DNA from: a virus
Length of the DNA stretch: 64,000 nt
IMG/VR virus record: IMGVR_UViG_3300046474_000239
Span: 1-64,000 of that record
Strand: one strand, 5' to 3'
Of this stretch, positions 1 to 64,000 are shown one piece after another. Each line of letters starts with the position of its first letter. Position 1 is the stretch's first letter. The position numbers and the translations under genes are program-made. The notes beneath the pieces were generated by a model. That model was not told the origin of the DNA. It was given only the letters and a program-made list of their open reading frames with translations, and searched no databases.

Positions 1-2
1 GC

Positions 3-482
3 GGACGTTCGGCACCTCGCCGTGGCTCCCGCGACGAAGAAGAACCGGAAGCCGATGCCCCTACTCGCGGTGCCCGCCGTGGCCGCCGTGAAGAGCCAGA
101 GGACGAGCCGGAGCCAGCACCTCGCCGTGGCACCCGACGTGCAGTCGAAGAAGAGCCGGAAGAGCCACCAGCACGCGGTCGCCGTCGTGCAGTCGAGGAA
201 GAGCCGGAAGAGCCTGCTCCTCGTCGCGGTCGCCGTGCCGAGCCGGAAGAAGAGCCGGAGCCAGCCCCGCGTCGTGGTCGTCGCGCAGAGCCTGAAGACG
301 AGCCGGAACCGGCACCTCGCCGGGGCACCCGTCGTGCAGTAGAAGAAGAGCCAGAAGAACCACCGGCTCGCGGTCGCGGTCGTGGCCGGGCGGACACCGA
401 TGCGGAGCCGCCGTTTGAACCTGAAGACGAAGCACCCGCAGATCGCGGAGCCCGTCGCCAGGCATTGCGCGGTCGCCGGTAG
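3..482 (+). CDS. C-terminal part of a charged Arg/Gly/Glu/Pro repeat protein (5' end outside window)
   Basis: The frame starting at base 3 is open from the window edge to the TAG at 480-482 and has no start codon inside, so the gene begins upstream. It encodes 159 residues of alternating acidic and basic blocks. Units of roughly a dozen residues such as EPEPAPRRG, RRAVEEEPEEP and PARGRR recur about eight times, and the end is RRQALRGRR. This frame is preferred over the ATG-initiated frame at 22-342 because it runs to a stop just before a good terminator and its repeats are regular at the protein level. The composition suggests a disordered, nucleic-acid-binding tail; the catalytic or structural part is not visible. 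The RGTRRA blocks resemble the basic tags on other proteins of this phage. Confidence 0.75.
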   Translation, partial: GRSAPRRGSRDEEEPEADAPTRGARRGRREEPEDEPEPAPRRGTRRAVEEEPEEPPARGRRRAVEEEPEEPAPRRGRRAEPEEEPEPAPRRGRRAEPEDEPEPAPRRGTRRAVEEEPEEPPARGRGRGRADTDAEPPFEPEDEAPADRGARRQALRGRR

Positions 483-502
483 CAGGTGAGTGGTTTAGTT
501 GA

Positions 503-526
503 GGGCGCTTCGGCGCCCTTTTCTTT
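503..526 (+). terminator. Rho-independent terminator with TTCG loop
   Basis: GGGCGC (503-508) pairs with GCGCCC (513-518) around a TTCG tetraloop and is followed by TTTTCTTT. It separates the repeat protein from the helicase gene. Confidence 0.9.
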
Positions 527-550
527 GCAGTGGAGAAGGAGCGGGCGGAG

Positions 551-2260
551 ATGACGCTACCAGCTAGGCTCAAGGGTTGCATGATGCTGCCGATGAGCGA
601 GATAGATGTACCCCGAGTTAAGAAGCAGGTGACCTACAAGCACAGGCCACTCAGCCTGGCGGATGGTGAGCCGGACCTGGAGGTGGTCGCCTGGTACATC
701 GACGGTGAGTACCTTTGTGTACCCCGGCAGTACGGAATGACGCTGTGCAATCAATTGCACCTGGAATACGTGGACGAGACGAGCACCGGAAAGGTGGCTC
801 ACTTCCCCAAGATCCCGGACCCTCGGGAGTACCAGGTGCCGCAGCTTGAAGAGATCATGGCCGAGTACGACACGGCCTATGACTTCATCTTCAAAGCGCA
901 CACGGGTTGGGGCAAAACGGTTGGTGCATTGATCGTTGCGGCCAGGCTCGGGCGGACCACGGTCATCATCGTTGACCAGGAGAACCTCCGACTACAGTGG
1001 GTCGAAGCGCTGACCACGCTGTTCGGATTTGCAGAGAAAGACATCGGCACCATCAAGGGCGACAAGTGGAGCTGGAAGGGCAAGGCGGTAACCGTGGCCA
1101 TGGTGCAGACCCTGGCGCAGCGCGGAGTCGACGAGGAGCTTGCTGACTACTTCGGCTTCGCCATCGTGGACGAGGTGCACACCTGCGGAGCCCCAACATT
1201 CAGCGCCGTGCTCCTCATGTGGAACGCGACGTACCGCCTGGGTGTCTCGGCTACGCCTAAACGGAAGGACGGCCTACAGCGCGCCCTGGACCACAACCTT
1301 GACAAGATCAGGGTGGAGGCCAGCAAGAAGCACAATCGTTCGGCGGTGTACCTGATCCGCAGCGAGACGGTCTACAGCTTCTACGGCAACGTGAGCAAGA
1401 TGACCGGCCGGATCTTTTCGGAGATCGCTGAAGACGGCCCGCGTAACCTGCTGATCGCCGAGGCAGCGTTGTGGCTTTATGAGTCCGGGCGGGACGTGCT
1501 GGTCCTGTCGGATCGCATCGAACACCTGAAGGAACTGGAATGCCTGCTCTACTATATGGGAGTGGCCGAGGAGGAAATGGGTCTATACACTGGCTACGAC
1601 CCGGTATGGAAGTTCGCAAAGGACGCCAACCCCTCTGGCCGACCTGAAGGTCTTGAACGCTGGAGGAGAGAAGACCGGGCTTGGGAACAGGCGGAGTATT
1701 GCGCTGTCTCAATGCAGATCGTCCAGAAGCGAGTACCCAAGCAACGGTTCGAGCACATCAAGAAGCACAGCAAGATAATCCTGGCTACGTATGGGATGTT
1801 TGCAAAGGGTGTAGACGTTGCAAGACTTTCTGGCGGGGTAGACGCGACCCCTCGCAGCGCGGCGGAGCAAGTCCATGGCCGTATCCTGCGCGAGGTCGAA
1901 GGCAAGCCGGTGCCGATATGGGTCACCTTGATGGACACCAACAGCTACAGGCTGATGTTCACCCTGGCAAACAGGATCAAGGAGTACCTGAAGAGCAGCG
2001 GCGTACTATTCGAGTGGCATCCAGACGGGAGTGTCGAGCAATGCGACGTAAAGAACCTGAAGAGCGAGATCTACGAGAGGGTCGACGACCTGAAATCGCA
2101 GCGGATCGCAACAAACAAAGACGGACTCAATACGCTAGTGACTCAAGCGGACGAGCAGCAAAGCAAGCGGACCAAAGACAACGATATGGTAGCGCGGTTC
2201 AAAAGACGGCCGCCCCGCCTGCCGCCGCCACGCTCCGGCGCGGAACGCGGAGAGAGGTAG
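551..2260 (+). CDS. Superfamily 2 DNA helicase (UvsW-like)
   Basis: A 569-residue SF2 helicase. Motif I is HTGWGKT near residue 117, motif II is IVDEVHT, motif III is SATPKRKDG, and the C-terminal half has KGVDVARLS with a motif VI-like QVHGRILR. The family (UvsW and other phage ATP-dependent helicases) unwinds branched DNA and promotes branch migration, which fits the RecA and resolvase genes just downstream. The ATG at 551 is chosen because AAGGAG lies about 11 nt upstream; a GTG at 530 and ATGs at 581 and 593 are in frame. A copy of the dispersed 16-bp inverted repeat lies inside the gene at 745-760 and encodes CNQLH. The short Arg-rich C-terminus is probably disordered. Confidence 0.9.
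   Translation: MTLPARLKGCMMLPMSEIDVPRVKKQVTYKHRPLSLADGEPDLEVVAWYIDGEYLCVPRQYGMTLCNQLHLEYVDETSTGKVAHFPKIPDPREYQVPQLEEIMAEYDTAYDFIFKAHTGWGKTVGALIVAARLGRTTVIIVDQENLRLQWVEALTTLFGFAEKDIGTIKGDKWSWKGKAVTVAMVQTLAQRGVDEELADYFGFAIVDEVHTCGAPTFSAVLLMWNATYRLGVSATPKRKDGLQRALDHNLDKIRVEASKKHNRSAVYLIRSETVYSFYGNVSKMTGRIFSEIAEDGPRNLLIAEAALWLYESGRDVLVLSDRIEHLKELECLLYYMGVAEEEMGLYTGYDPVWKFAKDANPSGRPEGLERWRREDRAWEQAEYCAVSMQIVQKRVPKQRFEHIKKHSKIILATYGMFAKGVDVARLSGGVDATPRSAAEQVHGRILREVEGKPVPIWVTLMDTNSYRLMFTLANRIKEYLKSSGVLFEWHPDGSVEQCDVKNLKSEIYERVDDLKSQRIATNKDGLNTLVTQADEQQSKRTKDNDMVARFKRRPPRLPPPRSGAERGER
745..760 (+). repeat. Dispersed 16-bp inverted repeat, copy 1 (intragenic)
   Basis: GTGCAATCAATTGCAC, a 7-bp inverted repeat around CA. 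It lies inside the helicase gene and is read in frame as CNQLH. Confidence 0.9.
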
Positions 2261-2271
2261 AGACCGAGGAC

Positions 2272-2559
2272 ATGGACCACCCGATGACCGTTGAGAGTTA
2301 CACCATCCCGGAGGCAGCCGAGGCGATTGGAAAGTCCCTCAATACCTTCCGACGCTGGATCGACGATCAGATGCTACCGGAGCCGTACCTCCGCGATACC
2401 CAGTCAAACTACAGGGTGTACAGCCGGGGCGAGATGGACATCATCAGTGAGGCTTTACGCAGACACGCGGAGGAGTTCTCCTACTTTAGAGCGGACCACT
2501 CAACCGTGATCCACAACATCAATCAACGCATCCAGGCACATCGCTCGATGCACGTCTGA
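2272..2559 (+). CDS. MerR-like helix-turn-helix protein
   Basis: A 95-residue protein. Its first half (YTIPEAAEAIG, then FRRWIDDQMLPEP) matches the winged helix-turn-helix of MerR/excisionase-type proteins. The C-terminal half is a short charged helix. There is no metal- or ligand-binding domain, so a small DNA-binding protein (regulator or recombination directionality type) is more likely than a classical MerR activator. The ATG at 2272 is preceded by GAGG and follows the helicase stop by 11 nt; 2284 is a second possible start. Confidence 0.75.
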   Translation: MDHPMTVESYTIPEAAEAIGKSLNTFRRWIDDQMLPEPYLRDTQSNYRVYSRGEMDIISEALRRHAEEFSYFRADHSTVIHNINQRIQAHRSMHV

Positions 2560-2566
2560 GGTCACC

Positions 2567-2956
2567 ATGGCAGACCCAAAAAGAATAATCCGCACCAAAG
2601 CGGCACAGGCACGAAGCGCGGCGAAGGAAGAAGTAGGGCGCCGCGCCACCTCCACGCAATACTCACACCGCAAGGAGATCATTGAGGACACCACCCAGGC
2701 AGAGACCCTGGGCACGTCCAAGTTCCCTCCCGGTGTCGAGCCAGCATTCGTCCGGGTATCGGTAGGGTCCACCTACAACCTGGGCAACTTCGAGTCCCTT
2801 CGCCTGGACGTGAGCGTGACGCTCCCATGCCTCGTCGAAGAAGTAGAAGACACATACAGCCGGGCTAGTGAATTCTGCGCCGAGAAACTCCAGGAAGAGG
2901 AGGCTCAATGGTTGCCAGGGGCATCGAAGTCGGGCGGCAAGTCAGCCAAGAAGTAA
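2567..2956 (+). CDS. Conserved-looking hypothetical protein upstream of recA
   Basis: A 129-residue protein I do not recognise. The N-terminal third is basic. A beta-rich middle (VRVSVGSTYNLGNFESLRLDVSVTLPC) leads to an acidic helix and a Lys/Gly/Ser tail (SGGKSAKK). It sits 7 nt after the MerR-like gene and 12 nt before recA, so co-transcription and a role in DNA metabolism are likely but not shown. Confidence 0.75.
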   Translation: MADPKRIIRTKAAQARSAAKEEVGRRATSTQYSHRKEIIEDTTQAETLGTSKFPPGVEPAFVRVSVGSTYNLGNFESLRLDVSVTLPCLVEEVEDTYSRASEFCAEKLQEEEAQWLPGASKSGGKSAKK

Positions 2957-2968
2957 GGAGCAGGGAAC

Positions 2969-4099
2969 ATGGCAAGAACACGAGTACGCGGAGTAGAAGC
3001 ACCAGCAGCACCCAAGCAGGGTGCCGAACTCCTTTCGATGATCAGGCAGATCAACAAGGCTCACGGGGAGGGTTTGGTCCTTCGTGGTAACCAGATCCAC
3101 CAGCCCATCCGTTTCCCTACCGGGGTGTTCTCCCTGGACCTGGCAACGTGTGGCGGCATCCCTAACCGTTCTGTGACCATGTTCCACGGTCGCCGGTCCT
3201 CCGGTAAGACCACCACCGCCCTGAAGACCATCGCCACCACCCAAAGATTGAACCCTGGCTGCGACGTAGTCTTCGTTGACCAGGAGCATTCATTCGACTC
3301 GGTGTGGGCGGCGAAGCTGGGCTGCGACCTGGACCGCCTCCTCGTTATTCAACCGGAGACCGGTGAGCAGGCAGTAGACTTCATCGACGGCTTCATCCAT
3401 ACCGACAGCGTGCGCCTGATCGTCCTCGACTCGGTCGCTGCCCTGGTCCCGATGCGCGAGCTGAAGGCCGGAGCCGAAGATGCCCACGTAGGCATCCACG
3501 CCAAGCTGGTCACCCACTTGATGCGCAAGGTAACCAATGGCTTCGCCATGGCCCGCCGTGCGGATCGCGACGTGGCCTTCCTCTGCATCAACCAGCAGCG
3601 TTCCAAGATCGGTGGCTTCAGCCCAGACGGTGATCCGATCAACCTGCCGGGCGGCAAGGCGCTCGATCACTACACGATGCTCCAGGTCAAATTCAAGAAC
3701 AAAGAGAAGTTCTCGAAGGACGAGCAAGGCTTCGACATGCTGGACGTGAACGAGCACGCCTTCAGTATCGACAAGAACAAAGTCAACGCAGGTATCCGTG
3801 CAGGCGAGTTCCAGCTCCAACGCCGGGCCTCGGATGTGTACCCACTTGTAGAGGGTGACATCGACGACGCGGGGACCATGCTGGCCTACGGCAAGAAGAT
3901 GGGGATCTACACGGGCGGTGGCCAGTCCTGGACCTTGGAACTGCCAGACAAGGAACTGAAGTTCAAGTCCGGTGACGCCGCGTGCACCCACCTGTACGAG
4001 GAGTACGAGGACTACTGGGCGCTGCGCAACCACCTGATCGCCATGCACTCGGCGAAGCTGGGCATGCCCCAGTCGTTCCTGGACCGCTTCTATGAATAG
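2969..4099 (+). CDS. recA: RecA-family recombinase
   Basis: A 376-residue RecA/UvsX-family ATPase that would form filaments on single-stranded DNA and catalyse strand exchange. Walker A is GRRSSGKTTT near residue 75. The VFVDQEHSFD segment carries the catalytic glutamate region, and Walker B is LIVLDSVAAL. NLPGGKALDHY corresponds to the L2/MAW region. The length is close to bacterial RecA (about 350) with a small C-terminal addition. The N-terminus, MARTRVRG, carries the basic RxxR-type tag seen on many proteins of this phage. The start follows AAGGAG by a normal distance. Helicase, nuclease and resolvase neighbours make this a recombination operon. Confidence 0.95.
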   Translation: MARTRVRGVEAPAAPKQGAELLSMIRQINKAHGEGLVLRGNQIHQPIRFPTGVFSLDLATCGGIPNRSVTMFHGRRSSGKTTTALKTIATTQRLNPGCDVVFVDQEHSFDSVWAAKLGCDLDRLLVIQPETGEQAVDFIDGFIHTDSVRLIVLDSVAALVPMRELKAGAEDAHVGIHAKLVTHLMRKVTNGFAMARRADRDVAFLCINQQRSKIGGFSPDGDPINLPGGKALDHYTMLQVKFKNKEKFSKDEQGFDMLDVNEHAFSIDKNKVNAGIRAGEFQLQRRASDVYPLVEGDIDDAGTMLAYGKKMGIYTGGGQSWTLELPDKELKFKSGDAACTHLYEEYEDYWALRNHLIAMHSAKLGMPQSFLDRFYE

Positions 4100-4469
4100 G
4101 ATCCTGCGGGTGCGCCGGACCAAACCTGAGCCCGAGGGCAACCCCGAGCATACCCAGGAATGGCTCAACGACCGCCTGTACTGGTCCGGCCACTACCAGC
4201 GGTCCTACGGCCACTCCTGGGACGTGGCGGTCTCATCTGCCAAGCTCTGGCATCCCTGGGCAACGGAGAGCATGATTGCGACTGCCCTTGAACTCAACGG
4301 AGTGAAGCGACATGCCAAATCCATACTTAGATCGCGCCGCCAGAAAGGCCAACCTGACCCAGTCCCATCGCCGAGCCCCGAAGCAAGAAGCGGAGATAGC
4401 GAAGAGAGTGGGCGGTCGCCTAACCCCCGGCTCAGGGTCCGGCGCAGTCAAAGGCGACGTGCGAGTTAA
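4092..4469 (+). CDS. Hypothetical protein overlapping recA and the nuclease gene
   Basis: A 125-residue open frame starting inside the recA stop (8-nt overlap) and ending 158 nt inside the next gene. The first 70 residues (HTQEWLNDRLYWSGHYQRSYGHSW...) look like ordinary protein, whereas residues 75-125 are Ser/Pro/Arg-rich and read the nuclease gene in another frame. Either the protein really has a disordered overlapping tail or a stop or frameshift is missing. The N-terminus, RILRVRRTK, is a good example of the recurrent basic tag. Function unknown. Confidence 0.55.
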   Translation: MNRILRVRRTKPEPEGNPEHTQEWLNDRLYWSGHYQRSYGHSWDVAVSSAKLWHPWATESMIATALELNGVKRHAKSILRSRRQKGQPDPVPSPSPEARSGDSEESGRSPNPRLRVRRSQRRRAS

Positions 4470-4677
4470 GGGCGTCGTACGGATCGAGTGCAAGACCACC
4501 AAGAACAAATCCTTCTCGGTCACTCTGGATATGCTGGAGAAGATCGAGGAGGCAGCGGCATCGGGCGGGGAGATGCCCGTCCTTATAATTGAGTTCATTG
4601 ACGACCGAGGGCGCAAGATCAAGGAGGTGGCGGTCTGCCCCACTTACGTTCTTGACTCGATAGGAGCAACAGCATGA
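4312..4677 (+). CDS. PD-(D/E)XK nuclease, Holliday-junction-resolvase-like
   Basis: A 121-residue single-domain protein. Residues about 25-60 contain E-AEIAKRVGG, then GSGSGAVKGDVR and RIECKTTKNKSF, which is the E, KGD and ExK signature of the Hjc/PD-(D/E)XK fold. The family cuts branched or damaged DNA in a metal-dependent way. The position between recA and a Cas4-like nuclease fits. GGAG lies about 9 nt upstream of the ATG. The stop overlaps the next start as ATGA. Confidence 0.75.
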   Translation: MPNPYLDRAARKANLTQSHRRAPKQEAEIAKRVGGRLTPGSGSGAVKGDVRVKGVVRIECKTTKNKSFSVTLDMLEKIEEAAASGGEMPVLIIEFIDDRGRKIKEVAVCPTYVLDSIGATA

Positions 4678-5660
4678 CCGTCACCCGAAGAACCAGGACT
4701 CGCGTGGTAGCAGAACCAGAACCCACCGTGAGCCGCAGCACAATCGCCCTGCGCCGTCGTCGTGGCCAGACGGACGAGCAAGTACCGAACTCTGGGCGCC
4801 GGGCGGGGGTCTGCGACAAGGACCAGCAGGTCGTATCCGCACCGAACACTGACTACCCCCTGACGGAGATCCTGGACAAGGCCAGTTATGACATGCGACC
4901 AGCCCGGCCAGGCCCGTACCTCCACGTCAGCGACCTACTCCACAAGTGCATCCGCAAGAAGGCCCTGGAAGAGCGCTACGACGCGATGCCTGCCCAGCAG
5001 CGCCTTACCATGTCCGACATGCTTACGTTCTCCATGGGCGATGCTGTGCACGATACGCTCAAGGCCAGGGCCAGGGTCGGGCGGCCGGACATCGTATGGG
5101 GCATATGGTCCTGCAAGTGCAGCTTCCTCAAGCATGAAGAGCCCTGCACCTACGCAGAGATCGACCAGGAGGAAACCTGCCCACATTGCAACTCCGTGGT
5201 AGATCAGTATCATGAAGTCTCAATGCGCGACGATGAATACGGCATAGTGGGCAACCCGGATCTGATCCTTTATTTTGCCCGCAAGGACGCCCTACACGTC
5301 ACCGAACTGAAGTCCATGGCACACAAAGGGTGGGAAGAACTGGTCCGCCCTGTGCCGGAGCACGTTATCCAAGTCGTCTTCTACTGGCACCTCATGCACC
5401 GCAAGGGGTACAGGCTGACCGACAAGGTTTCGATCCTCTACTGCACCAAGCAGTGGCAGTTCGGCAACAAGACCCCGTTCAAAGAATTCTTGATTGATCC
5501 GGTCGCATCGCTAGATCGCCTGGACCAGTACATAGAAGACGCCAAAGCGTACAAAGCTGCGCAGACAGGTGGGGAGCTTCCTCTTCGCACCTTCTGCTCG
5601 CATGAGTCCGCGAAAGGCGCCAAGTCGTGCGGTGTATTGCAGCTCTGCTTCGGAGAATAA
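4674..5660 (+). CDS. Cas4/RecB-family PD-(D/E)XK exonuclease with cysteine cluster
   Basis: A 328-residue protein. After a basic N-terminal tag (TVTRRTRTR) and a low-complexity stretch, the nuclease core begins near residue 80 with HVSDLLHKCIRKKA. Core motifs are GNPDLILY (motif II Asp), HVTELKSM (ExK) and QVVFYWHLMH (motif QxxxY-like). Cysteines in CIRK and in the C-terminal KSCGVLQLC resemble the four-Cys iron-sulfur site of Cas4/AddB-type nucleases. A second set (CKC...C...CPHC) looks like an inserted zinc ribbon. A role in DNA end processing for recombination is inferred. Confidence 0.85.
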   Translation: MTVTRRTRTRVVAEPEPTVSRSTIALRRRRGQTDEQVPNSGRRAGVCDKDQQVVSAPNTDYPLTEILDKASYDMRPARPGPYLHVSDLLHKCIRKKALEERYDAMPAQQRLTMSDMLTFSMGDAVHDTLKARARVGRPDIVWGIWSCKCSFLKHEEPCTYAEIDQEETCPHCNSVVDQYHEVSMRDDEYGIVGNPDLILYFARKDALHVTELKSMAHKGWEELVRPVPEHVIQVVFYWHLMHRKGYRLTDKVSILYCTKQWQFGNKTPFKEFLIDPVASLDRLDQYIEDAKAYKAAQTGGELPLRTFCSHESAKGAKSCGVLQLCFGE

Positions 5661-5662
5661 AC

Positions 5663-6178
5663 ATGTCACGGATCGTACGACGTACCCGCCCAGTCGTGGC
5701 GGAGGAGCAAGAGGGGTACATCCTGGGAATTGACCCTGGGAACTCCGGCGCGCTGGCAATACTCACCGACTCGGGTGCCTTCGTTGACGCGCTGATCATC
5801 CCTATCGTTTCGTCAGGCAAGAGCAACCGGGTAAACGGAGCGGCCGTAGCTGCCTTCCTTGCCCAGTACGACATCGCGCATGCGTACATTGAAAAGGTGG
5901 GCGCTATGCCAGGCAACGGTGGCACCAGCATGTTCACCTTCGGCCACTCCGCAGGAAAGGTAGAGGGAGTAGTAGAGGGCCGGATGATCCCGGTCACTCA
6001 CCTGACACCGCAGTTCTGGAAGAAGGCCGGTAACCTGGTCAACAAACCGAAGGACGCAGCCCGCTCCAGGTGCGTCCAGCTTTACCCGCACGTCCGAATC
6101 TTAGATACCAAGATCCGGGGCGGGGCGGTAGGAGATGCTATACTCATCGCCAGGGCCGGACATGGTTTGTCGATGTGA
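5663..6178 (+). CDS. RuvC-like Holliday junction resolvase
   Basis: A 171-residue protein of the RNase H/RuvC fold. Motif I is ILGIDPGNSGALAI, motif II is HAYIEKVGAMPGNGG, the substrate region is FTFGHSAGKVEG, and the last acidic motif is GDAILIARAG. These positions match the acidic triad of RuvC. The ATG at 5663 is chosen because CGGAG lies just upstream; an upstream in-frame start would overlap the Cas4-like gene. The N-terminus, SRIVRRTRP, is the recurrent basic tag. It would resolve four-way junctions made by RecA and the helicase. Confidence 0.85.
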   Translation: MSRIVRRTRPVVAEEQEGYILGIDPGNSGALAILTDSGAFVDALIIPIVSSGKSNRVNGAAVAAFLAQYDIAHAYIEKVGAMPGNGGTSMFTFGHSAGKVEGVVEGRMIPVTHLTPQFWKKAGNLVNKPKDAARSRCVQLYPHVRILDTKIRGGAVGDAILIARAGHGLSM

Positions 6179-6183
6179 GCCCG

Positions 6184-6199
6184 ATGCAATCAATTGCAC
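6184..6199 (+). repeat. Dispersed 16-bp inverted repeat, copy 2
   Basis: ATGCAATCAATTGCAC, just after the RuvC-like stop and about 25 nt upstream of a predicted promoter. Confidence 0.9.
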
Positions 6200-6223
6200 G
6201 AAGTAAAAAATCGCTTGTGAAGG

Positions 6224-6252
6224 TTGAAACTTAGTTAGGCCACCCCTACTAT
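6224..6252 (+). promoter_or_regulatory. Predicted sigma70-type promoter
   Basis: TTGAAA (6224-6229) and TACTAT (6247-6252) are separated by 17 nt. It lies upstream of the 489-residue charged protein gene and just downstream of an inverted-repeat site, so it could be controlled by whatever binds that site. Confidence 0.6.
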
Positions 6253-6318
6253 CCAACTCGCGAGCTGTTAAACCTCACCACGGCAAATCGCCACCCAATC
6301 ACTCGGAAGGTCACGACC

Positions 6319-7788
6319 ATGGCAAACGCAAAAGCAAAAGCTAAACCCGCCCAGGCAAAGGAAGAGGCGGCACCGGAATTCGCAGAAGGCTCCTGGGTCC
6401 GCTTCCTCGGCTACGAGAAGGGCACCAAGAAAGAGGAGATGATCCTCAACAAAGACGAATCGTACGAAGTCGTCGCGCTGCCTGGCGAAGAAGAAGTTGA
6501 CGGCGACGTGATCCAAACCGGCTACGTGCTGCGTCTGGAAAACCCGGACTTCGATCCGAAGAAGAAAGAAAACCCGGACACCAACCCTAAGTTCCTGGAA
6601 ACCGAAGTGTTCCCGGAAGAGATCGAAGCGGGCGAAGCGCCGGAAGGCGAAGGCGATGCGATCACCTACGAAGAGCTGGCCGCGTACAGCAAAGCAGAGC
6701 TGCTCGAATTCGCCACGGCGAACGAAGTCAAGCTGACTGCCGCTCAAAAGAAAACCCCGGAAACCTTGCTCGCTACCCTGGCCGCAGAATTCGGCCTGGA
6801 GCCAGCAGCCGAAGAAGAAGAGCCTGAAACTCCTCCGGCCAAGCCTGAAACCGCTGCCGCGAAGAAGAAGCGCGAAGCCCAGGAAGCTGCCGACGCTAAA
6901 GCAGCCAAGGCCAAGCCACCGACCGCAGCCGAGAAGAAGGCCGCAGCAGCCGCCGAAAAACTGGCAGCCGCCCCTAAAGGCAAAGCCACTGCCAAAGGCA
7001 AGGCCCCGGCCGCGCCGAAGGACGAGGAAGAAGAAGTCGACCCAGACTTCGTGCCTGAACTCGAAGGCGAAGACGAAGCGGTCCTCTCCCTGGTCGAAGG
7101 CGACGTTGACCTGGTCGCGGTAGCCCAGGACCTGGAATCGGCGGTTGCCGTATCCGAGTACCAGTTGGGCGGCGTGCTGTACCACATCAAGAAAGAAAAG
7201 CTGCACCTGGCTACCGACAAGAAGGGCAAGCTGCTCGATCCTGAATACGGCGAAACCGGTGGCTTCAAGAAGTTCCTGTTGGATAACTTCAACATCGACT
7301 ACCGCAAGGCCACGTACCTGATCGACATCTACATCAACTTCACCCTGGCCGGTATCGAAAATCCGTCCGACGTGGTTGGCCGTATCGGCTGGACCAAGGC
7401 AAGCAAGATCGCCAAGCTGGTCGGTGTCGAAGGCGCAGACGTTGACGGTCTGGTTGACGTAGCCGAGAAGAACACCGTTGCGGATCTGTCCGAGATCATC
7501 AAGGAGCAGTTCTCTCCTGAAGGCGGCAGCGACAAGCCACCATCGGCTACCCGTATCACTCTGCGCTTCCGCTACCTGGAAGAAGAAGCCAACGTCTTCG
7601 AAGACGCGCTGAAAGAGCTGGCTGACCAGTTCGGCCAGAAGCCTGAAGAAGCGTTGCTCCAGTTGGTCATCGACGCACACGCTCGCGAAGTCTCGGGCGC
7701 TGGCGGCCACAACCAGGAAGAAGAAGAGCAACCGGCCAAGGGCGGCAAAGCAGCAACCAAACCCGCTCGGGGTAAGGCTCGCGCCTAA
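6319..7788 (+). CDS. Large charged protein with SAP-like segment and conserved C-terminal domain
   Basis: 489 residues. Residues 1-100 form a compact domain (GSWVRFLGYEKG...). ITYEELAAYSKAELLEFATANEV near residue 115 resembles an HeH/SAP DNA-binding motif. Residues about 155-240 are an Ala/Lys/Glu/Pro linker. The C-terminal half (YQLGGVLYHIKKEK..., DYRKATYLIDIYINF, IGWTKASKIAKLV) looks like a folded helical domain. The gene has its own predicted promoter and terminator, suggesting high or independent expression. An abundant DNA-associated or scaffold protein is a reasonable guess. The long antisense frame opposite is a codon-bias shadow. Confidence 0.8.
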   Translation: MANAKAKAKPAQAKEEAAPEFAEGSWVRFLGYEKGTKKEEMILNKDESYEVVALPGEEEVDGDVIQTGYVLRLENPDFDPKKKENPDTNPKFLETEVFPEEIEAGEAPEGEGDAITYEELAAYSKAELLEFATANEVKLTAAQKKTPETLLATLAAEFGLEPAAEEEEPETPPAKPETAAAKKKREAQEAADAKAAKAKPPTAAEKKAAAAAEKLAAAPKGKATAKGKAPAAPKDEEEEVDPDFVPELEGEDEAVLSLVEGDVDLVAVAQDLESAVAVSEYQLGGVLYHIKKEKLHLATDKKGKLLDPEYGETGGFKKFLLDNFNIDYRKATYLIDIYINFTLAGIENPSDVVGRIGWTKASKIAKLVGVEGADVDGLVDVAEKNTVADLSEIIKEQFSPEGGSDKPPSATRITLRFRYLEEEANVFEDALKELADQFGQKPEEALLQLVIDAHAREVSGAGGHNQEEEEQPAKGGKAATKPARGKARA

Positions 7789-7807
7789 GCCTCAGCGATA
7801 GCAGCGC

Positions 7808-7838
7808 AAAAAGGCACTCCATCGCGGGTGCCTTTTTT
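7808..7838 (+). terminator. Rho-independent terminator
   Basis: AAAAAGGCAC (7808-7817) pairs with GTGCCTTTTTT (7828-7838) across a 10-nt loop, ending in a T run. Confidence 0.9.
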
Positions 7839-7853
7839 CATAGGAGAAGGAAA

Positions 7854-8627
7854 ATGGCAGCTAAGAAAGTTCCGACCCGCGTGCCAACCAGGGTGCCAAC
7901 TCGCGTGCCAACCAAGGCGCCAAGCAAGGCCCGTACGGCGGTAGACACGCGGGCGGCGATACCTCCACCCCTGGACATGTCGAAGATCAAACTCAAGCTG
8001 GAGTATGTCGACATCAACGACATCGTTCCGTACGAGTGGAACGCAAGGGATAACGCCAAGGCAGTCGCGGCGGTCAAGGCCTCGATCAAGACCTTCGGCT
8101 TCATCATCCCTATCGTGATCGACGACGACAATGTCCTGGCCGCTGGACACACCCGTACCGAAGCTGCCAAAGAGCTGGGTATGGCAGAGGTGCCCGCCGT
8201 TCGCGCCAGCCACCTGACCGAAGACCAGATTAAAGCCTTCCGCCTGATCGACAACAAGGTAGCCAGCATCGCCGATTGGGACTTCAACCTCCTGGCCGCA
8301 GAGATGCAGCAGCTCGAAGGTCTGTTCGACATGACGGACTACGGCTGGACTACCCAGGAGATCGACTGCCTCAGCTCGATGGTCGGTGATGACTGCCTGA
8401 CCACCTCCGGCCTGGGCACGGGCGGCCAGCGTGACGCAGAGGATGCAGAGCGTGAGCCAGCCGGTCGACGTGCACCTACCCGTGCCCGCTTCGTGTTGGG
8501 TGAGCTATGCTTCTTCGAAGACGCCAACCTCTACCGCTCCTGGGTACAGGGACTGCGCGAGCTGCACAACTTCGATGAAGAGCTGATCGCTGAAGACCTC
8601 AAGCGCCGCTTGGGCATTTTGGTATAA
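7854..8627 (+). CDS. ParB/Srx-domain protein
   Basis: 257 residues. The N-terminus carries a tandem TRVPTRVPTRVPTK repeat. The ParB N-terminal fold spans about residues 45-130: VDINDIVPYEWNARDN, then SIKTFGFIIPIVIDDDNVLAAGHTRTEAAKELG, in which AGHTR corresponds to the nucleotide-binding GxRR-like motif. EDQIKAFRLIDNKVA follows. The C-terminal third is variable. Such domains in phages occur near terminase and methyltransferase genes; CTP-dependent DNA clamping or a nuclease-like role are both possible. AGGAGAAGG precedes the ATG. Confidence 0.85.
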   Translation: MAAKKVPTRVPTRVPTRVPTKAPSKARTAVDTRAAIPPPLDMSKIKLKLEYVDINDIVPYEWNARDNAKAVAAVKASIKTFGFIIPIVIDDDNVLAAGHTRTEAAKELGMAEVPAVRASHLTEDQIKAFRLIDNKVASIADWDFNLLAAEMQQLEGLFDMTDYGWTTQEIDCLSSMVGDDCLTTSGLGTGGQRDAEDAEREPAGRRAPTRARFVLGELCFFEDANLYRSWVQGLRELHNFDEELIAEDLKRRLGILV

Positions 8628-8636
8628 GGAGGCCCT

Positions 8637-10193
8637 ATGGCCGTTCAACGAGTGAGACGCCTACGGCACGCCAGGGCGACCGTGGACCTGGAAGCCGACG
8701 TAGTCCAGATGATCGGGGTGGATGACCTGACCCCGGACGGCAAGAACCCACGGAAGGCTGACCAGGCCCGCTCCGCGCTACTACGTCTGTCCCTAGATAA
8801 GCTGGGCTTCCTCATGCCGCTATTCCGTCAAAGGTCTAGCGGCTTGTTGCTGTCTGGGCACCAGCGCCTCACTCAGTCGAAAGGCCTGGGCTTCCCAACC
8901 GTGCCCGTCGTGGACGTGGACGTAGCGGACGACGAGGTGATGAACATCAACTTGCTGTTCAACCGCCTGACCAACGACTTCAATGCCTTCGACACTGGAG
9001 CCACGGCCAAGGGCCGCATGGACATGCAAGGCATCCTGAAGCTGCTGGAGGCCCTGCCGGATCGGGCGGACGATGAGCACCCCGCCAACCACTGCAAGGT
9101 AGAACCTATCCGTCAGTTCGCCAACGGAGTAGCAGACCAGTACGACAAGAAAGCCGCCGTTACCGCTGGCGCGTTCACCCGTATGAATATCCGCATCCCG
9201 CTCGTCGTCAGCGAGTCCGGCCTCGTGGTCAACGGCGTTAACCGGATGTTCTCCGCGCTCGACCGTGGCATTGAGGAATGGCCAGTAGTCAGGATCCCAG
9301 ACAACATCGCAGCGGTTGCGCTCCAGGCGCTCAACTACTTGAGCATGGACTTCCACGTCAGTGAGGATTTCAAGAACCTGTTGCGCTCCTCGGCGTTCCG
9401 TCGCGTGTCGAACAACCGGGGCACAGTGGGCAAGTCCTACCGCTTCTGGGCCAACGGCTGCCGGTCGCTCCTGGACCGCGAGAGTTACACCACTCAATAC
9501 TGGGTGAACTTCCGCGACATCCACGGCACCAACATCCTCGACTTCGGGGGCGGCCTCTGCAAAGTGGCACCGTACCTTCAGACCAAGGGCTTCAACGCCA
9601 TCGACTTCGAGCCGTACCGGGTGGACCCGATCCTCAACGAAGCCGAACCATCCTTGCGCTACAGCCGCGAGCAGGCCAAGAAGTTCCTGGACGCGATCCA
9701 GGACCCCAAGCACCGCTTCGACAGCATCTTCCTTTCGGCGGTTCTGAACTCGGTGCCGTTCCCGGAGGATCGCTTGATGGTCCTGGCAATCGTGCACGCG
9801 CTCTGCTCGAAGGAGACGGTGGTCTACGGGACCTGCCGTGACCTATCCGACTTCGACTACGAGTACGGCGGTGTGCGGAACGGCAACTACTTTGTCTGGG
9901 ATACAGAGCCTGGCGTGCGCCTGGGTGACGTGTCGTCTCGGCCGAAGCTCCAGAAGTTCATGACGCAGGAGGAGGCACGCGGCTACTTCCAGCGTTGGTG
10001 GAAGACCATTGAGTTCTGGCCGGGCGGCAACGTGTTCTACTTCAAGCTGACTAACCCTATGGTCATGAACCAGAAGGCCCTACAGCAGAGCCTGGCTTTC
10101 GAATTTGATTTGCCCTTCGCGGACGGTGGTAGACTCGGTCTGGCCAACGAGGCAATCAAGGCCTTCAGCAAGAGACTGGGCCGCAAACTGTAG
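8637..10193 (+). CDS. ParB domain fused to a SAM-dependent methyltransferase-like domain
   Basis: 518 residues. An N-terminal basic tag (QRVRRLRHAR) is followed by a ParB-like domain at about 25-130 (DLTPDGKNPRKADQ, LGFLMPLFRQ, LLLSGHQRLTQSK). A middle region of unknown fold follows, then a class I methyltransferase-like domain from about residue 295: NILDFGGGLCKVAPYL as motif I, NAIDFEPY as motif II, and DSIFLSAVLNSVPFPED as motif IV. Its second ParB-like domain follows the previous gene by 9 nt. The substrate is unknown; a DNA or protein methyl transfer guided by the ParB domain is an inference. Confidence 0.8.
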   Translation: MAVQRVRRLRHARATVDLEADVVQMIGVDDLTPDGKNPRKADQARSALLRLSLDKLGFLMPLFRQRSSGLLLSGHQRLTQSKGLGFPTVPVVDVDVADDEVMNINLLFNRLTNDFNAFDTGATAKGRMDMQGILKLLEALPDRADDEHPANHCKVEPIRQFANGVADQYDKKAAVTAGAFTRMNIRIPLVVSESGLVVNGVNRMFSALDRGIEEWPVVRIPDNIAAVALQALNYLSMDFHVSEDFKNLLRSSAFRRVSNNRGTVGKSYRFWANGCRSLLDRESYTTQYWVNFRDIHGTNILDFGGGLCKVAPYLQTKGFNAIDFEPYRVDPILNEAEPSLRYSREQAKKFLDAIQDPKHRFDSIFLSAVLNSVPFPEDRLMVLAIVHALCSKETVVYGTCRDLSDFDYEYGGVRNGNYFVWDTEPGVRLGDVSSRPKLQKFMTQEEARGYFQRWWKTIEFWPGGNVFYFKLTNPMVMNQKALQQSLAFEFDLPFADGGRLGLANEAIKAFSKRLGRKL

Positions 10194-10202
10194 GAGGTCC
10201 CC

Positions 10203-10418
10203 ATGGAAGCGCCACCGACTGTCGAGTACCGAGGAGCCCAAGGGCGGGAGATGCGCGATGACAGCGTAGCCTCAGCCCTGCGGGAAGAAGCCAACAAGCT
10301 GGACCTAATCATCAAGGGACGCACCATCGGTGGCGACGTATGCCTGGACCCTGACGAGGCGCGGGGGTTGTCCAATAAGTTGCGAACATTGGCAGCCCAA
10401 CTCAATTGCAGATCTTGA
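10203..10418 (+). CDS. Small hypothetical protein
   Basis: 71 residues, acidic and helical (REEANKLDLIIKG, ARGLSNKLRTLAAQL). TAGGAGG lies 8 nt before the ATG. Its stop touches the third copy of the 16-bp inverted repeat, and the last codons contain a half-site, CAATTGCA. Unknown function. Confidence 0.65.
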   Translation: MEAPPTVEYRGAQGREMRDDSVASALREEANKLDLIIKGRTIGGDVCLDPDEARGLSNKLRTLAAQLNCRS

Positions 10419-10433
10419 TGCAATCAATTGCAC
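10418..10433 (+). repeat. Dispersed 16-bp inverted repeat, copy 3
   Basis: ATGCAATCAATTGCAC, immediately followed by the GGAG ribosome-binding site of the CmoA-like gene. A half-site lies 8-16 nt upstream. Confidence 0.9.
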
Positions 10434-10444
10434 GGAGAAACGTC

Positions 10445-11176
10445 ATGCTGATCATGGACCACGAAAACGAACGCACCATCCACATACCGAACAACCCGAA
10501 CAAGTTCGTCTTTGATACGGAAGTGGCGGCCATCTTCGACGACATGGCGGAGCGTTCTATCCCCATGTTCCGTGAGGCCCATGCACTGCATGCCCGTTAC
10601 CTGGCTCCATGGATCGCACGAGGCGCGAGCGTCCTGGACATCGGCGCATCACGCGGGGCGTTTCTGGCAGCACTTGATACGGAGTACGGCATCGAGAACT
10701 TGAATGTCCGCGCTACCGATAGCTCCCCCGCCATGGTGGGCTACACGTCCAGTGACTTCCCTTCGGTCGACGTGGAGCAGGTGGACATTACTTCGCGGGG
10801 CTTCATGAACTGCCTGCACACCTACGACGTGATCAACATGACCTACGTCCTCCAGTTCATACCCAAGGCCCAGCAGCGCCTGGTATTGTCCAAGGTATGC
10901 AGCATGATCAAGAAAGGCGGGGCGTTGATCCTCGGACAGAAGAACAAAGACGATTCTCCTATTGGCGCGGCTGTTCATGAGCAGTACATTCAATGGCGTA
11001 TGGCCAACGGATACACTCGTGAGGAGATCGAGGCCAAGACCGCAGCGCTGGCTAACAGCATGTGGCCAATGACCGAGCCGGACCTGGTGGAAGCGCTCAA
11101 GAGCTTCGGCATGACCGAAGTGGCGAGGACCTGCTCCTGGGGACCCTTCAGCAACTTACTCTGCATCAAGAGGTAA
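10445..11176 (+). CDS. CmoA-like class I SAM-dependent enzyme
   Basis: 243 residues. From memory it aligns along its length with CmoA (carboxy-S-adenosylmethionine synthase): FVFDTEVAAIFDDMAERSIP at the N-terminus, motif I VLDIGASRGAF, ATDSSPAMV, INMTYVLQFIPKAQQ, KKGGALILGQK, then ANGYTREEIEAKTAAL and the final GPFSNLLCIKR. CmoA converts SAM and prephenate to Cx-SAM for modification of wobble uridine in tRNA. A phage copy could support translation or supply Cx-SAM for another modification. A plain methyltransferase is the alternative. The start at 10445 follows CGGAG by 7 nt; earlier in-frame codons come from the inverted repeat. Confidence 0.8.
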   Translation: MLIMDHENERTIHIPNNPNKFVFDTEVAAIFDDMAERSIPMFREAHALHARYLAPWIARGASVLDIGASRGAFLAALDTEYGIENLNVRATDSSPAMVGYTSSDFPSVDVEQVDITSRGFMNCLHTYDVINMTYVLQFIPKAQQRLVLSKVCSMIKKGGALILGQKNKDDSPIGAAVHEQYIQWRMANGYTREEIEAKTAALANSMWPMTEPDLVEALKSFGMTEVARTCSWGPFSNLLCIKR

Positions 11177-11181
11177 CACCC

Positions 11182-11952
11182 ATGGCTACCGGCGATAACA
11201 ACGAGCGCCCAGGGCAACGACGCATCGTAGTGCGCCGGACCCGGAACGGGGCACGCTTCACACCACGCGGGCGGATCGACGGAACTCCTCGTGAGATAGA
11301 CGAGGTAGACGACGCTATCGAGCCGGAGCTGCTGGAACGTCACGTCCGCGAGCAGGCCCGTGCTACTCCTGAGGACCGGGATGACACGGGCGGCCCCAAC
11401 CCACGGCAACGGATGCTGGAAGTAGAGCAGGCAGGTAATGCCACCTACGCCAAAGAGTTCCGCCTGGGTCTACTGCAACGCCTCCTCCTGCGTAAGCTCC
11501 CCCTGGACCAGATTGCCCAGCAGCTTGGCGTATCCATCTCGACCATCGAGAAGGACAGGGCGCTGATCAAGAAGCGGATGCGCGAGGCGGCCAAGGAACT
11601 GAACATCGACGAGATGATTGGTGGCCAGACCTTCATGTACGACGAGATCGCTGCGATGGCCATGCGGATCGCCTCGACTACCTCTGGTGAACGTAGCGTG
11701 CCCGTGGCGATGCAGCTCGCAGCCATGCGTACAACACTGGCCAGCCAGGCAGACAAGACCCGCTTCCTACAGTCGGCTGGAGTCTTCGATGTACTGCGCT
11801 TCCGCAAGGCCGACAGCGGCGAAGCAATGTCCGATATTCAGATCCTCATGGAGCGTACTGCGCAGATGTTGTCTGGTCTGGCAGACGATGGCATGGGCGG
11901 CTTCCAGGCTTTCGACCTGAACGAGATCGAACCAGAGAGCGAGGAGCTTTGA
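11182..11952 (+). CDS. Terminase small subunit candidate (helix-turn-helix)
   Basis: 256 residues. The N-terminal 40 residues are basic and include RRIVVRRTRNG, the recurrent tag. A helix-turn-helix near residue 110 (LPLDQIAQQLGVSISTIEKDRALIKKRM) is followed by helices and an acidic C-terminus. The gene ends 1 nt before the large terminase gene, which is the usual place for TerS, and the HTH-plus-oligomerisation layout fits pac-site recognition. The start is GAGG-preceded; the longer upstream frame overlaps the CmoA-like gene and is rejected. Confidence 0.7.
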   Translation: MATGDNNERPGQRRIVVRRTRNGARFTPRGRIDGTPREIDEVDDAIEPELLERHVREQARATPEDRDDTGGPNPRQRMLEVEQAGNATYAKEFRLGLLQRLLLRKLPLDQIAQQLGVSISTIEKDRALIKKRMREAAKELNIDEMIGGQTFMYDEIAAMAMRIASTTSGERSVPVAMQLAAMRTTLASQADKTRFLQSAGVFDVLRFRKADSGEAMSDIQILMERTAQMLSGLADDGMGGFQAFDLNEIEPESEEL

Positions 11953-11953
11953 C

Positions 11954-13879
11954 ATGGCCGCACCACTGAAGATCCCTGCCCGCCGTCAGCAGTATCTGAT
12001 GGAGCAGGTCGACGAGATCGCGAGCGGCCTGGGCAACCAGCAGTTCGGTGAGATGTACAAGGCAGCCGTGGGCAACATGCTTCGGGGTGACGACACCCTG
12101 TTCAAGTTCATGTCTGCCCTGGAGCGTGTGCCGGTCGACATCGAAACCTTCCTGGACGGCGAGGAGTTCCTGGGCGCAACTGACTTGGTGATGTGGCCCG
12201 CCGTACGCCAGGCAGTCATCGACGCCAACAAGAACTGGTGGAGGGGCACCAAGGACCCGGAGAACGGCGCCTACGATACCGTGTGCCTGATGGGCTGCAC
12301 CCGTTCCGGTAAGACGACCCAAGCCATGATCGGCACCGCCTACCACCTGTACATCCTGACCTGCATGAAGAACCCGCAGACCTGGTACGGCCTGCCCTCG
12401 GCTACGTCCATCGTGTTCCCGATCATCGGTGCCAAGCCGCACGTAACGAAGAAGGTGGTCTACGCGCCGCTGCGCAAGCTGATCGAGCGGATGCCGTACT
12501 TCCAGACCACCGGCCTGCCGGACAAGAACATCGACTCGGAAATGTACTTCGTGGAGAAGAACATCCGCGTCGTGCCCGTGGGCGGTAGCGAAGATTCGAT
12601 CCTCGGTGAAGCAACCATCGGCGGCCTGATCGACGAGATCAACTTCATGAACGTGGTGCAGAAGTCGAAGAAGGCTGAAGTGTCCACCGGGCGGAGCGGC
12701 GTGTACGACCAGGCAGCCATGGTGTACGACACATTCACCCGTCGTCGTCGCGGTACGTTCGCCAAGAAGTTCCCGCAGATTGGTTTGATCTATGCCTCGT
12801 CGTCGACCCGGTACAAGGGCGACTTCACTGACAAGCTGAAGGCAGAGACCGAGAAGTACGACCACAAGAACGTCTACATCTTCAACAAGCGCCAGTTCGA
12901 TGTGCAGCCGAAGGAGAACTACTGCGGTGAGACCTTCCGCCTGTTGATCGGTAACGACGTGCAACACGACACCCGCGTGCTGAAGGATGACGAAGAGGTG
13001 GTCGTAGGCGCCTGGGTGGAAGACGTACCTATCGAGTACCTCCAGGACTTCCAGCGTAAGCCATACGACGCGATGCGCGACGTGCTGGGCCTGTCGTCCA
13101 ACGTGATCAGCCCGTTCATCAAGACCCGCTACAAGATCTACGAGTGCGTGGAGTACGGCCAGGAGCTTCAGCTCGAATCGTTCCTGCTGAAGGACCATGT
13201 GATCCTCGGCGTCGACGGCATGCCCCAGGTGCAGTCGAAACACTACTGCATGAACCCATCACGCCCGCGCTACGTTCACATCGACTTGTCGCAAACAGGG
13301 GACCGGTGTGGCATTGCCATGGTGCGTTTCGACGGTATGATTTCAATACGCCGCAACGGGGACATGACAGAGATGCTCCCGCTCGGGGCGGTAGAGATGG
13401 CTTGCTCGATTGAGCCGGACGCAAACAACGAGATCGACATTGCCGAGGTACGAAGTTTCGTACGCAGTCTGATGAAGACCTACGGCTACCCGATCAAGGG
13501 CGTGTCCTACGACGGCTTTGACAGCCGCGAGTCCATCCAGCAGTGGCGCAAGGATCGGATGCCTTCCAAGGTCATCTCGATGGACCGAACCAGCGGACCC
13601 TACAAGCAGTTCCGGGATGCGCTGTACGACCGACGCATTGCGCTCCTTGATGACCCTGACACCGTGAGCGAGATCCTCGACCTGGAGTACGACGAGTCGA
13701 AAGACAAAGTCGACCACACCATGATCGGGCGGAAGGACGTGTCGGATGCCATCTGCGGTGCGTACACCAACATGCTGGAACGTCGCAGCACCTGGGCGAA
13801 CGTGACGGATGATATGACCGATGACAACACTATCGGTCGCCACGATGACGAGCGTAACGACGACGTTCGTCCTACATAG
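11954..13879 (+). CDS. terL: Terminase large subunit
   Basis: 641 residues, the packaging motor ATPase and nuclease. Walker A is GCTRSGKTTQ near residue 113 and Walker B is IGGLIDEINF near residue 225. The C-terminal RNase H-like nuclease carries HIDLSQTGDRCGIAMV, VSYDGFDS and the final Asp region HTMIGRKDVSDAICGAY. The length and two-domain layout are normal for TerL. The TerS-like gene lies directly upstream. Headful-type packaging is plausible but cannot be decided here. Confidence 0.95.
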   Translation: MAAPLKIPARRQQYLMEQVDEIASGLGNQQFGEMYKAAVGNMLRGDDTLFKFMSALERVPVDIETFLDGEEFLGATDLVMWPAVRQAVIDANKNWWRGTKDPENGAYDTVCLMGCTRSGKTTQAMIGTAYHLYILTCMKNPQTWYGLPSATSIVFPIIGAKPHVTKKVVYAPLRKLIERMPYFQTTGLPDKNIDSEMYFVEKNIRVVPVGGSEDSILGEATIGGLIDEINFMNVVQKSKKAEVSTGRSGVYDQAAMVYDTFTRRRRGTFAKKFPQIGLIYASSSTRYKGDFTDKLKAETEKYDHKNVYIFNKRQFDVQPKENYCGETFRLLIGNDVQHDTRVLKDDEEVVVGAWVEDVPIEYLQDFQRKPYDAMRDVLGLSSNVISPFIKTRYKIYECVEYGQELQLESFLLKDHVILGVDGMPQVQSKHYCMNPSRPRYVHIDLSQTGDRCGIAMVRFDGMISIRRNGDMTEMLPLGAVEMACSIEPDANNEIDIAEVRSFVRSLMKTYGYPIKGVSYDGFDSRESIQQWRKDRMPSKVISMDRTSGPYKQFRDALYDRRIALLDDPDTVSEILDLEYDESKDKVDHTMIGRKDVSDAICGAYTNMLERRSTWANVTDDMTDDNTIGRHDDERNDDVRPT

Positions 13880-13891
13880 GGGTACAGGGAC

Positions 13892-14188
13892 ATGATGATT
13901 TTCGAGGTGCTGGGCACACTCTGGCTGGTCTTGGTAGGTCTTCGAGCACCTACGCTCACCTGGGAGAGCCGCGTGATGTACAGGCTCTTCAGGACCCGTT
14001 ATACGAAGAAGCAGGCGGCGTATGTAACCGTCCGCTACGTCTGGCTCCCCGGACTGCTCATGGCCCCAGGGATCTTTCTCATTGAAGGCTTCGACACCTT
14101 CAAGCCAGCGCAACTCGAAGACATCAAATCCGCAGCGATCCACCTGGACCGCCTGCTTCAACAACGTGCTCAGCCCGAGGAGCAGTGA
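13892..14188 (+). CDS. Small membrane-associated hypothetical protein
   Basis: 98 residues with a hydrophobic N-terminus (IFEVLGTLWLVLVGL), a basic middle and a second hydrophobic stretch (VWLPGLLMAPGIFLIEGF), ending in an acidic helix. The start follows AGGGAC. It lies between terL and thyA. Unknown function; a small inner-membrane protein is likely. Confidence 0.65.
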   Translation: MMIFEVLGTLWLVLVGLRAPTLTWESRVMYRLFRTRYTKKQAAYVTVRYVWLPGLLMAPGIFLIEGFDTFKPAQLEDIKSAAIHLDRLLQQRAQPEEQ

Positions 14189-14189
14189 C

Positions 14190-15038
14190 ATGCAACAGTA
14201 CCGCGAGATGGTTTCCTACATCCTTCAAGACGGCGAGGCCCGCCAGTGGCGTAACGGCCACACAGGTATCAGCGTCTTCGATTACCGGATGGAGTTCGAC
14301 TTGCGCAAAGGCTTCCCGTTGCTGGGGCTCAAGTTCGTACCCTTCATGGGTCAATGCCTCGGCGAGTTGCTTGGCTTCCTGCGTGGCTACACCAGCGCTG
14401 CGGACTTCCGCAAACTGGGCTGCACCATCTGGGACCTGAACGCCAACAACGAACCGGCCTGGCTCGACAACCCTGCCCGCCGTGGGCACGATGACCTCGG
14501 GCGGATCTACGGTGCACAGTGGCGGGACATCCGCGTCGAGGACGGCGGCAGCTACGCGGTCAAGGACCAGATGTGGGAACTCCTCAACGGTCTGCGCAAC
14601 GACCCACACGGGCGGCGTCACGTAGTCAGCGCATGGAACCCCGGCGAGCTGCATCTCATGGCCCTGCCTCCTTGCCACATGTTCTTCCAATGCTACGTGA
14701 GCAACGACGGACACCTGGACCTGAAGATGTACCAGCGCAGCGCCGACACCTTCCTGGGCGTGCCCTTCAACATCGCCAGCTATGCAGCCCTGATGATCGT
14801 CATCGGCAAGCTGACCGGCCTCACGCCCCGTCGCCTGATCATGGACTTCGGCGATGCTCACCTGTACTCCGACCACCTGGAGAAGGCGACCATCATGATG
14901 TCCCGTCCTTCGCTGCGCTTGCCGGAGCTGGAAGCGGACATCGGCCCGAGCCAGTCTCTGGAGTCGATTGAACCGGACCAGTTCAACTTGGTAGGGTATG
15001 AGTCACACCCAGCCATCAAAGCGAGCATGGCCGTATGA
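14190..15038 (+). CDS. thyA: Thymidylate synthase
   Basis: 282 residues. It converts dUMP and methylene-tetrahydrofolate to dTMP. RIYGAQWR, the catalytic cysteine in LALPPCHMFFQC, YQRSADTFLG and VPFNIASYA are all present. The Asn in FNIASY indicates dUMP rather than dCMP specificity. Length is near E. coli ThyA (264). A longer frame from 14082 overlaps the preceding gene, and 14190 starts one base after its stop. The stop overlaps the ligase start as ATGA. It works with dCTP deaminase and dUTPase encoded in this window. Confidence 0.95.
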   Translation: MQQYREMVSYILQDGEARQWRNGHTGISVFDYRMEFDLRKGFPLLGLKFVPFMGQCLGELLGFLRGYTSAADFRKLGCTIWDLNANNEPAWLDNPARRGHDDLGRIYGAQWRDIRVEDGGSYAVKDQMWELLNGLRNDPHGRRHVVSAWNPGELHLMALPPCHMFFQCYVSNDGHLDLKMYQRSADTFLGVPFNIASYAALMIVIGKLTGLTPRRLIMDFGDAHLYSDHLEKATIMMSRPSLRLPELEADIGPSQSLESIEPDQFNLVGYESHPAIKASMAV

Positions 15039-16465
15039 CTACCAAACGAATCCCCCGGACCCGCAGCGGCATGGTCCACGGTAGGGCCGTAGGGCACGGC
15101 CCGAATCCCGGCCTGCGCCTGGCAGACCCGAGCACCAGCGGAGCAATCGCCCTGGCACTCGAAGAGATCAAGAACCAGCCTGGCAAGCTGGCGAAGGTTG
15201 AGATGCTCAAGGCACTGCGCGACAGCTACCCGTTCGCCCTGGACGTGATGAAGGCCGTCTTCGATGTCAACGTGACCTACGGAATCAAGAAGGTGCCCGA
15301 GGCCCGGATCATCCCGAACCGCACGGTGCGCAAGGAGTTCGACTCAGACACCTTGGGCATCCTGGAAGACCTTGCAAACCGCACGCTGACAGGTAACCGC
15401 GCCCAGGAAGTGCTCGCTGTGGAGCTGGGCCAACTCACCATCGAGTCTCGTGGCCTGCTCACCGCGATCCTGCAACAGAACCTGCGGGCGGGGTTCAGCG
15501 TCGACGTGGTCAACCAGGTATGGGGCAAGGTCCTCAAGGTCGTGAAGATCCAACTGGCAAACACCTACTTCATGAAGCTGAAGGCAGGGGAGAGCGGACC
15601 ACGCAAGGTCAACCCGAAGGCCCGCTTCCCTGCATGGCATGACATCAAGTACGACGGCGTGCGCGGTTGTTACCTGAGCGACGACCCTGGCTTCTTCAGC
15701 CGTAAGGGCCTGCCGCTGGAAGTACCGCCAAGCCTGGACAAACTGATCCAGTCCTTCCTGTCCGACCTGGCTGCCCAGCGCAACCACGAGACCGGGCTCG
15801 ATGAAGCGTTATTCCTGGACTGTGAGATCGTGCCGCTCAATGGCGGGTTCGCGGACATCATGAGCCAGGTGCGTGCCTCGAAGCGGGGAGCGAGCGAGGG
15901 AACTACCGGTATTCGTATCATCGACATCCTGTCCCGTACCGAGTATGAAGCAGGCAAGTCGGACGACGACCAGAAGACCCGCCGTGCGTACCTGGAGGAG
16001 ATGATCAAGACGCCGTGGTTCCAGCCTTACACCGGGTACATCAAGCTGACCGAAGGGCAGCACGTAGAAGATGATGCACAGGCTCAGAGGTTTTACGCCA
16101 AGGTGCTGCTCAACGGTGGCGAAGGCACGATGCACAAGCACTACGAGGACTTCTGGGAAGCCAAGCGTTCTGATTCCTGGCTGAAGCTGAAGCCTGCGGA
16201 GGAGATCGAGGGTGAGATCGTCGGGTACAAGGAGGGCGCCAAGCACAGCAAGTGGGAGGGCTTCCTCGGGGCGGTCCTGGTCAAGATCCCTAGCGGGGTA
16301 ATCGTCTCGGTCGACGGCATGACGGACAAGGTGCGGGAGTACATCCACCACCACCGCGAAGAACTCATGTTCGAGACGGCTGAGCTGCTCTACCACGAGA
16401 AGACCCCAGACGGCAGCCTGCGCCATCCACGGTTCAAGCCTGGCTTCGTTCGCGACGATAAATAA
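15035..16465 (+). CDS. ATP-dependent DNA ligase
   Basis: 476 residues. The adenylation motif is KYDGVRG near residue 207, motif III is ALFLDCEIV, motif IV is GEGTMHKHYEDFWEAKRSD, and motif V is WLKLKPAEEIEGEIVGY. These mark a T4-type nucleotidyltransferase and OB-fold ligase that seals nicks using ATP. The N-terminal domain is helical, as in T4 ligase. The N-terminus, KRIPRTRSG, is the recurrent basic tag. Translationally coupled to thyA. Confidence 0.95.
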   Translation: MTTKRIPRTRSGMVHGRAVGHGPNPGLRLADPSTSGAIALALEEIKNQPGKLAKVEMLKALRDSYPFALDVMKAVFDVNVTYGIKKVPEARIIPNRTVRKEFDSDTLGILEDLANRTLTGNRAQEVLAVELGQLTIESRGLLTAILQQNLRAGFSVDVVNQVWGKVLKVVKIQLANTYFMKLKAGESGPRKVNPKARFPAWHDIKYDGVRGCYLSDDPGFFSRKGLPLEVPPSLDKLIQSFLSDLAAQRNHETGLDEALFLDCEIVPLNGGFADIMSQVRASKRGASEGTTGIRIIDILSRTEYEAGKSDDDQKTRRAYLEEMIKTPWFQPYTGYIKLTEGQHVEDDAQAQRFYAKVLLNGGEGTMHKHYEDFWEAKRSDSWLKLKPAEEIEGEIVGYKEGAKHSKWEGFLGAVLVKIPSGVIVSVDGMTDKVREYIHHHREELMFETAELLYHEKTPDGSLRHPRFKPGFVRDDK

Positions 16466-16470
16466 TTTAC

Positions 16471-16486
16471 GTGCAATCAATTGCAC
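16471..16486 (+). repeat. Dispersed 16-bp inverted repeat, copy 4
   Basis: GTGCAATCAATTGCAC, between the ligase stop and the GGAG of the dCTP deaminase gene. Confidence 0.92.
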
Positions 16487-16497
16487 CGGAGAAAAAC

Positions 16498-17028
16498 ATG
16501 CTGCTTTCCTACCTTGAACTCTGTGAGTTAATCGAACAAGGCGTTATCAAAGGCGTCGAGGAACACGAGGTCCAGGCCGCCAGTATCGACCTGAAGCTGG
16601 GCACAGGGTTCAAGGTGGAGGCGAGCAACGTCTCTTCCCATATCGTAGACCTCAGTGAACGTCAATCTATCGCTTTCTATGAGGTCCAGGAGAGGGTCAT
16701 TCTGGCTCCCCAGGAGTTCGTACTGGCACACACCGAAGCGACGTTTGATTTGCCACTAGACATCTCAGCAGCCTTCTGCCTAAAGTCTTCCATGGCTCGC
16801 AACGGCCTGGAGCATTTGAATGCTTGCTGGGCCGATGCCGGGTGGAACGGATCAACCCTGACCATGGAGTTAAAAAACATGACGCGGTTCCACACGCTCA
16901 TGCTTCAGGCAGGCATGTACATCGGTCAGATGAAGTTTTTCCGGCACACAGCGGTGCCCGAGGAGTTCAGCTACCGTGTGAGAGGACGGTACAACGGTGA
17001 TGCGTCCGTTAGTGCTATCAAGCCGTAA
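16498..17028 (+). CDS. dcd: dCTP deaminase / dUTPase-family protein
   Basis: 176 residues. Conserved features of dCTP deaminase are the N-terminal QAASIDLKLG, the CLKSSMARNGLEHLNA segment (Ser and Arg of the active site), DAGWNGSTLTMEL with the catalytic glutamate, and the final RGRYNGD. It would make dUTP (or dUMP if bifunctional) from dCTP, feeding the dUTPase and ThyA. The ATG at 16498 follows GGAG; the GTG inside the inverted repeat at 16471 would need no ribosome-binding site and is rejected. Confidence 0.85.
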   Translation: MLLSYLELCELIEQGVIKGVEEHEVQAASIDLKLGTGFKVEASNVSSHIVDLSERQSIAFYEVQERVILAPQEFVLAHTEATFDLPLDISAAFCLKSSMARNGLEHLNACWADAGWNGSTLTMELKNMTRFHTLMLQAGMYIGQMKFFRHTAVPEEFSYRVRGRYNGDASVSAIKP

Positions 17029-17049
17029 TAAGCGCAAGGAGTGTCGAAG

Positions 17050-17904
17050 ATGTCTCATTCAAGACAGAGTCAACGCCGCACGGGTTCCAACAAGGGCCAG
17101 GGTCAACGCGAAGAACGCCGGGGCAACCGGGCGGAACGCCGAGGCAACAAGGCCCCGAACGTGGTAGACATCAACGACGCAGTGGCCCGTAAGGAAGGCC
17201 CTGCCAAGAAGCAATGGCATGAACACGACCTCCGCCACATCCAAGGCATGACCGATAACCAGGACACCGCTATCGAAGCCTACCTGGCTACCGACGACGG
17301 CCACCTGGGTCTCTTGGGTTCGGCGGGCTCCGGCAAGACCCTCCTGGCCTTGTATCTCGCATTCATCTCCTACACTCGCGGCGAGGCCGAGGGCGTGACG
17401 GTAGTGCGGTCCTCTGTACCTAAGCGGGACCCAGGCGCGCTGCCCGGCACCCTGGAGCAGAAGCAAGCCCCGTACGAAGCCCCATACCGCAGCCTCCTGC
17501 ACTTCCTGTTCGGTCGCGCATCGACGTACGACGATATGAAAGAAGCAGGCGTGATCGAGTACAAGTCGACCAGCTACCTGCGCGGCACCACCATCGACAA
17601 CCGGATCATCCTCGTAGAGGAAGCCCAGAACCTGGACTTCGATGAGATCGACTCGGTGCTCACTCGGGCGGGTACAGGCTCCCGCGTCATCCTTACCGGT
17701 GACACGCTGCGCCAGTGCGACCTCAAGCACTTCGAGGTGTCCGGCATCCAGATCCTTCAGCAGGTCAAAGACAAGTTGGAAGGTATGACCATCGTCGAGT
17801 TCGGCCCGCAGGATTGCGTGCGGTCGGGTTTCGCGAAGTCCTGGTTGCTGGCTACCGAGGAGTTCTTCACCGAGCAGCGTGCCCGCGAACGTAACGAGCG
17901 TTAA
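17050..17904 (+). CDS. PhoH-family ATPase
   Basis: 284 residues. A basic, Arg/Gly/Asn-rich N-terminus of about 45 residues precedes the PhoH domain. Walker A is GLLGSAGSGKTLLA, followed by VRSSVPKRDPGALPG and an FGRAS segment. Walker B is NRIILVEEAQNL and sensor GSRVILTGDTLRQCD. PhoH proteins are ATPases linked to RNA metabolism and are common in phages. AAGGAG lies 8 nt before 17050; a GTG nine bases earlier is possible. Confidence 0.9.
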   Translation: MSHSRQSQRRTGSNKGQGQREERRGNRAERRGNKAPNVVDINDAVARKEGPAKKQWHEHDLRHIQGMTDNQDTAIEAYLATDDGHLGLLGSAGSGKTLLALYLAFISYTRGEAEGVTVVRSSVPKRDPGALPGTLEQKQAPYEAPYRSLLHFLFGRASTYDDMKEAGVIEYKSTSYLRGTTIDNRIILVEEAQNLDFDEIDSVLTRAGTGSRVILTGDTLRQCDLKHFEVSGIQILQQVKDKLEGMTIVEFGPQDCVRSGFAKSWLLATEEFFTEQRARERNER

Positions 17905-17922
17905 CAGGTGATGCAGCGGCGG

Positions 17923-17950
17923 TTGACAAAGCGTCAGCCGTCGCTAGTAT
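17923..17950 (+). promoter_or_regulatory. Predicted sigma70-type promoter
   Basis: A perfect TTGACA (17923-17928) is 16 nt from TAGTAT (17945-17950). It opens the leader that contains the 12-bp inverted repeat before the gene at 18073. Confidence 0.7.
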
Positions 17951-17965
17951 CAAGGTGCCAGCGCG

Positions 17966-18045
17966 CTTTCGTGTGTGACCTGCTTTGAGGCAAACGACCA
18001 TGGATGGTTGAGGGGCAGGGATGATAAGTAGGCCACACACGAAAG
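17966..18045 (+). promoter_or_regulatory. Structured leader with 12-bp inverted repeat
   Basis: CTTTCGTGTGTG (17966-17977) is the exact reverse complement of CACACACGAAAG (18034-18045), with 56 nt between. Transcribed from the promoter at 17923, the RNA would start near 17957 and fold into a long closed stem ending 27 nt before the ATG at 18073. A cis-acting RNA or a protein site are both possible. Confidence 0.55.
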
Positions 18046-18072
18046 TACGAAGGACAGTTGGAGGAGACGGCC

Positions 18073-18375
18073 ATGCAACTTGTACCCCAGATTGAAAAGC
18101 CGAAAGGCAACGTGATCGACGACATAGCATTCCGTCGCCCTTCTGTCCCCGACCAACTGCGGATCATGGCAGCCCGCCTGGATGCAGGTGAGTGGCCAGA
18201 GCCCGAGGTCATCGTAGTGGTACTGGCCTACACCGATCCTAAGCAGCAGATGGTTTGCGTGCCGGGCGGGACCGAGGACGTACACCCCTACTTCATGGCA
18301 GGCATGCTTCAGAACGCGGCGTTGACCTGCCTCGACGAAGCCTCGGCCGAACAGTTCATAGACGAAGAGCTTTAA
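18073..18375 (+). CDS. Hypothetical protein
   Basis: 100 residues, mixed alpha/beta (AARLDAGEWPEPEVIVVVLAYT), acidic C-terminus. GGAGGAG lies about 10 nt upstream of the ATG. First gene after the promoter and structured leader at 17.9-18.05 kb. Not recognised. Confidence 0.75.
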   Translation: MQLVPQIEKPKGNVIDDIAFRRPSVPDQLRIMAARLDAGEWPEPEVIVVVLAYTDPKQQMVCVPGGTEDVHPYFMAGMLQNAALTCLDEASAEQFIDEEL

Positions 18376-18434
18376 CCAACCGCAGGCGCAAGACTGATAG
18401 ACAACACCTGCACTCGAAACCCGAGGAGTGCAAC

Positions 18435-18680
18435 ATGAACGAGTACGAGAAAGTCCGCTGCAAGATGGTTTGTCACAACGTCTGGCCCCAGGTCAGCACG
18501 GAGCCTGAAGGGATGCAGAGGGTTCGCTTCGGGGCGGTGTGGTCTGCCAACCCTTGTGAGGAGAATGCGATCTTCGGAGCGCTAACCCCCTACGGCGAGA
18601 TCCAGTTGAGCGTCACCAAGGAGGTTGCGTCCAAGTTCGAGCAGTACGGCGAATACTACATCGACATCACCAAAGCTTAA
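18435..18680 (+). CDS. Small hypothetical protein with Cys-rich N-terminus
   Basis: 81 residues (RCKMVCHN..., FGAVWSANPCEENAIFGALTPYGEIQLSV). A compact beta-rich protein of a type I associate with phages, function unknown. The ATG at 18435 follows GAGGAG; the upstream in-frame region overlaps the previous gene. A terminator follows. Confidence 0.75.
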   Translation: MNEYEKVRCKMVCHNVWPQVSTEPEGMQRVRFGAVWSANPCEENAIFGALTPYGEIQLSVTKEVASKFEQYGEYYIDITKA

Positions 18681-18686
18681 TAAACG

Positions 18687-18710
18687 GACCCGCCAAGTGC
18701 GGGTCTTTTT
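18687..18710 (+). terminator. Rho-independent terminator
   Basis: GACCCGC (18687-18693) pairs with GCGGGTC (18699-18705) around a 5-nt loop, then TTTTT. An inverted-repeat site starts at the next base. Confidence 0.92.
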
Positions 18711-18726
18711 ATGCAATCAATTGCAC
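18711..18726 (+). repeat. Dispersed 16-bp inverted repeat, copy 5
   Basis: ATGCAATCAATTGCAC, directly after the terminator T run and directly before the GGAGG of the next gene. Confidence 0.92.
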
Positions 18727-18738
18727 GGAGGCTGTGAC

Positions 18739-18918
18739 ATGACGCCCAGTGAACCTGGGGACCGCGAGTTGATAGACCGTATACTTGCGAGGACCCGCAT
18801 GTTTGTACCCAAGGAGCCCGAGCCTGAGAAGCCCGTCGAAGACGAACCCAAGCCCGAACCACCCACACCGAAAGAAAGCCGTCAGGCGAACCTACGCAGG
18901 AGATTGAGATCATGTTGA
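18739..18918 (+). CDS. Small Pro/Glu-rich protein upstream of the ribonucleotide reductase
   Basis: 59 residues. A short helix (RELIDRILARTRMF) is followed by a Pro/Glu/Lys stretch (EPEPEKPVEDEPKPEPP) and a basic end (RRRLRSC). GGAGG precedes the ATG at 18739 and the stop overlaps the reductase start. Unknown; probably disordered. Confidence 0.6.
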   Translation: MTPSEPGDRELIDRILARTRMFVPKEPEPEKPVEDEPKPEPPTPKESRQANLRRRLRSC

Positions 18919-21167
18919 GTCGGGACGTGTCCAACAAAAAAGCCCAAACCATTGAGTCGGGGCTTGGCAAGCAGATGATGGCGCAGGCCAAGTTCTACAT
19001 GGGCTACTCACGATGGGACGAGGAGACCGGGCGGTATGAAACCTGGGACGAAGCGGTAGCCCGAGTGATGAACATGCACCGCGCCAAGTACGCGCACTGC
19101 ATGACCGAGGAGCTGGAGGCGGCGATTGACTTCGCTGAAGAGATGTACCGCACCAAGCGAGTTCTGGGGGCACAGCGGGCGTTGCAGTTCGGCGGTGACC
19201 AGATCTTCAAACACGAAGCTAAACTGTACAACTGCTCCAGCTCCTACGCAGATCGCCCGGAGTTCTTCCAGGAAGCCATGTACCTACTGCTCTGCGGGTG
19301 CGGCGTGGGCTTCAGCGTACAGACACAGCATGTTGCTCAACTACCCGACATCGCACCGCGCAGCAGTGAATCCACGCTGTATGTTATCCCTGACTCGATA
19401 GAAGGATGGGCGGACGCCTTCGGGGTGCTCCTGTCTTCGTACTTCGTTGGCGGCGGAAGCTACCCGGAGTACCAGGGTAACCACATAGCGTTTGACTTTA
19501 GCCAGATACGCCCAAAGGGTGCGCTAATTTCCGGGGGCTTCAAGGCACCTGGGCCGGACGGTATTCGATTAGCCTTGCAGAAGTGCGAGAAGCTGATGGA
19601 GGACCTAGTGAGCAAGGGGTCGCGGATGTCGACTATTGGCGTCTACGACTTCGTGATGCACATGTCGGACGCGGTACTGTCGGGCGGTGTGCGCCGGTCT
19701 GCGACCATCTGCCTGTTCAGCAAAGACGACCAGGACATGCTGAAGGCCAAGACAGGCAATTGGTTTGTGGACAACCCGCAGCGCGGGCGGAGCAACAACT
19801 CAGCGATGCTGCTACGCGATGAACTGACCCGCGAAGAGTGGGCGGGCATCATGAAATCTGTCAAAGCCTTTGGCGAGCCAGGGTTTGTATTCACCCACAG
19901 CCTGGACGCCGCGTACAACCCCTGCGTAGAGATAGGCATGAAGCCTAAGCACTGGCTCACAGGCAAGACCGGCTTCCAGATGTGCAACCTCACCGAGATC
20001 AACGGTGGCATGTGCCGCACCCTGGCCGACCTGCTCAAGGCATGCCGGGCGGCAGCCATCCTGGGCACGCTCCAGGCAGGCTACACAAACTTCAGATACC
20101 TCACCCAGACCACCAAGGAGATTGTAGACCGCGAGGCGCTCCTGGGCGTGTCTATCACCGGCTGGATGAACAACCCGGAGGTTCTATTCGACAAGGGCAA
20201 CATGGTCGAAGGAGCTACCCTGGTTAAAGCGGTCAACCGCCAGATTGCCGCGATCATCAGCATCAACCCGGCACCGCGCACCACTTGCGCCAAGCCGTCC
20301 GGCAACGCCTCCGTCAAGCTGGGCACCGCCAGTGGCATCCATGGCGAGCACTCGCTGCGCTACTTCCGCAACGTACAGATGAGCGACACTGACGGCGTGT
20401 TGCACCTGATCCAGAAGGTCAACCCGGAGATGGTGGAAGCGTCAGTCTGGTCGCAGAACGGCACCGACAAGGTGGTCAGCTTTCCTGTCACTTCAGACCC
20501 GCAGTCGGTCTTCAAAGCTGACCTGATGGGGACAAAGCAACTTGAGTACGTCAAGCTGGCCCAGCAGTACTGGGTCGAAGGCGGGACCGACGAAACCCTG
20601 GCGGTAGACCCGCAGCTACGCCACAACATCTCCAACACCATATCGGTGGATAACTGGGATGAAATGGAGCAGTACCTGTTCGACAACCGTCAGTGGTTCG
20701 CCGGGGTCAGCCTGCTGTCTTCCAGCGGCGACAAGGACTTTGCCCAGGCACCGTTCACAGAAGTGGCCACGCTTGAGCAGATCACTGAACGCTATGGCAG
20801 CGCCAGCCTCCTGGCGAGCGGCCTGGTCGTCGACGGGCTGTACGCTTTCCACGATGACCTATGGAAGGCTTGCGCTACAGTCCTGGGCATAGGTGATACG
20901 CTGCACCCTACACACCGGGGAGACCTGATGAAGCGAGACTGGGTACGCCGGGCGGAGAAGTTTGCGCAGAACTTTTTCAGTGGAGACCTGCAACAGGCGA
21001 CTTACTGCCTCAAGGACGTATACAATTTCCATAAATGGGAGTCGCTCCTGCGCCACGTAAGCCCGATCAACTTCACCGAAGAGCTGTCCGAGCAGACCTA
21101 TACCGATGTGAACACCATGGGGGCTCAAGCGTGCTCCGGGGGTGTGTGCGACACGCAGACTTTCTAG
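18912..21167 (+). CDS. Class II (adenosylcobalamin-dependent) ribonucleoside-triphosphate reductase
   Basis: 751 residues, the size of monomeric B12-dependent RTPR. NCSSSY near residue 106 holds the first active-site cysteine. The NPCVEIG and QMCNLTEINGG segments carry the radical cysteine region. NPAPRTTCAKPSGNASVKLG is the phosphate-binding part. The C-terminal CSGGVC supplies the redox shuttle pair. It reduces NTPs to dNTPs and needs host or environmental cobalamin but not oxygen. No separate small subunit is encoded nearby, as expected for class II. Confidence 0.93.
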   Translation: MLSRDVSNKKAQTIESGLGKQMMAQAKFYMGYSRWDEETGRYETWDEAVARVMNMHRAKYAHCMTEELEAAIDFAEEMYRTKRVLGAQRALQFGGDQIFKHEAKLYNCSSSYADRPEFFQEAMYLLLCGCGVGFSVQTQHVAQLPDIAPRSSESTLYVIPDSIEGWADAFGVLLSSYFVGGGSYPEYQGNHIAFDFSQIRPKGALISGGFKAPGPDGIRLALQKCEKLMEDLVSKGSRMSTIGVYDFVMHMSDAVLSGGVRRSATICLFSKDDQDMLKAKTGNWFVDNPQRGRSNNSAMLLRDELTREEWAGIMKSVKAFGEPGFVFTHSLDAAYNPCVEIGMKPKHWLTGKTGFQMCNLTEINGGMCRTLADLLKACRAAAILGTLQAGYTNFRYLTQTTKEIVDREALLGVSITGWMNNPEVLFDKGNMVEGATLVKAVNRQIAAIISINPAPRTTCAKPSGNASVKLGTASGIHGEHSLRYFRNVQMSDTDGVLHLIQKVNPEMVEASVWSQNGTDKVVSFPVTSDPQSVFKADLMGTKQLEYVKLAQQYWVEGGTDETLAVDPQLRHNISNTISVDNWDEMEQYLFDNRQWFAGVSLLSSSGDKDFAQAPFTEVATLEQITERYGSASLLASGLVVDGLYAFHDDLWKACATVLGIGDTLHPTHRGDLMKRDWVRRAEKFAQNFFSGDLQQATYCLKDVYNFHKWESLLRHVSPINFTEELSEQTYTDVNTMGAQACSGGVCDTQTF

Positions 21168-21190
21168 TCAGTAGGTAAGGAGTAACGATC

Positions 21191-21469
21191 ATGACCATGT
21201 TCAGAGTGTGCAGCGTCGACGAGGTAATCCAGGCTTGCCCGTACGCCGACACGTTTTACACCGTAGACCCGCAGATGGATGCGAAGCTGCGCTCTCTCAA
21301 CCTGGGCGTGCCCGATAGCCCGTATGTCTACCTACAAGAGCTGAACGTCTACGGCTTCATCGACATCGACGGTCAGTTCAACACCATCGACAAAGCACTG
21401 CTCGACCAGGTATGGCCGGGCTACTCCCACAACGGCGGCTACAGCCCCTTCGACCTGAGTACCCTCTGA
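21191..21469 (+). CDS. Hypothetical protein downstream of the reductase
   Basis: 92 residues, acidic, two Cys near the N-terminus (RVCSVDEVIQACPYAD). AAGGAG lies upstream of the start at 21191. The stop overlaps the next start (TGATG). Function unknown; its place suggests co-expression with the reductase. Confidence 0.7.
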   Translation: MTMFRVCSVDEVIQACPYADTFYTVDPQMDAKLRSLNLGVPDSPYVYLQELNVYGFIDIDGQFNTIDKALLDQVWPGYSHNGGYSPFDLSTL

Positions 21470-21780
21470 TGCGATACACACAACGAGAAGTAGCAGGCGA
21501 GATGACGATGCAGCTAGGCTCCTGCTACACCTTCATCGTCACACCCGAGGTGGAGCGGGAGATCCGCGCAGCACGCCCGGACGCGGCGGAGTCTCCTATC
21601 CTTTGCTGCCCCTACAAGCGCTTCTTCTACTACCTGAACCTGGACGGCGTCATCCGCACCGTGGAGTACGACGAGGTGACCAGCAAGCCGTATTACCACC
21701 ACGACGATCCCCGCAGCTTCGCAGACGACCCGGCCTACTTCATGAAGTTCCCATTGACCGCAGCACTCGACGAGCAATAG
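21469..21780 (+). CDS. Hypothetical protein
   Basis: 103 residues including ILCCPYKRFFYYLNLDGVIRTVEYD, which looks like a small beta sheet. Starts in the stop of the preceding gene; an in-frame ATG at 21502 is an alternative. Not recognised. Confidence 0.65.
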   Translation: MRYTQREVAGEMTMQLGSCYTFIVTPEVEREIRAARPDAAESPILCCPYKRFFYYLNLDGVIRTVEYDEVTSKPYYHHDDPRSFADDPAYFMKFPLTAALDEQ

Positions 21781-21782
21781 CC

Positions 21783-22229
21783 ATGGCCATTGTTGAACTG
21801 TTCACGGACGGTGCCCGCAAGGGCGACAAGGTAGGCGGGTGGGGTTGCCTCATCCGCTATGGCAAACACATCAAGGAGATCTTCGGCGGGGAGCTGGACA
21901 CCACCAACAACCGGATGGAGATGATGGGAGTGATCGAGGGCCTGCGTGCCCTGACCCGCAACGGCCTGAAGGTACACATCGTCACCGACAGCCAGTACGT
22001 CATCAAGGGCATCACGGAATGGATGGACGGGTGGGTCCGCAGGAAGTGGAAGACCCTGGAGGGAGAGGACGTAAAGAACAAGGACCTATGGCTGGACCTG
22101 GTGGATGAGATCGAAGCCCACGAGGAGGTCACCTGGCAATGGGTCAAGGGACACAAGGGGCACCCGGAGAACGAGAGAGCTGACGCCCTGGCCAACCTGG
22201 GAGTAATCAAAGCCCGCAAAGAACAGTAG
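21783..22229 (+). CDS. rnhA: Ribonuclease HI
   Basis: 148 residues, the normal RNase HI length. All four acidic catalytic positions are visible: LFTDGA, NNRMEMMGVIEGL, VTDSQYV and the final HPENERADALA. It cleaves the RNA strand of RNA-DNA hybrids, removing primers during replication. The frame extends upstream to 21603 but that part overlaps another gene, and the ATG at 21783 follows its stop by 2 nt. Confidence 0.95.
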   Translation: MAIVELFTDGARKGDKVGGWGCLIRYGKHIKEIFGGELDTTNNRMEMMGVIEGLRALTRNGLKVHIVTDSQYVIKGITEWMDGWVRRKWKTLEGEDVKNKDLWLDLVDEIEAHEEVTWQWVKGHKGHPENERADALANLGVIKARKEQ

Positions 22230-22258
22230 TTGCCCGACCCCCGGTTGGTGGCTATCAT
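22230..22258 (+). promoter_or_regulatory. Possible sigma70-type promoter before the tail genes
   Basis: TTGCCC (22230-22235) and TATCAT (22253-22258) with a 17-nt spacer, but a terminator follows within 20 nt, so it would drive only transcripts that read through. Weak. Confidence 0.3.
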
Positions 22259-22275
22259 CGGTTGGACGATTAATC

Positions 22276-22304
22276 AAGCCTCGGCAGTCTGTCGGGGCTT
22301 TTTA
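22276..22304 (+). terminator. Rho-independent terminator
   Basis: AGCCTCG pairs with CGGGGCT (one T-G pair) followed by TTTTT. It closes the replication/nucleotide gene block before the tail genes. Confidence 0.85.
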
Positions 22305-22317
22305 TTGGAGGCTCGAT

Positions 22318-22635
22318 ATGTCGTGCTCAACAGCGATCAAAGTTAAGCGGGGCGGCTCGTTAAGCCTCCTACATAAAATCACCCTAGACGGGGTGGTAAC
22401 CGACCTGACTGGCTGGACCATCACGGCTCTCGTAAAGTACGGGGACCAGGAGCTGGGCTACTTCACTGTCACGTACCTGAATGCTGCGCAAGGCCTGACC
22501 CAGTTGGTGTTCGATGACACCTCGGACTGGCCTATCGGCATGATGGCCTTCGATGTGAAGTACCTGCTGCCCAGTGGTCACGTCTACTACTCGCCAACCA
22601 TGACGATTAGCTGCGCCGAGAGGATCACGCCATGA
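22318..22635 (+). CDS. Small tail-associated protein (predicted)
   Basis: 105 residues, mostly beta strand (VKRGGSLSLLHKITLDG, LTGWTITALVKYG, SDWPIGMMAFDVKYLLPSG). This layout is typical of small baseplate or fibre-adaptor proteins encoded just before tail fibres. It overlaps the fibre gene by 4 nt. Function is inferred from position and composition. Confidence 0.65.
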   Translation: MSCSTAIKVKRGGSLSLLHKITLDGVVTDLTGWTITALVKYGDQELGYFTVTYLNAAQGLTQLVFDDTSDWPIGMMAFDVKYLLPSGHVYYSPTMTISCAERITP

Positions 22636-24473
22636 GCATCGAATTGAGCTTTGCACCTTCGTTCATCTACCAGGGTGAGATCCACACTCAGGAGGTCATG
22701 GTCTTCAAGTTGGACGTGGCCGTGGGCATCCCAGGCGTCACGGTAATCCAGGGCGACGATGGCAGGGAGGTTGAACTTCAGGCTACATCGACGTACATCC
22801 AATGGCGCTACGTAGGCGACGTAGCCTGGACGAACCTGAAGGCCTTGTCAGAGCTGGAAGGCGAACCGGGTGACGACGGGCGCGAGGTCGAAATACAGAC
22901 CACCGCCACCCACATCCAATGGCGTTTGGTAGGTGATCCGACCTGGATCAACATCGTAGCCCTCAGCACCTTGAAAGGTGATCCAGGTGACCCAGGTGAC
23001 CCAGGCACACCAGGCGACCCAGGTGCACCCGGTGACCCCGGTGACCCAGGCGATGACGGGCGGGAGGTACAACTCCAGGTCACCTCTACGTACATCCAGT
23101 GGAAGTACAACACCGACGTTACGTGGACCAACCTGATTGCCTTGGCGGCCCTCGCGGGCGACCCTGGCGATCCTGGCGATCCTGGTGACCCTGGTGACCC
23201 AGGCCCGGCCATCGAACTCCGGGTCACCCCTACCCATGTGCAGTGGCGCGTCGTGGGCGCTGTGTCCTGGGTGAACTTGATTGCACTGACCGAACTCAAG
23301 GGTGACCCAGGTGACGACTCGCCTCCCGTGGTCCCCGTAGCAGGCGCTGGCATTGACATTGACGACACTGACCCGCTTGCTCCGATCATCAGCGCAGCGT
23401 TCTCTGGTTCGTACACGGACCTGACGGACAAGCCGTCTATCCCGGACTCGCCTGATGATATTGGGGCGGCCACAGCAGCACAGGGTACGACAGCCGACAC
23501 CGCCGTGCAGCCAGGAGACTTGGCCGCTGTTGCAACCACGGGGCAGTACAGTGACTTGCTGGGTAAGCCCTCGATCCCGGACGACCCTGCGGACATCGGT
23601 GCTGCAACGGCGGCCCAGGGTGCCAAAGCGGACACCGCACTCCAGCCTGGGGCCGTAGGTGTATCGGTTGCCAGCCTGGTAGCTGGTTTGGTGCCTTCCT
23701 CGCAACTGCCCTCGTACGTGGATGATGTACTGGAAGCGGCTAACTTCGCGGCGCTCCCAGGGACAGGTGAGACAGGTAAGATCTACGTCCTGGCCACCCC
23801 TTACACCTCGGGAGGGGTCACCAGTTCACAGTTCCGCTGGACGGGTTCTGCCTACGCCCCGATCATTGCCTCGCCTGGAAGCACGGATGCGGTGACAGAG
23901 GGGTCGACCAACCTGTACTTCACGACGGCTCGCGTGCTGGCTGCGGCGCTGGCTGGGTTGAGCACGGCGACCTCTGCGGTAATCAGCGGGGCGGACACCG
24001 TACTGGCCGCGTTTGGCAAGCTGCAAGCGCAGATCACCACCCTGGCCAACTCCGTATCCAACGTGAACAACACGTCTGACGCAAGCAAGCCGGTTAGCAC
24101 CGCACAGCAGACGGCACTGGATCTGAAGGCGAACGCAGCCAACCCGGCGTTCACTGGGACTGCGACAGGTTTGACCAAAGCCATGGTCGGACTTGGCAGC
24201 GTGGACAATACGGCAGATACAAGCAAACCCGTCAGCACGGCGCAGCAGACTGCCCTGGACCTCAAAGTCACCAACCCCATGACGGCTTCCGGGGACCTGA
24301 TCTACGGGGGCACAGCGGGGGCACCAACACGCCGAATCAAAGGCACCGATGGACAGATCTTCGTAATGGCATCAGGGTTGCCAGTGTGGGTCGATTCCCC
24401 GTACGTGCTGACCACCACCTACACCACCGACATGGGCGACATCGCCGCAGCGCTTGCAGCTATCCTGGGGTAA
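22632..24473 (+). CDS. Collagen-like tail fibre protein
   Basis: 613 residues. Residues about 35-220 hold four copies of a ~40-residue module of the form DDGREV-LQ-T-TYIQWRYVGD--WTNLIAL, separated by collagen-like GDP/GAP/GTP triplets that should trimerise. Two SYTDL-KPSIP-SPDDIGAATAAQG modules follow, common in fibres, then Ala/Thr-rich shaft repeats (TADTSKPVSTAQQTALDLK twice). The C-terminus (GAPTRRIKGTDGQIFVM...) resembles a fibre tip. No catalytic motif is visible. It is probably the structural shaft that carries the following adhesin. Confidence 0.88.
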   Translation: MSIELSFAPSFIYQGEIHTQEVMVFKLDVAVGIPGVTVIQGDDGREVELQATSTYIQWRYVGDVAWTNLKALSELEGEPGDDGREVEIQTTATHIQWRLVGDPTWINIVALSTLKGDPGDPGDPGTPGDPGAPGDPGDPGDDGREVQLQVTSTYIQWKYNTDVTWTNLIALAALAGDPGDPGDPGDPGDPGPAIELRVTPTHVQWRVVGAVSWVNLIALTELKGDPGDDSPPVVPVAGAGIDIDDTDPLAPIISAAFSGSYTDLTDKPSIPDSPDDIGAATAAQGTTADTAVQPGDLAAVATTGQYSDLLGKPSIPDDPADIGAATAAQGAKADTALQPGAVGVSVASLVAGLVPSSQLPSYVDDVLEAANFAALPGTGETGKIYVLATPYTSGGVTSSQFRWTGSAYAPIIASPGSTDAVTEGSTNLYFTTARVLAAALAGLSTATSAVISGADTVLAAFGKLQAQITTLANSVSNVNNTSDASKPVSTAQQTALDLKANAANPAFTGTATGLTKAMVGLGSVDNTADTSKPVSTAQQTALDLKVTNPMTASGDLIYGGTAGAPTRRIKGTDGQIFVMASGLPVWVDSPYVLTTTYTTDMGDIAAALAAILG

Positions 24474-24479
24474 CGGATC

Positions 24480-26744
24480 ATGACTATCGCAACGCAATTG
24501 ACTGCACTGAATAACATCAAGCTGGCGATCAAGGCAGCTATCGAGGCCAAAGGGGTGACGGTTGGCAGTGCTGCCTACAACACCTACGCGACCAAGATCG
24601 CAGCCATCCCAAGCGCGGTAGCACGTCCTTCTCAACCGTCTAACTACACGGAGGCGACCTGGACACGCCCGGCAGACTGGCTGGCACTGCCTACCATCAC
24701 GGCTGGTACGACCCGCTTGGTAGGTTTGTTCGCAGTGTTCAACACCGGCACCAACTCCGTGGCGATAAAGTGCACAGGGGCCTACTCGGTAGACTGGGGC
24801 GACGGTTCGGCGGTACAGGACTTCGCCACCAACGTGACGGCGCAGCACACCTTCACCTTCGCCTCACTCAGCTCCGGTACGCTGACCAGCGAAGGCTTCC
24901 GGCAGGCCATCATTCAGGTTTACCCGCAGAGCGGCCAGACCCTGACCGACATCACCTTGAACGTGCGGACGACGGAGCAGGGAGCAGGCGCACAACACAC
25001 CTCGCAGTGGCAGGATGTGTCCATCGCCTCGCCTACTCTGACTTCGCTCAAGCTGGCTTCCAACGTCTATCCGGGCAGCTCCGGCTCCGATACCCGTCAT
25101 TGGGCGCTGCGTAAGATCAAGCTGGACTGCTCGGCGGTAACCAACCTGGGCTACATGTGCTACTCGTTGTACGGGTTGAGGATTGCGGAGATCACCCCGG
25201 CTACCGGCACCACCACCATGACGCACATGTTCGATGGCTGCACCTCGCTGACCAGCGTGACCATCAGCGGAACACTCGCGTCCCTCACCAACACGTCCTA
25301 CCTGTTCAACGACTGCAACTCCCTGACCACGGTCCCCCTGTTTGACACCAGCGCGGTCACGAACATGACCTACATGTTCAGCGCCAACTATTCCCTGCAA
25401 ACGGTGCCTCTGTTCAACACGGCGAACGTCACCACTATGTCGCACATGTTCGACAACGCACGGGCGCTGGTTTCGGTTCCGGCTTTCAACGTCGTCAAAG
25501 TGACTGACATGTCGTACATGTTCTACTCCTGTTCCAACCTGATCACTGTAACGATGACACCTTGCACGGTGTTGGCCGACACCACGTACATGTTCTACTC
25601 CTGCTACGCTTTGCAAAAGCTTGAATTGCTTGGCACCACGTCAGCCCTACTCTCCCTCAGCAGGATGGCGGACTCTTGCAAAGTGTTGACGGAAGTGAAC
25701 ATCACCACCACCTCTGGGGTGACCAACTGCAACTACGCTTTCATCAACTGTTCAGCCTTGCAGTGGGGGCCAACCCTGAATATGGCGAACTGCACACAAA
25801 TGATCAGCATGTTCGATGGCTGCACGAGTCTGCTCGGGATTCCCGCGTATGACACGTCCAAGGTCACGCGCATGGATAGCATGTTCAGTACCTGTTCTGC
25901 GCTGATCACTATCCCGACCTTGGACACCCACTTGGTCACGCAGATGAACAGCATGTTCTTTGGCTGCTTCTCCTTGGCGTCGGTTCCGGTGTGGTCTGCG
26001 CCGCTGTGTACTACCATGGATTCGATGTTCTACAACTGCATGAACCTGCAAACCTTCGAGATGACCAGCTCACCGGTCTGCACGACGACCTACCAAATGT
26101 TCAGCAGTTGCCATGGGTTGAAGTCGGCCAAGATGGGCACGCTCACTGCGGTCACTACCCTCCAGAGCATGTTCAACACATGCAGGTCCTTGCAGTACGT
26201 TGAGATCGTCACAGGCACGGCGGTGACCCTCGCCCTCAGCATGTTCACCGGCTGCTACTCGCTACCTTCAGTGCCCTTGTTCAACCTGCAAAACTGCACG
26301 CGCACGGACAGTATGTTCAGCGACTGCTTCTCCCTCGAAACCGTGCCGCTGTTTGTCACGACCAACGTGACAAACATGGATACCATGTTCCAAAACTGCC
26401 GCTCCCTGCGCACCTTGCCAGCTTTTGACACCGCCAAGGTCACTACCATGAACACCATGCTCAACGGCTGCATGTCGCTGACGGCGATTCCGGCCTGGAA
26501 CGTGATACTGGTCACGGGCTTCAGCACCTTCGTGACAGCGGGCTACAGCATCAGCCGTATACTGATGACCAACATCAAGGTGACCATCAGCTTCAGCACA
26601 CAGATGATGTCAGCGGCGGAGTTGAACGAGCTGTACACCAACCTGCCAACAGTCACAGCCAAGACGCTGACGGTATCAGGGAACTGGGGTTACGCGGCGA
26701 GCACTGTATCCATCGCTACAGCCAAGGGGTGGACGGTCAACTAA
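24480..26744 (+). CDS. BspA-like leucine-rich-repeat tail adhesin (DUF285-type repeats)
   Basis: 754 residues. The N-terminus (TALNNIKLAIKAAIEAKGVTV...YATKIAAIP) is a segment often found in phage tail proteins. A WGDG motif (SVDWGDGSAVQDF) follows near residue 105, as in BspA-like proteins. From about residue 220 to 710 there are about 20 repeats of 22-24 residues with the pattern MF-GC-SL--VP-FNTA-VT-MS, the DUF285/BspA leucine-rich repeat. In bacteria such repeats bind host surfaces. Here, next to the fibre and the alginate lyase, a receptor-binding role is likely. Confidence 0.85.
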   Translation: MTIATQLTALNNIKLAIKAAIEAKGVTVGSAAYNTYATKIAAIPSAVARPSQPSNYTEATWTRPADWLALPTITAGTTRLVGLFAVFNTGTNSVAIKCTGAYSVDWGDGSAVQDFATNVTAQHTFTFASLSSGTLTSEGFRQAIIQVYPQSGQTLTDITLNVRTTEQGAGAQHTSQWQDVSIASPTLTSLKLASNVYPGSSGSDTRHWALRKIKLDCSAVTNLGYMCYSLYGLRIAEITPATGTTTMTHMFDGCTSLTSVTISGTLASLTNTSYLFNDCNSLTTVPLFDTSAVTNMTYMFSANYSLQTVPLFNTANVTTMSHMFDNARALVSVPAFNVVKVTDMSYMFYSCSNLITVTMTPCTVLADTTYMFYSCYALQKLELLGTTSALLSLSRMADSCKVLTEVNITTTSGVTNCNYAFINCSALQWGPTLNMANCTQMISMFDGCTSLLGIPAYDTSKVTRMDSMFSTCSALITIPTLDTHLVTQMNSMFFGCFSLASVPVWSAPLCTTMDSMFYNCMNLQTFEMTSSPVCTTTYQMFSSCHGLKSAKMGTLTAVTTLQSMFNTCRSLQYVEIVTGTAVTLALSMFTGCYSLPSVPLFNLQNCTRTDSMFSDCFSLETVPLFVTTNVTNMDTMFQNCRSLRTLPAFDTAKVTTMNTMLNGCMSLTAIPAWNVILVTGFSTFVTAGYSISRILMTNIKVTISFSTQMMSAAELNELYTNLPTVTAKTLTVSGNWGYAASTVSIATAKGWTVN

Positions 26745-26746
26745 TG

Positions 26747-26762
26747 GTGCAATTGATTGCAC
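26747..26762 (-). repeat. Dispersed 16-bp inverted repeat, copy 6 (reverse)
   Basis: GTGCAATTGATTGCAC, between the adhesin stop and the alginate lyase gene. Confidence 0.92.
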
Positions 26763-26796
26763 GGGCAGTAACACTCGACCTACAAGGACCTGCTAA

Positions 26797-27498
26797 ATGG
26801 AACGCATAGATCTTCACTTGTTGAACCTCACCACACCGAAGCCGTCCGAAGATGGCGGCAGCCTGAGCACCACCTACCCACCAGGGCAGTTTGTTGAAGA
26901 CGAGTTTTACCGGCAGGGTGAAACGGGTGAGCTGATCTTGTGGGCGCCGGTAGTCGGAGCATCGACCAAGTCGACCACGCGCACCCGCACCGAACTGCGT
27001 GAGACCCTAGCCAACGGCACCACCTTCAACTGGCGGATGGATAGCGCCGACCACCATTGGCTGCAAACCTCGGTCGTCGTGCGCGAGGTGCCGGAGCCCT
27101 CGGGTGAGACTGTCGTATCGCAGATCCACGTCAAGGACTCGTCCAGGCCTATGCTCAAGGTCTCGTACGATGACGGGCGGATCGTCGTAGGCTTCCGGGC
27201 GGAGTTCGACCAGGTCGATCCAGTAGACACAACCATCCTGTCCAACGTGCCGCTGAATACCCGCCTGGCCCTATCCGTACACCTGACGGCAACCGGTCAG
27301 TTATCCGTCTCAGCCAGTTACACCCTCAACGGGGTGCGTGTAGACGGGAAAGCCCAATTAACGGCCTACCTCTCCTGGAACCCGAAGCTGTTGTACTTCA
27401 AGTTCGGCGTCTACAACCAGCAGTCGCCGAGCCCGACAACCCCGGCAGATACGGGCAGCCTGGCCACGTACTGGAAGGCCAGCATCCGCCACGAGTAG
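26797..27498 (+). CDS. Polysaccharide lyase family 7 (alginate lyase-like)
   Basis: 233 residues, a single PL7 beta-jelly-roll domain. All three conserved active-site strands are visible: RTRTELRE (R-x-E-L-R) near residue 69, SQIHVKD (QIH) near residue 111, and LYFKFGVYNQQS (YFKxGVYNQ) near residue 208. PL7 enzymes cut alginate by beta-elimination. No signal peptide is seen, so it would act as part of the virion or after lysis. It follows the adhesin gene, which favours a tail depolymerase. Alginate suggests a Pseudomonas- or Azotobacter-like host. Confidence 0.9.
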   Translation: MERIDLHLLNLTTPKPSEDGGSLSTTYPPGQFVEDEFYRQGETGELILWAPVVGASTKSTTRTRTELRETLANGTTFNWRMDSADHHWLQTSVVVREVPEPSGETVVSQIHVKDSSRPMLKVSYDDGRIVVGFRAEFDQVDPVDTTILSNVPLNTRLALSVHLTATGQLSVSASYTLNGVRVDGKAQLTAYLSWNPKLLYFKFGVYNQQSPSPTTPADTGSLATYWKASIRHE

Positions 27499-27512
27499 CC
27501 ATCCTGTGTAGC

Positions 27513-27541
27513 TTGCGGGCGGAGGGAGCCTGGACTACATT
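27513..27541 (+). promoter_or_regulatory. Predicted promoter of the accessory region
   Basis: TTGCGG (27513-27518), 17 nt, TACATT (27536-27541). The upstream sequence TGTAGCTTGCGGGCGG is identical to that of the promoter at 33061, so it belongs to the same promoter family. Confidence 0.55.
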
Positions 27542-27824
27542 GAACTCACTAGGGGCGGTAGACCTGGGTTGCAGCAGCAGTTGGAAGTAGCAAGGTGATG
27601 TGCGTCGGGCAGGGCCTGACCTCCTGTCAACGCTTCGGCGGAGACCGGCAACCGTACCACCGGGGCAACCTGGGCTGGGAACAGAAGGTACGGAATTCTT
27701 TGGGATGCACGCGGCGCGGCATGGAAGTCACGGACCCGCGAGGGGCAGATGCCGATGGCGGACAACTCGTCGCGTTCATCCCAAAGGATTCAACCACAGG
27801 CCATCCCAGGCCAGGAGAGAAGCG
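27542..27824 (+). other. Long untranslated leader or small RNA with inverted repeat
   Basis: About 280 nt after the promoter and before the gene at 27825 carry no convincing gene. GAATTCTTTGGGATG (27693-27707) pairs with CATCCCAAAGGATTC (27777-27791) with a single G-T pair, enclosing a 69-nt GC-rich loop. It could be an independent small RNA or a structured leader. Small frames here (27595, 27600) have no ribosome-binding site. Confidence 0.45.
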
Positions 27825-28079
27825 ATGTCAGTAACGGCAAAGTTCAAAGGCGGCCCGCTCGACGGGCGGAAGAACACCCTCAAGGGTCGCGACAAACCAC
27901 CGGCCCAGTACAAGTGCGATGACGAGGCCAAGGCCCGTAACATGCGCGGCCACTACCGCCTGGTAACCAATACCGACAACGTGCTCACCGAGCCCGTCCA
28001 GTACGTCTGGGAAGGCCACCGGGTTGACGCAAACCATTGCACCCCGGAGACAGGCAAGTTCTGGCCTGCTACCGCCTAG
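27825..28079 (+). CDS. Small hypothetical protein
   Basis: 84 residues, basic (KFKGGPLDGRKNTLKGRDKPP, YVWEGHRVDANHCTPE). AGGAGAGAAGCG precedes the ATG. The GGPLDG-to-YVWEGHR layout resembles short phage proteins of unknown function. It lies behind the long leader at 27.5-27.8 kb. Confidence 0.7.
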   Translation: MSVTAKFKGGPLDGRKNTLKGRDKPPAQYKCDDEAKARNMRGHYRLVTNTDNVLTEPVQYVWEGHRVDANHCTPETGKFWPATA

Positions 28080-28083
28080 ACCT

Positions 28084-28340
28084 GTGTGGGCATGCGCGTT
28101 CCCCTATCTACTCCTGTGTGGGCACGCGCTTTCCCCTACTAGATTTACTCCAGTGTGGGCATGTGGTTTCCCCAACTACGAATCCGCTGGTGTCCAGCGC
28201 CAGGCCCGTGGCCCCGGTGTCCATGCCGGTGCTCCTGCCACTGATGATCGGGCTAGTGTCAGCGCTGCTGGTGTCCCGACCGGTGGTCATCCCGCTGGTG
28301 TCTATTAGTGCCAACACCTCTGAAGAGCCCGGTGTAGAGC
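28084..28340 (+). repeat. Noncoding repeat locus A (GTGTGGGCAYG and CTGGTGTC families)
   Basis: Three copies of GTGTGGGCAYG start at 28084, 28116 and 28153, each followed by a G/T-rich segment and TTCCCC. After them come at least six GGTGTC units (GCTGGTGTCC, CCGGTGTCC and similar). No gene is supported here. The same two repeat families make up locus B at 37.4-38.0 kb. Confidence 0.75.
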
Positions 28341-28361
28341 CTCCGGTGTCACCCCACTGAT

Positions 28362-28390
28362 TTGACCCGTCTCTGTCAGATTGTTATAAT
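28362..28390 (+). promoter_or_regulatory. Strong predicted sigma70 promoter
   Basis: TTGACC (28362-28367), 17 nt, consensus TATAAT (28385-28390). The best promoter in the window; it points into the accessory gene block. Confidence 0.8.
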
Positions 28391-28436
28391 TGCCCACACA
28401 CCCGCACCCACACACGCATCCAGAAGGAGCGAACCC

Positions 28437-28886
28437 GTGGACCCTAAGACTCAGTGGCGTCACAAAAGCAAGTTAAAAGAACTCGCCAAGATAGAACGCG
28501 GGATCCTGAAGTCTGTGCGTCGAGCGCAGCGCCAGGCTGATTTGATAGTACCCAAGGCGCTAGCCTGGATACCGATACCGTATGAAAAGCCGGAACCCAT
28601 AACGGCGGTTATCCTGGCGCGCCGGGCCTGGTATGAGGCGGGGGAAGTGCGGACCATTCCCGTTACTACCCTTTGCCGGGCGATTGCCCTTAATGAGGCG
28701 CAGAGACTGTTAAAGCGCGAAGGCTTCACGCACTGCACCGTGCTAGATGTTTATGAGGGACACCCCGCGTGCAATCAATTGCACCAGGATCTGTGTCGAT
28801 GGCGGGCGGTCAACCCCCGGCCTATAGTTGAATCACATTCAAGTCACCCACAAGGGGATAGCAAACATGAACACCGAAGCCCGTGA
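28437..28886 (+). CDS. Basic hypothetical protein, GTG start
   Basis: 149 residues beginning with GTG at 28437, 8 nt after AAGGAG and 46 nt after the strong promoter. The N-terminal half is Lys/Arg-rich (KSKLKELAKIERGILKSVRRAQRQ). A helical middle follows (LCRAIALNEAQRLLKREGFTHCTVLDVYEGH). The last 40 residues read through an inverted-repeat site and the next gene's promoter and start (20-nt overlap), so the tail is probably unconstrained. No known family; DNA or RNA binding is a guess from charge. Confidence 0.65.
   Translation: MDPKTQWRHKSKLKELAKIERGILKSVRRAQRQADLIVPKALAWIPIPYEKPEPITAVILARRAWYEAGEVRTIPVTTLCRAIALNEAQRLLKREGFTHCTVLDVYEGHPACNQLHQDLCRWRAVNPRPIVESHSSHPQGDSKHEHRSP
28769..28784 (+). 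repeat. Dispersed 16-bp inverted repeat, copy 7
   Basis: GTGCAATCAATTGCAC, in the 3' end of the GTG-start gene and 15 nt upstream of the next cassette promoter; read in frame as CNQLH. Confidence 0.92.
28799..28860 (+). promoter_or_regulatory. Accessory promoter-leader cassette
   Basis: ATGGCG (28799-28804), 18 nt, TATAGT (28823-28828), then the conserved leader CACCCACAAGGGGATA (28845-28860) containing the ribosome-binding site of the gene at 28867. Confidence 0.65.
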
Positions 28887-29034
28887 CACCCTGTTAGACC
28901 TTTATGCCGATTGGTTCACCAACTACCTGACCGTCGAGCATTACGCCTCGGTGAACGGCCTTACGGTAGCGCAAGCAAAGGTCCTCATTGACCTGGCCCG
29001 CGAAGTCACTAACAGTCCGCACCCTGAATCCTGA
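28867..29034 (+). CDS. Small helical protein, cassette-driven
   Basis: 55 residues (LLDLYADWFTNYLTVEHYASVNGLTVAQAKVLIDLARE), acidic and helical with a helix-turn-helix-like appearance. Such small proteins occur in accessory regions of other phages. AAGGGG of the conserved leader is its ribosome-binding site. Confidence 0.75.
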   Translation: MNTEARDTLLDLYADWFTNYLTVEHYASVNGLTVAQAKVLIDLAREVTNSPHPES

Positions 29035-29043
29035 TCACTGGCC

Positions 29044-29106
29044 CTGGCGCTTTGCCGGGGCTGGGCTATGCTCTTAATACACACCAAACGTCACCCACAA
29101 GGGGAT
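29044..29106 (+). promoter_or_regulatory. Accessory promoter-leader cassette
   Basis: CTGGCG (29044-29049), 17 nt, TATGCT (29067-29072), leader CACCCACAAGGGGATT at 29092. Drives the gene at 29113. Confidence 0.7.
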
Positions 29107-29112
29107 TGCACC

Positions 29113-29412
29113 ATGAAAACCATCGCCGACCTGAAACGCCGCGTAGTCGTTGGGACCTGGCTCAAGCTGGATGCCTACACCATCTCTGGCGTGCCCGCTT
29201 CGCACAAGTACATGAACATCCCCCGCCAGGTTTGCGCGGCTCAGACCAATAGCTTTGCCAGCAAGCCCGTGGACGATCCGCGCTTCCCGAAAGCCGAGGC
29301 CAGTTGGTGTGATTGGCCCAAGAAGGCCGAGTTTGTGCCGGACGATGACGGTGAAGGTTTCGCCGTGAACCATGGCCATATCCACCTGCACTACCGGATT
29401 GCATCCGCGTAG
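29113..29412 (+). CDS. Hypothetical protein, cassette-driven
   Basis: 99 residues. Beta-strand start (LKRRVVVGTWLKLDAY), then PASHKYMNIPRQVCAAQTNSFA and an aromatic, acidic end. Not recognised. The start at 29113 is fixed by the conserved AAGGGG leader; the longer frame from 29068 would translate the promoter. Confidence 0.7.
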   Translation: MKTIADLKRRVVVGTWLKLDAYTISGVPASHKYMNIPRQVCAAQTNSFASKPVDDPRFPKAEASWCDWPKKAEFVPDDDGEGFAVNHGHIHLHYRIASA

Positions 29413-29421
29413 CCACTGGAC

Positions 29422-29483
29422 CTGGCGCCTTTCGGGGCGCCTGCTATTCTCATGTTACACAAACCAATCACCCAGAAGGGGAT
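29422..29483 (+). promoter_or_regulatory. Accessory promoter-leader cassette
   Basis: CTGGCG (29422-29427), 17 nt, TATTCT (29445-29450), leader CACCCAGAAGGGGAT at 29469. The spacer contains GGCGCC...GGCGCC, which may also terminate upstream transcription. Confidence 0.7.
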
Positions 29484-29488
29484 CCGTG

Positions 29489-29866
29489 ATGTCGACCAAA
29501 CACAAGCCGTACACGAAAGACCAGACCAAGGCGATAGAGGCCGCGTGGTTCGCCCTCATGCGGGCGGTGGAATCCAACGCCATGCAGGAGCTGCGGCTCC
29601 GTGAAGCGTACAAGGCAGACCACAAGGACTTCGGCCCGGTGGCAACCCGCGCTCACATAATCGGTTACGTGCGCCAGGGTATGCGTATACCTGGACCGGC
29701 TACCATTCAGAACCTGGCGGCACAGCGTAACGAGATCGTCCACTGCTACATGGTTGGCCAGTGCCTCTTCTACAACCTGGACTACCCGCACAAGCTTACC
29801 GAGATCCTGGACGTGGCCGGTGATGCAGAGACCGAGGCGCAGGAAGCTTTCCTGAAAACCCTTTAA
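29489..29866 (+). CDS. Hypothetical protein, cassette-driven
   Basis: 125 residues, helical (AAWFALMRAVESNAMQELRLREAYK, YVRQGMRIPGPATIQNLAAQRNEIVHCYMVGQC). The charged N-terminus and regular helices suggest a small soluble protein. No family recognised. The start is set by the leader at 29469. Confidence 0.7.
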   Translation: MSTKHKPYTKDQTKAIEAAWFALMRAVESNAMQELRLREAYKADHKDFGPVATRAHIIGYVRQGMRIPGPATIQNLAAQRNEIVHCYMVGQCLFYNLDYPHKLTEILDVAGDAETEAQEAFLKTL

Positions 29867-29875
29867 CCGGTGGAC

Positions 29876-29935
29876 CTGGCGAGTTCGTCAGGCCCTGCTA
29901 TGCTTCCAATACACCCAAATCACCCTAAAGGGGAT
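29876..29935 (+). promoter_or_regulatory. Accessory promoter-leader cassette
   Basis: CTGGCG (29876-29881), 17 nt, TATGCT (29899-29904), leader CACCCTAAAGGGGAT at 29921. Confidence 0.7.
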
Positions 29936-29941
29936 TACGCA

Positions 29942-30787
29942 ATGACCACTAAAAAACCAGCCACCACCGACCTGGCCAAAGTCCTGGCCACCCTGCACGC
30001 CGCTAACGCGGACGGGGACGTAACCGCGTGTATCCTGGCAGCCAATGACGCGGAACACGCCGACAGCACCCAACGGCTGGCCTACTATCACCACCTGGGG
30101 CTCTTTCGTATCCGCGCCGAGCCAGATACCGATTACTCGTTTGCCGACCTGTGCGGGGACACGTACAACCCTGAAGCATGCCCGGATATTCCACCCGCAC
30201 AGCTCGCCAGAGAGAAGGCCACGTTTCGATCCCGTGTCAGCCGCCAGGGGGTGTGGGGTTTTGTCCTGGAAGTGCGCAAGTCGTCGGCGGATGCATGGGG
30301 CGTGCCCGGTGAACACCTCGACTCACTGTGGGGCAACGTCGGGGCTGACTTCGTCGGGTCCGGCTATGACCACGATTTTCTGGTAAACGCCCTGGACTGG
30401 CTCGAAGAAAACAAGGTTGTGGAGACTGACCCGCAAGCCAACCTCATTGCCGCCGCGAAGAAAGCCCTGTGTGGTATGCGGGCGCTGATCGCCCTGTACC
30501 CTGAGATGGCCGGTGACATCCAACCCTACTGCAAAAAACTCTTTGATGCTTTGGACCCGTACGACATGCCAGGCAGCATGGGCGTCAGTGTGCCCGGCAC
30601 GCTACCCGCGCCCGTCGAACCTTTGCTAGGCTTTGATGGGTTCGGGTTCAACCTGATAGCGGACCAGTACCGGGCTCGTGTTCTTACCCTGGATAAGGAG
30701 TTCAAACCCGGACACCCCCGCGAGTCAGAAGGCGCGGCGGTCCTGGCGGCCTTGTTTGCGTCAGGGGTAGCGACTAAAAACTACTAA
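29942..30787 (+). CDS. Hypothetical protein with DYSFADLCGDTYNPE motif
   Basis: 281 residues, acidic. The N-terminal helix is followed by an RAEPDTDYSFADLCGDTYNPEACPDIPP segment and a GVWGFVLEVRK-to-HLDSLWGNVGADF segment. This pair occurs, to my memory, in uncharacterised plasmid and phage proteins. The C-terminal part (CGMRALIALYPEMAGDIQPYC...) is helical and seems a separate module. No catalytic motif is evident. The longest cassette-driven gene with the one at 35842. Confidence 0.75.
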   Translation: MTTKKPATTDLAKVLATLHAANADGDVTACILAANDAEHADSTQRLAYYHHLGLFRIRAEPDTDYSFADLCGDTYNPEACPDIPPAQLAREKATFRSRVSRQGVWGFVLEVRKSSADAWGVPGEHLDSLWGNVGADFVGSGYDHDFLVNALDWLEENKVVETDPQANLIAAAKKALCGMRALIALYPEMAGDIQPYCKKLFDALDPYDMPGSMGVSVPGTLPAPVEPLLGFDGFGFNLIADQYRARVLTLDKEFKPGHPRESEGAAVLAALFASGVATKNY

Positions 30788-30801
30788 CCCACCCACCCAC
30801 A

Positions 30802-30821
30802 GGGGCGCCTAACAACGCCCC
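30802..30821 (+). promoter_or_regulatory. Leader hairpin GGGGCG/CGCCCC
   Basis: GGGGCG (30802-30807) pairs with CGCCCC (30816-30821), 21 nt before the start at 30843. The same stem appears before genes at 38857 and 40250. No T run follows, so it is a leader hairpin rather than a terminator. Confidence 0.5.
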
Positions 30822-30842
30822 ACAAGCTTTGCAGGGGGTTTT

Positions 30843-31064
30843 ATGTCGTGTCCTATGTATGTAGTCGAAGCACGCACGCCAGGCGGCGCGCTGGATCCTG
30901 GCGCGGAGCAACCGCCGTTTAACGTGGCGAGCGAGCGCCAGCTATTCGAGTATTACGGCGAACAAAGTGGGCGCATGGCCTACCAGGGTGACCAGGAGCA
31001 TTACCAGTTAGTGGTCGATTGGTATAAGAGCAAGGGCTGGGCAGTACGCCCGAAAACGTGGTAG
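30843..31064 (+). CDS. Small hypothetical protein
   Basis: 73 residues (MYVVEARTPGGALDPGAEQPPFNVAS, RQLFEYYGEQSGRMAYQGDQEHYQLVVDWYKSKGW). AGGGGG lies upstream. Unknown. Confidence 0.7.
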   Translation: MSCPMYVVEARTPGGALDPGAEQPPFNVASERQLFEYYGEQSGRMAYQGDQEHYQLVVDWYKSKGWAVRPKTW

Positions 31065-31075
31065 GGAGAGACGCC

Positions 31076-31339
31076 ATGTCAGTGGAAATCGTTCACGTCG
31101 TCCGGGGGCAATGCAAGATAACCGGGAAGAAATACAAGCTAGTGCGCGGACAGGTACGGCAACCCCACGAAGCCCGTGGAGAAGACGTGTTCCCCTCCAT
31201 CTTTTTCGCTATCCATTCAGCTAGCCGGGCGGCTAAGACCTGGCGTAAAATGTCGGACACTATCATTTTCACAGTCGTGCCCGTGAAGAGCATTGACGGT
31301 GAGTTAGTCGAAGAGGAGGAGGGTGATGAGTGCTCTTGA
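31076..31339 (+). CDS. Small hypothetical protein
   Basis: 87 residues with a basic start (VRGQCKITGKKYKLVRGQVRQ) and an acidic C-terminus (ELVEEEEGDEC). GAGAG precedes the ATG at 31076. It overlaps the next gene by 14 nt. Unknown. Confidence 0.65.
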   Translation: MSVEIVHVVRGQCKITGKKYKLVRGQVRQPHEARGEDVFPSIFFAIHSASRAAKTWRKMSDTIIFTVVPVKSIDGELVEEEEGDECS

Positions 31340-31523
31340 AGCCTTTGCGGCGTTCTATCGCGGCCTAAAGGCCGTTGCTTTGATTGTCCTGTTCTATTGC
31401 GTATGGAACCTGGATAACCATTTGAAGGAAAAATACCATGTACCTGGACAAGCCTCTGTTCAAGTTAAAGCCGGACGAACCGCGCCAGTATGCGAACGTA
31501 ACCAATGCCCTGGAGGTCACTGA
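31326..31523 (+). CDS. Possible small membrane protein overlapping the next gene
   Basis: 65 residues; GLKAVALIVLFYCVWNL is a good single transmembrane helix. GGAGG lies 6 nt before the ATG. The last 29 codons overlap the better-supported gene at 31438, so the C-terminal part may be unconstrained. Confidence 0.5.
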   Translation: MSALEAFAAFYRGLKAVALIVLFYCVWNLDNHLKEKYHVPGQASVQVKAGRTAPVCERNQCPGGH

Positions 31524-31731
31524 AAAGGGCTCCGCCTGGGTTCGCCACATCCAGGTCAGTACATCTCTGTTTCACCTGATGCGCCACCTCAAGGTTCCAG
31601 TGTCGGCGGCGGTGACTTTGTACCTGGACATTGAAGGACCCGTGGCGGTCTTCGGCCTGATGGTCGATGATCAAGACATGCACGACCTATGGGAGTACAG
31701 CAGCAAGCTACTACCACCATTCTTGGACTGA
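31438..31731 (+). CDS. Hypothetical protein
   Basis: 97 residues (PDEPRQYANVTNALEVTEKGSAWVRHIQVS, VPVSAAVTLYLDIEGPVAVFGLMVDD), beta-rich. GAAGGA precedes the start. Ends just before the next cassette promoter. Unknown. Confidence 0.7.
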   Translation: MYLDKPLFKLKPDEPRQYANVTNALEVTEKGSAWVRHIQVSTSLFHLMRHLKVPVSAAVTLYLDIEGPVAVFGLMVDDQDMHDLWEYSSKLLPPFLD

Positions 31732-31740
31732 CCGGTGGGC

Positions 31741-31799
31741 CTGGCGCGGAAGCCTGGGCCTGCTATAGTTGAGCTACTACCAATCACCCACAAGGGGAT
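31741..31799 (+). promoter_or_regulatory. Accessory promoter-leader cassette
   Basis: CTGGCG (31741-31746), 17 nt, TATAGT (31764-31769), leader CACCCACAAGGGGAT at 31785. Confidence 0.7.
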
Positions 31800-31805
31800 A
31801 GCCAG

Positions 31806-32291
31806 ATGAAAACCAAATACACCAAGCCCGTGTTGAGCGCAGACGGCCTGAGTGAGCTGGTACAGGCGAACGCCTGGAAACGCTACTACAACGGCGAGAC
31901 CTGTGCGCAATTCATCACTCGGGTCCTGGACCTGTGCAAAGCCCACACTCTGTCTTTCCAGTCCCACATCTCCGTGTCGGAAGAGCCTGGCGCCTGGGAA
32001 TACGACTACCTCACCCGTGGCTTCAGCGCTCCGCGCTTCACATTCGAGGAGTACCAGGCGAGGCGCTTGCCCTACGTCGGTGCCACTATCATCGCCCTGA
32101 ACTTCGACGACCTGTCTTGTGCATTCCACATGTACACCCGTGATGCCTCTGTTATCGAGGCGTTCCACCAAGCATTCGCCGACAACCCTGGCGCCGACGC
32201 AATCGCCGGTTACCGGGCAAACCTCAGTGCAGAGTTCGACCGTGACCGCAAACGCTTCGAGAAGCGCAAGGAGACCTCCAGTGGCTATTAA
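31806..32291 (+). CDS. Hypothetical protein, cassette-driven
   Basis: 161 residues. Helical N-terminus (GLSELVQANAWKRYYNGETCAQFITRVLDLC), beta middle (LPYVGATIIALNFDDLSCAF) and a charged C-terminal helix. Overlaps the next gene by 11 nt. Not recognised. Confidence 0.72.
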   Translation: MKTKYTKPVLSADGLSELVQANAWKRYYNGETCAQFITRVLDLCKAHTLSFQSHISVSEEPGAWEYDYLTRGFSAPRFTFEEYQARRLPYVGATIIALNFDDLSCAFHMYTRDASVIEAFHQAFADNPGADAIAGYRANLSAEFDRDRKRFEKRKETSSGY

Positions 32292-32643
32292 CCCACAACC
32301 TGTGCGTGTGTTCACCCGCGAGGATCCGTGTACGAAGGTGCACCTGTTTAATTGCTTTACAGCACCGTCAGGCTTTCGCCCCCGCGCAGTCGTCGAGGCC
32401 CGTGGCGAGATCGGTATCAACGCGATCAAGTACCTGCTCCGTGAAGGGTACGCCGAGGCCTTCGAAGGTGCCGGGGCGGATTGGTGGAAGCTGACCGAGG
32501 AGGGCGAGCAATGGCTCCTTGTGGGACTACAGCGGCACCTCGAATTACACCCCGAGGAGCGCTCTCTGGTAGCGGGCAACGCCCCGGCTAAGCGCAAGTC
32601 AGGACACCAGGGCGACAGGGTTATACGGCGCACACGTCGGTGA
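32281..32643 (+). CDS. Winged-helix-like protein with C-terminal RRTRR tag, GTG start
   Basis: 120 residues. AAGGAG is 7 nt before the GTG at 32281. Residues about 45-85 (INAIKYLLREGYAEAFEGAGADWWKLTEEGEQWL) look like a winged helix. The C-terminus, DRVIRRTRR, is a terminal copy of the basic tag found on other proteins here. The upstream in-frame part (32119) overlaps the previous gene and is rejected. Function unknown; DNA binding is plausible. Confidence 0.65.
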   Translation: MAINPQPVRVFTREDPCTKVHLFNCFTAPSGFRPRAVVEARGEIGINAIKYLLREGYAEAFEGAGADWWKLTEEGEQWLLVGLQRHLELHPEERSLVAGNAPAKRKSGHQGDRVIRRTRR

Positions 32644-32651
32644 TTGTCGTC

Positions 32652-32676
32652 ATTATGGTATGAAAGCCCCCATAAT
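32652..32676 (+). promoter_or_regulatory. Small inverted repeat in intergenic region
   Basis: ATTATGG (32652-32658) and CCATAAT (32670-32676) can form a hairpin between the winged-helix gene and the inverted-repeat site at 32715. AT-rich compared with its surroundings; operator or leader hairpin. Confidence 0.35.
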
Positions 32677-32714
32677 CTGCGAAAGCTTGCAAGAAATCGG
32701 CTTTTGCACAGCGC

Positions 32715-32730
32715 GTGCAATCAATTGCAC
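32715..32730 (+). repeat. Dispersed 16-bp inverted repeat, copy 8
   Basis: GTGCAATCAATTGCAC, directly before AGGAG of the gene at 32745. Confidence 0.92.
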
Positions 32731-32744
32731 CAGGAGTCAGTGAG

Positions 32745-33059
32745 ATGAAACGTAAAGAAAACGGCGTCACCACTTTACAGGCCCGTAACGGTCAAAACGT
32801 CGTCGCTTTCGACGCCATCGCCAAGCTCTCTGGAGTATCGGGCGGGGGCGTTGTCAAGGTCCTGGCAGCAATGCGCGCCATTGCAGATTATGAGGGCGAC
32901 CAGGCACTAGCGAGCGGCCTGGGGGCGTTCGAGAATGTTCCGACAGGGTTAGCGGATGAATACCGCGCACGCGCTACAGCGGCCTACGCGCATGACCTGG
33001 CCGAAGCATTGGAAGGCCACGAGCTGGCGCCGATCTTGCGCCTGGACCGATTGGTGTAG
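32745..33059 (+). CDS. Hypothetical protein
   Basis: 104 residues, helical, Ala-rich (FDAIAKLSGVSGGGVVKVLAAMRAIADYEGD). The SGVSGGGVVKVLAAM segment resembles a recognition helix pair. AGGAG lies 8 nt before the ATG. Its 3' end abuts the promoter at 33061. Confidence 0.7.
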   Translation: MKRKENGVTTLQARNGQNVVAFDAIAKLSGVSGGGVVKVLAAMRAIADYEGDQALASGLGAFENVPTGLADEYRARATAAYAHDLAEALEGHELAPILRLDRLV

Positions 33060-33060
33060 C

Positions 33061-33122
33061 TTGCGGGCGGTCGTAGGCCTGCTATTCTCTTAATACACAC
33101 CAAACGTCACCCATAAGGGGAT
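33061..33122 (+). promoter_or_regulatory. Accessory promoter-leader cassette
   Basis: TTGCGG (33061-33066), 16 nt, TATTCT (33083-33088), leader CACCCATAAGGGGAT at 33108. Confidence 0.7.
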
Positions 33123-33127
33123 GCACC

Positions 33128-33781
33128 ATGGTCACCAAAAAGTTTACCTGCAAGGTCAGTGAGGAGCACGGCTTCCTCGGTTGGGTCATGAATACCATGC
33201 CCCACTTCGACCCGGCCACCGGCATGGGTGTAGCCCATGATTGCCTGGAACACTTGACCCGTCGCGTAGGCTTTGAAGGCGAAATGGAGGCCTTCGGTGT
33301 CGCGCTGTTCATCCGCTACGGCGGCGGGTACTGGACAGAACGTGGCGCCTACGACTCCTCGTGGAGCGGCAACACTTGCACCGAAGTCGCGGAGTTCCTG
33401 GCCCGTGATACAGACATGACCGTGGCTAAGGCCCCGCGCACCCCTTTGCTGGAGGACGGTGAAGAGGAAGAGATCGCCAAGATGCAGACCAGGGCACTGG
33501 AGGACTTCTATTCTGAGTGGGCGGATAGCTACGGCCTAGAGGACACGCCCCGTGAAGTCGTAAGCCTGGCGCTCGAACGGGCGGCTGTCTGGATCCGTCG
33601 CGGATTCCGTAACGCAGAACGCAAGTACACCGCACCCGTGTACGACCTGGCGTACATGTTTGCGCAGATAGAGAAAGAAGTAGACGCGCTAAACCCGGAA
33701 GAGGGCGACACCCTCACTGTCAAATTCAGTCGCGATGAATGCGACTATTCTGTAACACACAAACGTCAATACGACTGGTAA
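33128..33781 (+). CDS. Hypothetical protein, cassette-driven
   Basis: 217 residues, acidic. Segment VSEEHGFLGWVMNTMPHFDPATGMGVAHDCLEHL carries His and Asp/Glu residues in a GVAHDCLEH pattern that could bind metal. The C-terminal helix region (ALERAAVWIRRGFRNAERKY) is separate. I know no enzyme family for it. The start is fixed by the leader at 33108. Confidence 0.75.
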   Translation: MVTKKFTCKVSEEHGFLGWVMNTMPHFDPATGMGVAHDCLEHLTRRVGFEGEMEAFGVALFIRYGGGYWTERGAYDSSWSGNTCTEVAEFLARDTDMTVAKAPRTPLLEDGEEEEIAKMQTRALEDFYSEWADSYGLEDTPREVVSLALERAAVWIRRGFRNAERKYTAPVYDLAYMFAQIEKEVDALNPEEGDTLTVKFSRDECDYSVTHKRQYDW

Positions 33782-33793
33782 AGGAGTAACACC

Positions 33794-34132
33794 ATGCAAA
33801 AAGTTGGAATCTTGAGCCGTATGGGTCTCGGTGCTCTCTTGGGCTCCGCCCTGGCGCACAGCCTGATGCAAGGCGTGCAATCAATTGCATCGACAGGCCC
33901 GCGACAGCATCGCGTAGCACCTAACATCACCCGCCAGCGTTGGTACAGTGGTCGACATGACCATAAGTCAGGCAAGAAACCTGGCCAGACTGATGCACAA
34001 GCGTCACAAGCCCTGGCAACTGCGCAAGCTAAGCGGGCGCGCAAGGCCGCAGCCCTCACCCGTTGGGCGGAGCGTAGCGCCGAAGGTGCGCAAGCCTGGC
34101 GCCAGGCTTTGACGGGCGGAGCCACCTACTAA
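33794..34132 (+). CDS. Small basic protein with hydrophobic N-terminus
   Basis: 112 residues. The N-terminal MGLGALLGSALAHSLMQG may be a membrane or export segment. The rest is Ala/Arg/Gln-rich (ATAQAKRARKAAALTRWAERSAEGAQAWRQAL). An inverted-repeat site lies inside the gene and is read as VQSIA. GGAG precedes the start. Confidence 0.65.
   Translation: MQKVGILSRMGLGALLGSALAHSLMQGVQSIASTGPRQHRVAPNITRQRWYSGRHDHKSGKKPGQTDAQASQALATAQAKRARKAAALTRWAERSAEGAQAWRQALTGGATY
33875..33890 (+). repeat. Dispersed 16-bp inverted repeat, copy 9 (intragenic)
   Basis: GTGCAATCAATTGCAT, one mismatch in the last base; inside the gene at 33794 and read as VQSIA. Confidence 0.85.
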
Positions 34133-34149
34133 CCCCAAACCACCTACAG

Positions 34150-34168
34150 AGGCCCGAAAGGGCCTTTG
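34150..34168 (+). terminator. Possible terminator hairpin
   Basis: AGGCCC (34150-34155), GAAA loop, GGGCCT (34160-34165), then TTG. Stable stem but a short T run. Confidence 0.5.
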
Positions 34169-34250
34169 TCAGTGTAACTAGCGCCGTTTAATGGGCGTGC
34201 TAATATTCAATTGTACCCCGGCAAACGTCATCCCCAAGGAGACAAGCACC

Positions 34251-34646
34251 ATGCGCGCTACCTGTGCAACCATCGCATCGCTGATGCAGATCAAAGACGT
34301 GACTGAAGACGACGCCCGTCTGATCCGCAAAATCTGGCCTATGTCTATTTCCCAAATGCGCACCTACCTGGCACGCCCGGCTGTGAACCTCGAAGGCCGC
34401 TTCGATTACGTCCTGGAAACCTGCAAAGGATCCACCAACCTGGTGGAAGGGGCGGTCGACCGCATCATTGGCACCCATGGCGTGGAATACCTGGGCCAGC
34501 GCAAGCGCAACCGGAACCACGTCTACTACTGCAATGCCGGTGACACCTACAGCACCACTATCATTTTCGACGGCGACCGCCTCACCGTGGGCTGTATCGG
34601 TGACCTGGTTGAAAAGAACCTCATCTCTGAACGCGGGAGCTTCTAA
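34251..34646 (+). CDS. Hypothetical protein
   Basis: 131 residues. N-terminal helical part (IASLMQIKDVTEDDARLIRKIWPM), then VLETCKGSTNLVEGAVDRIIGTHGVEYLG and beta strands (YYCNAGDTYSTTIIFDGDRLTVG). A diverged leader (ATCCCCAAGGAGAC) precedes it. The GTHGVEYLG-to-YYCNAGDTY layout is that of a phage small protein I have seen but cannot name. Confidence 0.75.
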   Translation: MRATCATIASLMQIKDVTEDDARLIRKIWPMSISQMRTYLARPAVNLEGRFDYVLETCKGSTNLVEGAVDRIIGTHGVEYLGQRKRNRNHVYYCNAGDTYSTTIIFDGDRLTVGCIGDLVEKNLISERGSF

Positions 34647-34647
34647 C

Positions 34648-35391
34648 ATGGCAAAGTCAAAAGCGGATTACATTGAGCAAGGCCGGGCGGATGCAGCAGC
34701 CGGTGGCGCACGCAAGATTGGCTTTACCCGTAACTCGTGGCAGGAAAACGCCTATGACCTGGGCTTTAACGCGGAGTACAAACGTCAGGTATCTTGCCCA
34801 GCCTGTGCGGCCGGTGTGCCTCTCGCTGCTCCGGTGCTCGCCAAGGTTGTCGGTGGCCCGGACGACGGGAAGGTCGTACAGCTCACTGCAAAGGCTGTGC
34901 AAGCGATTACACGCACGGCGGGCGAAACGCTGGACGCTGGACGCCAGGCACACGCCGCACAGGTCACACGCATGGCGACGGAACATCGCCGGGCGGATCG
35001 TATCGACAGAATGACCCGTGGCTACATCGCAGCAGCACTGGGGAGCAGTGGCGGGACCACACCAGAAGGCGAGGAGCTGGAAAGTCTGGAGGGCTACGAG
35101 TTCAGTGATGAGTCGAAGTCGAAAGCCTGGGGCATTTGCGCGGCCTTCTATGACCGCTACACGACAGACGTTAATGCCTACGCTGGCACGTACAAGCCTG
35201 GCAATGGTGCGGATCCTTACGAGCACGCCGGTCACGACCTGTGGCTCACCTCCGGCGGTCACGGTGTAGGCTTCTGGGATCGCGGCCTGGGCAACCTCGG
35301 TGATCGACTGAGCAAGGCGTGCGGCTTCCGCACAGACTTCCCGGAGAAGTGGGTAGACATTGGTGATGATCACTACGTCCACCTGGACTGA
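34648..35391 (+). CDS. Two-domain hypothetical protein with AGHDLWLTSGGHGVGFWDRG motif
   Basis: 247 residues. Residues 1-45 (ADYIEQGRADAAAGG...WQENAYDLGFNAEYKRQ) weakly recall ribosome-modulation-factor-like motifs in phage proteins. A CPAC pair and an Ala/Arg-rich helix follow. The C-terminal 90 residues (AAFYDRYTTDVNAYA..., HAGHDLWLTSGGHGVGFWDRGLG) form a conserved-looking domain known to me from other phages without function. It begins 1 nt after the previous stop. Confidence 0.75.
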   Translation: MAKSKADYIEQGRADAAAGGARKIGFTRNSWQENAYDLGFNAEYKRQVSCPACAAGVPLAAPVLAKVVGGPDDGKVVQLTAKAVQAITRTAGETLDAGRQAHAAQVTRMATEHRRADRIDRMTRGYIAAALGSSGGTTPEGEELESLEGYEFSDESKSKAWGICAAFYDRYTTDVNAYAGTYKPGNGADPYEHAGHDLWLTSGGHGVGFWDRGLGNLGDRLSKACGFRTDFPEKWVDIGDDHYVHLD

Positions 35392-35406
35392 TGCAATCAA
35401 TTGCAC
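35391..35406 (+). repeat. Dispersed 16-bp inverted repeat, copy 10
   Basis: ATGCAATCAATTGCAC, overlapping the TGA of the preceding gene. A GGCGC/GCGCC hairpin (35407-35426) follows at once. Confidence 0.92.
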
Positions 35407-35443
35407 GGCGCTCGAAACCGGGCGCCTTTGAGGAGTTAACGCC

Positions 35444-35761
35444 ATGTCTAACGACAGCACACAAAAAGCCATTGTAAACGCCCGCCAGGCCCTGGCAGAC
35501 CTTTACGCAGATGCCTGCATAGCCCTGGAAGCTACGGTATCAAAGGAGCGGGTACAGGCTGTTATAGAGAAGCGCACAGACCAGGCTGGCGCGGCTGAAG
35601 CCGGGGCGGAGCTGGCCTTTGCTTGCCTCATTGCAGCGCAGAAGCGTAGCAAGCCTTCGGGGGTTGAACTCACAACCGAAACCGAAAGCAACGCGGGCGG
35701 GTACTACAGTCGAAAGGCAGTAGGGCAAATGATTCGCCGGATCCGCGACAATATGCCCTAG
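35444..35761 (+). CDS. Hypothetical protein
   Basis: 105 residues, Ala-rich helices (ARQALADLYADACIALEATVSKERVQAVIEKRTD) and a basic end (RKAVGQMIRRIRDNMP). GAGGAG lies 9 nt upstream. Unknown. Confidence 0.68.
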   Translation: MSNDSTQKAIVNARQALADLYADACIALEATVSKERVQAVIEKRTDQAGAAEAGAELAFACLIAAQKRSKPSGVELTTETESNAGGYYSRKAVGQMIRRIRDNMP

Positions 35762-35776
35762 CCTGGGTCGGTGTAC

Positions 35777-35837
35777 ATGGCGCTCCTTAGATGGGGCGTC
35801 TATGCTTCCAATACACCCAAATCACCCACAAGGGGAT
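35777..35837 (+). promoter_or_regulatory. Accessory promoter-leader cassette
   Basis: ATGGCG (35777-35782), 18 nt, TATGCT (35801-35806), leader CACCCACAAGGGGAT at 35823. Confidence 0.65.
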
Positions 35838-35841
35838 AGAC

Positions 35842-36687
35842 ATGCAAACCATTCTTTCAACGTCGCAAATTGAGACACGCCTCGGTGACATTTACAGCAC
35901 CGCGTACATCACCAAGCCCACCAGTGCCGAGTTGCACGAGCGCCTGAATAACTTCCTGGCGGAGTTGTGCGAACGCACGCCGGGCGGTCGTCGTCGTTAC
36001 AGCGTGGAAACAATCGGATACGCCCGTGGTTATGCCCGTGCCCTGGACAACCAAATCATGCGCGAGCAAGTGGAGTTTGTTTACCGCTCTTTGCACAGCG
36101 GGTATATCTATTCGACTCACAAGCAAAGCACCCACAAGTCCACTGAAGAGTTCTACGAGAAGGGCGAGGGTGCATTGTTGGGCGAGATGGAAGCCGCGCA
36201 CGTATGGAAAGGCACCGACAAACCGTTTACCCCGTGGAGCGTACCAAACCAGGACATGCGCGACCGCCAGGCTGTGGCATTGGCTAAGTCGGATTCCCGT
36301 TATAGCGTCCAGAGTTACGGCCTGGCGTTTAATGGCAAGGGCTGGGCCTTCCTGTGGCTCGATAAGGTTATGGGAAGCGCGGACACCGAAGCGGCGGCCT
36401 GGCTTCTGGCGGCAAAGCATAAGGCAGAACGTGACGCCAGTTTGAGCGACCCGGTAGCGCAAGGCTGGAAACCCACCAACGCCGAAACCCTGGCGGAGGT
36501 TCAACGTGTCGTCGCTGCTATCGGGCGGGACACCCTGGTCGCTGATGTTTATGATGAGCGCTCACAGGTATCAGATGCCCTGGCCCGTGTACCAGGCTTT
36601 GAATACCCGGACTGGTCACACCTGACAATGGGCGAGGCGGAGACCCGTGCTCGCAAGATCCTGGGGGGCGATAATGGCAAAGGCTAA
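35842..36687 (+). CDS. Hypothetical protein, cassette-driven
   Basis: 281 residues, mixed charge. ERTPGGRRRYSVETIGYARGYARAL, KGTDKPFTPWSVPNQDMRDRQ and WAFLWLDKVMGSADTEAAAWLLAAKHK are its most ordered parts. Acidic C-terminus. No family recognised. Overlaps the next small gene by 14 nt. Confidence 0.72.
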   Translation: MQTILSTSQIETRLGDIYSTAYITKPTSAELHERLNNFLAELCERTPGGRRRYSVETIGYARGYARALDNQIMREQVEFVYRSLHSGYIYSTHKQSTHKSTEEFYEKGEGALLGEMEAAHVWKGTDKPFTPWSVPNQDMRDRQAVALAKSDSRYSVQSYGLAFNGKGWAFLWLDKVMGSADTEAAAWLLAAKHKAERDASLSDPVAQGWKPTNAETLAEVQRVVAAIGRDTLVADVYDERSQVSDALARVPGFEYPDWSHLTMGEAETRARKILGGDNGKG

Positions 36688-36838
36688 GAAGCGGGTAAAC
36701 ATTGATCGTGTGGAGCCGGGCGGTAATGTCGTCCGGTACATGACTGGAGTAGAAGAGGAGAACGCACACCGAATCATCCGTGACGTGAATCAAAGGGAAG
36801 GGGAGTTGGTCATATCCTCTGTACCGTACAAGCGCTAG
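36674..36838 (+). CDS. Small basic hypothetical protein
   Basis: 54 residues (KAKKRVNIDRVEPGGNVVRYMTGVEEENAHRI). GGGGG upstream. Starts within the 3' end of the previous gene. Unknown. Confidence 0.6.
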   Translation: MAKAKKRVNIDRVEPGGNVVRYMTGVEEENAHRIIRDVNQREGELVISSVPYKR

Positions 36839-36875
36839 ACTAGGATCCACACAAACCAGCAAAGGAGTTACCAGG

Positions 36876-37001
36876 ATGAAAGCGATAACACTCGTGGCAC
36901 GTAAACTGATGCTAGCCATTTACGGGCGGCCAGTTGAACCAACGGCAGAAGAGAAGGAGAAGGAGCAGAAGGAATACGAGCGAGTGTTGTCTATCCTCTA
37001 G
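36876..37001 (+). CDS. Very small hypothetical protein (41 aa)
   Basis: Begins at an ATG 10 nt after AAAGGAG and ends in TAG at 36999-37001. A basic hydrophobic helix (AITLVARKLMLAIYGRP) is followed by a Glu/Lys helix (AEEKEKEQKEYERVLSIL). The clear ribosome-binding site and amphipathic layout support a real gene; a membrane-anchored or regulatory peptide is possible. Confidence 0.55.
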   Translation: MKAITLVARKLMLAIYGRPVEPTAEEKEKEQKEYERVLSIL

Positions 37002-37006
37002 ACCTC

Positions 37007-37022
37007 GTGCAATCAATTGCAC
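37007..37022 (+). repeat. Dispersed 16-bp inverted repeat, copy 11
   Basis: GTGCAATCAATTGCAC, at the start of the noncoding region after the 41-codon gene. Confidence 0.92.
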
Positions 37023-37039
37023 CGACTCACCCATTAATC

Positions 37040-37066
37040 GCCCTGGCTTAATCGCCGGGGCTTTCT
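37040..37066 (+). terminator. Possible terminator
   Basis: GCCCTGGC (37040-37047) pairs with GCCGGGGC (37054-37061) with one T-G pair, followed by TTTCTC. It closes the accessory block before the repeat-rich noncoding region. Confidence 0.55.
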
Positions 37067-37380
37067 CGTTTCGGGCGGAGCAGATACCAGGATCCTCTAT
37101 AGGGAACAATCCACTATCACCAGGTACACACGCCAGGATAAAACGGGCGGACACTCTACACACACCTATAGACAATCCCACTAGGGAACATAGAACACAC
37201 CAGGACCATAGCAAAGGTTTAGACGGGCGGATCCTGTAGAGTTTCGGGCGGACCAATATGCAATACCCTATAGACAATAACCATAGAGAGAATCATATAG
37301 AGATAAACAGTGTAGAGAACCGATCTAGTGTTTCATTCTCTATCAGTGTTTTCCCAGTGAACTATTTCCCGCAAAAATTC
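37067..37380 (+). other. Noncoding stretch with CTATAG and GGGCGGA motifs
   Basis: No gene is supported. CTATAGGGAAC or CTATAGACAAT occurs at about 37097, 37165 and 37267. CGGGCGGA or GGGCGGAC occurs four times (about 37073, 37144, 37223, 37246). The segment 37250-37400 is distinctly AT-richer than its surroundings. Confidence 0.5.
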
Positions 37381-38010
37381 TCTGGTGATTCAAGTTCAAT
37401 TCATCGGTGTCTATCCGTGTCTAGTGCTGCTGGTGCTTGGGTTAGTGTCTACGTCACGCTAACTGGTGCTGCTGTACGCTGCTGTCATGCTAATGCAGGC
37501 CCGTTTGTGTTATCAGCAGTAGTGGTGGAGTTAATGTTCTCTCTATAGGGGATAAATGACATCGACCGCCCGTAAACCCTGGGTACATGTTTATTCTCTC
37601 TATAGGGAGCAAGTGACATCCCGCCCGTGTTTATTGGTTCTGTGTGGGCATGCCGCATTCATAACTGGTCACTGCTGGTGTTTCCTCTCTATAGGGCGTA
37701 ACTGGTATCCGCCCGTGCAATTGATTGCACTGGTGTGGGCATGTGACGCTTACTACTGTCGTCACTGCTGGTGTGGGCACCTGGTTTATACAACTGGTGA
37801 GTGGTGGTGGTCATGCGCGTTTCATGACTGCTGCTGGTGACGCAACTGGTGCTGGTGTCATAACTGGTGCAACTGGTGTCACTGCTGCTGGTGTCATGAG
37901 TGGTGGTGGAATTCTCTCTATAGGGCTGTGGTGGTATTCCGCCTGTGAAACCTGTGCCTGTGTGGGCATGTGCTATTTACTACTGAAGTCACTGCTGCTG
38001 TAGTTGTCCT
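37380..38010 (+). repeat. Noncoding repeat locus B (CTCTCTATAGGG, GTGTGGGCAYG and CTGGTG families)
   Basis: Four CTCTCTATAGGG copies (ending near 37550, 37607, 37696 and 37925) are each followed after about 7 nt by TGACATC/TGGTATC and CCGCCYGT. Four GTGTGGGCAYG copies start at 37642, 37733, 37771 and 37960. More than a dozen CTGGTG units lie among them. The frames here (37258, 37556, 37725) have repeat-driven composition and no ribosome-binding sites, so I treat the region as noncoding. Confidence 0.75.
37715..37730 (-). repeat. Dispersed 16-bp inverted repeat, copy 12 (reverse)
   Basis: GTGCAATTGATTGCAC, inside repeat locus B. Confidence 0.92.
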
Positions 38011-38016
38011 GGCGCC

Positions 38017-38032
38017 GTGCAATTGATTGCAC
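38017..38032 (-). repeat. Dispersed 16-bp inverted repeat, copy 13 (reverse)
   Basis: GTGCAATTGATTGCAC, at the 3' edge of repeat locus B. Confidence 0.92.
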
Positions 38033-38059
38033 CGACCTGGATCCGTGTTACACCGCTCC

Positions 38060-38118
38060 GAAGCACGTCAAATGCGTGCCAGAATCGAGCTGAAGCACGG
38101 CAAATACGTGCCAGATAC
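38060..38118 (+). promoter_or_regulatory. Tandem operator-like repeats GCACG-N7-CGTGC
   Basis: Two 27-nt direct repeats (38060-38086 and 38092-38118, period 32 nt) each contain GCACG, 7 nt, CGTGC. They lie about 70 nt upstream of a predicted promoter at 38188, so they could be two adjacent dimer sites about three helical turns apart. Confidence 0.5.
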
Positions 38119-38157
38119 ACCCCGGATCCGCGCCTATATAGAAGGGCTTCGAAACCG

Positions 38158-38215
38158 CACCGTTTGTCGGCTCCGACCAAATCAGGTTTGCAGGTTCGCC
38201 AGCACCGTCTAAAGT
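38158..38215 (+). promoter_or_regulatory. Predicted promoter within a duplicated segment
   Basis: ACCGTTTGTCGGCTCCGA (38158-38175) and GGTTTGCAGG are duplicated at 39566-39611. TTGCAG (38188-38193), 16 nt, TAAAGT (38210-38215) would drive the 27-codon gene at 38257. Confidence 0.45.
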
Positions 38216-38256
38216 TACCAATACCGAAACACAAACCACACACAAGGAATACCGAC

Positions 38257-38340
38257 ATGACCACCATTCAGATGTTCACCGGCATTGCAGTAATGGCTAT
38301 GATCGTTTTCGCAATGGCCTACGCAGCTTGGAACAACTAA
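38257..38340 (+). CDS. Very small membrane protein (27 aa)
   Basis: The ATG follows CAAGGAA by about 7 nt. The product (FTGIAVMAMIVFAMAYAAW core) is a single transmembrane helix with short ends and stops with TAA at 38338-38340. Similar tiny membrane proteins are common in phage early regions. The upstream in-frame sequence is operator DNA, not coding. Confidence 0.55.
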   Translation: MTTIQMFTGIAVMAMIVFAMAYAAWNN

Positions 38341-38360
38341 CAGTTAACCGCAGCCCACGT

Positions 38361-38375
38361 CACCCATAAGGGGAT
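38361..38375 (+). promoter_or_regulatory. Conserved accessory leader
   Basis: CACCCATAAGGGGAT before the gene at 38382. No promoter hexamers of the cassette type are visible, so this copy may only set translation. Confidence 0.6.
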
Positions 38376-38381
38376 CGAATC

Positions 38382-38540
38382 ATGAACGCAGTAGCTCACT
38401 ACCTCGTATACTCGAAAAACACCGGCTTCATTGTTGCGAAGTTCACAACCGAGGCGGGAGCTATAGAGTACTGCGCAAACAACGCCGGAACCCGTTGGAC
38501 CTATCACCGCACCGATAAAGCCGTGCCATACGGCTGCTAA
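38382..38540 (+). CDS. Small hypothetical protein (52 aa)
   Basis: Starts at the ATG after the conserved AAGGGG leader and ends at TAA 38538-38540. Sequence runs AVAHYLVYSKNTGFIVAKF, EAGAIEYCANNAGTRWTYHRTD. A beta-alpha-beta miniature fold seems possible. Unknown. Confidence 0.65.
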   Translation: MNAVAHYLVYSKNTGFIVAKFTTEAGAIEYCANNAGTRWTYHRTDKAVPYGC

Positions 38541-38560
38541 TCCAATCAATCGCCACACGT

Positions 38561-38575
38561 TACCCATAAGGGGAC
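38561..38575 (+). promoter_or_regulatory. Conserved accessory leader
   Basis: TACCCATAAGGGGAC, two differences from the consensus, before the gene at 38581. Confidence 0.55.
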
Positions 38576-38580
38576 AGATC

Positions 38581-38799
38581 ATGACCACAGTAAACACTCC
38601 CGAAGGCATATCGTATTTTCGTTTCGCCTCACTCAAAGGCCAACTCAAACTTGAGTCGGTAGGCCTGAAAAGTTCTAGCGGCGCACTCCGCCCACAACTT
38701 GCGAAAGAGTTCGGCCTTAAACCCCGCGCACCACACGCCGACTACATCGCCTATTGCATTGCGCGCATGAATGAATTGATCCCGCGCCAAGTTGTATAA
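38581..38799 (+). CDS. Small hypothetical protein
   Basis: 72 residues, basic (FRFASLKGQLKLESVGLKSSSGALRPQLAKEFGLKPRAPHADYIAYCIARM). The leader at 38561 supplies its ribosome-binding site. Its last base is the first of an inverted-repeat site. Unknown. Confidence 0.7.
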   Translation: MTTVNTPEGISYFRFASLKGQLKLESVGLKSSSGALRPQLAKEFGLKPRAPHADYIAYCIARMNELIPRQVV

Positions 38800-38814
38800 T
38801 GCAATTGATTGCAC
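38799..38814 (-). repeat. Dispersed 16-bp inverted repeat, copy 14 (reverse)
   Basis: ATGCAATTGATTGCAC, overlapping the TAA of the preceding gene; a GGGGCG-GAAA-CGCCCC hairpin follows at the next base. Confidence 0.92.
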
Positions 38815-38830
38815 GGGGCGGAAACGCCCC
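38815..38830 (+). promoter_or_regulatory. Leader hairpin GGGGCG-GAAA-CGCCCC
   Basis: A 6-bp GC stem with a GNRA tetraloop, adjacent to an inverted-repeat site and 26 nt before the start at 38857. Confidence 0.6.
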
Positions 38831-38856
38831 ACACCCAAACTAGTAGAGTGACCATC

Positions 38857-39516
38857 ATGTCTAATGCACCTTATGACAAAGTTGACGCGGCCTATATCTT
38901 TATCGGGTTGCACGCTTCTTATACTAACGCGGCCAATGAGGAGGAGAGCGACAACGGACCTATTGCGCAGTTGATTGAACACCACAGCGGAGAATGCCAT
39001 TTAATGGCTTTCATGTTCGAGACTTCCATTGCCGCAAGTAAGGCGATTAGTTCAATAGTTGACTTTGACCGGGCGGACCTCGGGATGTTCGCCTATGACC
39101 ATCTCGACAACGCAGAGCCGGGAAGCCTGATCTATGCCCTATGGTCGGCGTGCGTACTTGAGCAGAAGGACCCCGCAGGCGTAGTTAAAGCGTGGGTTGA
39201 TGCAATGGGCTGGCCTACGATAGTCAAAGGGCGGGAAGTAGTTCAAGTAGTAGACTCCCCGGTAGTTAGTATTCAGATTCAAACCGTCCAGATTCAACCA
39301 CGCGACCAAACCGGCGACGATGCGCAGGTAGTAGCTAGCACTAGCCCCAATGCAACCCATTGGTCTGTATATACGCGCAGTACCGAAGGGCGGGCGCAAT
39401 GGGTTGCGGATTTTGCCGTATTGCCCGGCGATACCGGACAGGCCCGCACCGCCGCGCAGATGCTTGCGGACAAGCTTGCAGCACAGTACGGGGTATTTAT
39501 CGAAGCCATTAAGTAG
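38857..39516 (+). CDS. Hypothetical protein, less GC-rich codons
   Basis: 219 residues, acidic. N-terminal helical half (AAYIFIGLHASYTNAANEEES, AFMFETSIAASKAISSIVDFD) and a C-terminal half with Val/Gln repeats (VVSIQIQTVQIQPRD). Codons such as ATT, AGT and TTA are more frequent than in core genes, suggesting separate acquisition. A terminator follows. Unknown function. Confidence 0.7.
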   Translation: MSNAPYDKVDAAYIFIGLHASYTNAANEEESDNGPIAQLIEHHSGECHLMAFMFETSIAASKAISSIVDFDRADLGMFAYDHLDNAEPGSLIYALWSACVLEQKDPAGVVKAWVDAMGWPTIVKGREVVQVVDSPVVSIQIQTVQIQPRDQTGDDAQVVASTSPNATHWSVYTRSTEGRAQWVADFAVLPGDTGQARTAAQMLADKLAAQYGVFIEAIK

Positions 39517-39536
39517 AACGCCCCGCACGCACGTTT

Positions 39537-39557
39537 AAGGCCCTTCGGGGCCTTTTT
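39537..39557 (+). terminator. Rho-independent terminator with TTCG loop
   Basis: AAGGCCC, TTCG, GGGCC and TTTTT. Confidence 0.9.
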
Positions 39558-39565
39558 CGTTTATG

Positions 39566-39680
39566 ACCGTTTGTCGGCTCCGATCAAAATAGTTAGATTC
39601 TGGTTTGCAGGATTTGTGATAGCAACTATTCTCTAAATACCGGGTAAGGCAACCGCCGCCCACATCACCCATAAGGGGAT
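39566..39680 (+). promoter_or_regulatory. Promoter and conserved leader in duplicated segment
   Basis: CCGTTTGTCGGCTCCGA repeats the segment at 38159. TTGCAG (39605-39610), 16 nt, TATTCT (39627-39632) is followed by the leader CACCCATAAGGGGAT at 39666. It drives the histone-like gene at 39686. Confidence 0.65.
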
Positions 39681-39685
39681 ACATC

Positions 39686-40186
39686 ATGGCTACCACCACC
39701 CACGCACAAGCTACCAAACCAGCTAAAAAAGCAGCCGCCAAGAAAGCAGCCGCGCCTAAAACCGCAGCCGCTAAAACCGCGCCAGCCAAGAAGGCCGCCA
39801 AGAAAGCAGCCGCGCCAAAAGCGATTGTCCGCCCTACCATCGCCTACACGATCACCAATCGCCCGTCGAGCGGGGTTGTATTGTTCGCCTATACAGAGGC
39901 CGCCCTTGAGCTGCTAGGGATGCAGGAAGGCGTTGCAGTACCGGCCAGCACCATTAAAAAAGTAATGGGCGCTACAGCATTGCGCTACCACCTCGACAAA
40001 CAAACCTTTGCCCAAGATGATAGCGGCAAAGTTACTTTGACCAATGCAGGCAAAGCGTTTTTTGCAGAACGCAAAGTCAAAGCGCAAGCGGACCATGTCG
40101 AGCTGTTTAAAAACATGATGATTACCGGGACCATCGCCGGGGACCTGTACAAGAATGACGACCAAGTCGTAGCCATTAAGGCCTAA
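39686..40186 (+). CDS. Histone H1-like Lys/Ala-rich N-terminus with conserved C-terminal domain
   Basis: 166 residues. Residues 8-45 are KPAKKAAAKKAAAPKT-type repeats like bacterial and eukaryotic H1 tails. The rest (IAYTITNRPSSGVVLFAYTEAALELLG, ALRYHLDKQTFAQDDSGKVTLTNAGKAFF) is a compact domain known to me only from phage proteins. A nucleoid- or phage-DNA-binding role is inferred from charge. Own promoter and leader. It should be well expressed early if the cassettes are early promoters. Confidence 0.78.
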   Translation: MATTTHAQATKPAKKAAAKKAAAPKTAAAKTAPAKKAAKKAAAPKAIVRPTIAYTITNRPSSGVVLFAYTEAALELLGMQEGVAVPASTIKKVMGATALRYHLDKQTFAQDDSGKVTLTNAGKAFFAERKVKAQADHVELFKNMMITGTIAGDLYKNDDQVVAIKA

Positions 40187-40202
40187 CAGTAAGGACCGGG
40201 GC

Positions 40203-40219
40203 GGGGCGGATAACGCCCC
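40203..40219 (+). promoter_or_regulatory. Leader hairpin GGGGCG/CGCCCC
   Basis: GGGGCG (40203-40208), GATAA, CGCCCC (40214-40219), 30 nt before the start at 40250. Confidence 0.5.
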
Positions 40220-40249
40220 CTCTCACACGCCAGTAAGGAGTTACATCCC

Positions 40250-40525
40250 ATGTCATGCCTACATGTACCCGGCCTGCTCCACACCGCACAAGCGGTCCCA
40301 TTCACCTATAACGAAGCATGCGCGGCAGAGCGTAGCATCATGGGGCGTTACACACGCACCCACCTACGCGCCACCCTGCTAGCACGCAAGGCCATACGTC
40401 GCGCCCTACGCGCTGCTATAGAGGGCGGGCACTACCTGCAAGCTGTAGAGCAGGCGCACCTGCATCACATCCTAGGCGTACAGTCGGTCATGCTGATCCG
40501 TCGCCACGCACGCACAGCCAAGTAA
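40250..40525 (+). CDS. Small basic hypothetical protein
   Basis: 91 residues, Arg/His/Ala-rich (TRTHLRATLLARKAIRRALRAAIEGGHYLQAVEQAHLHHIL). TAAGGAG precedes the ATG. Helical and strongly basic, so possibly nucleic-acid binding. Confidence 0.65.
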   Translation: MSCLHVPGLLHTAQAVPFTYNEACAAERSIMGRYTRTHLRATLLARKAIRRALRAAIEGGHYLQAVEQAHLHHILGVQSVMLIRRHARTAK

Positions 40526-40535
40526 GGGGACTGCC

Positions 40536-40751
40536 ATGCAAACCACCACACGCGACACCATAGCGCTAGCCATGGCAGCCTTTGAACAATCGGGCGGCTC
40601 TATTACCCAATGCCCTACAGGGGAACACAGCCCTACCTATGACGCTGCATTCAAGCGCGCACTAGACCGCGCACAGTATGGATGCGCATGCGGTTGTAAG
40701 GGGGATTGGACAGAACACAGCATGCGCCTAGGCGAGCAGGGTATACGCTAA
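40536..40751 (+). CDS. Small hypothetical protein with CxCxC motif
   Basis: 71 residues. YGCACGCKGDW near the C-terminus and an upstream CPTGEH give four Cys plus His that could bind zinc. TAAGGGG lies upstream. Unknown. Confidence 0.65.
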   Translation: MQTTTRDTIALAMAAFEQSGGSITQCPTGEHSPTYDAAFKRALDRAQYGCACGCKGDWTEHSMRLGEQGIR

Positions 40752-40755
40752 CCGC

Positions 40756-40771
40756 GTGCAATCAATTGCAC
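40756..40771 (+). repeat. Dispersed 16-bp inverted repeat, copy 15
   Basis: GTGCAATCAATTGCAC, 4 nt after the preceding stop; a GGGCGG/CCGCCC hairpin (40780-40797) follows. Confidence 0.92.
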
Positions 40772-40779
40772 CAACTAAC

Positions 40780-40797
40780 GGGCGGGATATGCCGCCC
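40780..40797 (+). promoter_or_regulatory. Leader hairpin GGGCGG/CCGCCC
   Basis: GGGCGG (40780-40785), GATATG, CCGCCC (40792-40797), then TTCTTATATAGGGG, which holds both an A/T-rich stretch and the ribosome-binding site of the gene at 40819. Confidence 0.5.
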
Positions 40798-40818
40798 TTC
40801 TTATATAGGGGCTACATC

Positions 40819-41040
40819 ATGACTATTCATATCGTTAAGCGCAGGGCTACATGCGGGAAGAGTACTAAGCGCGTACGGGGTAGAGAGTTCGCTAGCATGC
40901 GCACACACGCAAACACACAAGTAAGGCGAGTACTCATTGCATACTCCCCTTATGACAAGATGCGGGTATGTCGGGGCGGGGACTACCAGACAAGGTACGC
41001 CATATACAGAATGTCGAATAACCAACTAATGCAGTACTAA
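40819..41040 (+). CDS. Small basic hypothetical protein
   Basis: 73 residues, Arg/Lys-rich (KRRATCGKSTKRVRGREFASMRTHANTQVRRVLIAYSPYDKMRVCRGG). AGGGG precedes the ATG. Unusual codon choice (ATA, CTA, AGG) for this phage. Unknown. Confidence 0.6.
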   Translation: MTIHIVKRRATCGKSTKRVRGREFASMRTHANTQVRRVLIAYSPYDKMRVCRGGDYQTRYAIYRMSNNQLMQY

Positions 41041-41050
41041 GGGGTAGACC

Positions 41051-41233
41051 ATGACCTATGTATTCAGAAGGCTAGACGGGCGGTTAGATTACATATACCG
41101 CAAAGGCCTACCATTCAGAGAGCGCACAGCACCATCAGTAGTCCGTCGCCTTACACGCATCACCCGCCGTATGCCTATCCACTACAGAAGCATACGCGAA
41201 GCAAAGGCACGCATTGATCAGGCGTGCAATTGA
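41051..41233 (+). CDS. Small Arg-rich hypothetical protein
   Basis: 60 residues with 16 Arg (FRRLDGRLDYIYRKG, VVRRLTRITRRMPIHYRS). AAGGGG precedes the ATG. The stop codon TGA is supplied by the inverted repeat at 41224. Probably nucleic-acid binding by charge; unknown. Confidence 0.6.
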   Translation: MTYVFRRLDGRLDYIYRKGLPFRERTAPSVVRRLTRITRRMPIHYRSIREAKARIDQACN

Positions 41234-41239
41234 TTGCAC
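41224..41239 (-). repeat. Dispersed 16-bp inverted repeat, copy 16 (reverse)
   Basis: GTGCAATTGATTGCAC; it provides the stop codon of the gene at 41051. Confidence 0.92.
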
Positions 41240-41510
41240 GGACTCACACGCGAAACGGGCGGATAGAATACCCTATCCACCCATAGGCAATACCCATGCC
41301 AGTACACAGAAAAATCCACCATAGAAAGTTTGGTGAAACGACAATACCGTGCGCCGGACATTTTTTATGGGTACGAGTTTTGATTCCATGCTACCTAGAT
41401 TCTTCGTCTACATTGTTTATCGTGCATCCAGCAATCACTCAGGTCATGACAAGAACATGTCAGGTATTTGAGAGAGTCACGAGAGAGACAAATACAAACT
41501 CACACCTGGC

Positions 41511-41526
41511 GTGCAATTGATTGCAT
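41511..41526 (-). repeat. Dispersed 16-bp inverted repeat, copy 17 (reverse)
   Basis: GTGCAATTGATTGCAT, one terminal mismatch, upstream of the promoter at 41549. Confidence 0.85.
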
Positions 41527-41548
41527 CAGCGATGTCAAATGTCGGTGG

Positions 41549-41579
41549 TTAAAAATCTTCGGGGTGACCAGGGTATAAT
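41549..41579 (+). promoter_or_regulatory. Predicted promoter of the second small-gene block
   Basis: Consensus TATAAT (41574-41579) with TTAAAA (41549-41554) 19 nt upstream. The -35 is weak and its segment belongs to the CAAAAATC leader family. Confidence 0.45.
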
Positions 41580-41631
41580 GAGCGTGCAAGGGCATAACAA
41601 TGAATGCCCAAAAATCGAAGGGGTGATCGCT

Positions 41632-41835
41632 ATGTTCCAACTAACCTACTGGGCGAACGACACTATCGTCTGCAACAAAGATCGCCAGTCAGTATTGCCC
41701 GTAGTAGGCGACACCGTTTTCCTGGACGTGCCCTCTCCTGCACACTATGTCGTGACGGCGCGCTGCATTGTCTACGCCGGGCTCGTTACACGAGTGGACC
41801 TCTTCGTAACCGTCACTCAAAAATCTAGAGGTTGA
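41632..41835 (+). CDS. Small hypothetical protein
   Basis: 67 residues, beta-rich (FQLTYWANDTIVCNKDRQSVLPVVGDTVFLDVP, HYVVTARCIVYAGLVTRVDLFVTV). The start follows GGGGTGATCGCT. First gene behind the 41.57 kb promoter. Unknown. Confidence 0.65.
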   Translation: MFQLTYWANDTIVCNKDRQSVLPVVGDTVFLDVPSPAHYVVTARCIVYAGLVTRVDLFVTVTQKSRG

Positions 41836-41840
41836 ACGCT

Positions 41841-42065
41841 ATGAGCAACTTGAACAACGCGGGGCCGACGCTCTCCTACAAACAGAAACGTGAAGTCGAA
41901 CAGCTCGTGCGTGCCAAGGCTGCCGACTACTTGCGCACTATGGAAGTGCCACCTGTCTACCTGGTCGAGGCTACGAAAGCTCAGCAGGCCCTTGCACACG
42001 AGTACGCAATCGAAGTGCGCAACGACATGGCCAACGTCCTGCACATCGAAGCCACGCACCTGTAA
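41841..42065 (+). CDS. Small hypothetical protein
   Basis: 74 residues, helical (QKREVEQLVRAKAADYLRTMEVPPVYLVEATKAQQALAHEYAIEVRNDMANVL). Preceded by the CAAAAATC leader with GAGGTTGA as ribosome-binding site. Unknown. Confidence 0.65.
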   Translation: MSNLNNAGPTLSYKQKREVEQLVRAKAADYLRTMEVPPVYLVEATKAQQALAHEYAIEVRNDMANVLHIEATHL

Positions 42066-42103
42066 CCGTCACTCAAAAATCCAGCGGTTGAATGGAGAAT
42101 CAA

Positions 42104-42382
42104 ATGGACACAGACAACCCAAGCGTTCGCTACCTGCACTTCATCCTCCTTGCGCGGAGCCACGGTTTGGAGAAGGACTGGCCTACTCTCATGCTGCGCA
42201 ATCACGACAAGAGCCCGAAAGACGAGTTCGCTCGGGAGGTGTTCGAGTCGTTGGTTCTCCTGGGGCACATGACGCGAGAGGAGTTCGGAGTGTCGTTCCA
42301 TGCAGGAGTTCGCTACTCCGTCACTGAGTCTGGCAAGGAGTTCTTCCTGGCCCTCGATAGCCAAAAACCTTTAGGAGGCTGA
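42104..42382 (+). CDS. Winged-helix-like small protein
   Basis: 92 residues. FESLVLLGHMTREEFGVSFHAGVRYSVTESGKEFFLAL reads as helix, strand, strand and resembles the C-terminal part of a winged helix. The gene at 42657 has the same layout, so the two may be paralogues. GGAG is 7 nt before 42104; an ATG at 42092 is also possible. Confidence 0.62.
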   Translation: MDTDNPSVRYLHFILLARSHGLEKDWPTLMLRNHDKSPKDEFAREVFESLVLLGHMTREEFGVSFHAGVRYSVTESGKEFFLALDSQKPLGG

Positions 42383-42383
42383 C

Positions 42384-42629
42384 ATGCACTACCCAGCGAT
42401 TGGCCCGTTCTTCGGCTACCTCTTTATGTTGTCAGCGTTGCTGTACATCGCAAAGACATCCTGGGTGATGTACAAAGGCGACTCCGGGCGGACTGGGCAC
42501 CTTGCACTGACCTGCATCAGTCTAGGTCTCCTCCTGTTCATGACTGTCGTACCTACAGTCAGCGTCATGTCTATGCCTTCAACGTATGTTCCCTATCGCG
42601 AGTTCAACCCAACTCCAGGAGTATTTTAA
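42384..42629 (+). CDS. Small membrane protein, two helices
   Basis: 81 residues with transmembrane segments PAIGPFFGYLFMLSALLYIAKTSW and LALTCISLGLLLFMTVVPTVSVM. TTAGGAGG precedes the start. Function unknown. Confidence 0.68.
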   Translation: MHYPAIGPFFGYLFMLSALLYIAKTSWVMYKGDSGRTGHLALTCISLGLLLFMTVVPTVSVMSMPSTYVPYREFNPTPGVF

Positions 42630-42656
42630 ATGAGCCAAAACCTTTAGGAGGTTGAA

Positions 42657-42893
42657 ATGACTACAGAGCAACGGCTGCGTGATTGCGCGACCCAAGGAGC
42701 CTGGCCTACCTGGCACGTCACGTCTCGCGAGCTGATGGAAAGTGATGCACTGCGCCTTGAGATGTTGGACCTTCAACGGCTCGGCTACATCACCTGGCAC
42801 CAGACCTCTACCATCAACCCCTTGCTCATTGTGGATGTCACACAGGCGGGTAAGGCCCACTACTTCTCACTCGTACACGGAACACAGCCATGA
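42657..42893 (+). CDS. Winged-helix-like small protein
   Basis: 78 residues (LRLEMLDLQRLGYITWHQTSTINPLLIVDVTQAGKAHYFSLV). Same strand-helix pattern as the gene at 42104. Leader CAAAACCTTTAGGAGGTTGA matches that of the gene at 42384. Overlaps the next gene by 4 nt. Confidence 0.65.
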   Translation: MTTEQRLRDCATQGAWPTWHVTSRELMESDALRLEMLDLQRLGYITWHQTSTINPLLIVDVTQAGKAHYFSLVHGTQP

Positions 42894-43138
42894 ACCAACA
42901 AAACCACTTCGTTACCGTCATGCACAACGGCGAGATGATCTATGACATCAGCGACGTTGAGCAGGTCCCGTCCATCGGTCACCAACTCGACTTGCGCAAC
43001 AGCGATTTGCTCAACGCCATGTACACAGTAGTCGGTGTCACTTGGGATCTTGCGGCGAGGAGCGTAGAACTTGACGTAGAACTCACCGAGATGTGTACCG
43101 ACACACCTCCACTACCGTCAACAAACTTCAAGGGGTAA
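42890..43138 (+). CDS. Small acidic hypothetical protein
   Basis: 82 residues (FVTVMHNGEMIYDISDVEQVPSIGHQLDL, YTVVGVTWDLAARSVELDVELTEMC), mainly beta. ATGA overlap with the previous gene. Unknown. Confidence 0.65.
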   Translation: MNQQNHFVTVMHNGEMIYDISDVEQVPSIGHQLDLRNSDLLNAMYTVVGVTWDLAARSVELDVELTEMCTDTPPLPSTNFKG

Positions 43139-43141
43139 ATC

Positions 43142-43453
43142 ATGCCTACCCGCATCGTCACACTCTCCCAGTTGGCACTCCTACCCAAGGGCACCTTGGT
43201 TTGCCACGTCAACGCAGACAGCGACGGAGTGGCAGAGTTCGACATCCAGGGGACACTCCAGGTCGGGCCTCCTCACCACCTGACTGGGGTAGACGAGTCG
43301 TGGGTAGAACTGACGCCTGCCTTGCCTGACGTGAAGGTCGTGGACGGGCGGGTAGAGACAGGTTTCCCTCCTACAGACTACTGCCGTAACAGCAACTACC
43401 CTCATCGCTTCGTCGCGTACTCAGACATGGACCTCAGAAGGAGTAAGTCATGA
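43142..43453 (+). CDS. Hypothetical protein
   Basis: 103 residues (VTLSQLALLPKGTLVCHVNADSDGVAEFDIQGTLQV, DESWVELTPALPDVKVVDGRVETGF), beta-rich. AAGGGG upstream. Unknown. Confidence 0.65.
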   Translation: MPTRIVTLSQLALLPKGTLVCHVNADSDGVAEFDIQGTLQVGPPHHLTGVDESWVELTPALPDVKVVDGRVETGFPPTDYCRNSNYPHRFVAYSDMDLRRSKS

Positions 43454-43605
43454 TCGACTACATGCTGTTCTGGTTGGCCTTGTTCATTATCCTGGCTAGC
43501 CTGATCGCCTTCGGCTTCATCTGCCTGCTAGCGTTGGGTGCCCTCGTAACGTTCAAGGATTGGCTGGCAGATGTCCGTTGCAGGCGCGCAAGGAGAAAGG
43601 CATGA
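43450..43605 (+). CDS. Small membrane protein (51 aa)
   Basis: Starts at the ATG overlapping the previous TGA and follows AAGGAG. YMLFWLALFIILASLIAFGFICLLALGAL is one long or two short membrane helices, and the C-terminus is basic (RCRRARRKA), so the tail should face the cytoplasm. Overlaps the next start (ATGA). Confidence 0.65.
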   Translation: MIDYMLFWLALFIILASLIAFGFICLLALGALVTFKDWLADVRCRRARRKA

Positions 43606-43823
43606 GCATGTTCCACCGCTTGACCAAACTGGCCCGCCTTGTACACTGCGCGGCCAGCGGGCACCCCGGCTACGTGAAACACCCCGGCTACGACAGGCGC
43701 GTCACTGACACCGTGACGTACGAATGCACCATCTGTGGCGAGTGCACGACGATGTACGCAGTGGGAGGGGCTCATGACCGTTTCCTTGAAAAGCACAGGT
43801 CAAAAATCGAGGGGATGAGATGA
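43602..43823 (+). CDS. Small zinc-knuckle-like protein A
   Basis: 73 residues. YECTICGECTTMYAVGGAHDRFLEKH carries a CxxCxxC motif and His. It is similar in layout to the next gene product (YECCDCDTPFVVKGKAAHKEFL). AAGGAG lies 8 nt before the start. Confidence 0.68.
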   Translation: MSMFHRLTKLARLVHCAASGHPGYVKHPGYDRRVTDTVTYECTICGECTTMYAVGGAHDRFLEKHRSKIEGMR

Positions 43824-44122
43824 TAAGCCTGTTCCACATAACTGCCCGAGTTGTACGGCGCGCTGTCATGCGCATCGGTTGCGTGTTTCGCGGGCACCAC
43901 TACTACCCGTCGTTCCACCACCGGTACAAGCAGGAAGCCTGGTACTTGGCCCGTAAGGAAGAGACCTTCACCTATGAGTGTTGCGACTGCGACACACCTT
44001 TCGTAGTAAAAGGTAAGGCAGCTCACAAAGAGTTCCTTGCAGCGAAGTGCCCGAGCTGGGGCGGCCGAGGGTCAGACAGCCAGGGCTACAAATCTGACAC
44101 CGAAAATTCCGCAGGAGAATGA
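43820..44122 (+). CDS. Small zinc-knuckle-like protein B
   Basis: 100 residues. FTYECCDCDTPFVVKGKAAHKEFLAAKC is the counterpart of the Cys motif in the preceding gene, and both begin with a hydrophobic basic helix. Tandem duplication is likely. The leader is CAAAAATCGAGGGG. Confidence 0.68.
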   Translation: MISLFHITARVVRRAVMRIGCVFRGHHYYPSFHHRYKQEAWYLARKEETFTYECCDCDTPFVVKGKAAHKEFLAAKCPSWGGRGSDSQGYKSDTENSAGE

Positions 44123-44124
44123 AG

Positions 44125-44634
44125 ATGTATTGCACACCTCATAGCGTCATCCATATGCAGGAGCGGGAGAACGGTATCGACTCCGCCGTCCACGATCTGA
44201 TCATCCTGCACATCCGCAGCTCCCAGGTGATCGAGGGTGGCCCTCTCTACGTCGCCACGGACCTCGACGGGCTGAACAGCGTGATGGTCTGCCTGGCTTC
44301 TCACCATCGCCCAGGTAAGAACACCCTGTTCAATCGTTGCAGGCCCACACCGTCTGCGGCAGCCATTGAATGGTGCAAGTTCCAGAACGTAGAAGCCGAC
44401 TTCATCTACCACACGGGCGGATACGTCGACGGCGACAGACCGATCCCTGAGATCATCCCAAGCGGCGAACGTCGTTCCTGGGTTCCTCAATGGGAGGAGG
44501 GTCTCCCAGAGACGCGGAAGGACGTTCTCCTGGAGCTGCTGACCAAGGGCGAGGCGGTCATCACCCCCAAGTGCACTTGCGGCGAGCGCGACCACTTCGA
44601 GCCTCACGGCCCTAACTGCCCCACGCGCAGGTAG
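44125..44634 (+). CDS. Hypothetical protein with C-terminal Cys/His motif
   Basis: 169 residues. The end, CTCGERDHFEPHGPNC, could bind zinc. The middle contains VATDLDGLNSVMVCLASHHRPGKN. The start at 44125 is preferred because AGGAG is 8 nt away; ATG 44119 is too close. Unknown. Confidence 0.65.
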   Translation: MYCTPHSVIHMQERENGIDSAVHDLIILHIRSSQVIEGGPLYVATDLDGLNSVMVCLASHHRPGKNTLFNRCRPTPSAAAIEWCKFQNVEADFIYHTGGYVDGDRPIPEIIPSGERRSWVPQWEEGLPETRKDVLLELLTKGEAVITPKCTCGERDHFEPHGPNCPTRR

Positions 44635-44715
44635 GCATCGGTGTCGGGTGCAAACGCGATACAACTTGTAGGACAATGCAAACACCACCTAAGCCAAACA
44701 ACCAAAAGGATCAAG

Positions 44716-44970
44716 ATGATGAAACGCACCCGACTGAACTACCTGGACGAATGGGGCAATGTGGTCGCAGAGCTGTCCCGCGTTCGCAACGTCCCAGCCA
44801 AAGGTGACGACGTGATCATCCACACCCTGGAAGAGGAGATCCCTTGCTCCGCCTCCTACGAGGTCATGCGCCGCACCTGGAACGCTGACGGTAGCGAAGT
44901 CGACGTGGTCGTCTCCCGCCAATCCCCTCTCGTTCCTACCTCCACCGCAGTATCCGAAGGCGAGGAGTAA
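44716..44970 (+). CDS. Small hypothetical protein
   Basis: 84 residues beginning MMKRTRLNYLDEWGNVVAEL, beta-rich (GDDVIIHTLEEEIPCSASYEVM, GSEVDVVVSRQ). AAAGGA precedes the ATG; a GTG at 44641 would add 25 residues without a ribosome-binding site. Unknown. Confidence 0.62.
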   Translation: MMKRTRLNYLDEWGNVVAELSRVRNVPAKGDDVIIHTLEEEIPCSASYEVMRRTWNADGSEVDVVVSRQSPLVPTSTAVSEGEE

Positions 44971-44973
44971 GCC

Positions 44974-45192
44974 ATGGCGCGGCTCACCCGGCAGAAAAAG
45001 CACCAAATCCGTGGGGTCCTGAACAAGGCGATGGCTGCGAGGATCCGCACCACCAACGCCGCTGAAGCGCTCACCAGCAGCCCGGATATGCCCGAGGCTA
45101 CCGAGGACGAGCTGGCGTACGCCCAGAACTGGGTCAACGTCACCGCAGCAATGGTCGGCCGCGAGGCCACTGCCGAACCAGAAGGGTCCTGA
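44974..45192 (+). CDS. Small hypothetical protein
   Basis: 72 residues. A basic N-terminus (RLTRQKKHQIRGVLNKAMAARIRTT) is followed by an acidic region. GAGGAG lies in the previous gene's last codons. Unknown. Confidence 0.62.
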   Translation: MARLTRQKKHQIRGVLNKAMAARIRTTNAAEALTSSPDMPEATEDELAYAQNWVNVTAAMVGREATAEPEGS

Positions 45193-45194
45193 AT

Positions 45195-45626
45195 ATGACT
45201 GATACCAAATACACCATCGAGCTGAAAGAGATAATCGACCTGGGCATTTACTCCCGCGCAGAACGCACCATTCACCAGCTACTCAAAGGCCGCATCCTGC
45301 TGGTCGTCCGCACCTCCGACGAGTTTGATCACGGGCGGCGGGCGGCTCCAACATACCAAGCTTTGAGCGCTGAGGTGCTCGGGCAGCCAGGCTTCCTCAG
45401 CGATGCTTGGTTCGACACCCGAGACCAGGCTATCGACAACTGGGTACGCAGCATTCATGGCGTGGGGATGGCCTGGGTGCAGACCAAGACGGTCCAGGAC
45501 GTACTCAGCCCGGATGCAATCATTCACAGCAAGGCCCTGTTCGTCTACGCCCTCCTGCTGGACACCGACCCGGACATGGTGACCAGGCTCCTGGACAACA
45601 ACGGCTACCGAACGGGTTCACTGTAG
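45195..45626 (+). CDS. Hypothetical protein
   Basis: 143 residues, mixed alpha/beta (YSRAERTIHQLLKGRILLVVRTSDEF, VQDVLSPDAIIHSKALFVYALLLD). Starts 2 nt after the previous stop. Unknown. Confidence 0.65.
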   Translation: MTDTKYTIELKEIIDLGIYSRAERTIHQLLKGRILLVVRTSDEFDHGRRAAPTYQALSAEVLGQPGFLSDAWFDTRDQAIDNWVRSIHGVGMAWVQTKTVQDVLSPDAIIHSKALFVYALLLDTDPDMVTRLLDNNGYRTGSL

Positions 45627-45686
45627 CTAGTCAAAGGGATTCGACTTTAGATACATTCAACTATGAAACTCTAAAGGAACCCTCCC

Positions 45687-45887
45687 ATGTCCACCAACAC
45701 GTTCGCCCTGGCACTAGAGGCCTTCGCCCTCCTCTCGATGACACTGTGTTTCCTGCGGTACACGCAAGTGCCGGGAAGCTCGCATTGGACCGTCTGGGAC
45801 TTCGTCGGCGCGGTCTCTCTTGGCATGGCGATTCTCTGCCTGGCTTTGCTGGCGCTCACCGTTCTGGCGATGTTCGGGTTCATGTAA
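45687..45887 (+). CDS. Small membrane protein, two helices
   Basis: 66 residues with segments LALEAFALLSMTLCFL and FVGAVSLGMAILCLALLALTVLAMFGFM. AAAGGAA upstream. First of several membrane protein genes at 45.7-49.7 kb. Confidence 0.68.
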   Translation: MSTNTFALALEAFALLSMTLCFLRYTQVPGSSHWTVWDFVGAVSLGMAILCLALLALTVLAMFGFM

Positions 45888-45896
45888 GGAGTCCCC

Positions 45897-46670
45897 ATGG
45901 AAGAGTTTTTCAATGCCCGGCCGGGCCTCGCCATTGCCTCAGTATTGTTCTGGGGCATGGCCATTTTCGTGGTCCTGGGGATGCTCGACGGGCCTGTCCG
46001 CAGATGGCGAAGAAGTATGATGTCAAGGTTCTGGGCCTGGAACGACCGCAAGTACGGACCTAAGGGCGGCTTGACTGTTGATCCGCCACCTCCGGCCAAT
46101 ACAGTCCCGTTGATTAGGCAGCGTCCCAATATGCGGGGTCCGGGCGGCCAGGCAACCCTCCACCTACAGGATCGCCGAGTCCAAAGGGTGCCCAGGTTCT
46201 TGGGCGTCGACATCCCGCGAGGGGTCGTGATGGAGACAAACCCCGGCATGCCTAACAGATACGGGCTCAGGTTCCCCAGGGGCTTCTATTTGCCGCGAGA
46301 AGACCAGCGCCGTCTACAGACCCGAGCTGGTAACGCCTTCCACTTCGAGGTCTTCACCGACCAGCGCACCCAGAGCACCTTTATCAACGTCACCGAGCAA
46401 CTGTCTCTGGAGTTCATGGCCGACTCCCAGGAAGGGCGCGAATACCTGTCTGAAATCGTTGCCGAGGTGTGCAGCCTGTATGCGGACTGGGCCATCGGCA
46501 AGGCAAACGCCCAGGTGGCCGACAAGGTTGAGAAGGCTGAGAAGCCCGTGGTAGAGCCTTCGCGGAGTGTTCGCATGCGCCAGCGGCGGGCGGCCAGTGT
46601 AGAGAGACAGAGTAGTAACAAAAGCGATACAGTTGACCCATCAAAACAGGAGAAACCTGATGAACAATGA
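45897..46670 (+). CDS. Membrane-anchored protein with basic disordered tail
   Basis: 257 residues. One N-terminal transmembrane helix (LAIASVLFWGMAIFVVLGML) is followed by a basic segment. A soluble domain (VPRFLGVDIPRGVVMETN, RYGLRFPRGFYLPREDQRRLQ, FINVTEQLSLEFMADSQEGREYLSEIVAEVC) follows, then a charged tail. Overlaps the MazG-like gene by 11 nt. Unknown function. Confidence 0.68.
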   Translation: MEEFFNARPGLAIASVLFWGMAIFVVLGMLDGPVRRWRRSMMSRFWAWNDRKYGPKGGLTVDPPPPANTVPLIRQRPNMRGPGGQATLHLQDRRVQRVPRFLGVDIPRGVVMETNPGMPNRYGLRFPRGFYLPREDQRRLQTRAGNAFHFEVFTDQRTQSTFINVTEQLSLEFMADSQEGREYLSEIVAEVCSLYADWAIGKANAQVADKVEKAEKPVVEPSRSVRMRQRRAASVERQSSNKSDTVDPSKQEKPDEQ

Positions 46671-47271
46671 CAGCAAACCCTTGTACCTCAGTGACGTGCA
46701 ATCAATTGCATTGGACGTTTTGCAAGCCCAAGTCGGCGCCTGGTTGCTACAGATGTGGGGTCCGCTTTCGGCGGGCGATGTGCCTGAGCGTGTTCAGCGC
46801 TTCCAGGAAGAAGCCAATGAGCTGTGCCAGGCCATGGGCCTCACCCGCAAAGAGGCGCACATGCTGGTCGAATACACCTGGGACCGCCCGGTAGGTGAGC
46901 CGCACCAGGAAGTGGGCGGAGCGATGACCACCCTTGCCGCCCTTTGCTTCGCGTCAGGCCTGGACCTGCAAGCCGCCACGGCAGCAGAGTTCAACCGCTG
47001 CAACGGCCCGGCCGTGATGCAACGCATCCGCGAGAAGCAAGCACTCAAGCCGAAAAGCAGCCCGCTCCCAGGGCCTACCGAGATCGACTGGGCGGCAGAG
47101 CGAGAGCTGTTCCACCAGCGCCACCCGATGCCTGAAGGCGTAATCCTATACAACAGCCCCAGCCTGCGTAATGCCGCGTACGGCTACGAGCACGTACGCT
47201 GTATTTCCGCAGCGATCAGCCACGACAAGCTGTGGTTCGGGTGGCGGTCCTGCGTGGAAGCTCACCAGTAA
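46660..47271 (+). CDS. MazG-like all-alpha NTP pyrophosphatase fold with extra C-terminal domain
   Basis: 203 residues. Residues 45-115 (RFQEEANELCQAMGLTRKEA...GEPHQEVGGAMTTLAALCFASGLDL) match the MazG-like helical bundle with its EExxE motif. The second metal motif reads EVGGAM, where many MazG proteins have ExxD, so activity is uncertain. The C-terminal part (LFHQRHPMPEGVILYN...LWFGWRSCVEAHQ) is separate. The ATG at 46660 follows AGGAG. The inverted-repeat site at 46696 lies inside the gene and is read as VQSIA. Confidence 0.7.
   Translation: MNNDSKPLYLSDVQSIALDVLQAQVGAWLLQMWGPLSAGDVPERVQRFQEEANELCQAMGLTRKEAHMLVEYTWDRPVGEPHQEVGGAMTTLAALCFASGLDLQAATAAEFNRCNGPAVMQRIREKQALKPKSSPLPGPTEIDWAAERELFHQRHPMPEGVILYNSPSLRNAAYGYEHVRCISAAISHDKLWFGWRSCVEAHQ
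46696..46711 (+). repeat. Dispersed 16-bp inverted repeat, copy 18 (intragenic)
   Basis: GTGCAATCAATTGCAT, one terminal mismatch, in codons 13-18 of the MazG-like gene. Confidence 0.85.
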
Positions 47272-47669
47272 TGCGCTACGTGATCTACAACAAACTCAAG
47301 CCTTGGTATTCCTGCGCCGAGGTTTGGACCCGCGACGGAACAATCACCGCCGCAACCCGCGCTTATGAGTGGGCAGTAGGAAAGGACGTTGGTTACCTGG
47401 TTGGGTGGGCCAGCGATAACGGAAGAGTCTGGATTTGCGAAGGCGCGGAGACTGCGCCGGGGGTGAACCATGAAAGACACAGCACTGCAATCACTGATGG
47501 ATCAACTAAAGGGAATTTGGGAAGGCAACGAATCGCCTACAACGCTGCATGGAAAGGAGTTGCAGCCAGGCGGGTTCCGGGCGGGGGACTTCATCCTGAT
47601 GGTGAGTACGCCCCAGCCAAGCGAGAGGAGCAAGACCCTCCCGCCCGCGATCATGATGCACGTAGTTAA
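47271..47669 (+). CDS. Hypothetical protein overlapping the next gene by 200 nt
   Basis: 132 residues. The first 65 (YVIYNKLKPWYSCAEVWTRDGTITAATRAYEWAVG) look normal. The rest, which overlaps the gene at 47470, is Gly/Arg/Pro-rich and probably unconstrained. TAATG junction with the MazG-like gene. A lost stop codon is one explanation. Confidence 0.5.
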   Translation: MRYVIYNKLKPWYSCAEVWTRDGTITAATRAYEWAVGKDVGYLVGWASDNGRVWICEGAETAPGVNHERHSTAITDGSTKGNLGRQRIAYNAAWKGVAARRVPGGGLHPDGEYAPAKREEQDPPARDHDARS

Positions 47670-47793
47670 GGGGCGCCTGGGCGGTAACGGCCAGTACCTC
47701 GTCAGGCCAGACAGACTGATCGACGCCCTGGACAGCATCGCCGGTAACCTGCCAAAAGGCTTTACGCGCATCTTCAAGGAGGGCGAGCAATGA
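47470..47793 (+). CDS. Hypothetical protein
   Basis: 107 residues (LQSLMDQLKGIWEGNESPTTLHGKELQPGGFRAGDFILMV, MMHVVKGRLGGNGQYLVRPDRLIDALDSIAG). Good codon use. Overlaps the next gene by 4 nt. Unknown. Confidence 0.65.
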   Translation: MKDTALQSLMDQLKGIWEGNESPTTLHGKELQPGGFRAGDFILMVSTPQPSERSKTLPPAIMMHVVKGRLGGNGQYLVRPDRLIDALDSIAGNLPKGFTRIFKEGEQ

Positions 47794-48059
47794 TGATCTA
47801 CCTAACTGCCTTCTGGTTAGCCGCCCTGTCGGCTTTCTTCAAGGGCTTCCAGCACAAGAACGTGCTGCACAGCATGTATTGGTGGGTCGCCGCGACCAGC
47901 GCAGCCATCGGGGTAGGTGACGCCTTCATGGTCAAGATGGTGTACGACAACCATTGGAGCCTGGGGCTCTGCACAGGGCTAGGAGCGGCCCTGGGGATGG
48001 TGGCAGCTATCTACGTCCACGGCAGATTTGTTATGCCGCGTAAGGAAGTCGTAGGCTAA
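47790..48059 (+). CDS. Membrane protein, about three helices
   Basis: 89 residues: MMIYLTAFWLAALSAFFKG, MYWWVAATSAAIGVGDAFM and LGLCTGLGAALGMVAAIYVHG. ATGA overlap with the previous gene, and GAGGG upstream. Unknown. Confidence 0.68.
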   Translation: MMIYLTAFWLAALSAFFKGFQHKNVLHSMYWWVAATSAAIGVGDAFMVKMVYDNHWSLGLCTGLGAALGMVAAIYVHGRFVMPRKEVVG

Positions 48060-48073
48060 GTCAAGTCTGTGTC

Positions 48074-48102
48074 TTAGGACAGGATCTAGCCAGGGTTATA
48101 AA
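48074..48102 (+). promoter_or_regulatory. Possible promoter
   Basis: TATAAA (48097-48102) with TTAGGA (48074-48079) 17 nt upstream, in an 80-nt gap before the membrane-protein gene at 48141. Confidence 0.4.
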
Positions 48103-48140
48103 ATGGCCCTGTACAACGGAAAGTCAGAAGAGGTGCAACG

Positions 48141-48359
48141 ATGCCGTATCTTCCTGCAATACTTGGATTGATTCTTTTATCCCTTCTTGCAACATGTTCG
48201 ACGGCCACACTCAACCTACCCTCTATCCAGATCACCACCCGCCAGTGGGACCATGTTTTCAACGTAGCGCTGGTCTTGGGGCTCCTTGCCCTGGCCGGAC
48301 TTGCCACTATGTTCTACCTGGACTGCATCGCGACCCCTCGCGTGTACCGATACCTCTAA
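48141..48359 (+). CDS. Small membrane protein with signal-like N-terminus
   Basis: 72 residues. LPAILGLILLSLLATCSTATL could be a signal anchor or a lipoprotein-like segment (LATCS). A second helix is NVALVLGLLALAGLATMFYL. GAGGTG upstream. In phages such pairs sometimes act in lysis or exclusion, but nothing specific supports that here. Confidence 0.62.
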   Translation: MPYLPAILGLILLSLLATCSTATLNLPSIQITTRQWDHVFNVALVLGLLALAGLATMFYLDCIATPRVYRYL

Positions 48360-48367
48360 GGAGACTC

Positions 48368-48613
48368 ATGATGTACGCACTAGCCCTACTCCTGCTCAGC
48401 GCGGGCGCCGGACTCTTACCGGCCCTGATCTACGTCATCGCTCAGATGAACCGGATCCGCGCACTGTACGGCGCTCCGCGCCAGGACAACGCCCCGTACT
48501 ACAAGGCGTCGGAAAAGGCACTTCGCCGCTTCTACGTTATCTGGGTAGTCGCGACGATCCTGCTACTCCTCTGCCTGCCCAGCTCGGGCGCCTTCCCTGA
48601 TACCCGCTACTAA
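48368..48613 (+). CDS. Small membrane protein, two helices
   Basis: 81 residues: ALALLLLSAGAGLLPALIYVIA and FYVIWVVATILLLLCL separated by a basic loop (RIRALYGAPRQ). TAAGGAG precedes the ATG. Confidence 0.65.
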   Translation: MMYALALLLLSAGAGLLPALIYVIAQMNRIRALYGAPRQDNAPYYKASEKALRRFYVIWVVATILLLLCLPSSGAFPDTRY

Positions 48614-48624
48614 GGAGAGCCATC

Positions 48625-49107
48625 ATGGAACTTTTTCAAATCTACGGAACCTGGTACTTGGGCATCGTGTTGATTGCTATGTCACTCAGCGCGAGAATCG
48701 GCAACGCCGCAGGCACACTGACCAGGCGTGGCAAGGTGCAGATCGCGGTAGGGTCATTGATCTGGCCGATCATGACCGTGGTCATAGTGGGCACGTTCGT
48801 AGTCCACCTCCTGGCATCGGTATTCGCGGGGCGGAGTGCGCCAAAGCCCAAGAAGATGGCACCGGCAGCAACGAGTGACCTAGACCCCACGAACCTCCTG
48901 ATTATGCTTGGGGTGACGAACACCAAGGATGGGGAGACCGAACTCCTGAGCCTGTACAGCGAACTGGAGAAGTCCCTCAGCACACTGCGAACTTACGCCC
49001 AGGGGGTGGCCGAGATCCGCCATGGACAGCTTGCCCTTTCGACGATTGAGGCGATCAACCGGGCGCGGCTTCAGAAGATGGAACAGAGGAAGGAGGCAGC
49101 ACGTTGA
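48625..49107 (+). CDS. Membrane protein with C-terminal coiled-coil-like helix
   Basis: 160 residues: two transmembrane helices (YLGIVLIAMSLSARIG, VGSLIWPIMTVVIVGTFVVHLLASVFA), a Lys/Pro linker and a long helix (LLSLYSELEKSLSTLRTYAQGVAEI...INRARLQKMEQRKEA). TAAGGAG upstream. Overlaps the next start. Unknown. Confidence 0.66.
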   Translation: MELFQIYGTWYLGIVLIAMSLSARIGNAAGTLTRRGKVQIAVGSLIWPIMTVVIVGTFVVHLLASVFAGRSAPKPKKMAPAATSDLDPTNLLIMLGVTNTKDGETELLSLYSELEKSLSTLRTYAQGVAEIRHGQLALSTIEAINRARLQKMEQRKEAAR

Positions 49108-49238
49108 AGGTACTGGTTGAGCTTATAGACCTTTCGTTGCGGGTGGCTGGGATGCTGGCGCTGTGCGCCCTGGCCATACCCGAGAAGAACCAGACGGCAC
49201 AGACAGTTCACGCACTGGCCGTCACCCTCCTGACCTGA
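49104..49238 (+). CDS. Very small protein with TTG start (44 aa)
   Basis: AAGGAGG lies 7 nt before TTG 49104, an unusually good site that decides the start. The product (VLVELIDLSLRVAGMLALCALAIPEKN...) has one short hydrophobic helix. Its TGA overlaps an inverted-repeat site. Confidence 0.5.
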   Translation: MKVLVELIDLSLRVAGMLALCALAIPEKNQTAQTVHALAVTLLT

Positions 49239-49253
49239 TGCAATCAATTGCAC
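49238..49253 (+). repeat. Dispersed 16-bp inverted repeat, copy 19
   Basis: ATGCAATCAATTGCAC, overlapping a TGA and followed directly by GGAG of the next gene. Confidence 0.92.
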
Positions 49254-49263
49254 GGAGCGAAAC

Positions 49264-49554
49264 ATGGCTAAGTTAGGGACCAAATACTTCACGCGGGGCA
49301 AGGTGATGATAGGTATCGCTGCCGAAGGCATTAACCGCCCGCTGATCCCCTTCGATCCACGGGTGGACAAGATTGACTACTGCGAACTGACCAAGAAGTG
49401 CGAGGGCATCACAGCCGTACAAGCTGAGGGCCTGTTTGCCGACCTGGAGAAACACTTCATGGGGCAGGTGGCTACCGAGTGGCTCAAGCTGCCGGGCTTC
49501 GTGGACCTGGCCGACACCCGCAAGATCCGTGTATTGAACGAGGAAGTGGCATGA
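49264..49554 (+). CDS. Hypothetical protein
   Basis: 96 residues (KYFTRGKVMIGIAAEGINRPLIPFDPRVDKIDYCELTKKC, AVQAEGLFADLEKHFMGQVATEWLKLPGFVDLADTRKIRVL). GGAG precedes the start; ATGA overlap downstream. Unknown. Confidence 0.65.
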   Translation: MAKLGTKYFTRGKVMIGIAAEGINRPLIPFDPRVDKIDYCELTKKCEGITAVQAEGLFADLEKHFMGQVATEWLKLPGFVDLADTRKIRVLNEEVA

Positions 49555-49724
49555 GACAGTTCCAGCTCCACTACGACGTGGCGATCCTGATTTACACGCT
49601 GATCGCCGGGTACTTCATCTTCGCGGATCCGATGATCGACCGAGCCATAGCCAAGGGGTTCTTCTTCCTGGCCTTCCCGCTCATCCTGTCGATCTACGTC
49701 CGCCCCAAAAAGGAAACCGTGTGA
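49551..49724 (+). CDS. Small membrane protein, two helices (57 aa)
   Basis: VAILIYTLIAGYFIFA and AKGFFFLAFPLILSIYV with a short acidic loop and a basic end. The ATG overlaps the previous stop. Unknown. Confidence 0.65.
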   Translation: MRQFQLHYDVAILIYTLIAGYFIFADPMIDRAIAKGFFFLAFPLILSIYVRPKKETV

Positions 49725-50086
49725 TGCAACTCCCCATCCCCAGAGAGATCAGCGTGAGCCTGGACAGCGAGGGCTTCGGTGTTCGCTTCGAGAGCTTAGA
49801 TGAAATGGCAGTCATCGCCCTTGCCAGCAACTACTCCCGCCGCAGCGGTCTGCGCCATGTGGGCTCTTGCCGCACCACCACCTGCAACATCACCCCGGAG
49901 CCAAGCAACGTCGAGGCAGACCTCGGTGTACCTTCCGCCCACTTCATGTTTTTGGTATCACATGTAAACCTGGAGTTCGCAGGCAACCGGGAGCCGGAGA
50001 CCACCACGGTCTACCGCACCCTCACGTTCAAGGCAGGAACCGAGGAGCCTCAGTGGCTCTATCACTTCACCGTAGAGTTCAAGTAA
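49724..50086 (+). CDS. Hypothetical protein
   Basis: 120 residues, beta-rich (EISVSLDSEGFGVRFESLDEMAVIALASNYSRRSGL, HFMFLVSHVNLEFAGNREPETTTVYRTLTFKAG). Starts in the previous stop (TGATG). Unknown. Confidence 0.65.
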   Translation: MQLPIPREISVSLDSEGFGVRFESLDEMAVIALASNYSRRSGLRHVGSCRTTTCNITPEPSNVEADLGVPSAHFMFLVSHVNLEFAGNREPETTTVYRTLTFKAGTEEPQWLYHFTVEFK

Positions 50087-50096
50087 GGAGAACGAC

Positions 50097-50396
50097 ATGA
50101 CCTGGTACAAATGGATATGGTGGCGTTTCGCGTGGGGCCTGAACTGGGGCGGCGAATGCAAGGACTGTCATGGCCGCTGGAAGGCGTTCGGCTATCTGAA
50201 CATTCTGGTAGAAAGGCGTGTGTCGTACCCAGTGGGCGAGCCGAACCTCTACAAACAGGTCTACCATGAACTCCGCAATCGTGGTTTCAGCCACGATGAA
50301 TGCGTGGACATCGCCGCCGACGCCCTTGAGGCATACGGCAGTCACCGGGCGCTGTCTCACAACCAACTCAACGACATAATCGAAGAGGTTTCCTGA
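50097..50396 (+). CDS. Hypothetical protein with CxxC pair
   Basis: 99 residues. A Trp-rich start (TWYKWIWWRFAWGLNWGGECKDCHGRWKAFG) carries one CxxC, and a helical C-terminus (HDECVDIAADALEAYG) follows. AAGGAG precedes the start. Unknown. Confidence 0.65.
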   Translation: MTWYKWIWWRFAWGLNWGGECKDCHGRWKAFGYLNILVERRVSYPVGEPNLYKQVYHELRNRGFSHDECVDIAADALEAYGSHRALSHNQLNDIIEEVS

Positions 50397-50398
50397 CC

Positions 50399-51595
50399 AT
50401 GAAGATCGAGAACGGCTTGTACATGCTCCTGGGGGCTGCCTCGGTGCGCCTGCATACGGGGGTGTTGGAGAACGGGGACGGCCCGCTCCTGACCTCCTGG
50501 CTGGGCACCTGCCGTAAGGATGCGTTCGACGTGGTAGGCAACGAAGAGTGGCCTAACCAGACGCAACCCGCGATCCAGCTAGGCCTTCACGGAGAGCACG
50601 GCATCGTGACCCTCCTGCACTCCCTGGGGTTGCTCGACTCCGCCAAGTCTACCGGCCACATCTACTACGACAAGGGCCAGTGGGTCGGCTACGACGAAGC
50701 AGGGCTGGAGTACTGCCGCGACACCAACTACCTGAAAGTACGGGCGGAGATCCACGCCTACTGCGAAGTCCTGGATGTGCCGCTCGATGGTCGTATCCCA
50801 GCCTCGGGCGAGACCTGGAAGCACTCCAACGGTAACGAGTATGTGATTGACAAGCTGGCCAACCAGTACAGCGACCGTGCAGAGTACCCGCCCACCGTGG
50901 TCTACCAGGGTGCCAACGGCAAAGTCTGGAGCAAGACGCTCCTGAATTTCCTGCGGAAGATGACCTACGTCAGTAGCCCCGAGCCAGTGGCGTGTGGCCA
51001 GTTGTCGATCCCCGGCCTGGACATAGTCGGCGTGCGTAAAGGCAACACTTGGCCAGCCAACGAGGCGGAAGACAGCACCCCGCAGGCGGACATCGACCTG
51101 GAATACTCGAAAGGGAGCAAGCTCTGCGCCTCCAGCGACCGCATGTGGTACGGGGCGGTCTTGGTCAATGGCCAGACGATGGAGCACGCGGAAGAGCTGC
51201 GGGACATGGTAGTGGAAGGTCTGAAGGTCGTGACCGGCAACACCTGCGAGGAAGAAGGCTGCCCGCACTACGGCACCCCTCACGCGCACTCGAAGCCGTT
51301 GCAGCCGGTAGACCAGGATGGCGAACCATTTGCCCAGGATCAATGGTGGGTCACGGAGCTGGAGAACGTCCTTTACAGCCAGCCGGTCACCAAGGACCAG
51401 GCGCGGGCGTGCCGCGTGGCCCTGAACCTGGTGAAGTCGGTACTGCCTATCACCGTGGTCATGCCTCAGATGGATGACGAGGCTAAGCAGAAGTTCATCG
51501 AAGCATGGAGCGCAGTTGATCACAGCAGAACCAAACTGATTGGCCTGGATCCGCAGGATCACATGTACGACCGCTTCACCAAACAACCAGACTGA
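50399..51595 (+). CDS. Multidomain protein with DUF1653-like segment
   Basis: 398 residues. Residues about 135-185 (SGETWKHSNGNEYVIDKLANQ, YPPTVVYQGANGKVWSKTLLNFLRKMTYV) match the DUF1653 pattern (YxHxNGxxYxVxxxA...YP.TVVYxG..GxVWSRPLxxFLxxM). The N-terminal part is unassigned. Residues about 285-300 (CEEEGCPHYGTPHAH) are Cys/His-rich and may bind metal. Starts 2 nt after the preceding stop. Function unknown. Confidence 0.72.
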   Translation: MKIENGLYMLLGAASVRLHTGVLENGDGPLLTSWLGTCRKDAFDVVGNEEWPNQTQPAIQLGLHGEHGIVTLLHSLGLLDSAKSTGHIYYDKGQWVGYDEAGLEYCRDTNYLKVRAEIHAYCEVLDVPLDGRIPASGETWKHSNGNEYVIDKLANQYSDRAEYPPTVVYQGANGKVWSKTLLNFLRKMTYVSSPEPVACGQLSIPGLDIVGVRKGNTWPANEAEDSTPQADIDLEYSKGSKLCASSDRMWYGAVLVNGQTMEHAEELRDMVVEGLKVVTGNTCEEEGCPHYGTPHAHSKPLQPVDQDGEPFAQDQWWVTELENVLYSQPVTKDQARACRVALNLVKSVLPITVVMPQMDDEAKQKFIEAWSAVDHSRTKLIGLDPQDHMYDRFTKQPD

Positions 51596-51608
51596 AAAGG
51601 AATCGGCC

Positions 51609-52103
51609 ATGTCAGCCAAAATTAGTCAATGCGGAAGATACCGTTGGGTGCTGACTCGCCGTGTAACCGGGCGCATCACCTCTCACAAGATCAAGCCAGG
51701 CGTTCTGCTCTGGGTGATGCTCAACCCGTCGACCGCAGATGCGGAAGTGGACGATGCAACCATCCGCAAGATCACAGGGTTCGCCCGCTCCTGGGGCTAC
51801 CGTGAGTTCGTCGTGGTCAACCTGTATGCGTACCGTGCTACCGACCCTTCGGAGCTTCGCGATGTGCGGGATCCTGTAGGTGCGGAGAACGACGCCTGGA
51901 TCTACGCAGCCAGCGTCCGCGCCTCAATGGTCATACTCGGGTGGGGAAACGAGGCAGACCCCGCCCGTGCGAAGGCAGTGGTCGATATTCTCACCACCGA
52001 CAACCCTGTCTTGTACTGCCTGGGTGTCAACAAGAACGGCTCGCCTAAACATCCGCTGTACCTGAAGGGAACCAGCGTTCCTGAGATCTGGGAGGCAGCA
52101 TGA
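51609..52103 (+). CDS. DUF1643 protein
   Basis: 164 residues, a complete DUF1643 domain: CGRYRWVLTRR, LLWVMLNPSTADAEVDDATIRKI, ARSWGYREFVVVNLYAYRATDPSELR, DAWIYAA, MVILGWG and YCLGVNKNGSPKHPLYL. The family is common in phages and mobile elements, without an established function. The start at 51609 follows AAAGGA; the upstream frame overlaps the previous gene. Confidence 0.85.
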   Translation: MSAKISQCGRYRWVLTRRVTGRITSHKIKPGVLLWVMLNPSTADAEVDDATIRKITGFARSWGYREFVVVNLYAYRATDPSELRDVRDPVGAENDAWIYAASVRASMVILGWGNEADPARAKAVVDILTTDNPVLYCLGVNKNGSPKHPLYLKGTSVPEIWEAA

Positions 52104-52267
52104 ACCTCGTGCTGCTCGACACGCTGTTCGCGCTGGTCAAGATGCTGTACTTCCTCAGCGCCTGGGAGGTGGCCACGTCGTCCGTGGCCATGATCAGCAA
52201 GCGCCAGTACATCCTGCCTATCCTCGCTCTCTGCGTACTGCTCGTCCTAGACCGGTACGTCCCATAG
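52100..52267 (+). CDS. Small membrane protein (55 aa)
   Basis: Starts at the ATGA overlap with the DUF1643 gene and ends at TAG 52265-52267. Hydrophobic segments LDTLFALVKMLYFLSAW and YILPILALCVLLVLDRY. Unknown. An inverted-repeat site follows after 2 nt. Confidence 0.6.
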   Translation: MNLVLLDTLFALVKMLYFLSAWEVATSSVAMISKRQYILPILALCVLLVLDRYVP

Positions 52268-52269
52268 CC

Positions 52270-52285
52270 GTGCAATTGATTGCAC
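52270..52285 (-). repeat. Dispersed 16-bp inverted repeat, copy 20 (reverse)
   Basis: GTGCAATTGATTGCAC, 14 nt upstream of the promoter at 52300. Confidence 0.92.
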
Positions 52286-52299
52286 GAGCATCGGTGGTT

Positions 52300-52328
52300 C
52301 TGACTTCCTAAAAGCACAGCGGTATACT
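52300..52328 (+). promoter_or_regulatory. Predicted sigma70-type promoter
   Basis: CTGACT (52300-52305), 17 nt, TATACT (52323-52328), before the gene at 52356. Confidence 0.55.
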
Positions 52329-52355
52329 CCAGGCACCAACCCAGGAGTAACCGCC

Positions 52356-52868
52356 ATGAACCCAGGAAACGGCTTTGTCCAGATTCGTTACGGCCTCGTA
52401 GAGCCGGGCGATAAGATCTACATCCCCACCATCGGCTCCCACGTAGAAGTGGAACAGGACTCGATTTTCCAGGGTTCCTCGGTTGCCGCCCACAAAGCGG
52501 TTTGGCGTGCGTCCCACAGGGTCAACGTCTCCCCCTCCTTTGCCAGCTCCACGGAGCGCTGCGACCACGTCAGCGAGCTGGACCATTGCGTTCTGCGCCA
52601 GGACGGCTACTACGACCTGCACCGCGTCGTGGTTGGCAAGGACAACGAGTTCGTCTACCTCCGCCCGGTGGCGCAGGCAGGGGCCTCGGGCCGGACCAGC
52701 ACCACCACCAACAAGGTCTGCCGCCGCACTGGCAAGGCCTGGAAGTGGGACGAGACGGGCTGGACCGGCATGCCGGGCACCGAGCTGCGGGCGGAGGGAG
52801 AGATAGGTTTCCGCGTGAGCGCCCCTACCGCAGACCCAGTACGCAGCTCCGCGTTTTACGGTGATTAA
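52356..52868 (+). CDS. Hypothetical protein
   Basis: 170 residues, beta-rich (FVQIRYGLVEPGDKIYIPTIGSHVEVEQDSIFQGS, YYDLHRVVVGKDNEFVYLRPV). CAGGAG upstream. Own promoter. Unknown. Confidence 0.7.
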   Translation: MNPGNGFVQIRYGLVEPGDKIYIPTIGSHVEVEQDSIFQGSSVAAHKAVWRASHRVNVSPSFASSTERCDHVSELDHCVLRQDGYYDLHRVVVGKDNEFVYLRPVAQAGASGRTSTTTNKVCRRTGKAWKWDETGWTGMPGTELRAEGEIGFRVSAPTADPVRSSAFYGD

Positions 52869-52869
52869 G

Positions 52870-53712
52870 ATGACAGAACTTGAGTTTCGTAGGGTCTACG
52901 ACTTCAGGCTGGCTTACGACCTCCTGATGGGCTTTACAGCCCCGCGTATTTCAGGGTTTGGAGACCAAGACACCGCGCCAGACACTGACTCGGTGTTCTA
53001 CACCCAAGCGAGGGATCGCCTTGTATGGCTCTTACTATCGCCTTACGGCCTTACGGTAAGAACAAGCCACCTAGCATTGAGAGAGCTTTACGACTTGTAC
53101 GACGAAGCGTTACTGGCTGAGCTGCTCGTGCTGCGGGACATAGCACGGGAGGCTGCAAGACTGCGCCGCCAGGAGCGTGAAGAAATCACACCTGGTCGAC
53201 CCTTCGCCCCGCCCCAGTCGAGCCCGGACTTCCGCAGGGTGGACCAGCAGCGCCGGGAGGAAAACAGGCAGCTCCGGGCGGAGGTAGCCCGCACCCGCCG
53301 AGCCGCAGACCCACCCCAGATCCGCAGAGGTAACGAGCTGCCTACACGCGGTCAACCCGTACCACCTGTACCCGTCGAGGCGGTAGACGCTGACTACGTC
53401 AGCCCGCGCACCAGGGCCGGGCGGATAGCTCGCATTAACAGGCAGATCAACTCCCTGGAGCAGGAGCACGAGGAGGACTACTTGCTACCTCCAGCAGAGC
53501 GCGCTCGCCGGGCGGGCGAGATGGTGGACCGATTGACCGAGTTTGCTCAGCAGCTCGAAGACCTGGGACACGACAGCAGCAAGATGAGGAAGAAACAGTC
53601 CAAGACCAAGAAGGTGACCGAGAGGACCAAACCTGAACCGAAACCAAAGGTCATCAAACGTCGACTCACTGTCGGCAAGAAACGTCCATCAGTGCCGCCG
53701 CACCAAGAGTGA
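52870..53712 (+). CDS. Coiled-coil, highly basic C-terminal protein
   Basis: 280 residues. An N-terminal helical domain (EFRRVYDFRLAYDLLMGF..., LYDLYDEALLAELLVLRDIAREAARLRRQERE) is followed by a Pro/Arg linker, a coiled-coil-like helix and a Lys/Arg tail (KKQSKTKKVTERTKPEPKPKVIKRRLTVGKKRP). A GTG at 52861 is an alternative start. A structural or nucleic-acid-binding role is a guess from composition. Confidence 0.68.
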   Translation: MTELEFRRVYDFRLAYDLLMGFTAPRISGFGDQDTAPDTDSVFYTQARDRLVWLLLSPYGLTVRTSHLALRELYDLYDEALLAELLVLRDIAREAARLRRQEREEITPGRPFAPPQSSPDFRRVDQQRREENRQLRAEVARTRRAADPPQIRRGNELPTRGQPVPPVPVEAVDADYVSPRTRAGRIARINRQINSLEQEHEEDYLLPPAERARRAGEMVDRLTEFAQQLEDLGHDSSKMRKKQSKTKKVTERTKPEPKPKVIKRRLTVGKKRPSVPPHQE

Positions 53713-53753
53713 CCGTGCGGTAAGCTGAACCCATAACCACGAGGAGCAACACC

Positions 53754-54104
53754 ATGCCAGTAATGAACAACATCTCCGACGTGCTGACCTTCGTAGGCAG
53801 CCAGGACGCCCGCGCCGTGCCGATCAAGTTGCCTATCGGTTTCAACGAATGGAGCGAGGCCAGGAAGCAGCTCGAAGAAGACAACGCGGAGTTTTTCACC
53901 ACCGCCGACCCGGTCCCGGTTGACGCCCAGATTTGCGCGCTGTGGACCGAGAACGGCAAGCGCGGCTTCATGCTGGTCCAGGAAAACCCAAAGCGCTACA
54001 TCTGCACCAACTGGCTGAAGAACCTGGTACAGCGCCCGGTAGAAGCCCCGATCCCTAACCTGATGCGTCACCAGATGCGCCAGGCCTTCAAAGGGAGCAA
54101 GTGA
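53754..54104 (+). CDS. Hypothetical protein
   Basis: 116 residues (VPIKLPIGFNEWSEARKQLEEDNAEFFTTADPVPVDAQICALWTENGKRGFMLVQENPKRYICTNWL). GAGGAG 10 nt upstream. Stop overlaps the next ATG. Unknown. Confidence 0.68.
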   Translation: MPVMNNISDVLTFVGSQDARAVPIKLPIGFNEWSEARKQLEEDNAEFFTTADPVPVDAQICALWTENGKRGFMLVQENPKRYICTNWLKNLVQRPVEAPIPNLMRHQMRQAFKGSK

Positions 54105-54676
54105 TGGATAAGCCAGACAATGCGGTCTTCGAGACCTTGGGTCAGGCCTTCTCCACGGTGGCCACCTGGTTCATCGACTTCCGCCACCAGCACGTACACG
54201 CGGGGCTCAGCCTGGTAAACCAGGGCGATGCCTCGGAAGGACAGCTCGTGCACTGGGTCTGCGTCGAGCACTCGGACAAGATCCTGTACACCATCGCCCG
54301 CATTACGCCGATCAGCATGCCGCCGCTCGACGGGAGGGAGCGCTGGAACTGGCGAGTGGAGTTCCGTCAGCCCGGCGAGATCATCTCTCTGGTATTCGAT
54401 AACTACGCCCGCGCCTGCGGCCGGGAGCGGTACACCCGCAACGAGGCTATCCAGGCCTTCGAGGACCACAACCAGGAGTTCCACCCAGGTGCAACGCTTA
54501 GTTTCACCGCCTCTGCACCGGGGCGCACAGTGGTACGGCGGAAAGCTGACGAAGGGGCATGGCAGGTGGTTTGCGGGGTGATCCTCGACGAAGCCGTCAT
54601 CCAAGGCCTCAAGATAACCAAGCACCCCCAGCGCGGGATCTTCGAGAAGGCCTTTGGCATCGACATCATAGGGTGA
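54104..54676 (+). CDS. Hypothetical protein
   Basis: 190 residues. ISMPPLDGRERWNWRVEFRQPGEIISLVFDNYARACGRERY and GRTVVRRKADEGAWQVVCGVILDEAVI are its clearest parts. Starts in the previous stop (TGATG). Unknown. Confidence 0.68.
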   Translation: MDKPDNAVFETLGQAFSTVATWFIDFRHQHVHAGLSLVNQGDASEGQLVHWVCVEHSDKILYTIARITPISMPPLDGRERWNWRVEFRQPGEIISLVFDNYARACGRERYTRNEAIQAFEDHNQEFHPGATLSFTASAPGRTVVRRKADEGAWQVVCGVILDEAVIQGLKITKHPQRGIFEKAFGIDIIG

Positions 54677-54679
54677 ACC

Positions 54680-54997
54680 ATGCAAGCGATTAAGCGAGCG
54701 TTGCAGCGTCTCAGGCTGGCCCTGGCGCCGGTCAAGCCTGTGAACAAGGTGGGCAAGCTGGGCCTGTGGGAGCGGGGCGAGGTGATGGACTACGGGGACT
54801 GCTTCGTAGCCCACATCACGGTCAATGGCACCCCAGGGGCGGTTATGGTGCGAGCCCCCACCAAGGCCTCAGCCGCAGCCCGCCGCGACCTGATAGTCCA
54901 GACGATGATGCAGGAATCCCGCGAAGAGGCGGCGGTGCAATTGATTGCACGAACCTCCGGCGACGAGACCGTAAACCTGGTGAAGTCAAGTCAGTGA
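54680..54997 (+). CDS. Hypothetical protein
   Basis: 105 residues. A basic helix (QAIKRALQRLRLALAPVK) precedes a beta region (DCFVAHITVNGTPGAVMVRAPTKASAAARRDLIVQTMM). The inverted-repeat site at 54935 lies in its 3' part and is read as VQLIA. Unknown. Confidence 0.65.
   Translation: MQAIKRALQRLRLALAPVKPVNKVGKLGLWERGEVMDYGDCFVAHITVNGTPGAVMVRAPTKASAAARRDLIVQTMMQESREEAAVQLIARTSGDETVNLVKSSQ
54935..54950 (-). repeat. Dispersed 16-bp inverted repeat, copy 21 (intragenic, reverse)
   Basis: GTGCAATTGATTGCAC, inside the gene at 54680, encoding VQLIA. Confidence 0.92.
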
Positions 54998-55067
54998 ACA
55001 TGGGCGCGCGGGCGTCTATTAGGTAAACTTCTTGGTATGTTCACCACAACAATTCAGAGGAAAGACC

Positions 55068-55856
55068 ATGGACCCCAAGGCCCGTCTTGAGAAGAACTTC
55101 GCATCTGCCATCGTGGGGATGATGGACCGCAGCTACTTTCCATCCACCCTGCTTTGGGTAGAAACCAACAACCCTCGCGTGCGCGGCGTCGACCGGGACT
55201 GGCAAGTCTTCCTGCATGGCGTGGAGAACGGGGCCAAGGCCTCCCTTGAGCGGATACAGCCCACGATTGAGCGTGGCGAAGACGCCGTTGTAAAGTGCTT
55301 CACGCACCTGGAAAACGCCCTGGCCAAGAGCGATGACCTGAGCGTTGGCGCCTTGGAGGACTTACTGGCTGCCCGCAACGTGATGACCGAGTACACCCAG
55401 TTCGTCTGGAAGGGCTTCTACAACGCGCTGAAGGACTGGGCATCGGGTGTACTGGGCCTACAGGTTGATCGCCTGGGAGCGAGCGCTGAGACGGAGACTG
55501 CCGCCCTGGCTGCGATTCTCATGGGCATACTTCAGCAAGACGCCTACCACCCGTTCTTCGGATGGGCGCTGGCCACTTACAAGGATCGCCGCGACATCCA
55601 CATCTCGGATCTGCGGGAGGTGACGGTCCAGTACTTGCGCACGCCTCCTACCGATAAGGAGATGTTGGACCTGCTCAACGCCATGAACGTACAGTCGGCG
55701 GTAGGCCAGTACCTGAAGTGGGCTCGCCTGGAGTACAAGGAGGTGAAACAGAAAGTTATGGAGAAAAGCCATGGCATGACTCTGCCGAGGGCGGAGCTGT
55801 CTGAGTGGATCGCGACGGCGCTGTTCAACGAGGGCGAGGATGATGACGACGAGTAA
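55068..55856 (+). CDS. Hypothetical protein
   Basis: 262 residues, helical and acidic at the end (EGEDDDDE). Segments: KNFASAIVGMMDRSYFPSTLLWVETNNPRVRG, VMTEYTQFVWKGFYNALKDWASGVLG, AYHPFFGWALATYKDRRD. GAGGAAAG precedes the ATG at 55068. Overlaps the next gene by 17 nt. Unknown; may be structural given its position before head genes. Confidence 0.7.
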   Translation: MDPKARLEKNFASAIVGMMDRSYFPSTLLWVETNNPRVRGVDRDWQVFLHGVENGAKASLERIQPTIERGEDAVVKCFTHLENALAKSDDLSVGALEDLLAARNVMTEYTQFVWKGFYNALKDWASGVLGLQVDRLGASAETETAALAAILMGILQQDAYHPFFGWALATYKDRRDIHISDLREVTVQYLRTPPTDKEMLDLLNAMNVQSAVGQYLKWARLEYKEVKQKVMEKSHGMTLPRAELSEWIATALFNEGEDDDDE

Positions 55857-56109
55857 ACGCGATAACCCTTGCAACGACCTTGACGACACAGTCAAGGAGA
55901 TCCCCGAGTTCATTGACTTGGCGCGGGAGGTGTTGAAGGGGTGGGAGGCAGGTAAGACCTTCTTGCTACCCACCGTTGCAAAGGGCCTGCGTGACGCCTA
56001 CGAGATGGGCCGCAAGGGCAAGCGACCGAAGGTCAAAGCTCGGGAGGAAGAACCCGAGGAAGAAGAGCAACCGACCCCGGCAGTGCGTCGAGTACGGCGA
56101 ACCCGGTAA
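55840..56109 (+). CDS. Small protein with C-terminal RRVRRTR tag
   Basis: 89 residues. A helical domain (EIPEFIDLAREVLKGWEAGKTFLLPTVAKGLRDAYEMG) is followed by an acidic linker (EEEPEEEEQ) and the terminal AVRRVRRTR, one of the clearest C-terminal copies of the tag. Unknown. Confidence 0.65.
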   Translation: MMTTSKRDNPCNDLDDTVKEIPEFIDLAREVLKGWEAGKTFLLPTVAKGLRDAYEMGRKGKRPKVKAREEEPEEEEQPTPAVRRVRRTR

Positions 56110-56129
56110 CCCATTGACAGGAGACACCC

Positions 56130-56549
56130 ATGAGCAATGAGCAAGAGTATTCCCAGGTCCTGGCAGCGTTCGCGCCAGCAGACCGCCATGTACACGGATC
56201 GGGCGCCCTCCTGGATGCAGTATGCCGCTACATGGATACCGGCCTCCCCGACGTGGCCTACGCCCTGGCCAAGTCCGGCTCGTCCATCATGCAGCACGAC
56301 GACGCCTTCGACTTCGAGAACAAGGACTGGACGGACATCTACCTGGAAGCCTTCCGCCGCGCCTTCTTCGACAAGGAGACCGCCCCGGACTTCGGTTGCG
56401 AGCACATCGCCAACAACCCGTCGATGCTGAAGATGGTCTCGGTCGAGCTGATCACCGAAGCGCTGTCGATCAAGGCTGTCGACGTGATGGACCCGAACGA
56501 CCTTCCGGCAAACGTCTGCCTCTTCCCCGCCGTACGCACCAGACAGTGA
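56130..56549 (+). CDS. Hypothetical protein
   Basis: 139 residues, acidic, helical (LLDAVCRYMDTGLPDVAYALAKSGSSIMQHDD, WTDIYLEAFRRAFFDKE, LKMVSVELITEALSIKAVDVM). CAGGAG upstream. Unknown. Confidence 0.7.
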   Translation: MSNEQEYSQVLAAFAPADRHVHGSGALLDAVCRYMDTGLPDVAYALAKSGSSIMQHDDAFDFENKDWTDIYLEAFRRAFFDKETAPDFGCEHIANNPSMLKMVSVELITEALSIKAVDVMDPNDLPANVCLFPAVRTRQ

Positions 56550-56556
56550 GGTCACC

Positions 56557-57606
56557 ATGGGCGTCCTGAATCCAACCCGCACGAGACTTTCGCCGCACTT
56601 CCTCCTGTCGGACATGATGGGCTGCAACTCGGTCTACGCCGAGGGATACCCCAACGTGTTCAACAAGCAAGCCGGGTTCGACGAGCGCCTGGCAAACGGT
56701 AAAGCGCTGTGCGAGAACGCCCTGGAGCCTATCCTGGCGCTGATCGGACCCATCTCAATTTCCTACGGGTTCATCTCGCCCTCGCTGTCCGACAAGATCG
56801 TCAAGTACCAGGACCCGCGCAAGCCAAGCCATCATCGGTGGGACTTGGGTGCAGCCGTAGACATCTGCCCGCATGCCTGGGTGCAGCTTCTGACCCCGGA
56901 CGCCAACGTGGGCGGAGACTCACCAATCAGCTTCGCGCTGAACCACCTCCAGGACCTACAACTGAGCCGACTGATTACCTACAGCGAATCGCCCTACATC
57001 TGCATCGCCGTGAGCGACGAAGAAGTGCGCACCGGCAAGCCGCGTATGGCCTGGTACGAAAACCGGTACACCGGCAAGTCTGGGGTGAAGCCCGACTACC
57101 GCAAGTACCCGAACCAGGGAGCCCGCGACCGTGCGCTTGCCAGGCTCCTGGAAGACGGTATGGACTTCGACTGGGTAGGCAAGGGCTTCCCCACGTACCA
57201 CGGCGGCGGGCGGAAGCAGATGCACCACATTCGCACCTCGAAGTACACCATGATGACCGACTGGCTGTACGACGAAGAGTGGGTCACCGAAGGAGTGAAG
57301 AACGTCCCCAGCGTGCTTGACCCTGCGGTATTGGAGGCCTTCAGCCTGGCCGGTGAGGTCTATGACAAGCTGATCGAGATCACAGGTTTGCCGCGCTTCA
57401 GCATCGTCTCCGGTTACACTTCTCCGCGTAGCGCCGGATGGATCCCCAACCACGACTGGCGCGGCGACACCATTGAGTTCGAGCTGGTCCCACCCGAGTA
57501 CAAGAAGCCGGAGGAGATTATCCTGTCGGTACTGTTCGGGGGCTGGCCGAAAGACACCTACATCAAGGCGGTAGATGACCGCCTACTGATCACCATCGAG
57601 CGATAG
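56557..57606 (+). CDS. Hypothetical protein, weakly M15-peptidase-like
   Basis: 349 residues. Near the N-terminus (LSPHFLLSDMMGCNSVYAEG) and at SHHRWDLGAAVDICPHAW it recalls M15-type peptidoglycan peptidases. However, the SxHxxGxAxD spacing is not exact: a Trp is at the usual His position, so activity is doubtful. The C-terminal part repeats a similar layout (SIVSGYTSPRSAGWIPNHDWRGDTIEFEL), suggesting an internal duplication of a non-catalytic fold. A virion structural protein is an alternative. Confidence 0.6.
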   Translation: MGVLNPTRTRLSPHFLLSDMMGCNSVYAEGYPNVFNKQAGFDERLANGKALCENALEPILALIGPISISYGFISPSLSDKIVKYQDPRKPSHHRWDLGAAVDICPHAWVQLLTPDANVGGDSPISFALNHLQDLQLSRLITYSESPYICIAVSDEEVRTGKPRMAWYENRYTGKSGVKPDYRKYPNQGARDRALARLLEDGMDFDWVGKGFPTYHGGGRKQMHHIRTSKYTMMTDWLYDEEWVTEGVKNVPSVLDPAVLEAFSLAGEVYDKLIEITGLPRFSIVSGYTSPRSAGWIPNHDWRGDTIEFELVPPEYKKPEEIILSVLFGGWPKDTYIKAVDDRLLITIER

Positions 57607-57608
57607 CC

Positions 57609-58484
57609 ATGGTCAATTTACGTGAAGCACGCAGGCTCCTGGCAGGCACCAAGAAGCCAGAGAAACCTGTAGAAGAAACCAAGGCCGAGATCAAGACAGC
57701 GGTCGCGGTGGCCGGTGCAGGAGTCTCCGTACTGAACTCCATGGTGCAGGCACGGATGAGTGAGCAGCTCATGGCCAACATAGACGACTGGGTACTCAAC
57801 GGCGGCCAGAACGACACACCGCGCAACGTGAACCTACAGGACTGGAACCAGCTCTTGAGTGAGCCCTCGCTGATAGCGCAACTGCAACAGATTGAGGTCA
57901 CATCACTCTCCAACCCGCCGATCATTCAGCAGCTAGCGAACCGTGTGATGGGGTTCGACCCCGCGCAGCCGGGCAGCGAGCGGACGGTAGTACGGGTACA
58001 CACCACCAACACGCTGGCGCGGGCGATGGAGTCGGCTAGGTCGACCCTGACGGAGACCGCCGTAGAGGTGCAGGTCAGGCACATAGGCAGGATCAACGGG
58101 TTGCTGGACCAGTTCAATACCAAGTCCGAGCAGGCGCTACGCAGGGAAGGGATCACCAACGGCGGGGCGGGCGTACGCCCAAGGGACATGGTGCCCGGTA
58201 ACAACGACCTGAGCAGCTTCTTCAGGCGCGAGGGTGGCCCGGACCACGTCGAGTCGATCCAGGCCGTTGTCTACTGGGGCTACGGAGACAGGCGTATCTG
58301 CATCATGGAGTGCACGATGGACGTGTATAACCCCCATCGAGGGACTGATACGAACCAGGCGCTACTGGCCTTCAAGGTTCGCGATACTCAGAACTTCGGC
58401 ATACAGCCCTTTCGCGGGTCGGCCAACTACAACGAGACGGTAGGATTCTTCATCTACCAGGCCCAGCAGGGAGGGCGCCTATGA
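57609..58484 (+). CDS. Hypothetical protein, possibly virion-associated
   Basis: 291 residues. Basic N-terminus (NLREARRLLAGTKKPEKP), an Ala/Val stretch (IKTAVAVAGAGVSVLNSMVQARM) and a beta-rich C-terminus (HVESIQAVVYWGYGDRRICIMECTMDVYNPHRG). Begins 2 nt after the previous stop and overlaps the next by 4 nt. Unknown. Confidence 0.68.
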   Translation: MVNLREARRLLAGTKKPEKPVEETKAEIKTAVAVAGAGVSVLNSMVQARMSEQLMANIDDWVLNGGQNDTPRNVNLQDWNQLLSEPSLIAQLQQIEVTSLSNPPIIQQLANRVMGFDPAQPGSERTVVRVHTTNTLARAMESARSTLTETAVEVQVRHIGRINGLLDQFNTKSEQALRREGITNGGAGVRPRDMVPGNNDLSSFFRREGGPDHVESIQAVVYWGYGDRRICIMECTMDVYNPHRGTDTNQALLAFKVRDTQNFGIQPFRGSANYNETVGFFIYQAQQGGRL

Positions 58485-58846
58485 TCAACCAGGAGCGCAA
58501 GAAGTTCGCACTCGCCCAGGCACGGAAGCCAAGCGATACCGGTGCAGCAAGGACTTTGGCCAGAACGGTTTTAGTTCATGCACCGAACGAGACTGGGTAC
58601 TGCTATATTGCATTCAGCGAGGAGTTCCTCGCGTTCGTAGCGAGGGAGCTACCTCGGGGCCTGGCCCCATTTGATCCGGCGTTTATCCGGGTGAGTCACC
58701 TCGGCGACCTCTGGCAAGTCGAGGCGGTGTATGTACAAGACGGCACCAGCGAGATCCTTTGGCGCACGCCAGAGATCCCGAAGTGGGTGGGAAAACTGAG
58801 GAAGGAGAAGGTCGATGGCAGTGATACGGAGGCAACGAACGACTGA
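58481..58846 (+). CDS. Hypothetical protein
   Basis: 121 residues (FALAQARKPSDTGAARTLARTVLVH, YIAFSEEFLAFVARELPRGLAPFDPAFIRVSHLGDLWQVEAVYV). Overlaps the next gene by 32 nt. Unknown. Confidence 0.65.
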   Translation: MINQERKKFALAQARKPSDTGAARTLARTVLVHAPNETGYCYIAFSEEFLAFVARELPRGLAPFDPAFIRVSHLGDLWQVEAVYVQDGTSEILWRTPEIPKWVGKLRKEKVDGSDTEATND

Positions 58847-59252
58847 CTGGGACAAGACCCCAGCGGAACCGGTCAGGATCGTGGAGCCCGAGCGCCGGGC
58901 GGCGGTAGAGGATGAAGATGACGAGGAGGGAGGCGACCGCAGCTCCCGCGCCGCGTCAGGCCGAGTCGACTATCAGGCAGTATGCGAACGCTTCACAGCC
59001 GGTGTGACGAACCGGAAGACAGCCATCCGTGCAATGTGCGTCACCTGCATGGGCGGCATGGTCTACGAGGTCGCCAAGTGCACCTCGAACACTTGCCCTC
59101 TGTTCGAGTACCGGATGGGTGAGAACCCGAACGACGCTCGCACCATTGCGGCGAAACTGAAACGCGAGGCCGAGGCAGCCGCCAAAGCCACACCAAAGGC
59201 AGCGTCCAAACCGCCAGCGGCGGGACGGACAACACGACGTACAAGAGGATAA
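58815..59252 (+). CDS. Cys-motif phage protein tagged at both ends
   Basis: 145 residues. The middle (RAMCVTCMGGMVYEVAKCTSNTCPLFEYRMG) has the CxxC...C....CPLxxYR pattern of a small zinc-binding phage family. The N-terminus is AVIRRQRTT and the C-terminus TTRRTRG, so this protein carries the basic tag at both ends, with an acidic stretch (EDEDDEEGG) and an Ala/Lys linker between. Function unknown; nucleic-acid binding likely. Confidence 0.75.
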   Translation: MAVIRRQRTTDWDKTPAEPVRIVEPERRAAVEDEDDEEGGDRSSRAASGRVDYQAVCERFTAGVTNRKTAIRAMCVTCMGGMVYEVAKCTSNTCPLFEYRMGENPNDARTIAAKLKREAEAAAKATPKAASKPPAAGRTTRRTRG

Positions 59253-59256
59253 GGAA

Positions 59257-59922
59257 ATGGCACAAATTGTGGCGCTCCACTCACTGCCGAGAGCAGGAAA
59301 GGACACCTTGGCTGGGCTGCTGGTCGAGAAGTACGACTACACCCGCGTGGCGTTCGCGACGGCCCTTTACCGGGAGGTGAGTGAAGCCTTTGACGCGAGC
59401 GTTGAGCTACTTCAGTCGCATGATTGGAAGACCCGCCCCCAGAAGTCACTTGCGTTGCTGAATTGCTCAGACCGCGACTTCGTCCGGGTGGCTCTAAGCC
59501 ACGGCGTAGCCATCGGGGAGCCTCTCACCTCCCGCCAGGTACTTCAGTTCTGGGGCACGGAGTATCGCCGCCGCCAGGACAAGGAATACTGGATAGACCA
59601 GTTCGACGAGGAGCTGACTCGGCTGTACGAAGAAGGCAGACGCCTTTTCGTCGTGTCGGACACTCGCGCCTACAACGACGAGAGTGGGCAGCCGCTGTAC
59701 AACGAAGCCGAGTACATCCTCCAGCGCTGCATCGAGCTGGGTGTCGGCTACGCCATGGTGGAGATCCTTCGGGAGGGGGTGGTACACACCGGCCACACCA
59801 GCGACGACCGCTTCCCGGACGACTTCATCACCAACACCGTACACAACAACGGCGACCCTGTGGACATGCTGCCGCAGATCGCTCCCTTCATCGCAGGCAC
59901 ACCTGAGTACAACCCGGAGTAA
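59257..59922 (+). CDS. Deoxynucleoside monophosphate kinase
   Basis: 221 residues. P-loop SLPRAGKDTLAG at residue 9, FATALYREVSEAF, and SRQVLQFWGTEYRRRQDKEYW, which resembles T4 gp1-type dNMP kinases. It would phosphorylate dNMPs (including dTMP from ThyA) to dNDPs. AAGGAAATGG is upstream. Next to the dUTPase, consistent with a dNTP supply role. Confidence 0.85.
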   Translation: MAQIVALHSLPRAGKDTLAGLLVEKYDYTRVAFATALYREVSEAFDASVELLQSHDWKTRPQKSLALLNCSDRDFVRVALSHGVAIGEPLTSRQVLQFWGTEYRRRQDKEYWIDQFDEELTRLYEEGRRLFVVSDTRAYNDESGQPLYNEAEYILQRCIELGVGYAMVEILREGVVHTGHTSDDRFPDDFITNTVHNNGDPVDMLPQIAPFIAGTPEYNPE

Positions 59923-59928
59923 GAGCAC

Positions 59929-60804
59929 ATGAATATCCACTCGAAGACCTTCTTCACTGGCGACACCCTGGAGCGCCTCGCGGGTGTATCGCGGATGATG
60001 GTGGAATTGCAGAATAAGCAAAACGTGATCGTGAACCCGCAGTGGCACACCGCAGGGTATCCGTTCATGCGGGCGGCCTGGACCGAAGCCAGCGAGGCAA
60101 TGGGTCACACCACCTGGGAATGGTGGAAGAACCTGGACAACAACTACCACGATGCGTTCCGTGAGGAGAAGGACATCGCAGAGTTCCACATGGAGCTGGT
60201 CGACGCCCTGCACTTCCTGATCAGTGACCACCTGCAAAGCTACATGCACAGTGACCCGGTTCACCCCTTTGCCTTGAACAACGCCGCGCAAAGCCTGATG
60301 ACCATGCTGGACAGAGGCTACGAGAAGCACGTCGATGATTCCTGGGTCGAGCGCTTCGCCCCGATGGACGAAACGCCATCCAAACTGGGCACCCCGGAGC
60401 AGACTCTGCGCCGCACTGAGGCACTCATCTCGGCTTGCCTGGATACCGACACCCGGAGTGCCTTCGAGCTGCTGGTCGAGGTGGCAGAACACACCGAGCT
60501 GGGTCTGGTTGGCTTGATCGGGCGGTACTTCGCCAAGGCCACCTTGAACCAGCACCGCTGGGCCAACGGCTACAAGGAAAAGACCTATATCAAGAACTGG
60601 GGTGACGGTAAGGAAGACAATACTTACCTGAACGAAATCGTCATCAACCAGCTCGAAGGCTTGTCGCTGGAGGACCTGCTCGAAGCGTTGAACCTCGGCG
60701 TTTGGCAAGCAGAGCTGGCGGAAGAATTAAACGACCTGTATGACAACGTGAAACGGACTGGCCACGCCCACCACCGGGCGGTTATGGTGCGATCCCCGTC
60801 CTAG
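59929..60804 (+). CDS. Dimeric dUTPase (all-alpha NTP pyrophosphatase)
   Basis: 291 residues. MMVELQNKQNVIVNPQWHTAGYPFMRAAWTEASEAMGH holds motif I and II. WWKNLDNNYHDAFREEKDIAEFHMELVDALHFLI holds the metal-binding ExxE and ExxxD residues. NQHRWANGYKEKTYIKNW corresponds to the later conserved motif. It would hydrolyse dUTP to dUMP for ThyA and keep uracil out of phage DNA. Starts 6 nt after the kinase gene. No trimeric Dut-type motifs are present. Confidence 0.88.
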   Translation: MNIHSKTFFTGDTLERLAGVSRMMVELQNKQNVIVNPQWHTAGYPFMRAAWTEASEAMGHTTWEWWKNLDNNYHDAFREEKDIAEFHMELVDALHFLISDHLQSYMHSDPVHPFALNNAAQSLMTMLDRGYEKHVDDSWVERFAPMDETPSKLGTPEQTLRRTEALISACLDTDTRSAFELLVEVAEHTELGLVGLIGRYFAKATLNQHRWANGYKEKTYIKNWGDGKEDNTYLNEIVINQLEGLSLEDLLEALNLGVWQAELAEELNDLYDNVKRTGHAHHRAVMVRSPS

Positions 60805-60806
60805 CC

Positions 60807-60822
60807 GTGCAATTGATTGCAC
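60807..60822 (-). repeat. Dispersed 16-bp inverted repeat, copy 22 (reverse)
   Basis: GTGCAATTGATTGCAC, between the dUTPase stop and a terminator 5 nt downstream. Confidence 0.92.
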
Positions 60823-60826
60823 CAGA

Positions 60827-60850
60827 CCCCGCCTAACCAGCGGGGTTTTT
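60827..60850 (+). terminator. Rho-independent terminator
   Basis: CCCCGC (60827-60832) pairs with GCGGGG (60840-60845) around a 7-nt loop, followed by TTTTT. Confidence 0.92.
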
Positions 60851-60852
60851 CT

Positions 60853-60882
60853 TTGCCTGAAGATAAGTTTGTGTTGTAAGCT
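60853..60882 (+). promoter_or_regulatory. Possible promoter before the head genes
   Basis: TTGCCT (60853-60858), 18 nt, TAAGCT (60877-60882), just after a terminator and before the gene at 60911. Confidence 0.4.
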
Positions 60883-60910
60883 CGCGCCAGTTCGGTATGG
60901 GAGATGCAAG

Positions 60911-61270
60911 ATGAACGAGAACGAAGAAAGGACGCTCAAAGCAGAGGTCGTCCAGGTGTTCTCGGCAGATGATTTGATCGTTTTGGTGGACCTCGGCGTA
61001 GAGAACCTTTTCAAGAAACAGCGGGTTCGATTGCACGGAGTAGATGCCCCAAACGCGGTCAGGTCTGGACCCGAGACCACCGCTGGAAAATTACGCTCTT
61101 ATGTCAAGTCGCTGTGCAAGGGCAAGACGCTGAGGTTGGAGATCAAAAGTCGCGGGGTCAGTAGCTGGGTGGTAGTTGCCTGGGTGATCAACGATGACGG
61201 TCTTGAAAAGAATCTGAACGAGGACCTGATGGCTCAGGGCTTCGCCTACAAACGGGAGAACAGCGCATGA
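60911..61270 (+). CDS. SNase/thermonuclease-like OB-fold protein
   Basis: 119 residues. AEVVQVFSADDLIVLVDLG, RVRLHGVDAPNAVRSGPETTAGKLRSYVKSL and GKTLRLEIKSRG...VVVAWVINDDGLEKNLNEDLMAQGFAY follow the staphylococcal nuclease pattern: the RLxxVDAP arginine, a glutamate in GPE, and a third arginine in KSRG. A DNA-degrading or nucleic-acid-binding role is inferred. The start at 60911 is chosen because it lies after the promoter. Overlaps the portal gene by 4 nt. Confidence 0.78.
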   Translation: MNENEERTLKAEVVQVFSADDLIVLVDLGVENLFKKQRVRLHGVDAPNAVRSGPETTAGKLRSYVKSLCKGKTLRLEIKSRGVSSWVVVAWVINDDGLEKNLNEDLMAQGFAYKRENSA

Positions 61271-62877
61271 GCACCCTCAGTTCCACTCGACGCATCACCC
61301 GGTCCCGTTTGCGCGGCAGCCCGGAGGTAGAGGCCAGGTCCACTATCATCCAGGTTCAGCGGGCGGAGTCCGACACCTCCCAACAACTTGAGTACATCGA
61401 CGAGTTCGCTCTGGCCTATGGCTCGGGTGACTTCATCCTCCCACCTCCCTATGCCATCCACCGCCTGTTCGAGGTAATCGAGAACTCGAACGCATTGCGT
61501 CCGTGCATTGACGCCTACGTGACCAACGTGGTCCGCCCAGGCTGGGAGATCGCACCGATCCGCCGCGATGCAAAGATCAACGAAGGTGAGAAGGCCGAGA
61601 CCCAGTCCTTTCTGGAGAACGCCAACGCCGAAGAAGATCTGCCGACCGTTATGGCCAAGGTGATCCGCGACCGCGAGTCGGTAGGCTTCGGCTTCCTGGA
61701 AGTGATCCGCGACGTGTCCAGCGAGCTGTCCCTCCTGCGCCACGCACCAGCGATCATCACCCGGCTGTGCCCGAAGCATAAGACTGAGGTCCTGGTCGAA
61801 TACACCATCCCTCGTGGTCGCCGTGTCAGCACCGTGAAAGAGTTACGCAAGTTCCGCCGCTTCCAGCAGCGCGTTATGGGTGCGGTCGTGTACTTCAAAG
61901 AGTTCGGTGACCCTCGCGACATGAACCGGAAGACTGGCCTGTTCCCGGAAGACGCGGGCTATGAGCCAGGCAACAGTGCCACCGAGATCATCCACTTCAA
62001 GCTGCCGTCGAATGAACCCTACGGCGTGCCTCGGTGGATCAACCAGTTGCCTTCGATCATTGGCAGCCGGGAGTCGGAAGAAGTGAACATGCGCTACTTC
62101 CAGGACAACACCGTGCCACCGATGATGCTGACGGTCGCGGGCGGCAAGCTGACGAACCAGTCCTACAAAGAGCTGACCAACATGCTCTCCAAAGGCGACG
62201 TAGGTAAGAACCGCCAGAACCGCATCATGTTGGTGGAAGCAGTAGGCGTCAGCGACAGCATGGACGGCAACGGCACCCCGGTGCAGCTCAAAGTCGAGAA
62301 GCTGACCGACTCCCGCCAAAGCGATGCACTGTTCAAAGAGTACGACCAAGCCAACATGGCCAAAGTTCGGTCGGCCTGGCGTCTTGGTTCCGTCCTGGTC
62401 GGCATGGGCGCCGACGCTAACTATGCGAACTCCCAAGTGGCTGTAGCACTCGCGGAGTCCCAAGTATTCGGCCCTGACCGGTCGGAGCTGGACGAGATCC
62501 TGAACAAGAAGGTCTTCATCGGTGCCAACGGCATGAAGATGAAGTCTGTCCGCATCGTCAGCCGCGTACCCGCGATCACCTCGCCGGAGACCACCATCAA
62601 GGCGTTGACCGCGCTGAACGTGATGGGCGCCGTGACCCCACGCACCGCAGTAGAGTCGGCGAACACCTTCCTGCAAGCCGAGCTGCCTGAGTACCCACAA
62701 CCGGGCGAAGCAGGCTACCAAGAGTGGATGGACCAACCTCTCCAGTTGACTACCGGGGCGGCCAAGACCCACGACGAACAGGCTGCCAAGGACCAGGAAG
62801 CGAAGGACCTCGAAGCCAGTGGCGACACGAGCCTCAAGCAGCCTGAACATGGCAAGGAAGGGGAGATTCTCAAATGA
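61267..62877 (+). CDS. Portal protein (phage PBSX/HK97-like)
   Basis: 536 residues. YAIHRLFEVIENSNALRPCIDAYVTNVVRPGWEI, HAPAIITRLCPKH, EIIHFKLPSNEPYGVPRWI and YFQDNTVPPMMLTVAGG are standard portal features. The long C-terminal helices and acidic Gln/Lys tail are typical. Portals form the dodecameric ring through which DNA is packed by the terminase. The N-terminus, SSTRRITRSRLRG, carries the recurrent basic tag. ATGA overlaps on both sides. Confidence 0.9.
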   Translation: MSTLSSTRRITRSRLRGSPEVEARSTIIQVQRAESDTSQQLEYIDEFALAYGSGDFILPPPYAIHRLFEVIENSNALRPCIDAYVTNVVRPGWEIAPIRRDAKINEGEKAETQSFLENANAEEDLPTVMAKVIRDRESVGFGFLEVIRDVSSELSLLRHAPAIITRLCPKHKTEVLVEYTIPRGRRVSTVKELRKFRRFQQRVMGAVVYFKEFGDPRDMNRKTGLFPEDAGYEPGNSATEIIHFKLPSNEPYGVPRWINQLPSIIGSRESEEVNMRYFQDNTVPPMMLTVAGGKLTNQSYKELTNMLSKGDVGKNRQNRIMLVEAVGVSDSMDGNGTPVQLKVEKLTDSRQSDALFKEYDQANMAKVRSAWRLGSVLVGMGADANYANSQVAVALAESQVFGPDRSELDEILNKKVFIGANGMKMKSVRIVSRVPAITSPETTIKALTALNVMGAVTPRTAVESANTFLQAELPEYPQPGEAGYQEWMDQPLQLTTGAAKTHDEQAAKDQEAKDLEASGDTSLKQPEHGKEGEILK

Positions 62878-63479
62878 CCGCCCAAGTCCGCATCGTCCAG
62901 CGAGATGATCGGCAGTTCGAGCAGGTAGTATTGGCCGAGCTGCTGGTCCCCTACGTGCCGAACTCCTACGGTGATGTCTACACCCCGGAGGCCATCAAGG
63001 AGTTCTGCTACACCTTCAGCCAGAAAGGCTTTGGCCTGGACGTTGACCACGACGGGGTGGACGTTGACGGTAAGCAGTACATCTTGGTCGAGAGCTTCAT
63101 CGCCCGCTCCGGGGACCCAGACTTCATCGAAGGGTCCTGGGTTGTGGGAGCGAAGATCCTGGACGCAGCCCTGTGGCAGCGCATCCTGGACGGCGAGATC
63201 AACGGGTTCTCCTTCGAGGCCAGCGTGTTCATGATCCCGGTTAACCTGGAGTACGACACCGATACATGGATCGTCTCCGGGCTGACCGAACCTGATCCTT
63301 TTGATGGACATACACACACATATACGGTAGTTCTAGGACCCTTGAACGGAGTAATCTCTGGTGGTACAGGGGTAACGGACGGGCACTCGCACTCGATCAC
63401 GGGCGCCACGGTGACCGGAGAAGCTGCCGGACACACTCACCGCTACCAAGTAATTGAGGACGAGGACGATGAGATCTAA
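62874..63479 (+). CDS. XkdF-like head protein with GHxH repeats
   Basis: 201 residues. Residues about 20-125 (VLAELLVPYVPNSYGDVYTPEAIKEFCYTF, VDHDGVDVDGKQYILVESFIARSGDPDFIEGSWVVGAKI, EINGFSFEASVF) match the XkdF-type family, often annotated as a putative head maturation protease. The C-terminus has three GHTH/GHSH motifs (DGHTHTY, DGHSHSI, AGHTHRY), a possible metal-binding addition. Next to the portal gene as usual for head genes. Confidence 0.82.
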   Translation: MTAQVRIVQRDDRQFEQVVLAELLVPYVPNSYGDVYTPEAIKEFCYTFSQKGFGLDVDHDGVDVDGKQYILVESFIARSGDPDFIEGSWVVGAKILDAALWQRILDGEINGFSFEASVFMIPVNLEYDTDTWIVSGLTEPDPFDGHTHTYTVVLGPLNGVISGGTGVTDGHSHSITGATVTGEAAGHTHRYQVIEDEDDEI

Positions 63480-64000
63480 ACGAATCAAGCGGAGCGCCAC
63501 GGTGGAAGGAAACCTCGTCACCGTCGATGACCCAGCGTTCATTACCCTGGTGAAGAAACCAGCCAACCAAAGAGCTTTCGGGATTCTCCGATCCGCCCAA
63601 GAGGACGACAACGTGAGCAAACCAGCATCCAAGCGCGTACCGCGCACCCGGCGTAGCGAAGGCGCCGACAACCTCGTCCGCATCAGCCTCCCCGGTTCCC
63701 TGGATGAAGCTGGCGTGGCTGAGACTCTGGCCTCCTACGGCCTGGCCAACTTCACCGTTACCCGCAGCGAGGATGACACCTCCTGGGTAGCCCAGAACCC
63801 AGGTGCAATCAATTGCACCGACGTGACCACGGTCAACCTGGCTGACGGCATCGTGGCGCAGATCAAGCGCACCGAAGAGACCGAACCAACCGAAGGTAAG
63901 ACCAAGCTGACCGTCGTGACTCTGGAATTCGATGCAGGTTCCTTCCCTGACGCAGCCTCCTGCGCAGAATGGTGCCAGCGGAATTCTGTTGACTTCGATG
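63469..64000 (+). CDS. XkdF-associated head protein (3' end outside window)
   Basis: Begins at an ATG overlapping the previous gene's last codons and stays open to the window end (177 codons). The N-terminus (RSKRIKRSATVEGN) has the basic tag, and DPAFITLVKKPANQRAFGILRS is a phrase I associate with proteins following XkdF. A second tag-like copy, KRVPRTRRSEG, follows after an acidic stretch. The inverted-repeat site at 63803 is in frame and encodes GAINCT. The function is unknown; a scaffold-like or protease-associated role is inferred from position. Confidence 0.72.
   Translation, partial: MRSKRIKRSATVEGNLVTVDDPAFITLVKKPANQRAFGILRSAQEDDNVSKPASKRVPRTRRSEGADNLVRISLPGSLDEAGVAETLASYGLANFTVTRSEDDTSWVAQNPGAINCTDVTTVNLADGIVAQIKRTEETEPTEGKTKLTVVTLEFDAGSFPDAASCAEWCQRNSVDFD
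63803..63818 (+). repeat. Dispersed 16-bp inverted repeat, copy 23 (intragenic)
   Basis: GTGCAATCAATTGCAC, inside the last head gene and read in a third frame, as GAINCT. Confidence 0.92.

Follow-up and report, generated by a model that had tools for sequence, protein, structure and literature searches.

Two conserved noncoding loci with a shared 25-nt element in a Samunavirus-like phage, one of them a possible replication-control locus

Phage SPP1 has two replication origins, of which one lies in its initiator gene and the other in a long stretch between genes (PMC6316719, PMC3485210). Other points of comparison are the λ ori/O system, the iteron origins of plasmids (PMC4980987) and the PeSLs of T4-type phages (Arbiol et al. 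2010), promoter-terminator units that lie at many places and tie repeated regulatory DNA to exchangeable genes (as cited in PMC4503421 and PMC4177764). For Samunavirus-like Pseudomonas phages, whose isolates come from sewage and clinical samples, the literature that we found describes neither an origin nor another replication-control site.

The phage studied here is an IMG/VR record of 104,448 bases. Because its ends overlap by 127 bases, the genome is taken to be a circle of about 104,321 bp, with some 142 called genes that run rightward in nearly every case, a single weak call excepted. The window is the first 64,000 nucleotides of the record. The DNA polymerase, a PolA that includes a uracil-DNA glycosylase domain, shares 64% identity with its counterparts in the Pseudomonas Samunavirus phages SM1, PaMx31, UF_RH6, FBPa45 and PA_L9. 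A nearer relative is the 94.9-kb IMG/VR contig G009, with about 65–79% identity across most aligned DNA. The loci were compared in three lineages: the studied phage, G009 and Samunavirus (SM1). The BHU-1 phage record was left out since its intergenic DNA appears to be trimmed to 0 or 100 nt. Contig L020 (74 kb) was rejected as a relative, its RNR being 79% identical with little else in common and the repeat element absent; so was the match in L098, a filamentous-phage-like sequence carrying an unrelated repeat with GTGTGGGCACG inside.

Two noncoding loci of this genome, A and B, are real, conserved, cis-acting DNA. They differ in kind, A consisting of a fixed set of three 25-nt elements and B of a noncoding locus of 1.25 kb. 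We propose tentatively, at a probability of roughly 0.4, that B is a replication-control locus laid out as a bidirectional origin and that A and B share a protein-bound control element. Judged from sequence, no other single explanation does as well as a part for B in replication control, the main rival being a purely transcriptional role.

Several traits recall oriL and oriR of SPP1. A candidate origin-like region is in the initiator gene and a second is in a long locus between genes, with transcription signals at its borders, direct repeats and an AT-rich element; an initiator candidate, a DnaB-type helicase, a recombinase and a resolvase-like protein are phage-coded, and a relative is circularly permuted. 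However, the SPP1 origins share initiator boxes whereas the two candidates here share no repeat, and B adds a mirror-image layout and a CTG array. With λ ori/O and the iteron origins the phage has in common a winged-helix initiator candidate and direct repeats of about 17–25 nt near an AT-rich stretch, but its elements are spaced more widely than typical plasmid iterons (32–37 nt apart at A in the three lineages, 38–189 nt at B here), and B can lack them altogether, as in G009. Like the PeSLs, A and B are repeated regulatory DNA linked to exchangeable genes; unlike the PeSLs, their repeat vocabulary is limited to the two loci, to which SM1 and UF_RH6 add a noncoding stretch with the same vocabulary rightward of B.

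Anatomy and conservation of the two loci

An alignment of 15 copies across the compared lineages defines the 25-nt element as GTGTGGGCA-N13-ACT. The spacer varies in sequence and keeps its length of 13 nt in 14 of the 15 copies. There are two forms, A-type TTCCCCTACTA and B-type TTTACTACTG. The element is probably a binding site for one phage-encoded DNA-binding protein. The features of both loci are collected in Table 1.

Table 1. Features of loci A and B, in window coordinates
Feature	Position	Strand	Description
Locus A	28080..28361	+	noncoding; three tandem 25-nt elements, then a CTGGTG/GTGTC-rich stretch
Element A1	28084..28108	+	GTGTGGGCATG..., A-type; ATC at the ACT position
Element A2	28116..28140	+	GTGTGGGCACG...ACT
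Element A3	28153..28177	+	GTGTGGGCATG...ACT
Near-consensus sigma-70 promoter	28362..28390	+	TTGACC-17-TATAAT, 11/12; best of the genome in the same scan
Locus B	37002..38256	.	largest noncoding stretch of the genome
Intrinsic terminator hairpin	37040..37061	+	left edge of B
B left half	37067..37340	-	reversed vocabulary: CACCAG, CGGGCGG, CCCTATAGA
B core	37341..37405	.	AT-rich; 86% identity to G009; GCAAAAATT also in SM1; motif polarity switches here
B right half	37405..38016	+	CTGSTG array, 23 units on + and 1 on -; TCTCTATAGGG and the 25-nt element, four copies of each
Element B1	37642..37666	+	
Element B2	37733..37757	+	
Element B3	37771..37795	+	GTGTGGGCACC
Element B4	37960..37984	+	copy also matching SM1 B, 85% over 40 nt
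Two GCACG-N7-CGTGC inverted repeats	38063..38111	.	right edge of B

The sequence-only reading that drew attention to this region held that A and B share a repeat vocabulary, and the counts bear this out. The word GTGTGGGCAYG has six exact copies in the window against 0.11 expected by chance, and no shuffle reached six. Three are in A (at 28084, 28116 and 28153) and three in B (at 37642, 37733 and 37960), with a further B copy at 37771 (GTGTGGGCACC) that has one mismatch; the copy numbers of three and four given earlier are right if this last one is counted. None lies outside A and B across the 104-kb genome. CTGGTG/CTGCTG on the + strand is densest at B (16 in 300 nt), and a second cluster overlaps A (4 in 300 nt). 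A word missing from the earlier list, TCTCTATAGGG, has four exact copies, all within B. It was considered as a promoter for a T7-like phage RNA polymerase and set aside; RNA_pol found no match in this genome, but the control genomes were likewise without any match, so such a polymerase need not be lacking. Locus B, put at 37.4–38.0 kb, is larger than that, and the two loci do flank a stretch of small genes, about 18 in 28.4–37.0 kb.

Both loci keep their syntenic positions, A at 66.9–67.2 kb in G009 and 63.7–64.0 kb in SM1, B at 73.5–74.0 kb and 71.6–72.3 kb, respectively. In SM1, PaMx31, UF_RH6, FBPa45 and PA_L9 both are present at the same positions; the Samunavirus records do not annotate them as features and show blank sequence or small hypothetical ORFs. 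Locus A begins its elements right after the stop of the gene at 27825–28079, is 73% identical to G009 over 141 nt and 76% to SM1 over 103 nt, and has exactly three elements in each of the three lineages. At B there are four elements here, while G009 has none and SM1 has one, with another in a separate noncoding stretch at 73.1 kb; the element is thus not a constant part of B. The identity of the B core to G009 exceeds that of most aligned coding DNA, and the core forms the AT-richest 300-nt window of this genome and the second-ranked one in G009 and SM1. A similar hairpin with a T-run, judged by eye, stands at the left edge of B in G009 and SM1, and inverted repeats like those of the right edge occur in SM1 (at 73177) and UF_RH6. 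A scan with the B core matched G009 alone in viral_contigs and nothing in genome_contigs. The triple-element pattern had 36 matches in genome_contigs, none with the title of a Samunavirus-like phage, and these are taken as unrelated.

The earlier suggestion that A and B are two copies of a regulatory RNA now seems scarcely credible. The right half of B folds somewhat better than shuffles (z −2.6), which is expected from its internal repeats, but the fold of A is near chance (z −1.36), pair covariation is weak, and no Rfam family matches A or B at either threshold. Just upstream of A, at 27540–27810, lies a possible structured RNA, unannotated, with a folding z of −2.9. Its SM1 counterpart is at about 54.5–54.85 kb, and the stem differs on both sides, CCGTACC/GGTACGG versus GGCCACC/GGTGGCC; Rfam gave no match for it and no counterpart was found in G009.

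A role of A or B as a packaging (pac) site is highly improbable. Circular permutation in the relative UF_RH6 would fit headful packaging (PMC10281142), but the sole large-terminase-like gene found, at 11954–13879 after the gene of an HTH protein, is 14–25 kb from A and B, which makes a pac site there unlikely. UF_RH6 does have annotated terminase subunits beside A, within its positions 31000–46000, but the labels sit on tail-fibre-like proteins, whose SM1 counterparts match tail-fibre families.

Polarity at locus B and the initiator gene

Motif orientation flips at the core of B in all three lineages, from CAG-rich on the left to CTG-rich on the right. The CTG:CAG counts to the left and right of the core are 1:6 and 38:3 here, 2:4 and 16:2 in G009, and 0:5 and 31:0 in SM1. 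When the right half is reverse-complemented, 44 of its 8-mers also occur in the left half, against 4.5 expected and with none of 300 shuffles reaching that number; SM1 has a similar excess of inverted shared words at B, and G009 has none between its halves. Here and in SM1, composition switches from AC to GT more strongly at the core of B than anywhere else in the genome; in G009 the switch at B ranks fourth. The largest CTG–CAG switch of this phage is at 89.9 kb, tied with one within the right half of B.

These halves bear on the main rival, in which A and B are transcription-control hubs of the early region, the element and TATAGGG boxes are activator or repressor sites of the promoters downstream, and replication starts elsewhere, within the initiator gene as in λ. 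We regard it as a serious reading, though on the unlikely side. A near-consensus sigma-70 promoter ends A, preceding the gene that starts at 28437; a terminator opens B; and in SM1 and UF_RH6 a TATATAGGG box lies, by eye, between plausible −35 and −10 boxes right before a gene. The λ-like ori candidate in the initiator gene, described below, would also fit. However, a promoter of equal strength was not found in the same scan at A in G009 or SM1, and 1 kb of DNA that includes a reversed left half and a conserved AT-rich core goes far beyond what a promoter needs. Since all but one weak call run rightward, there is no gene on which the mirror-image left half could act.

The replication genes lie elsewhere in the genome, with a DnaB helicase, PolA and a TOPRIM primase encoded at 96.9–103.1 kb. 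Just upstream of this group, in three of three lineages, is the gene of a 449-aa protein, which we regard as the initiator candidate, as its predicted fold and gene order fit. Its N-terminal domain is predicted to be a winged helix (pLDDT 83.7), and only this domain was used because the full-length model is of low confidence. Viral structure matches include the N-terminal part of λ O and models of phage replication initiators, with E-values of 0.004 to 0.08; against solved structures the matches of the winged helix were generic and none was significant, and the 449-aa sequence matched no solved structure. In G009 and SM1 the linker of this gene, a region of low model confidence, contains a tandem direct repeat. 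A hairpin is present in all three lineages, and both arms of its stem differ among them, AGAGGTATTACATACCTCT here, AGAGCTATTACATAGCTCT in G009 and AGAGATACTACGTATCTCT in SM1. The gene of this phage has G-runs and the hairpin only (genome positions 95436–95545), the repeats being clearer in the other two. These repeats and the hairpin are a candidate for a rival, λ-like ori, and no repeat is common to it and A/B besides a genome-wide palindrome. In record IMGVR_UViG_3300042009_000032 the initiator gene is interrupted, with no single frame, perhaps through an assembly frameshift.

Given this ori-like element in the gene of the initiator, a second origin or a fork-control site, comparable to SPP1 oriR, is the likelier role for B. 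Paired origins, as once suggested for A and B, are half retained: B is origin-like, but A is not, the genome-wide skews lend no support, and the other ori-like element is in the initiator gene. Genome-wide GC skew is not significant as an origin test, and the genome-wide change point of third-codon skew, likewise not significant, gives no origin support at B. Skew enters, too, into a very unlikely reading of B as a termination or fork-arrest region opposite an origin in the initiator gene. B is 39–46 kb from that gene, almost halfway round the circle, and the detrended GC skew of SM1 peaks at B and is lowest close to the initiator gene; yet this skew is not significant, is not repeated in the other genomes, and B has the local polarity of an origin rather than of a terminus.

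If B is a replication-control locus, as we prefer, its observed anatomy suggests how it would work. The terminator would shield B on the left side, the conserved AT-rich core would melt, and the CTG-rich units, which resemble primer starts, would run outward from it on both prospective templates of the lagging strand. The same protein, through the three-element array of A upstream of the early genes, would act on early transcription, A preceding a strong sigma-70 promoter in this genome. The anatomy, the conservation, the polarity switch and the cassette indels are observed; that a protein binds the elements, that B acts as an origin and that A and B divide the work in this way is inferred.

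Gene gain and loss around the loci

B is also a site of small-gene gain and loss among closely related phages, as read among Samunaviruses that are 98–99% identical. Relative to SM1, UF_RH6 has an extra 0.9 kb or so, with two genes; the repeat vocabulary stands on either side of the insert, and 53 nt of flank are duplicated, whereas SM1 has the vocabulary only once at this place. This is the one clear case of a gene indel bounded by repeat copies in close relatives. FBPa45 and PaMx31 have about 420 extra nt immediately left of B.

Gene content between A and B varies as well, 9 of the 18 genes having homologues in G009 and 9 of 18 in SM1, so that the loci are not kept around an invariant block. 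In the stretch right of B (37–48 kb), only 6 of 25 genes have homologues in G009 and 1 of 25 in SM1, and A and B therefore do not bound the most variable unit. The proposal that a hypervariable block has recombined at its ends is partly supported, by the cassette indels in and beside B, but the block from A to B is not the unit of variation.

It is doubtful that the repeats are mainly recombination substrates by which early-gene cassettes are exchanged through homologous recombination, in the manner of T4-type PeSLs. The UF_RH6 gene pair with vocabulary on both sides and the extra DNA left of B in FBPa45 and PaMx31 fit such exchange, as do the UvsX-like recombinase and exonuclease that the phage encodes; moreover, the genes touching A and B have no homologue in G009 or SM1, except the gene left of A. 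But few phages show a cassette gain, and any locus with repeats might give rise to one incidentally; to the right of B, genes vary without the repeats; and the conserved spacing, core and position suggest selection on function rather than on exchange.

Other repeated sequences were noticed as well. A near-identical leader, ACCCAYAAGGGGA, stands right before the start codons of many small early genes (at 28847, 29094, 31787, 33110, 35825, 38363, 38563 and 39668). GGATCC is unusually dense at 28.5–38.2 kb, where 13 of its 28 genome sites fall in less than 10 kb. The palindrome TGCAATYRATTGCA has 31 copies in the genome, 23 of them in the window (746 to 63804), mostly in short gaps near gene starts. 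In SM1, sites of this type are occupied by another palindrome, GCAARCGYTTGC, with about 30 copies, as if a dispersed operator had changed its sequence genome-wide.

It is tempting to combine replication and gene turnover, with B as a replication origin whose elements double as a landing pad for early-gene cassettes through recombination between elements. We think this improbable; if true, gene turnover in this phage group would be physically tied to a replication-control site. A and B are exact targets for mapping replication and early-gene exchange in these phages. If B is a second origin, the two-origin scheme of the SPP1 type would extend to a phage group with Gram-negative hosts and a polymerase of its own.
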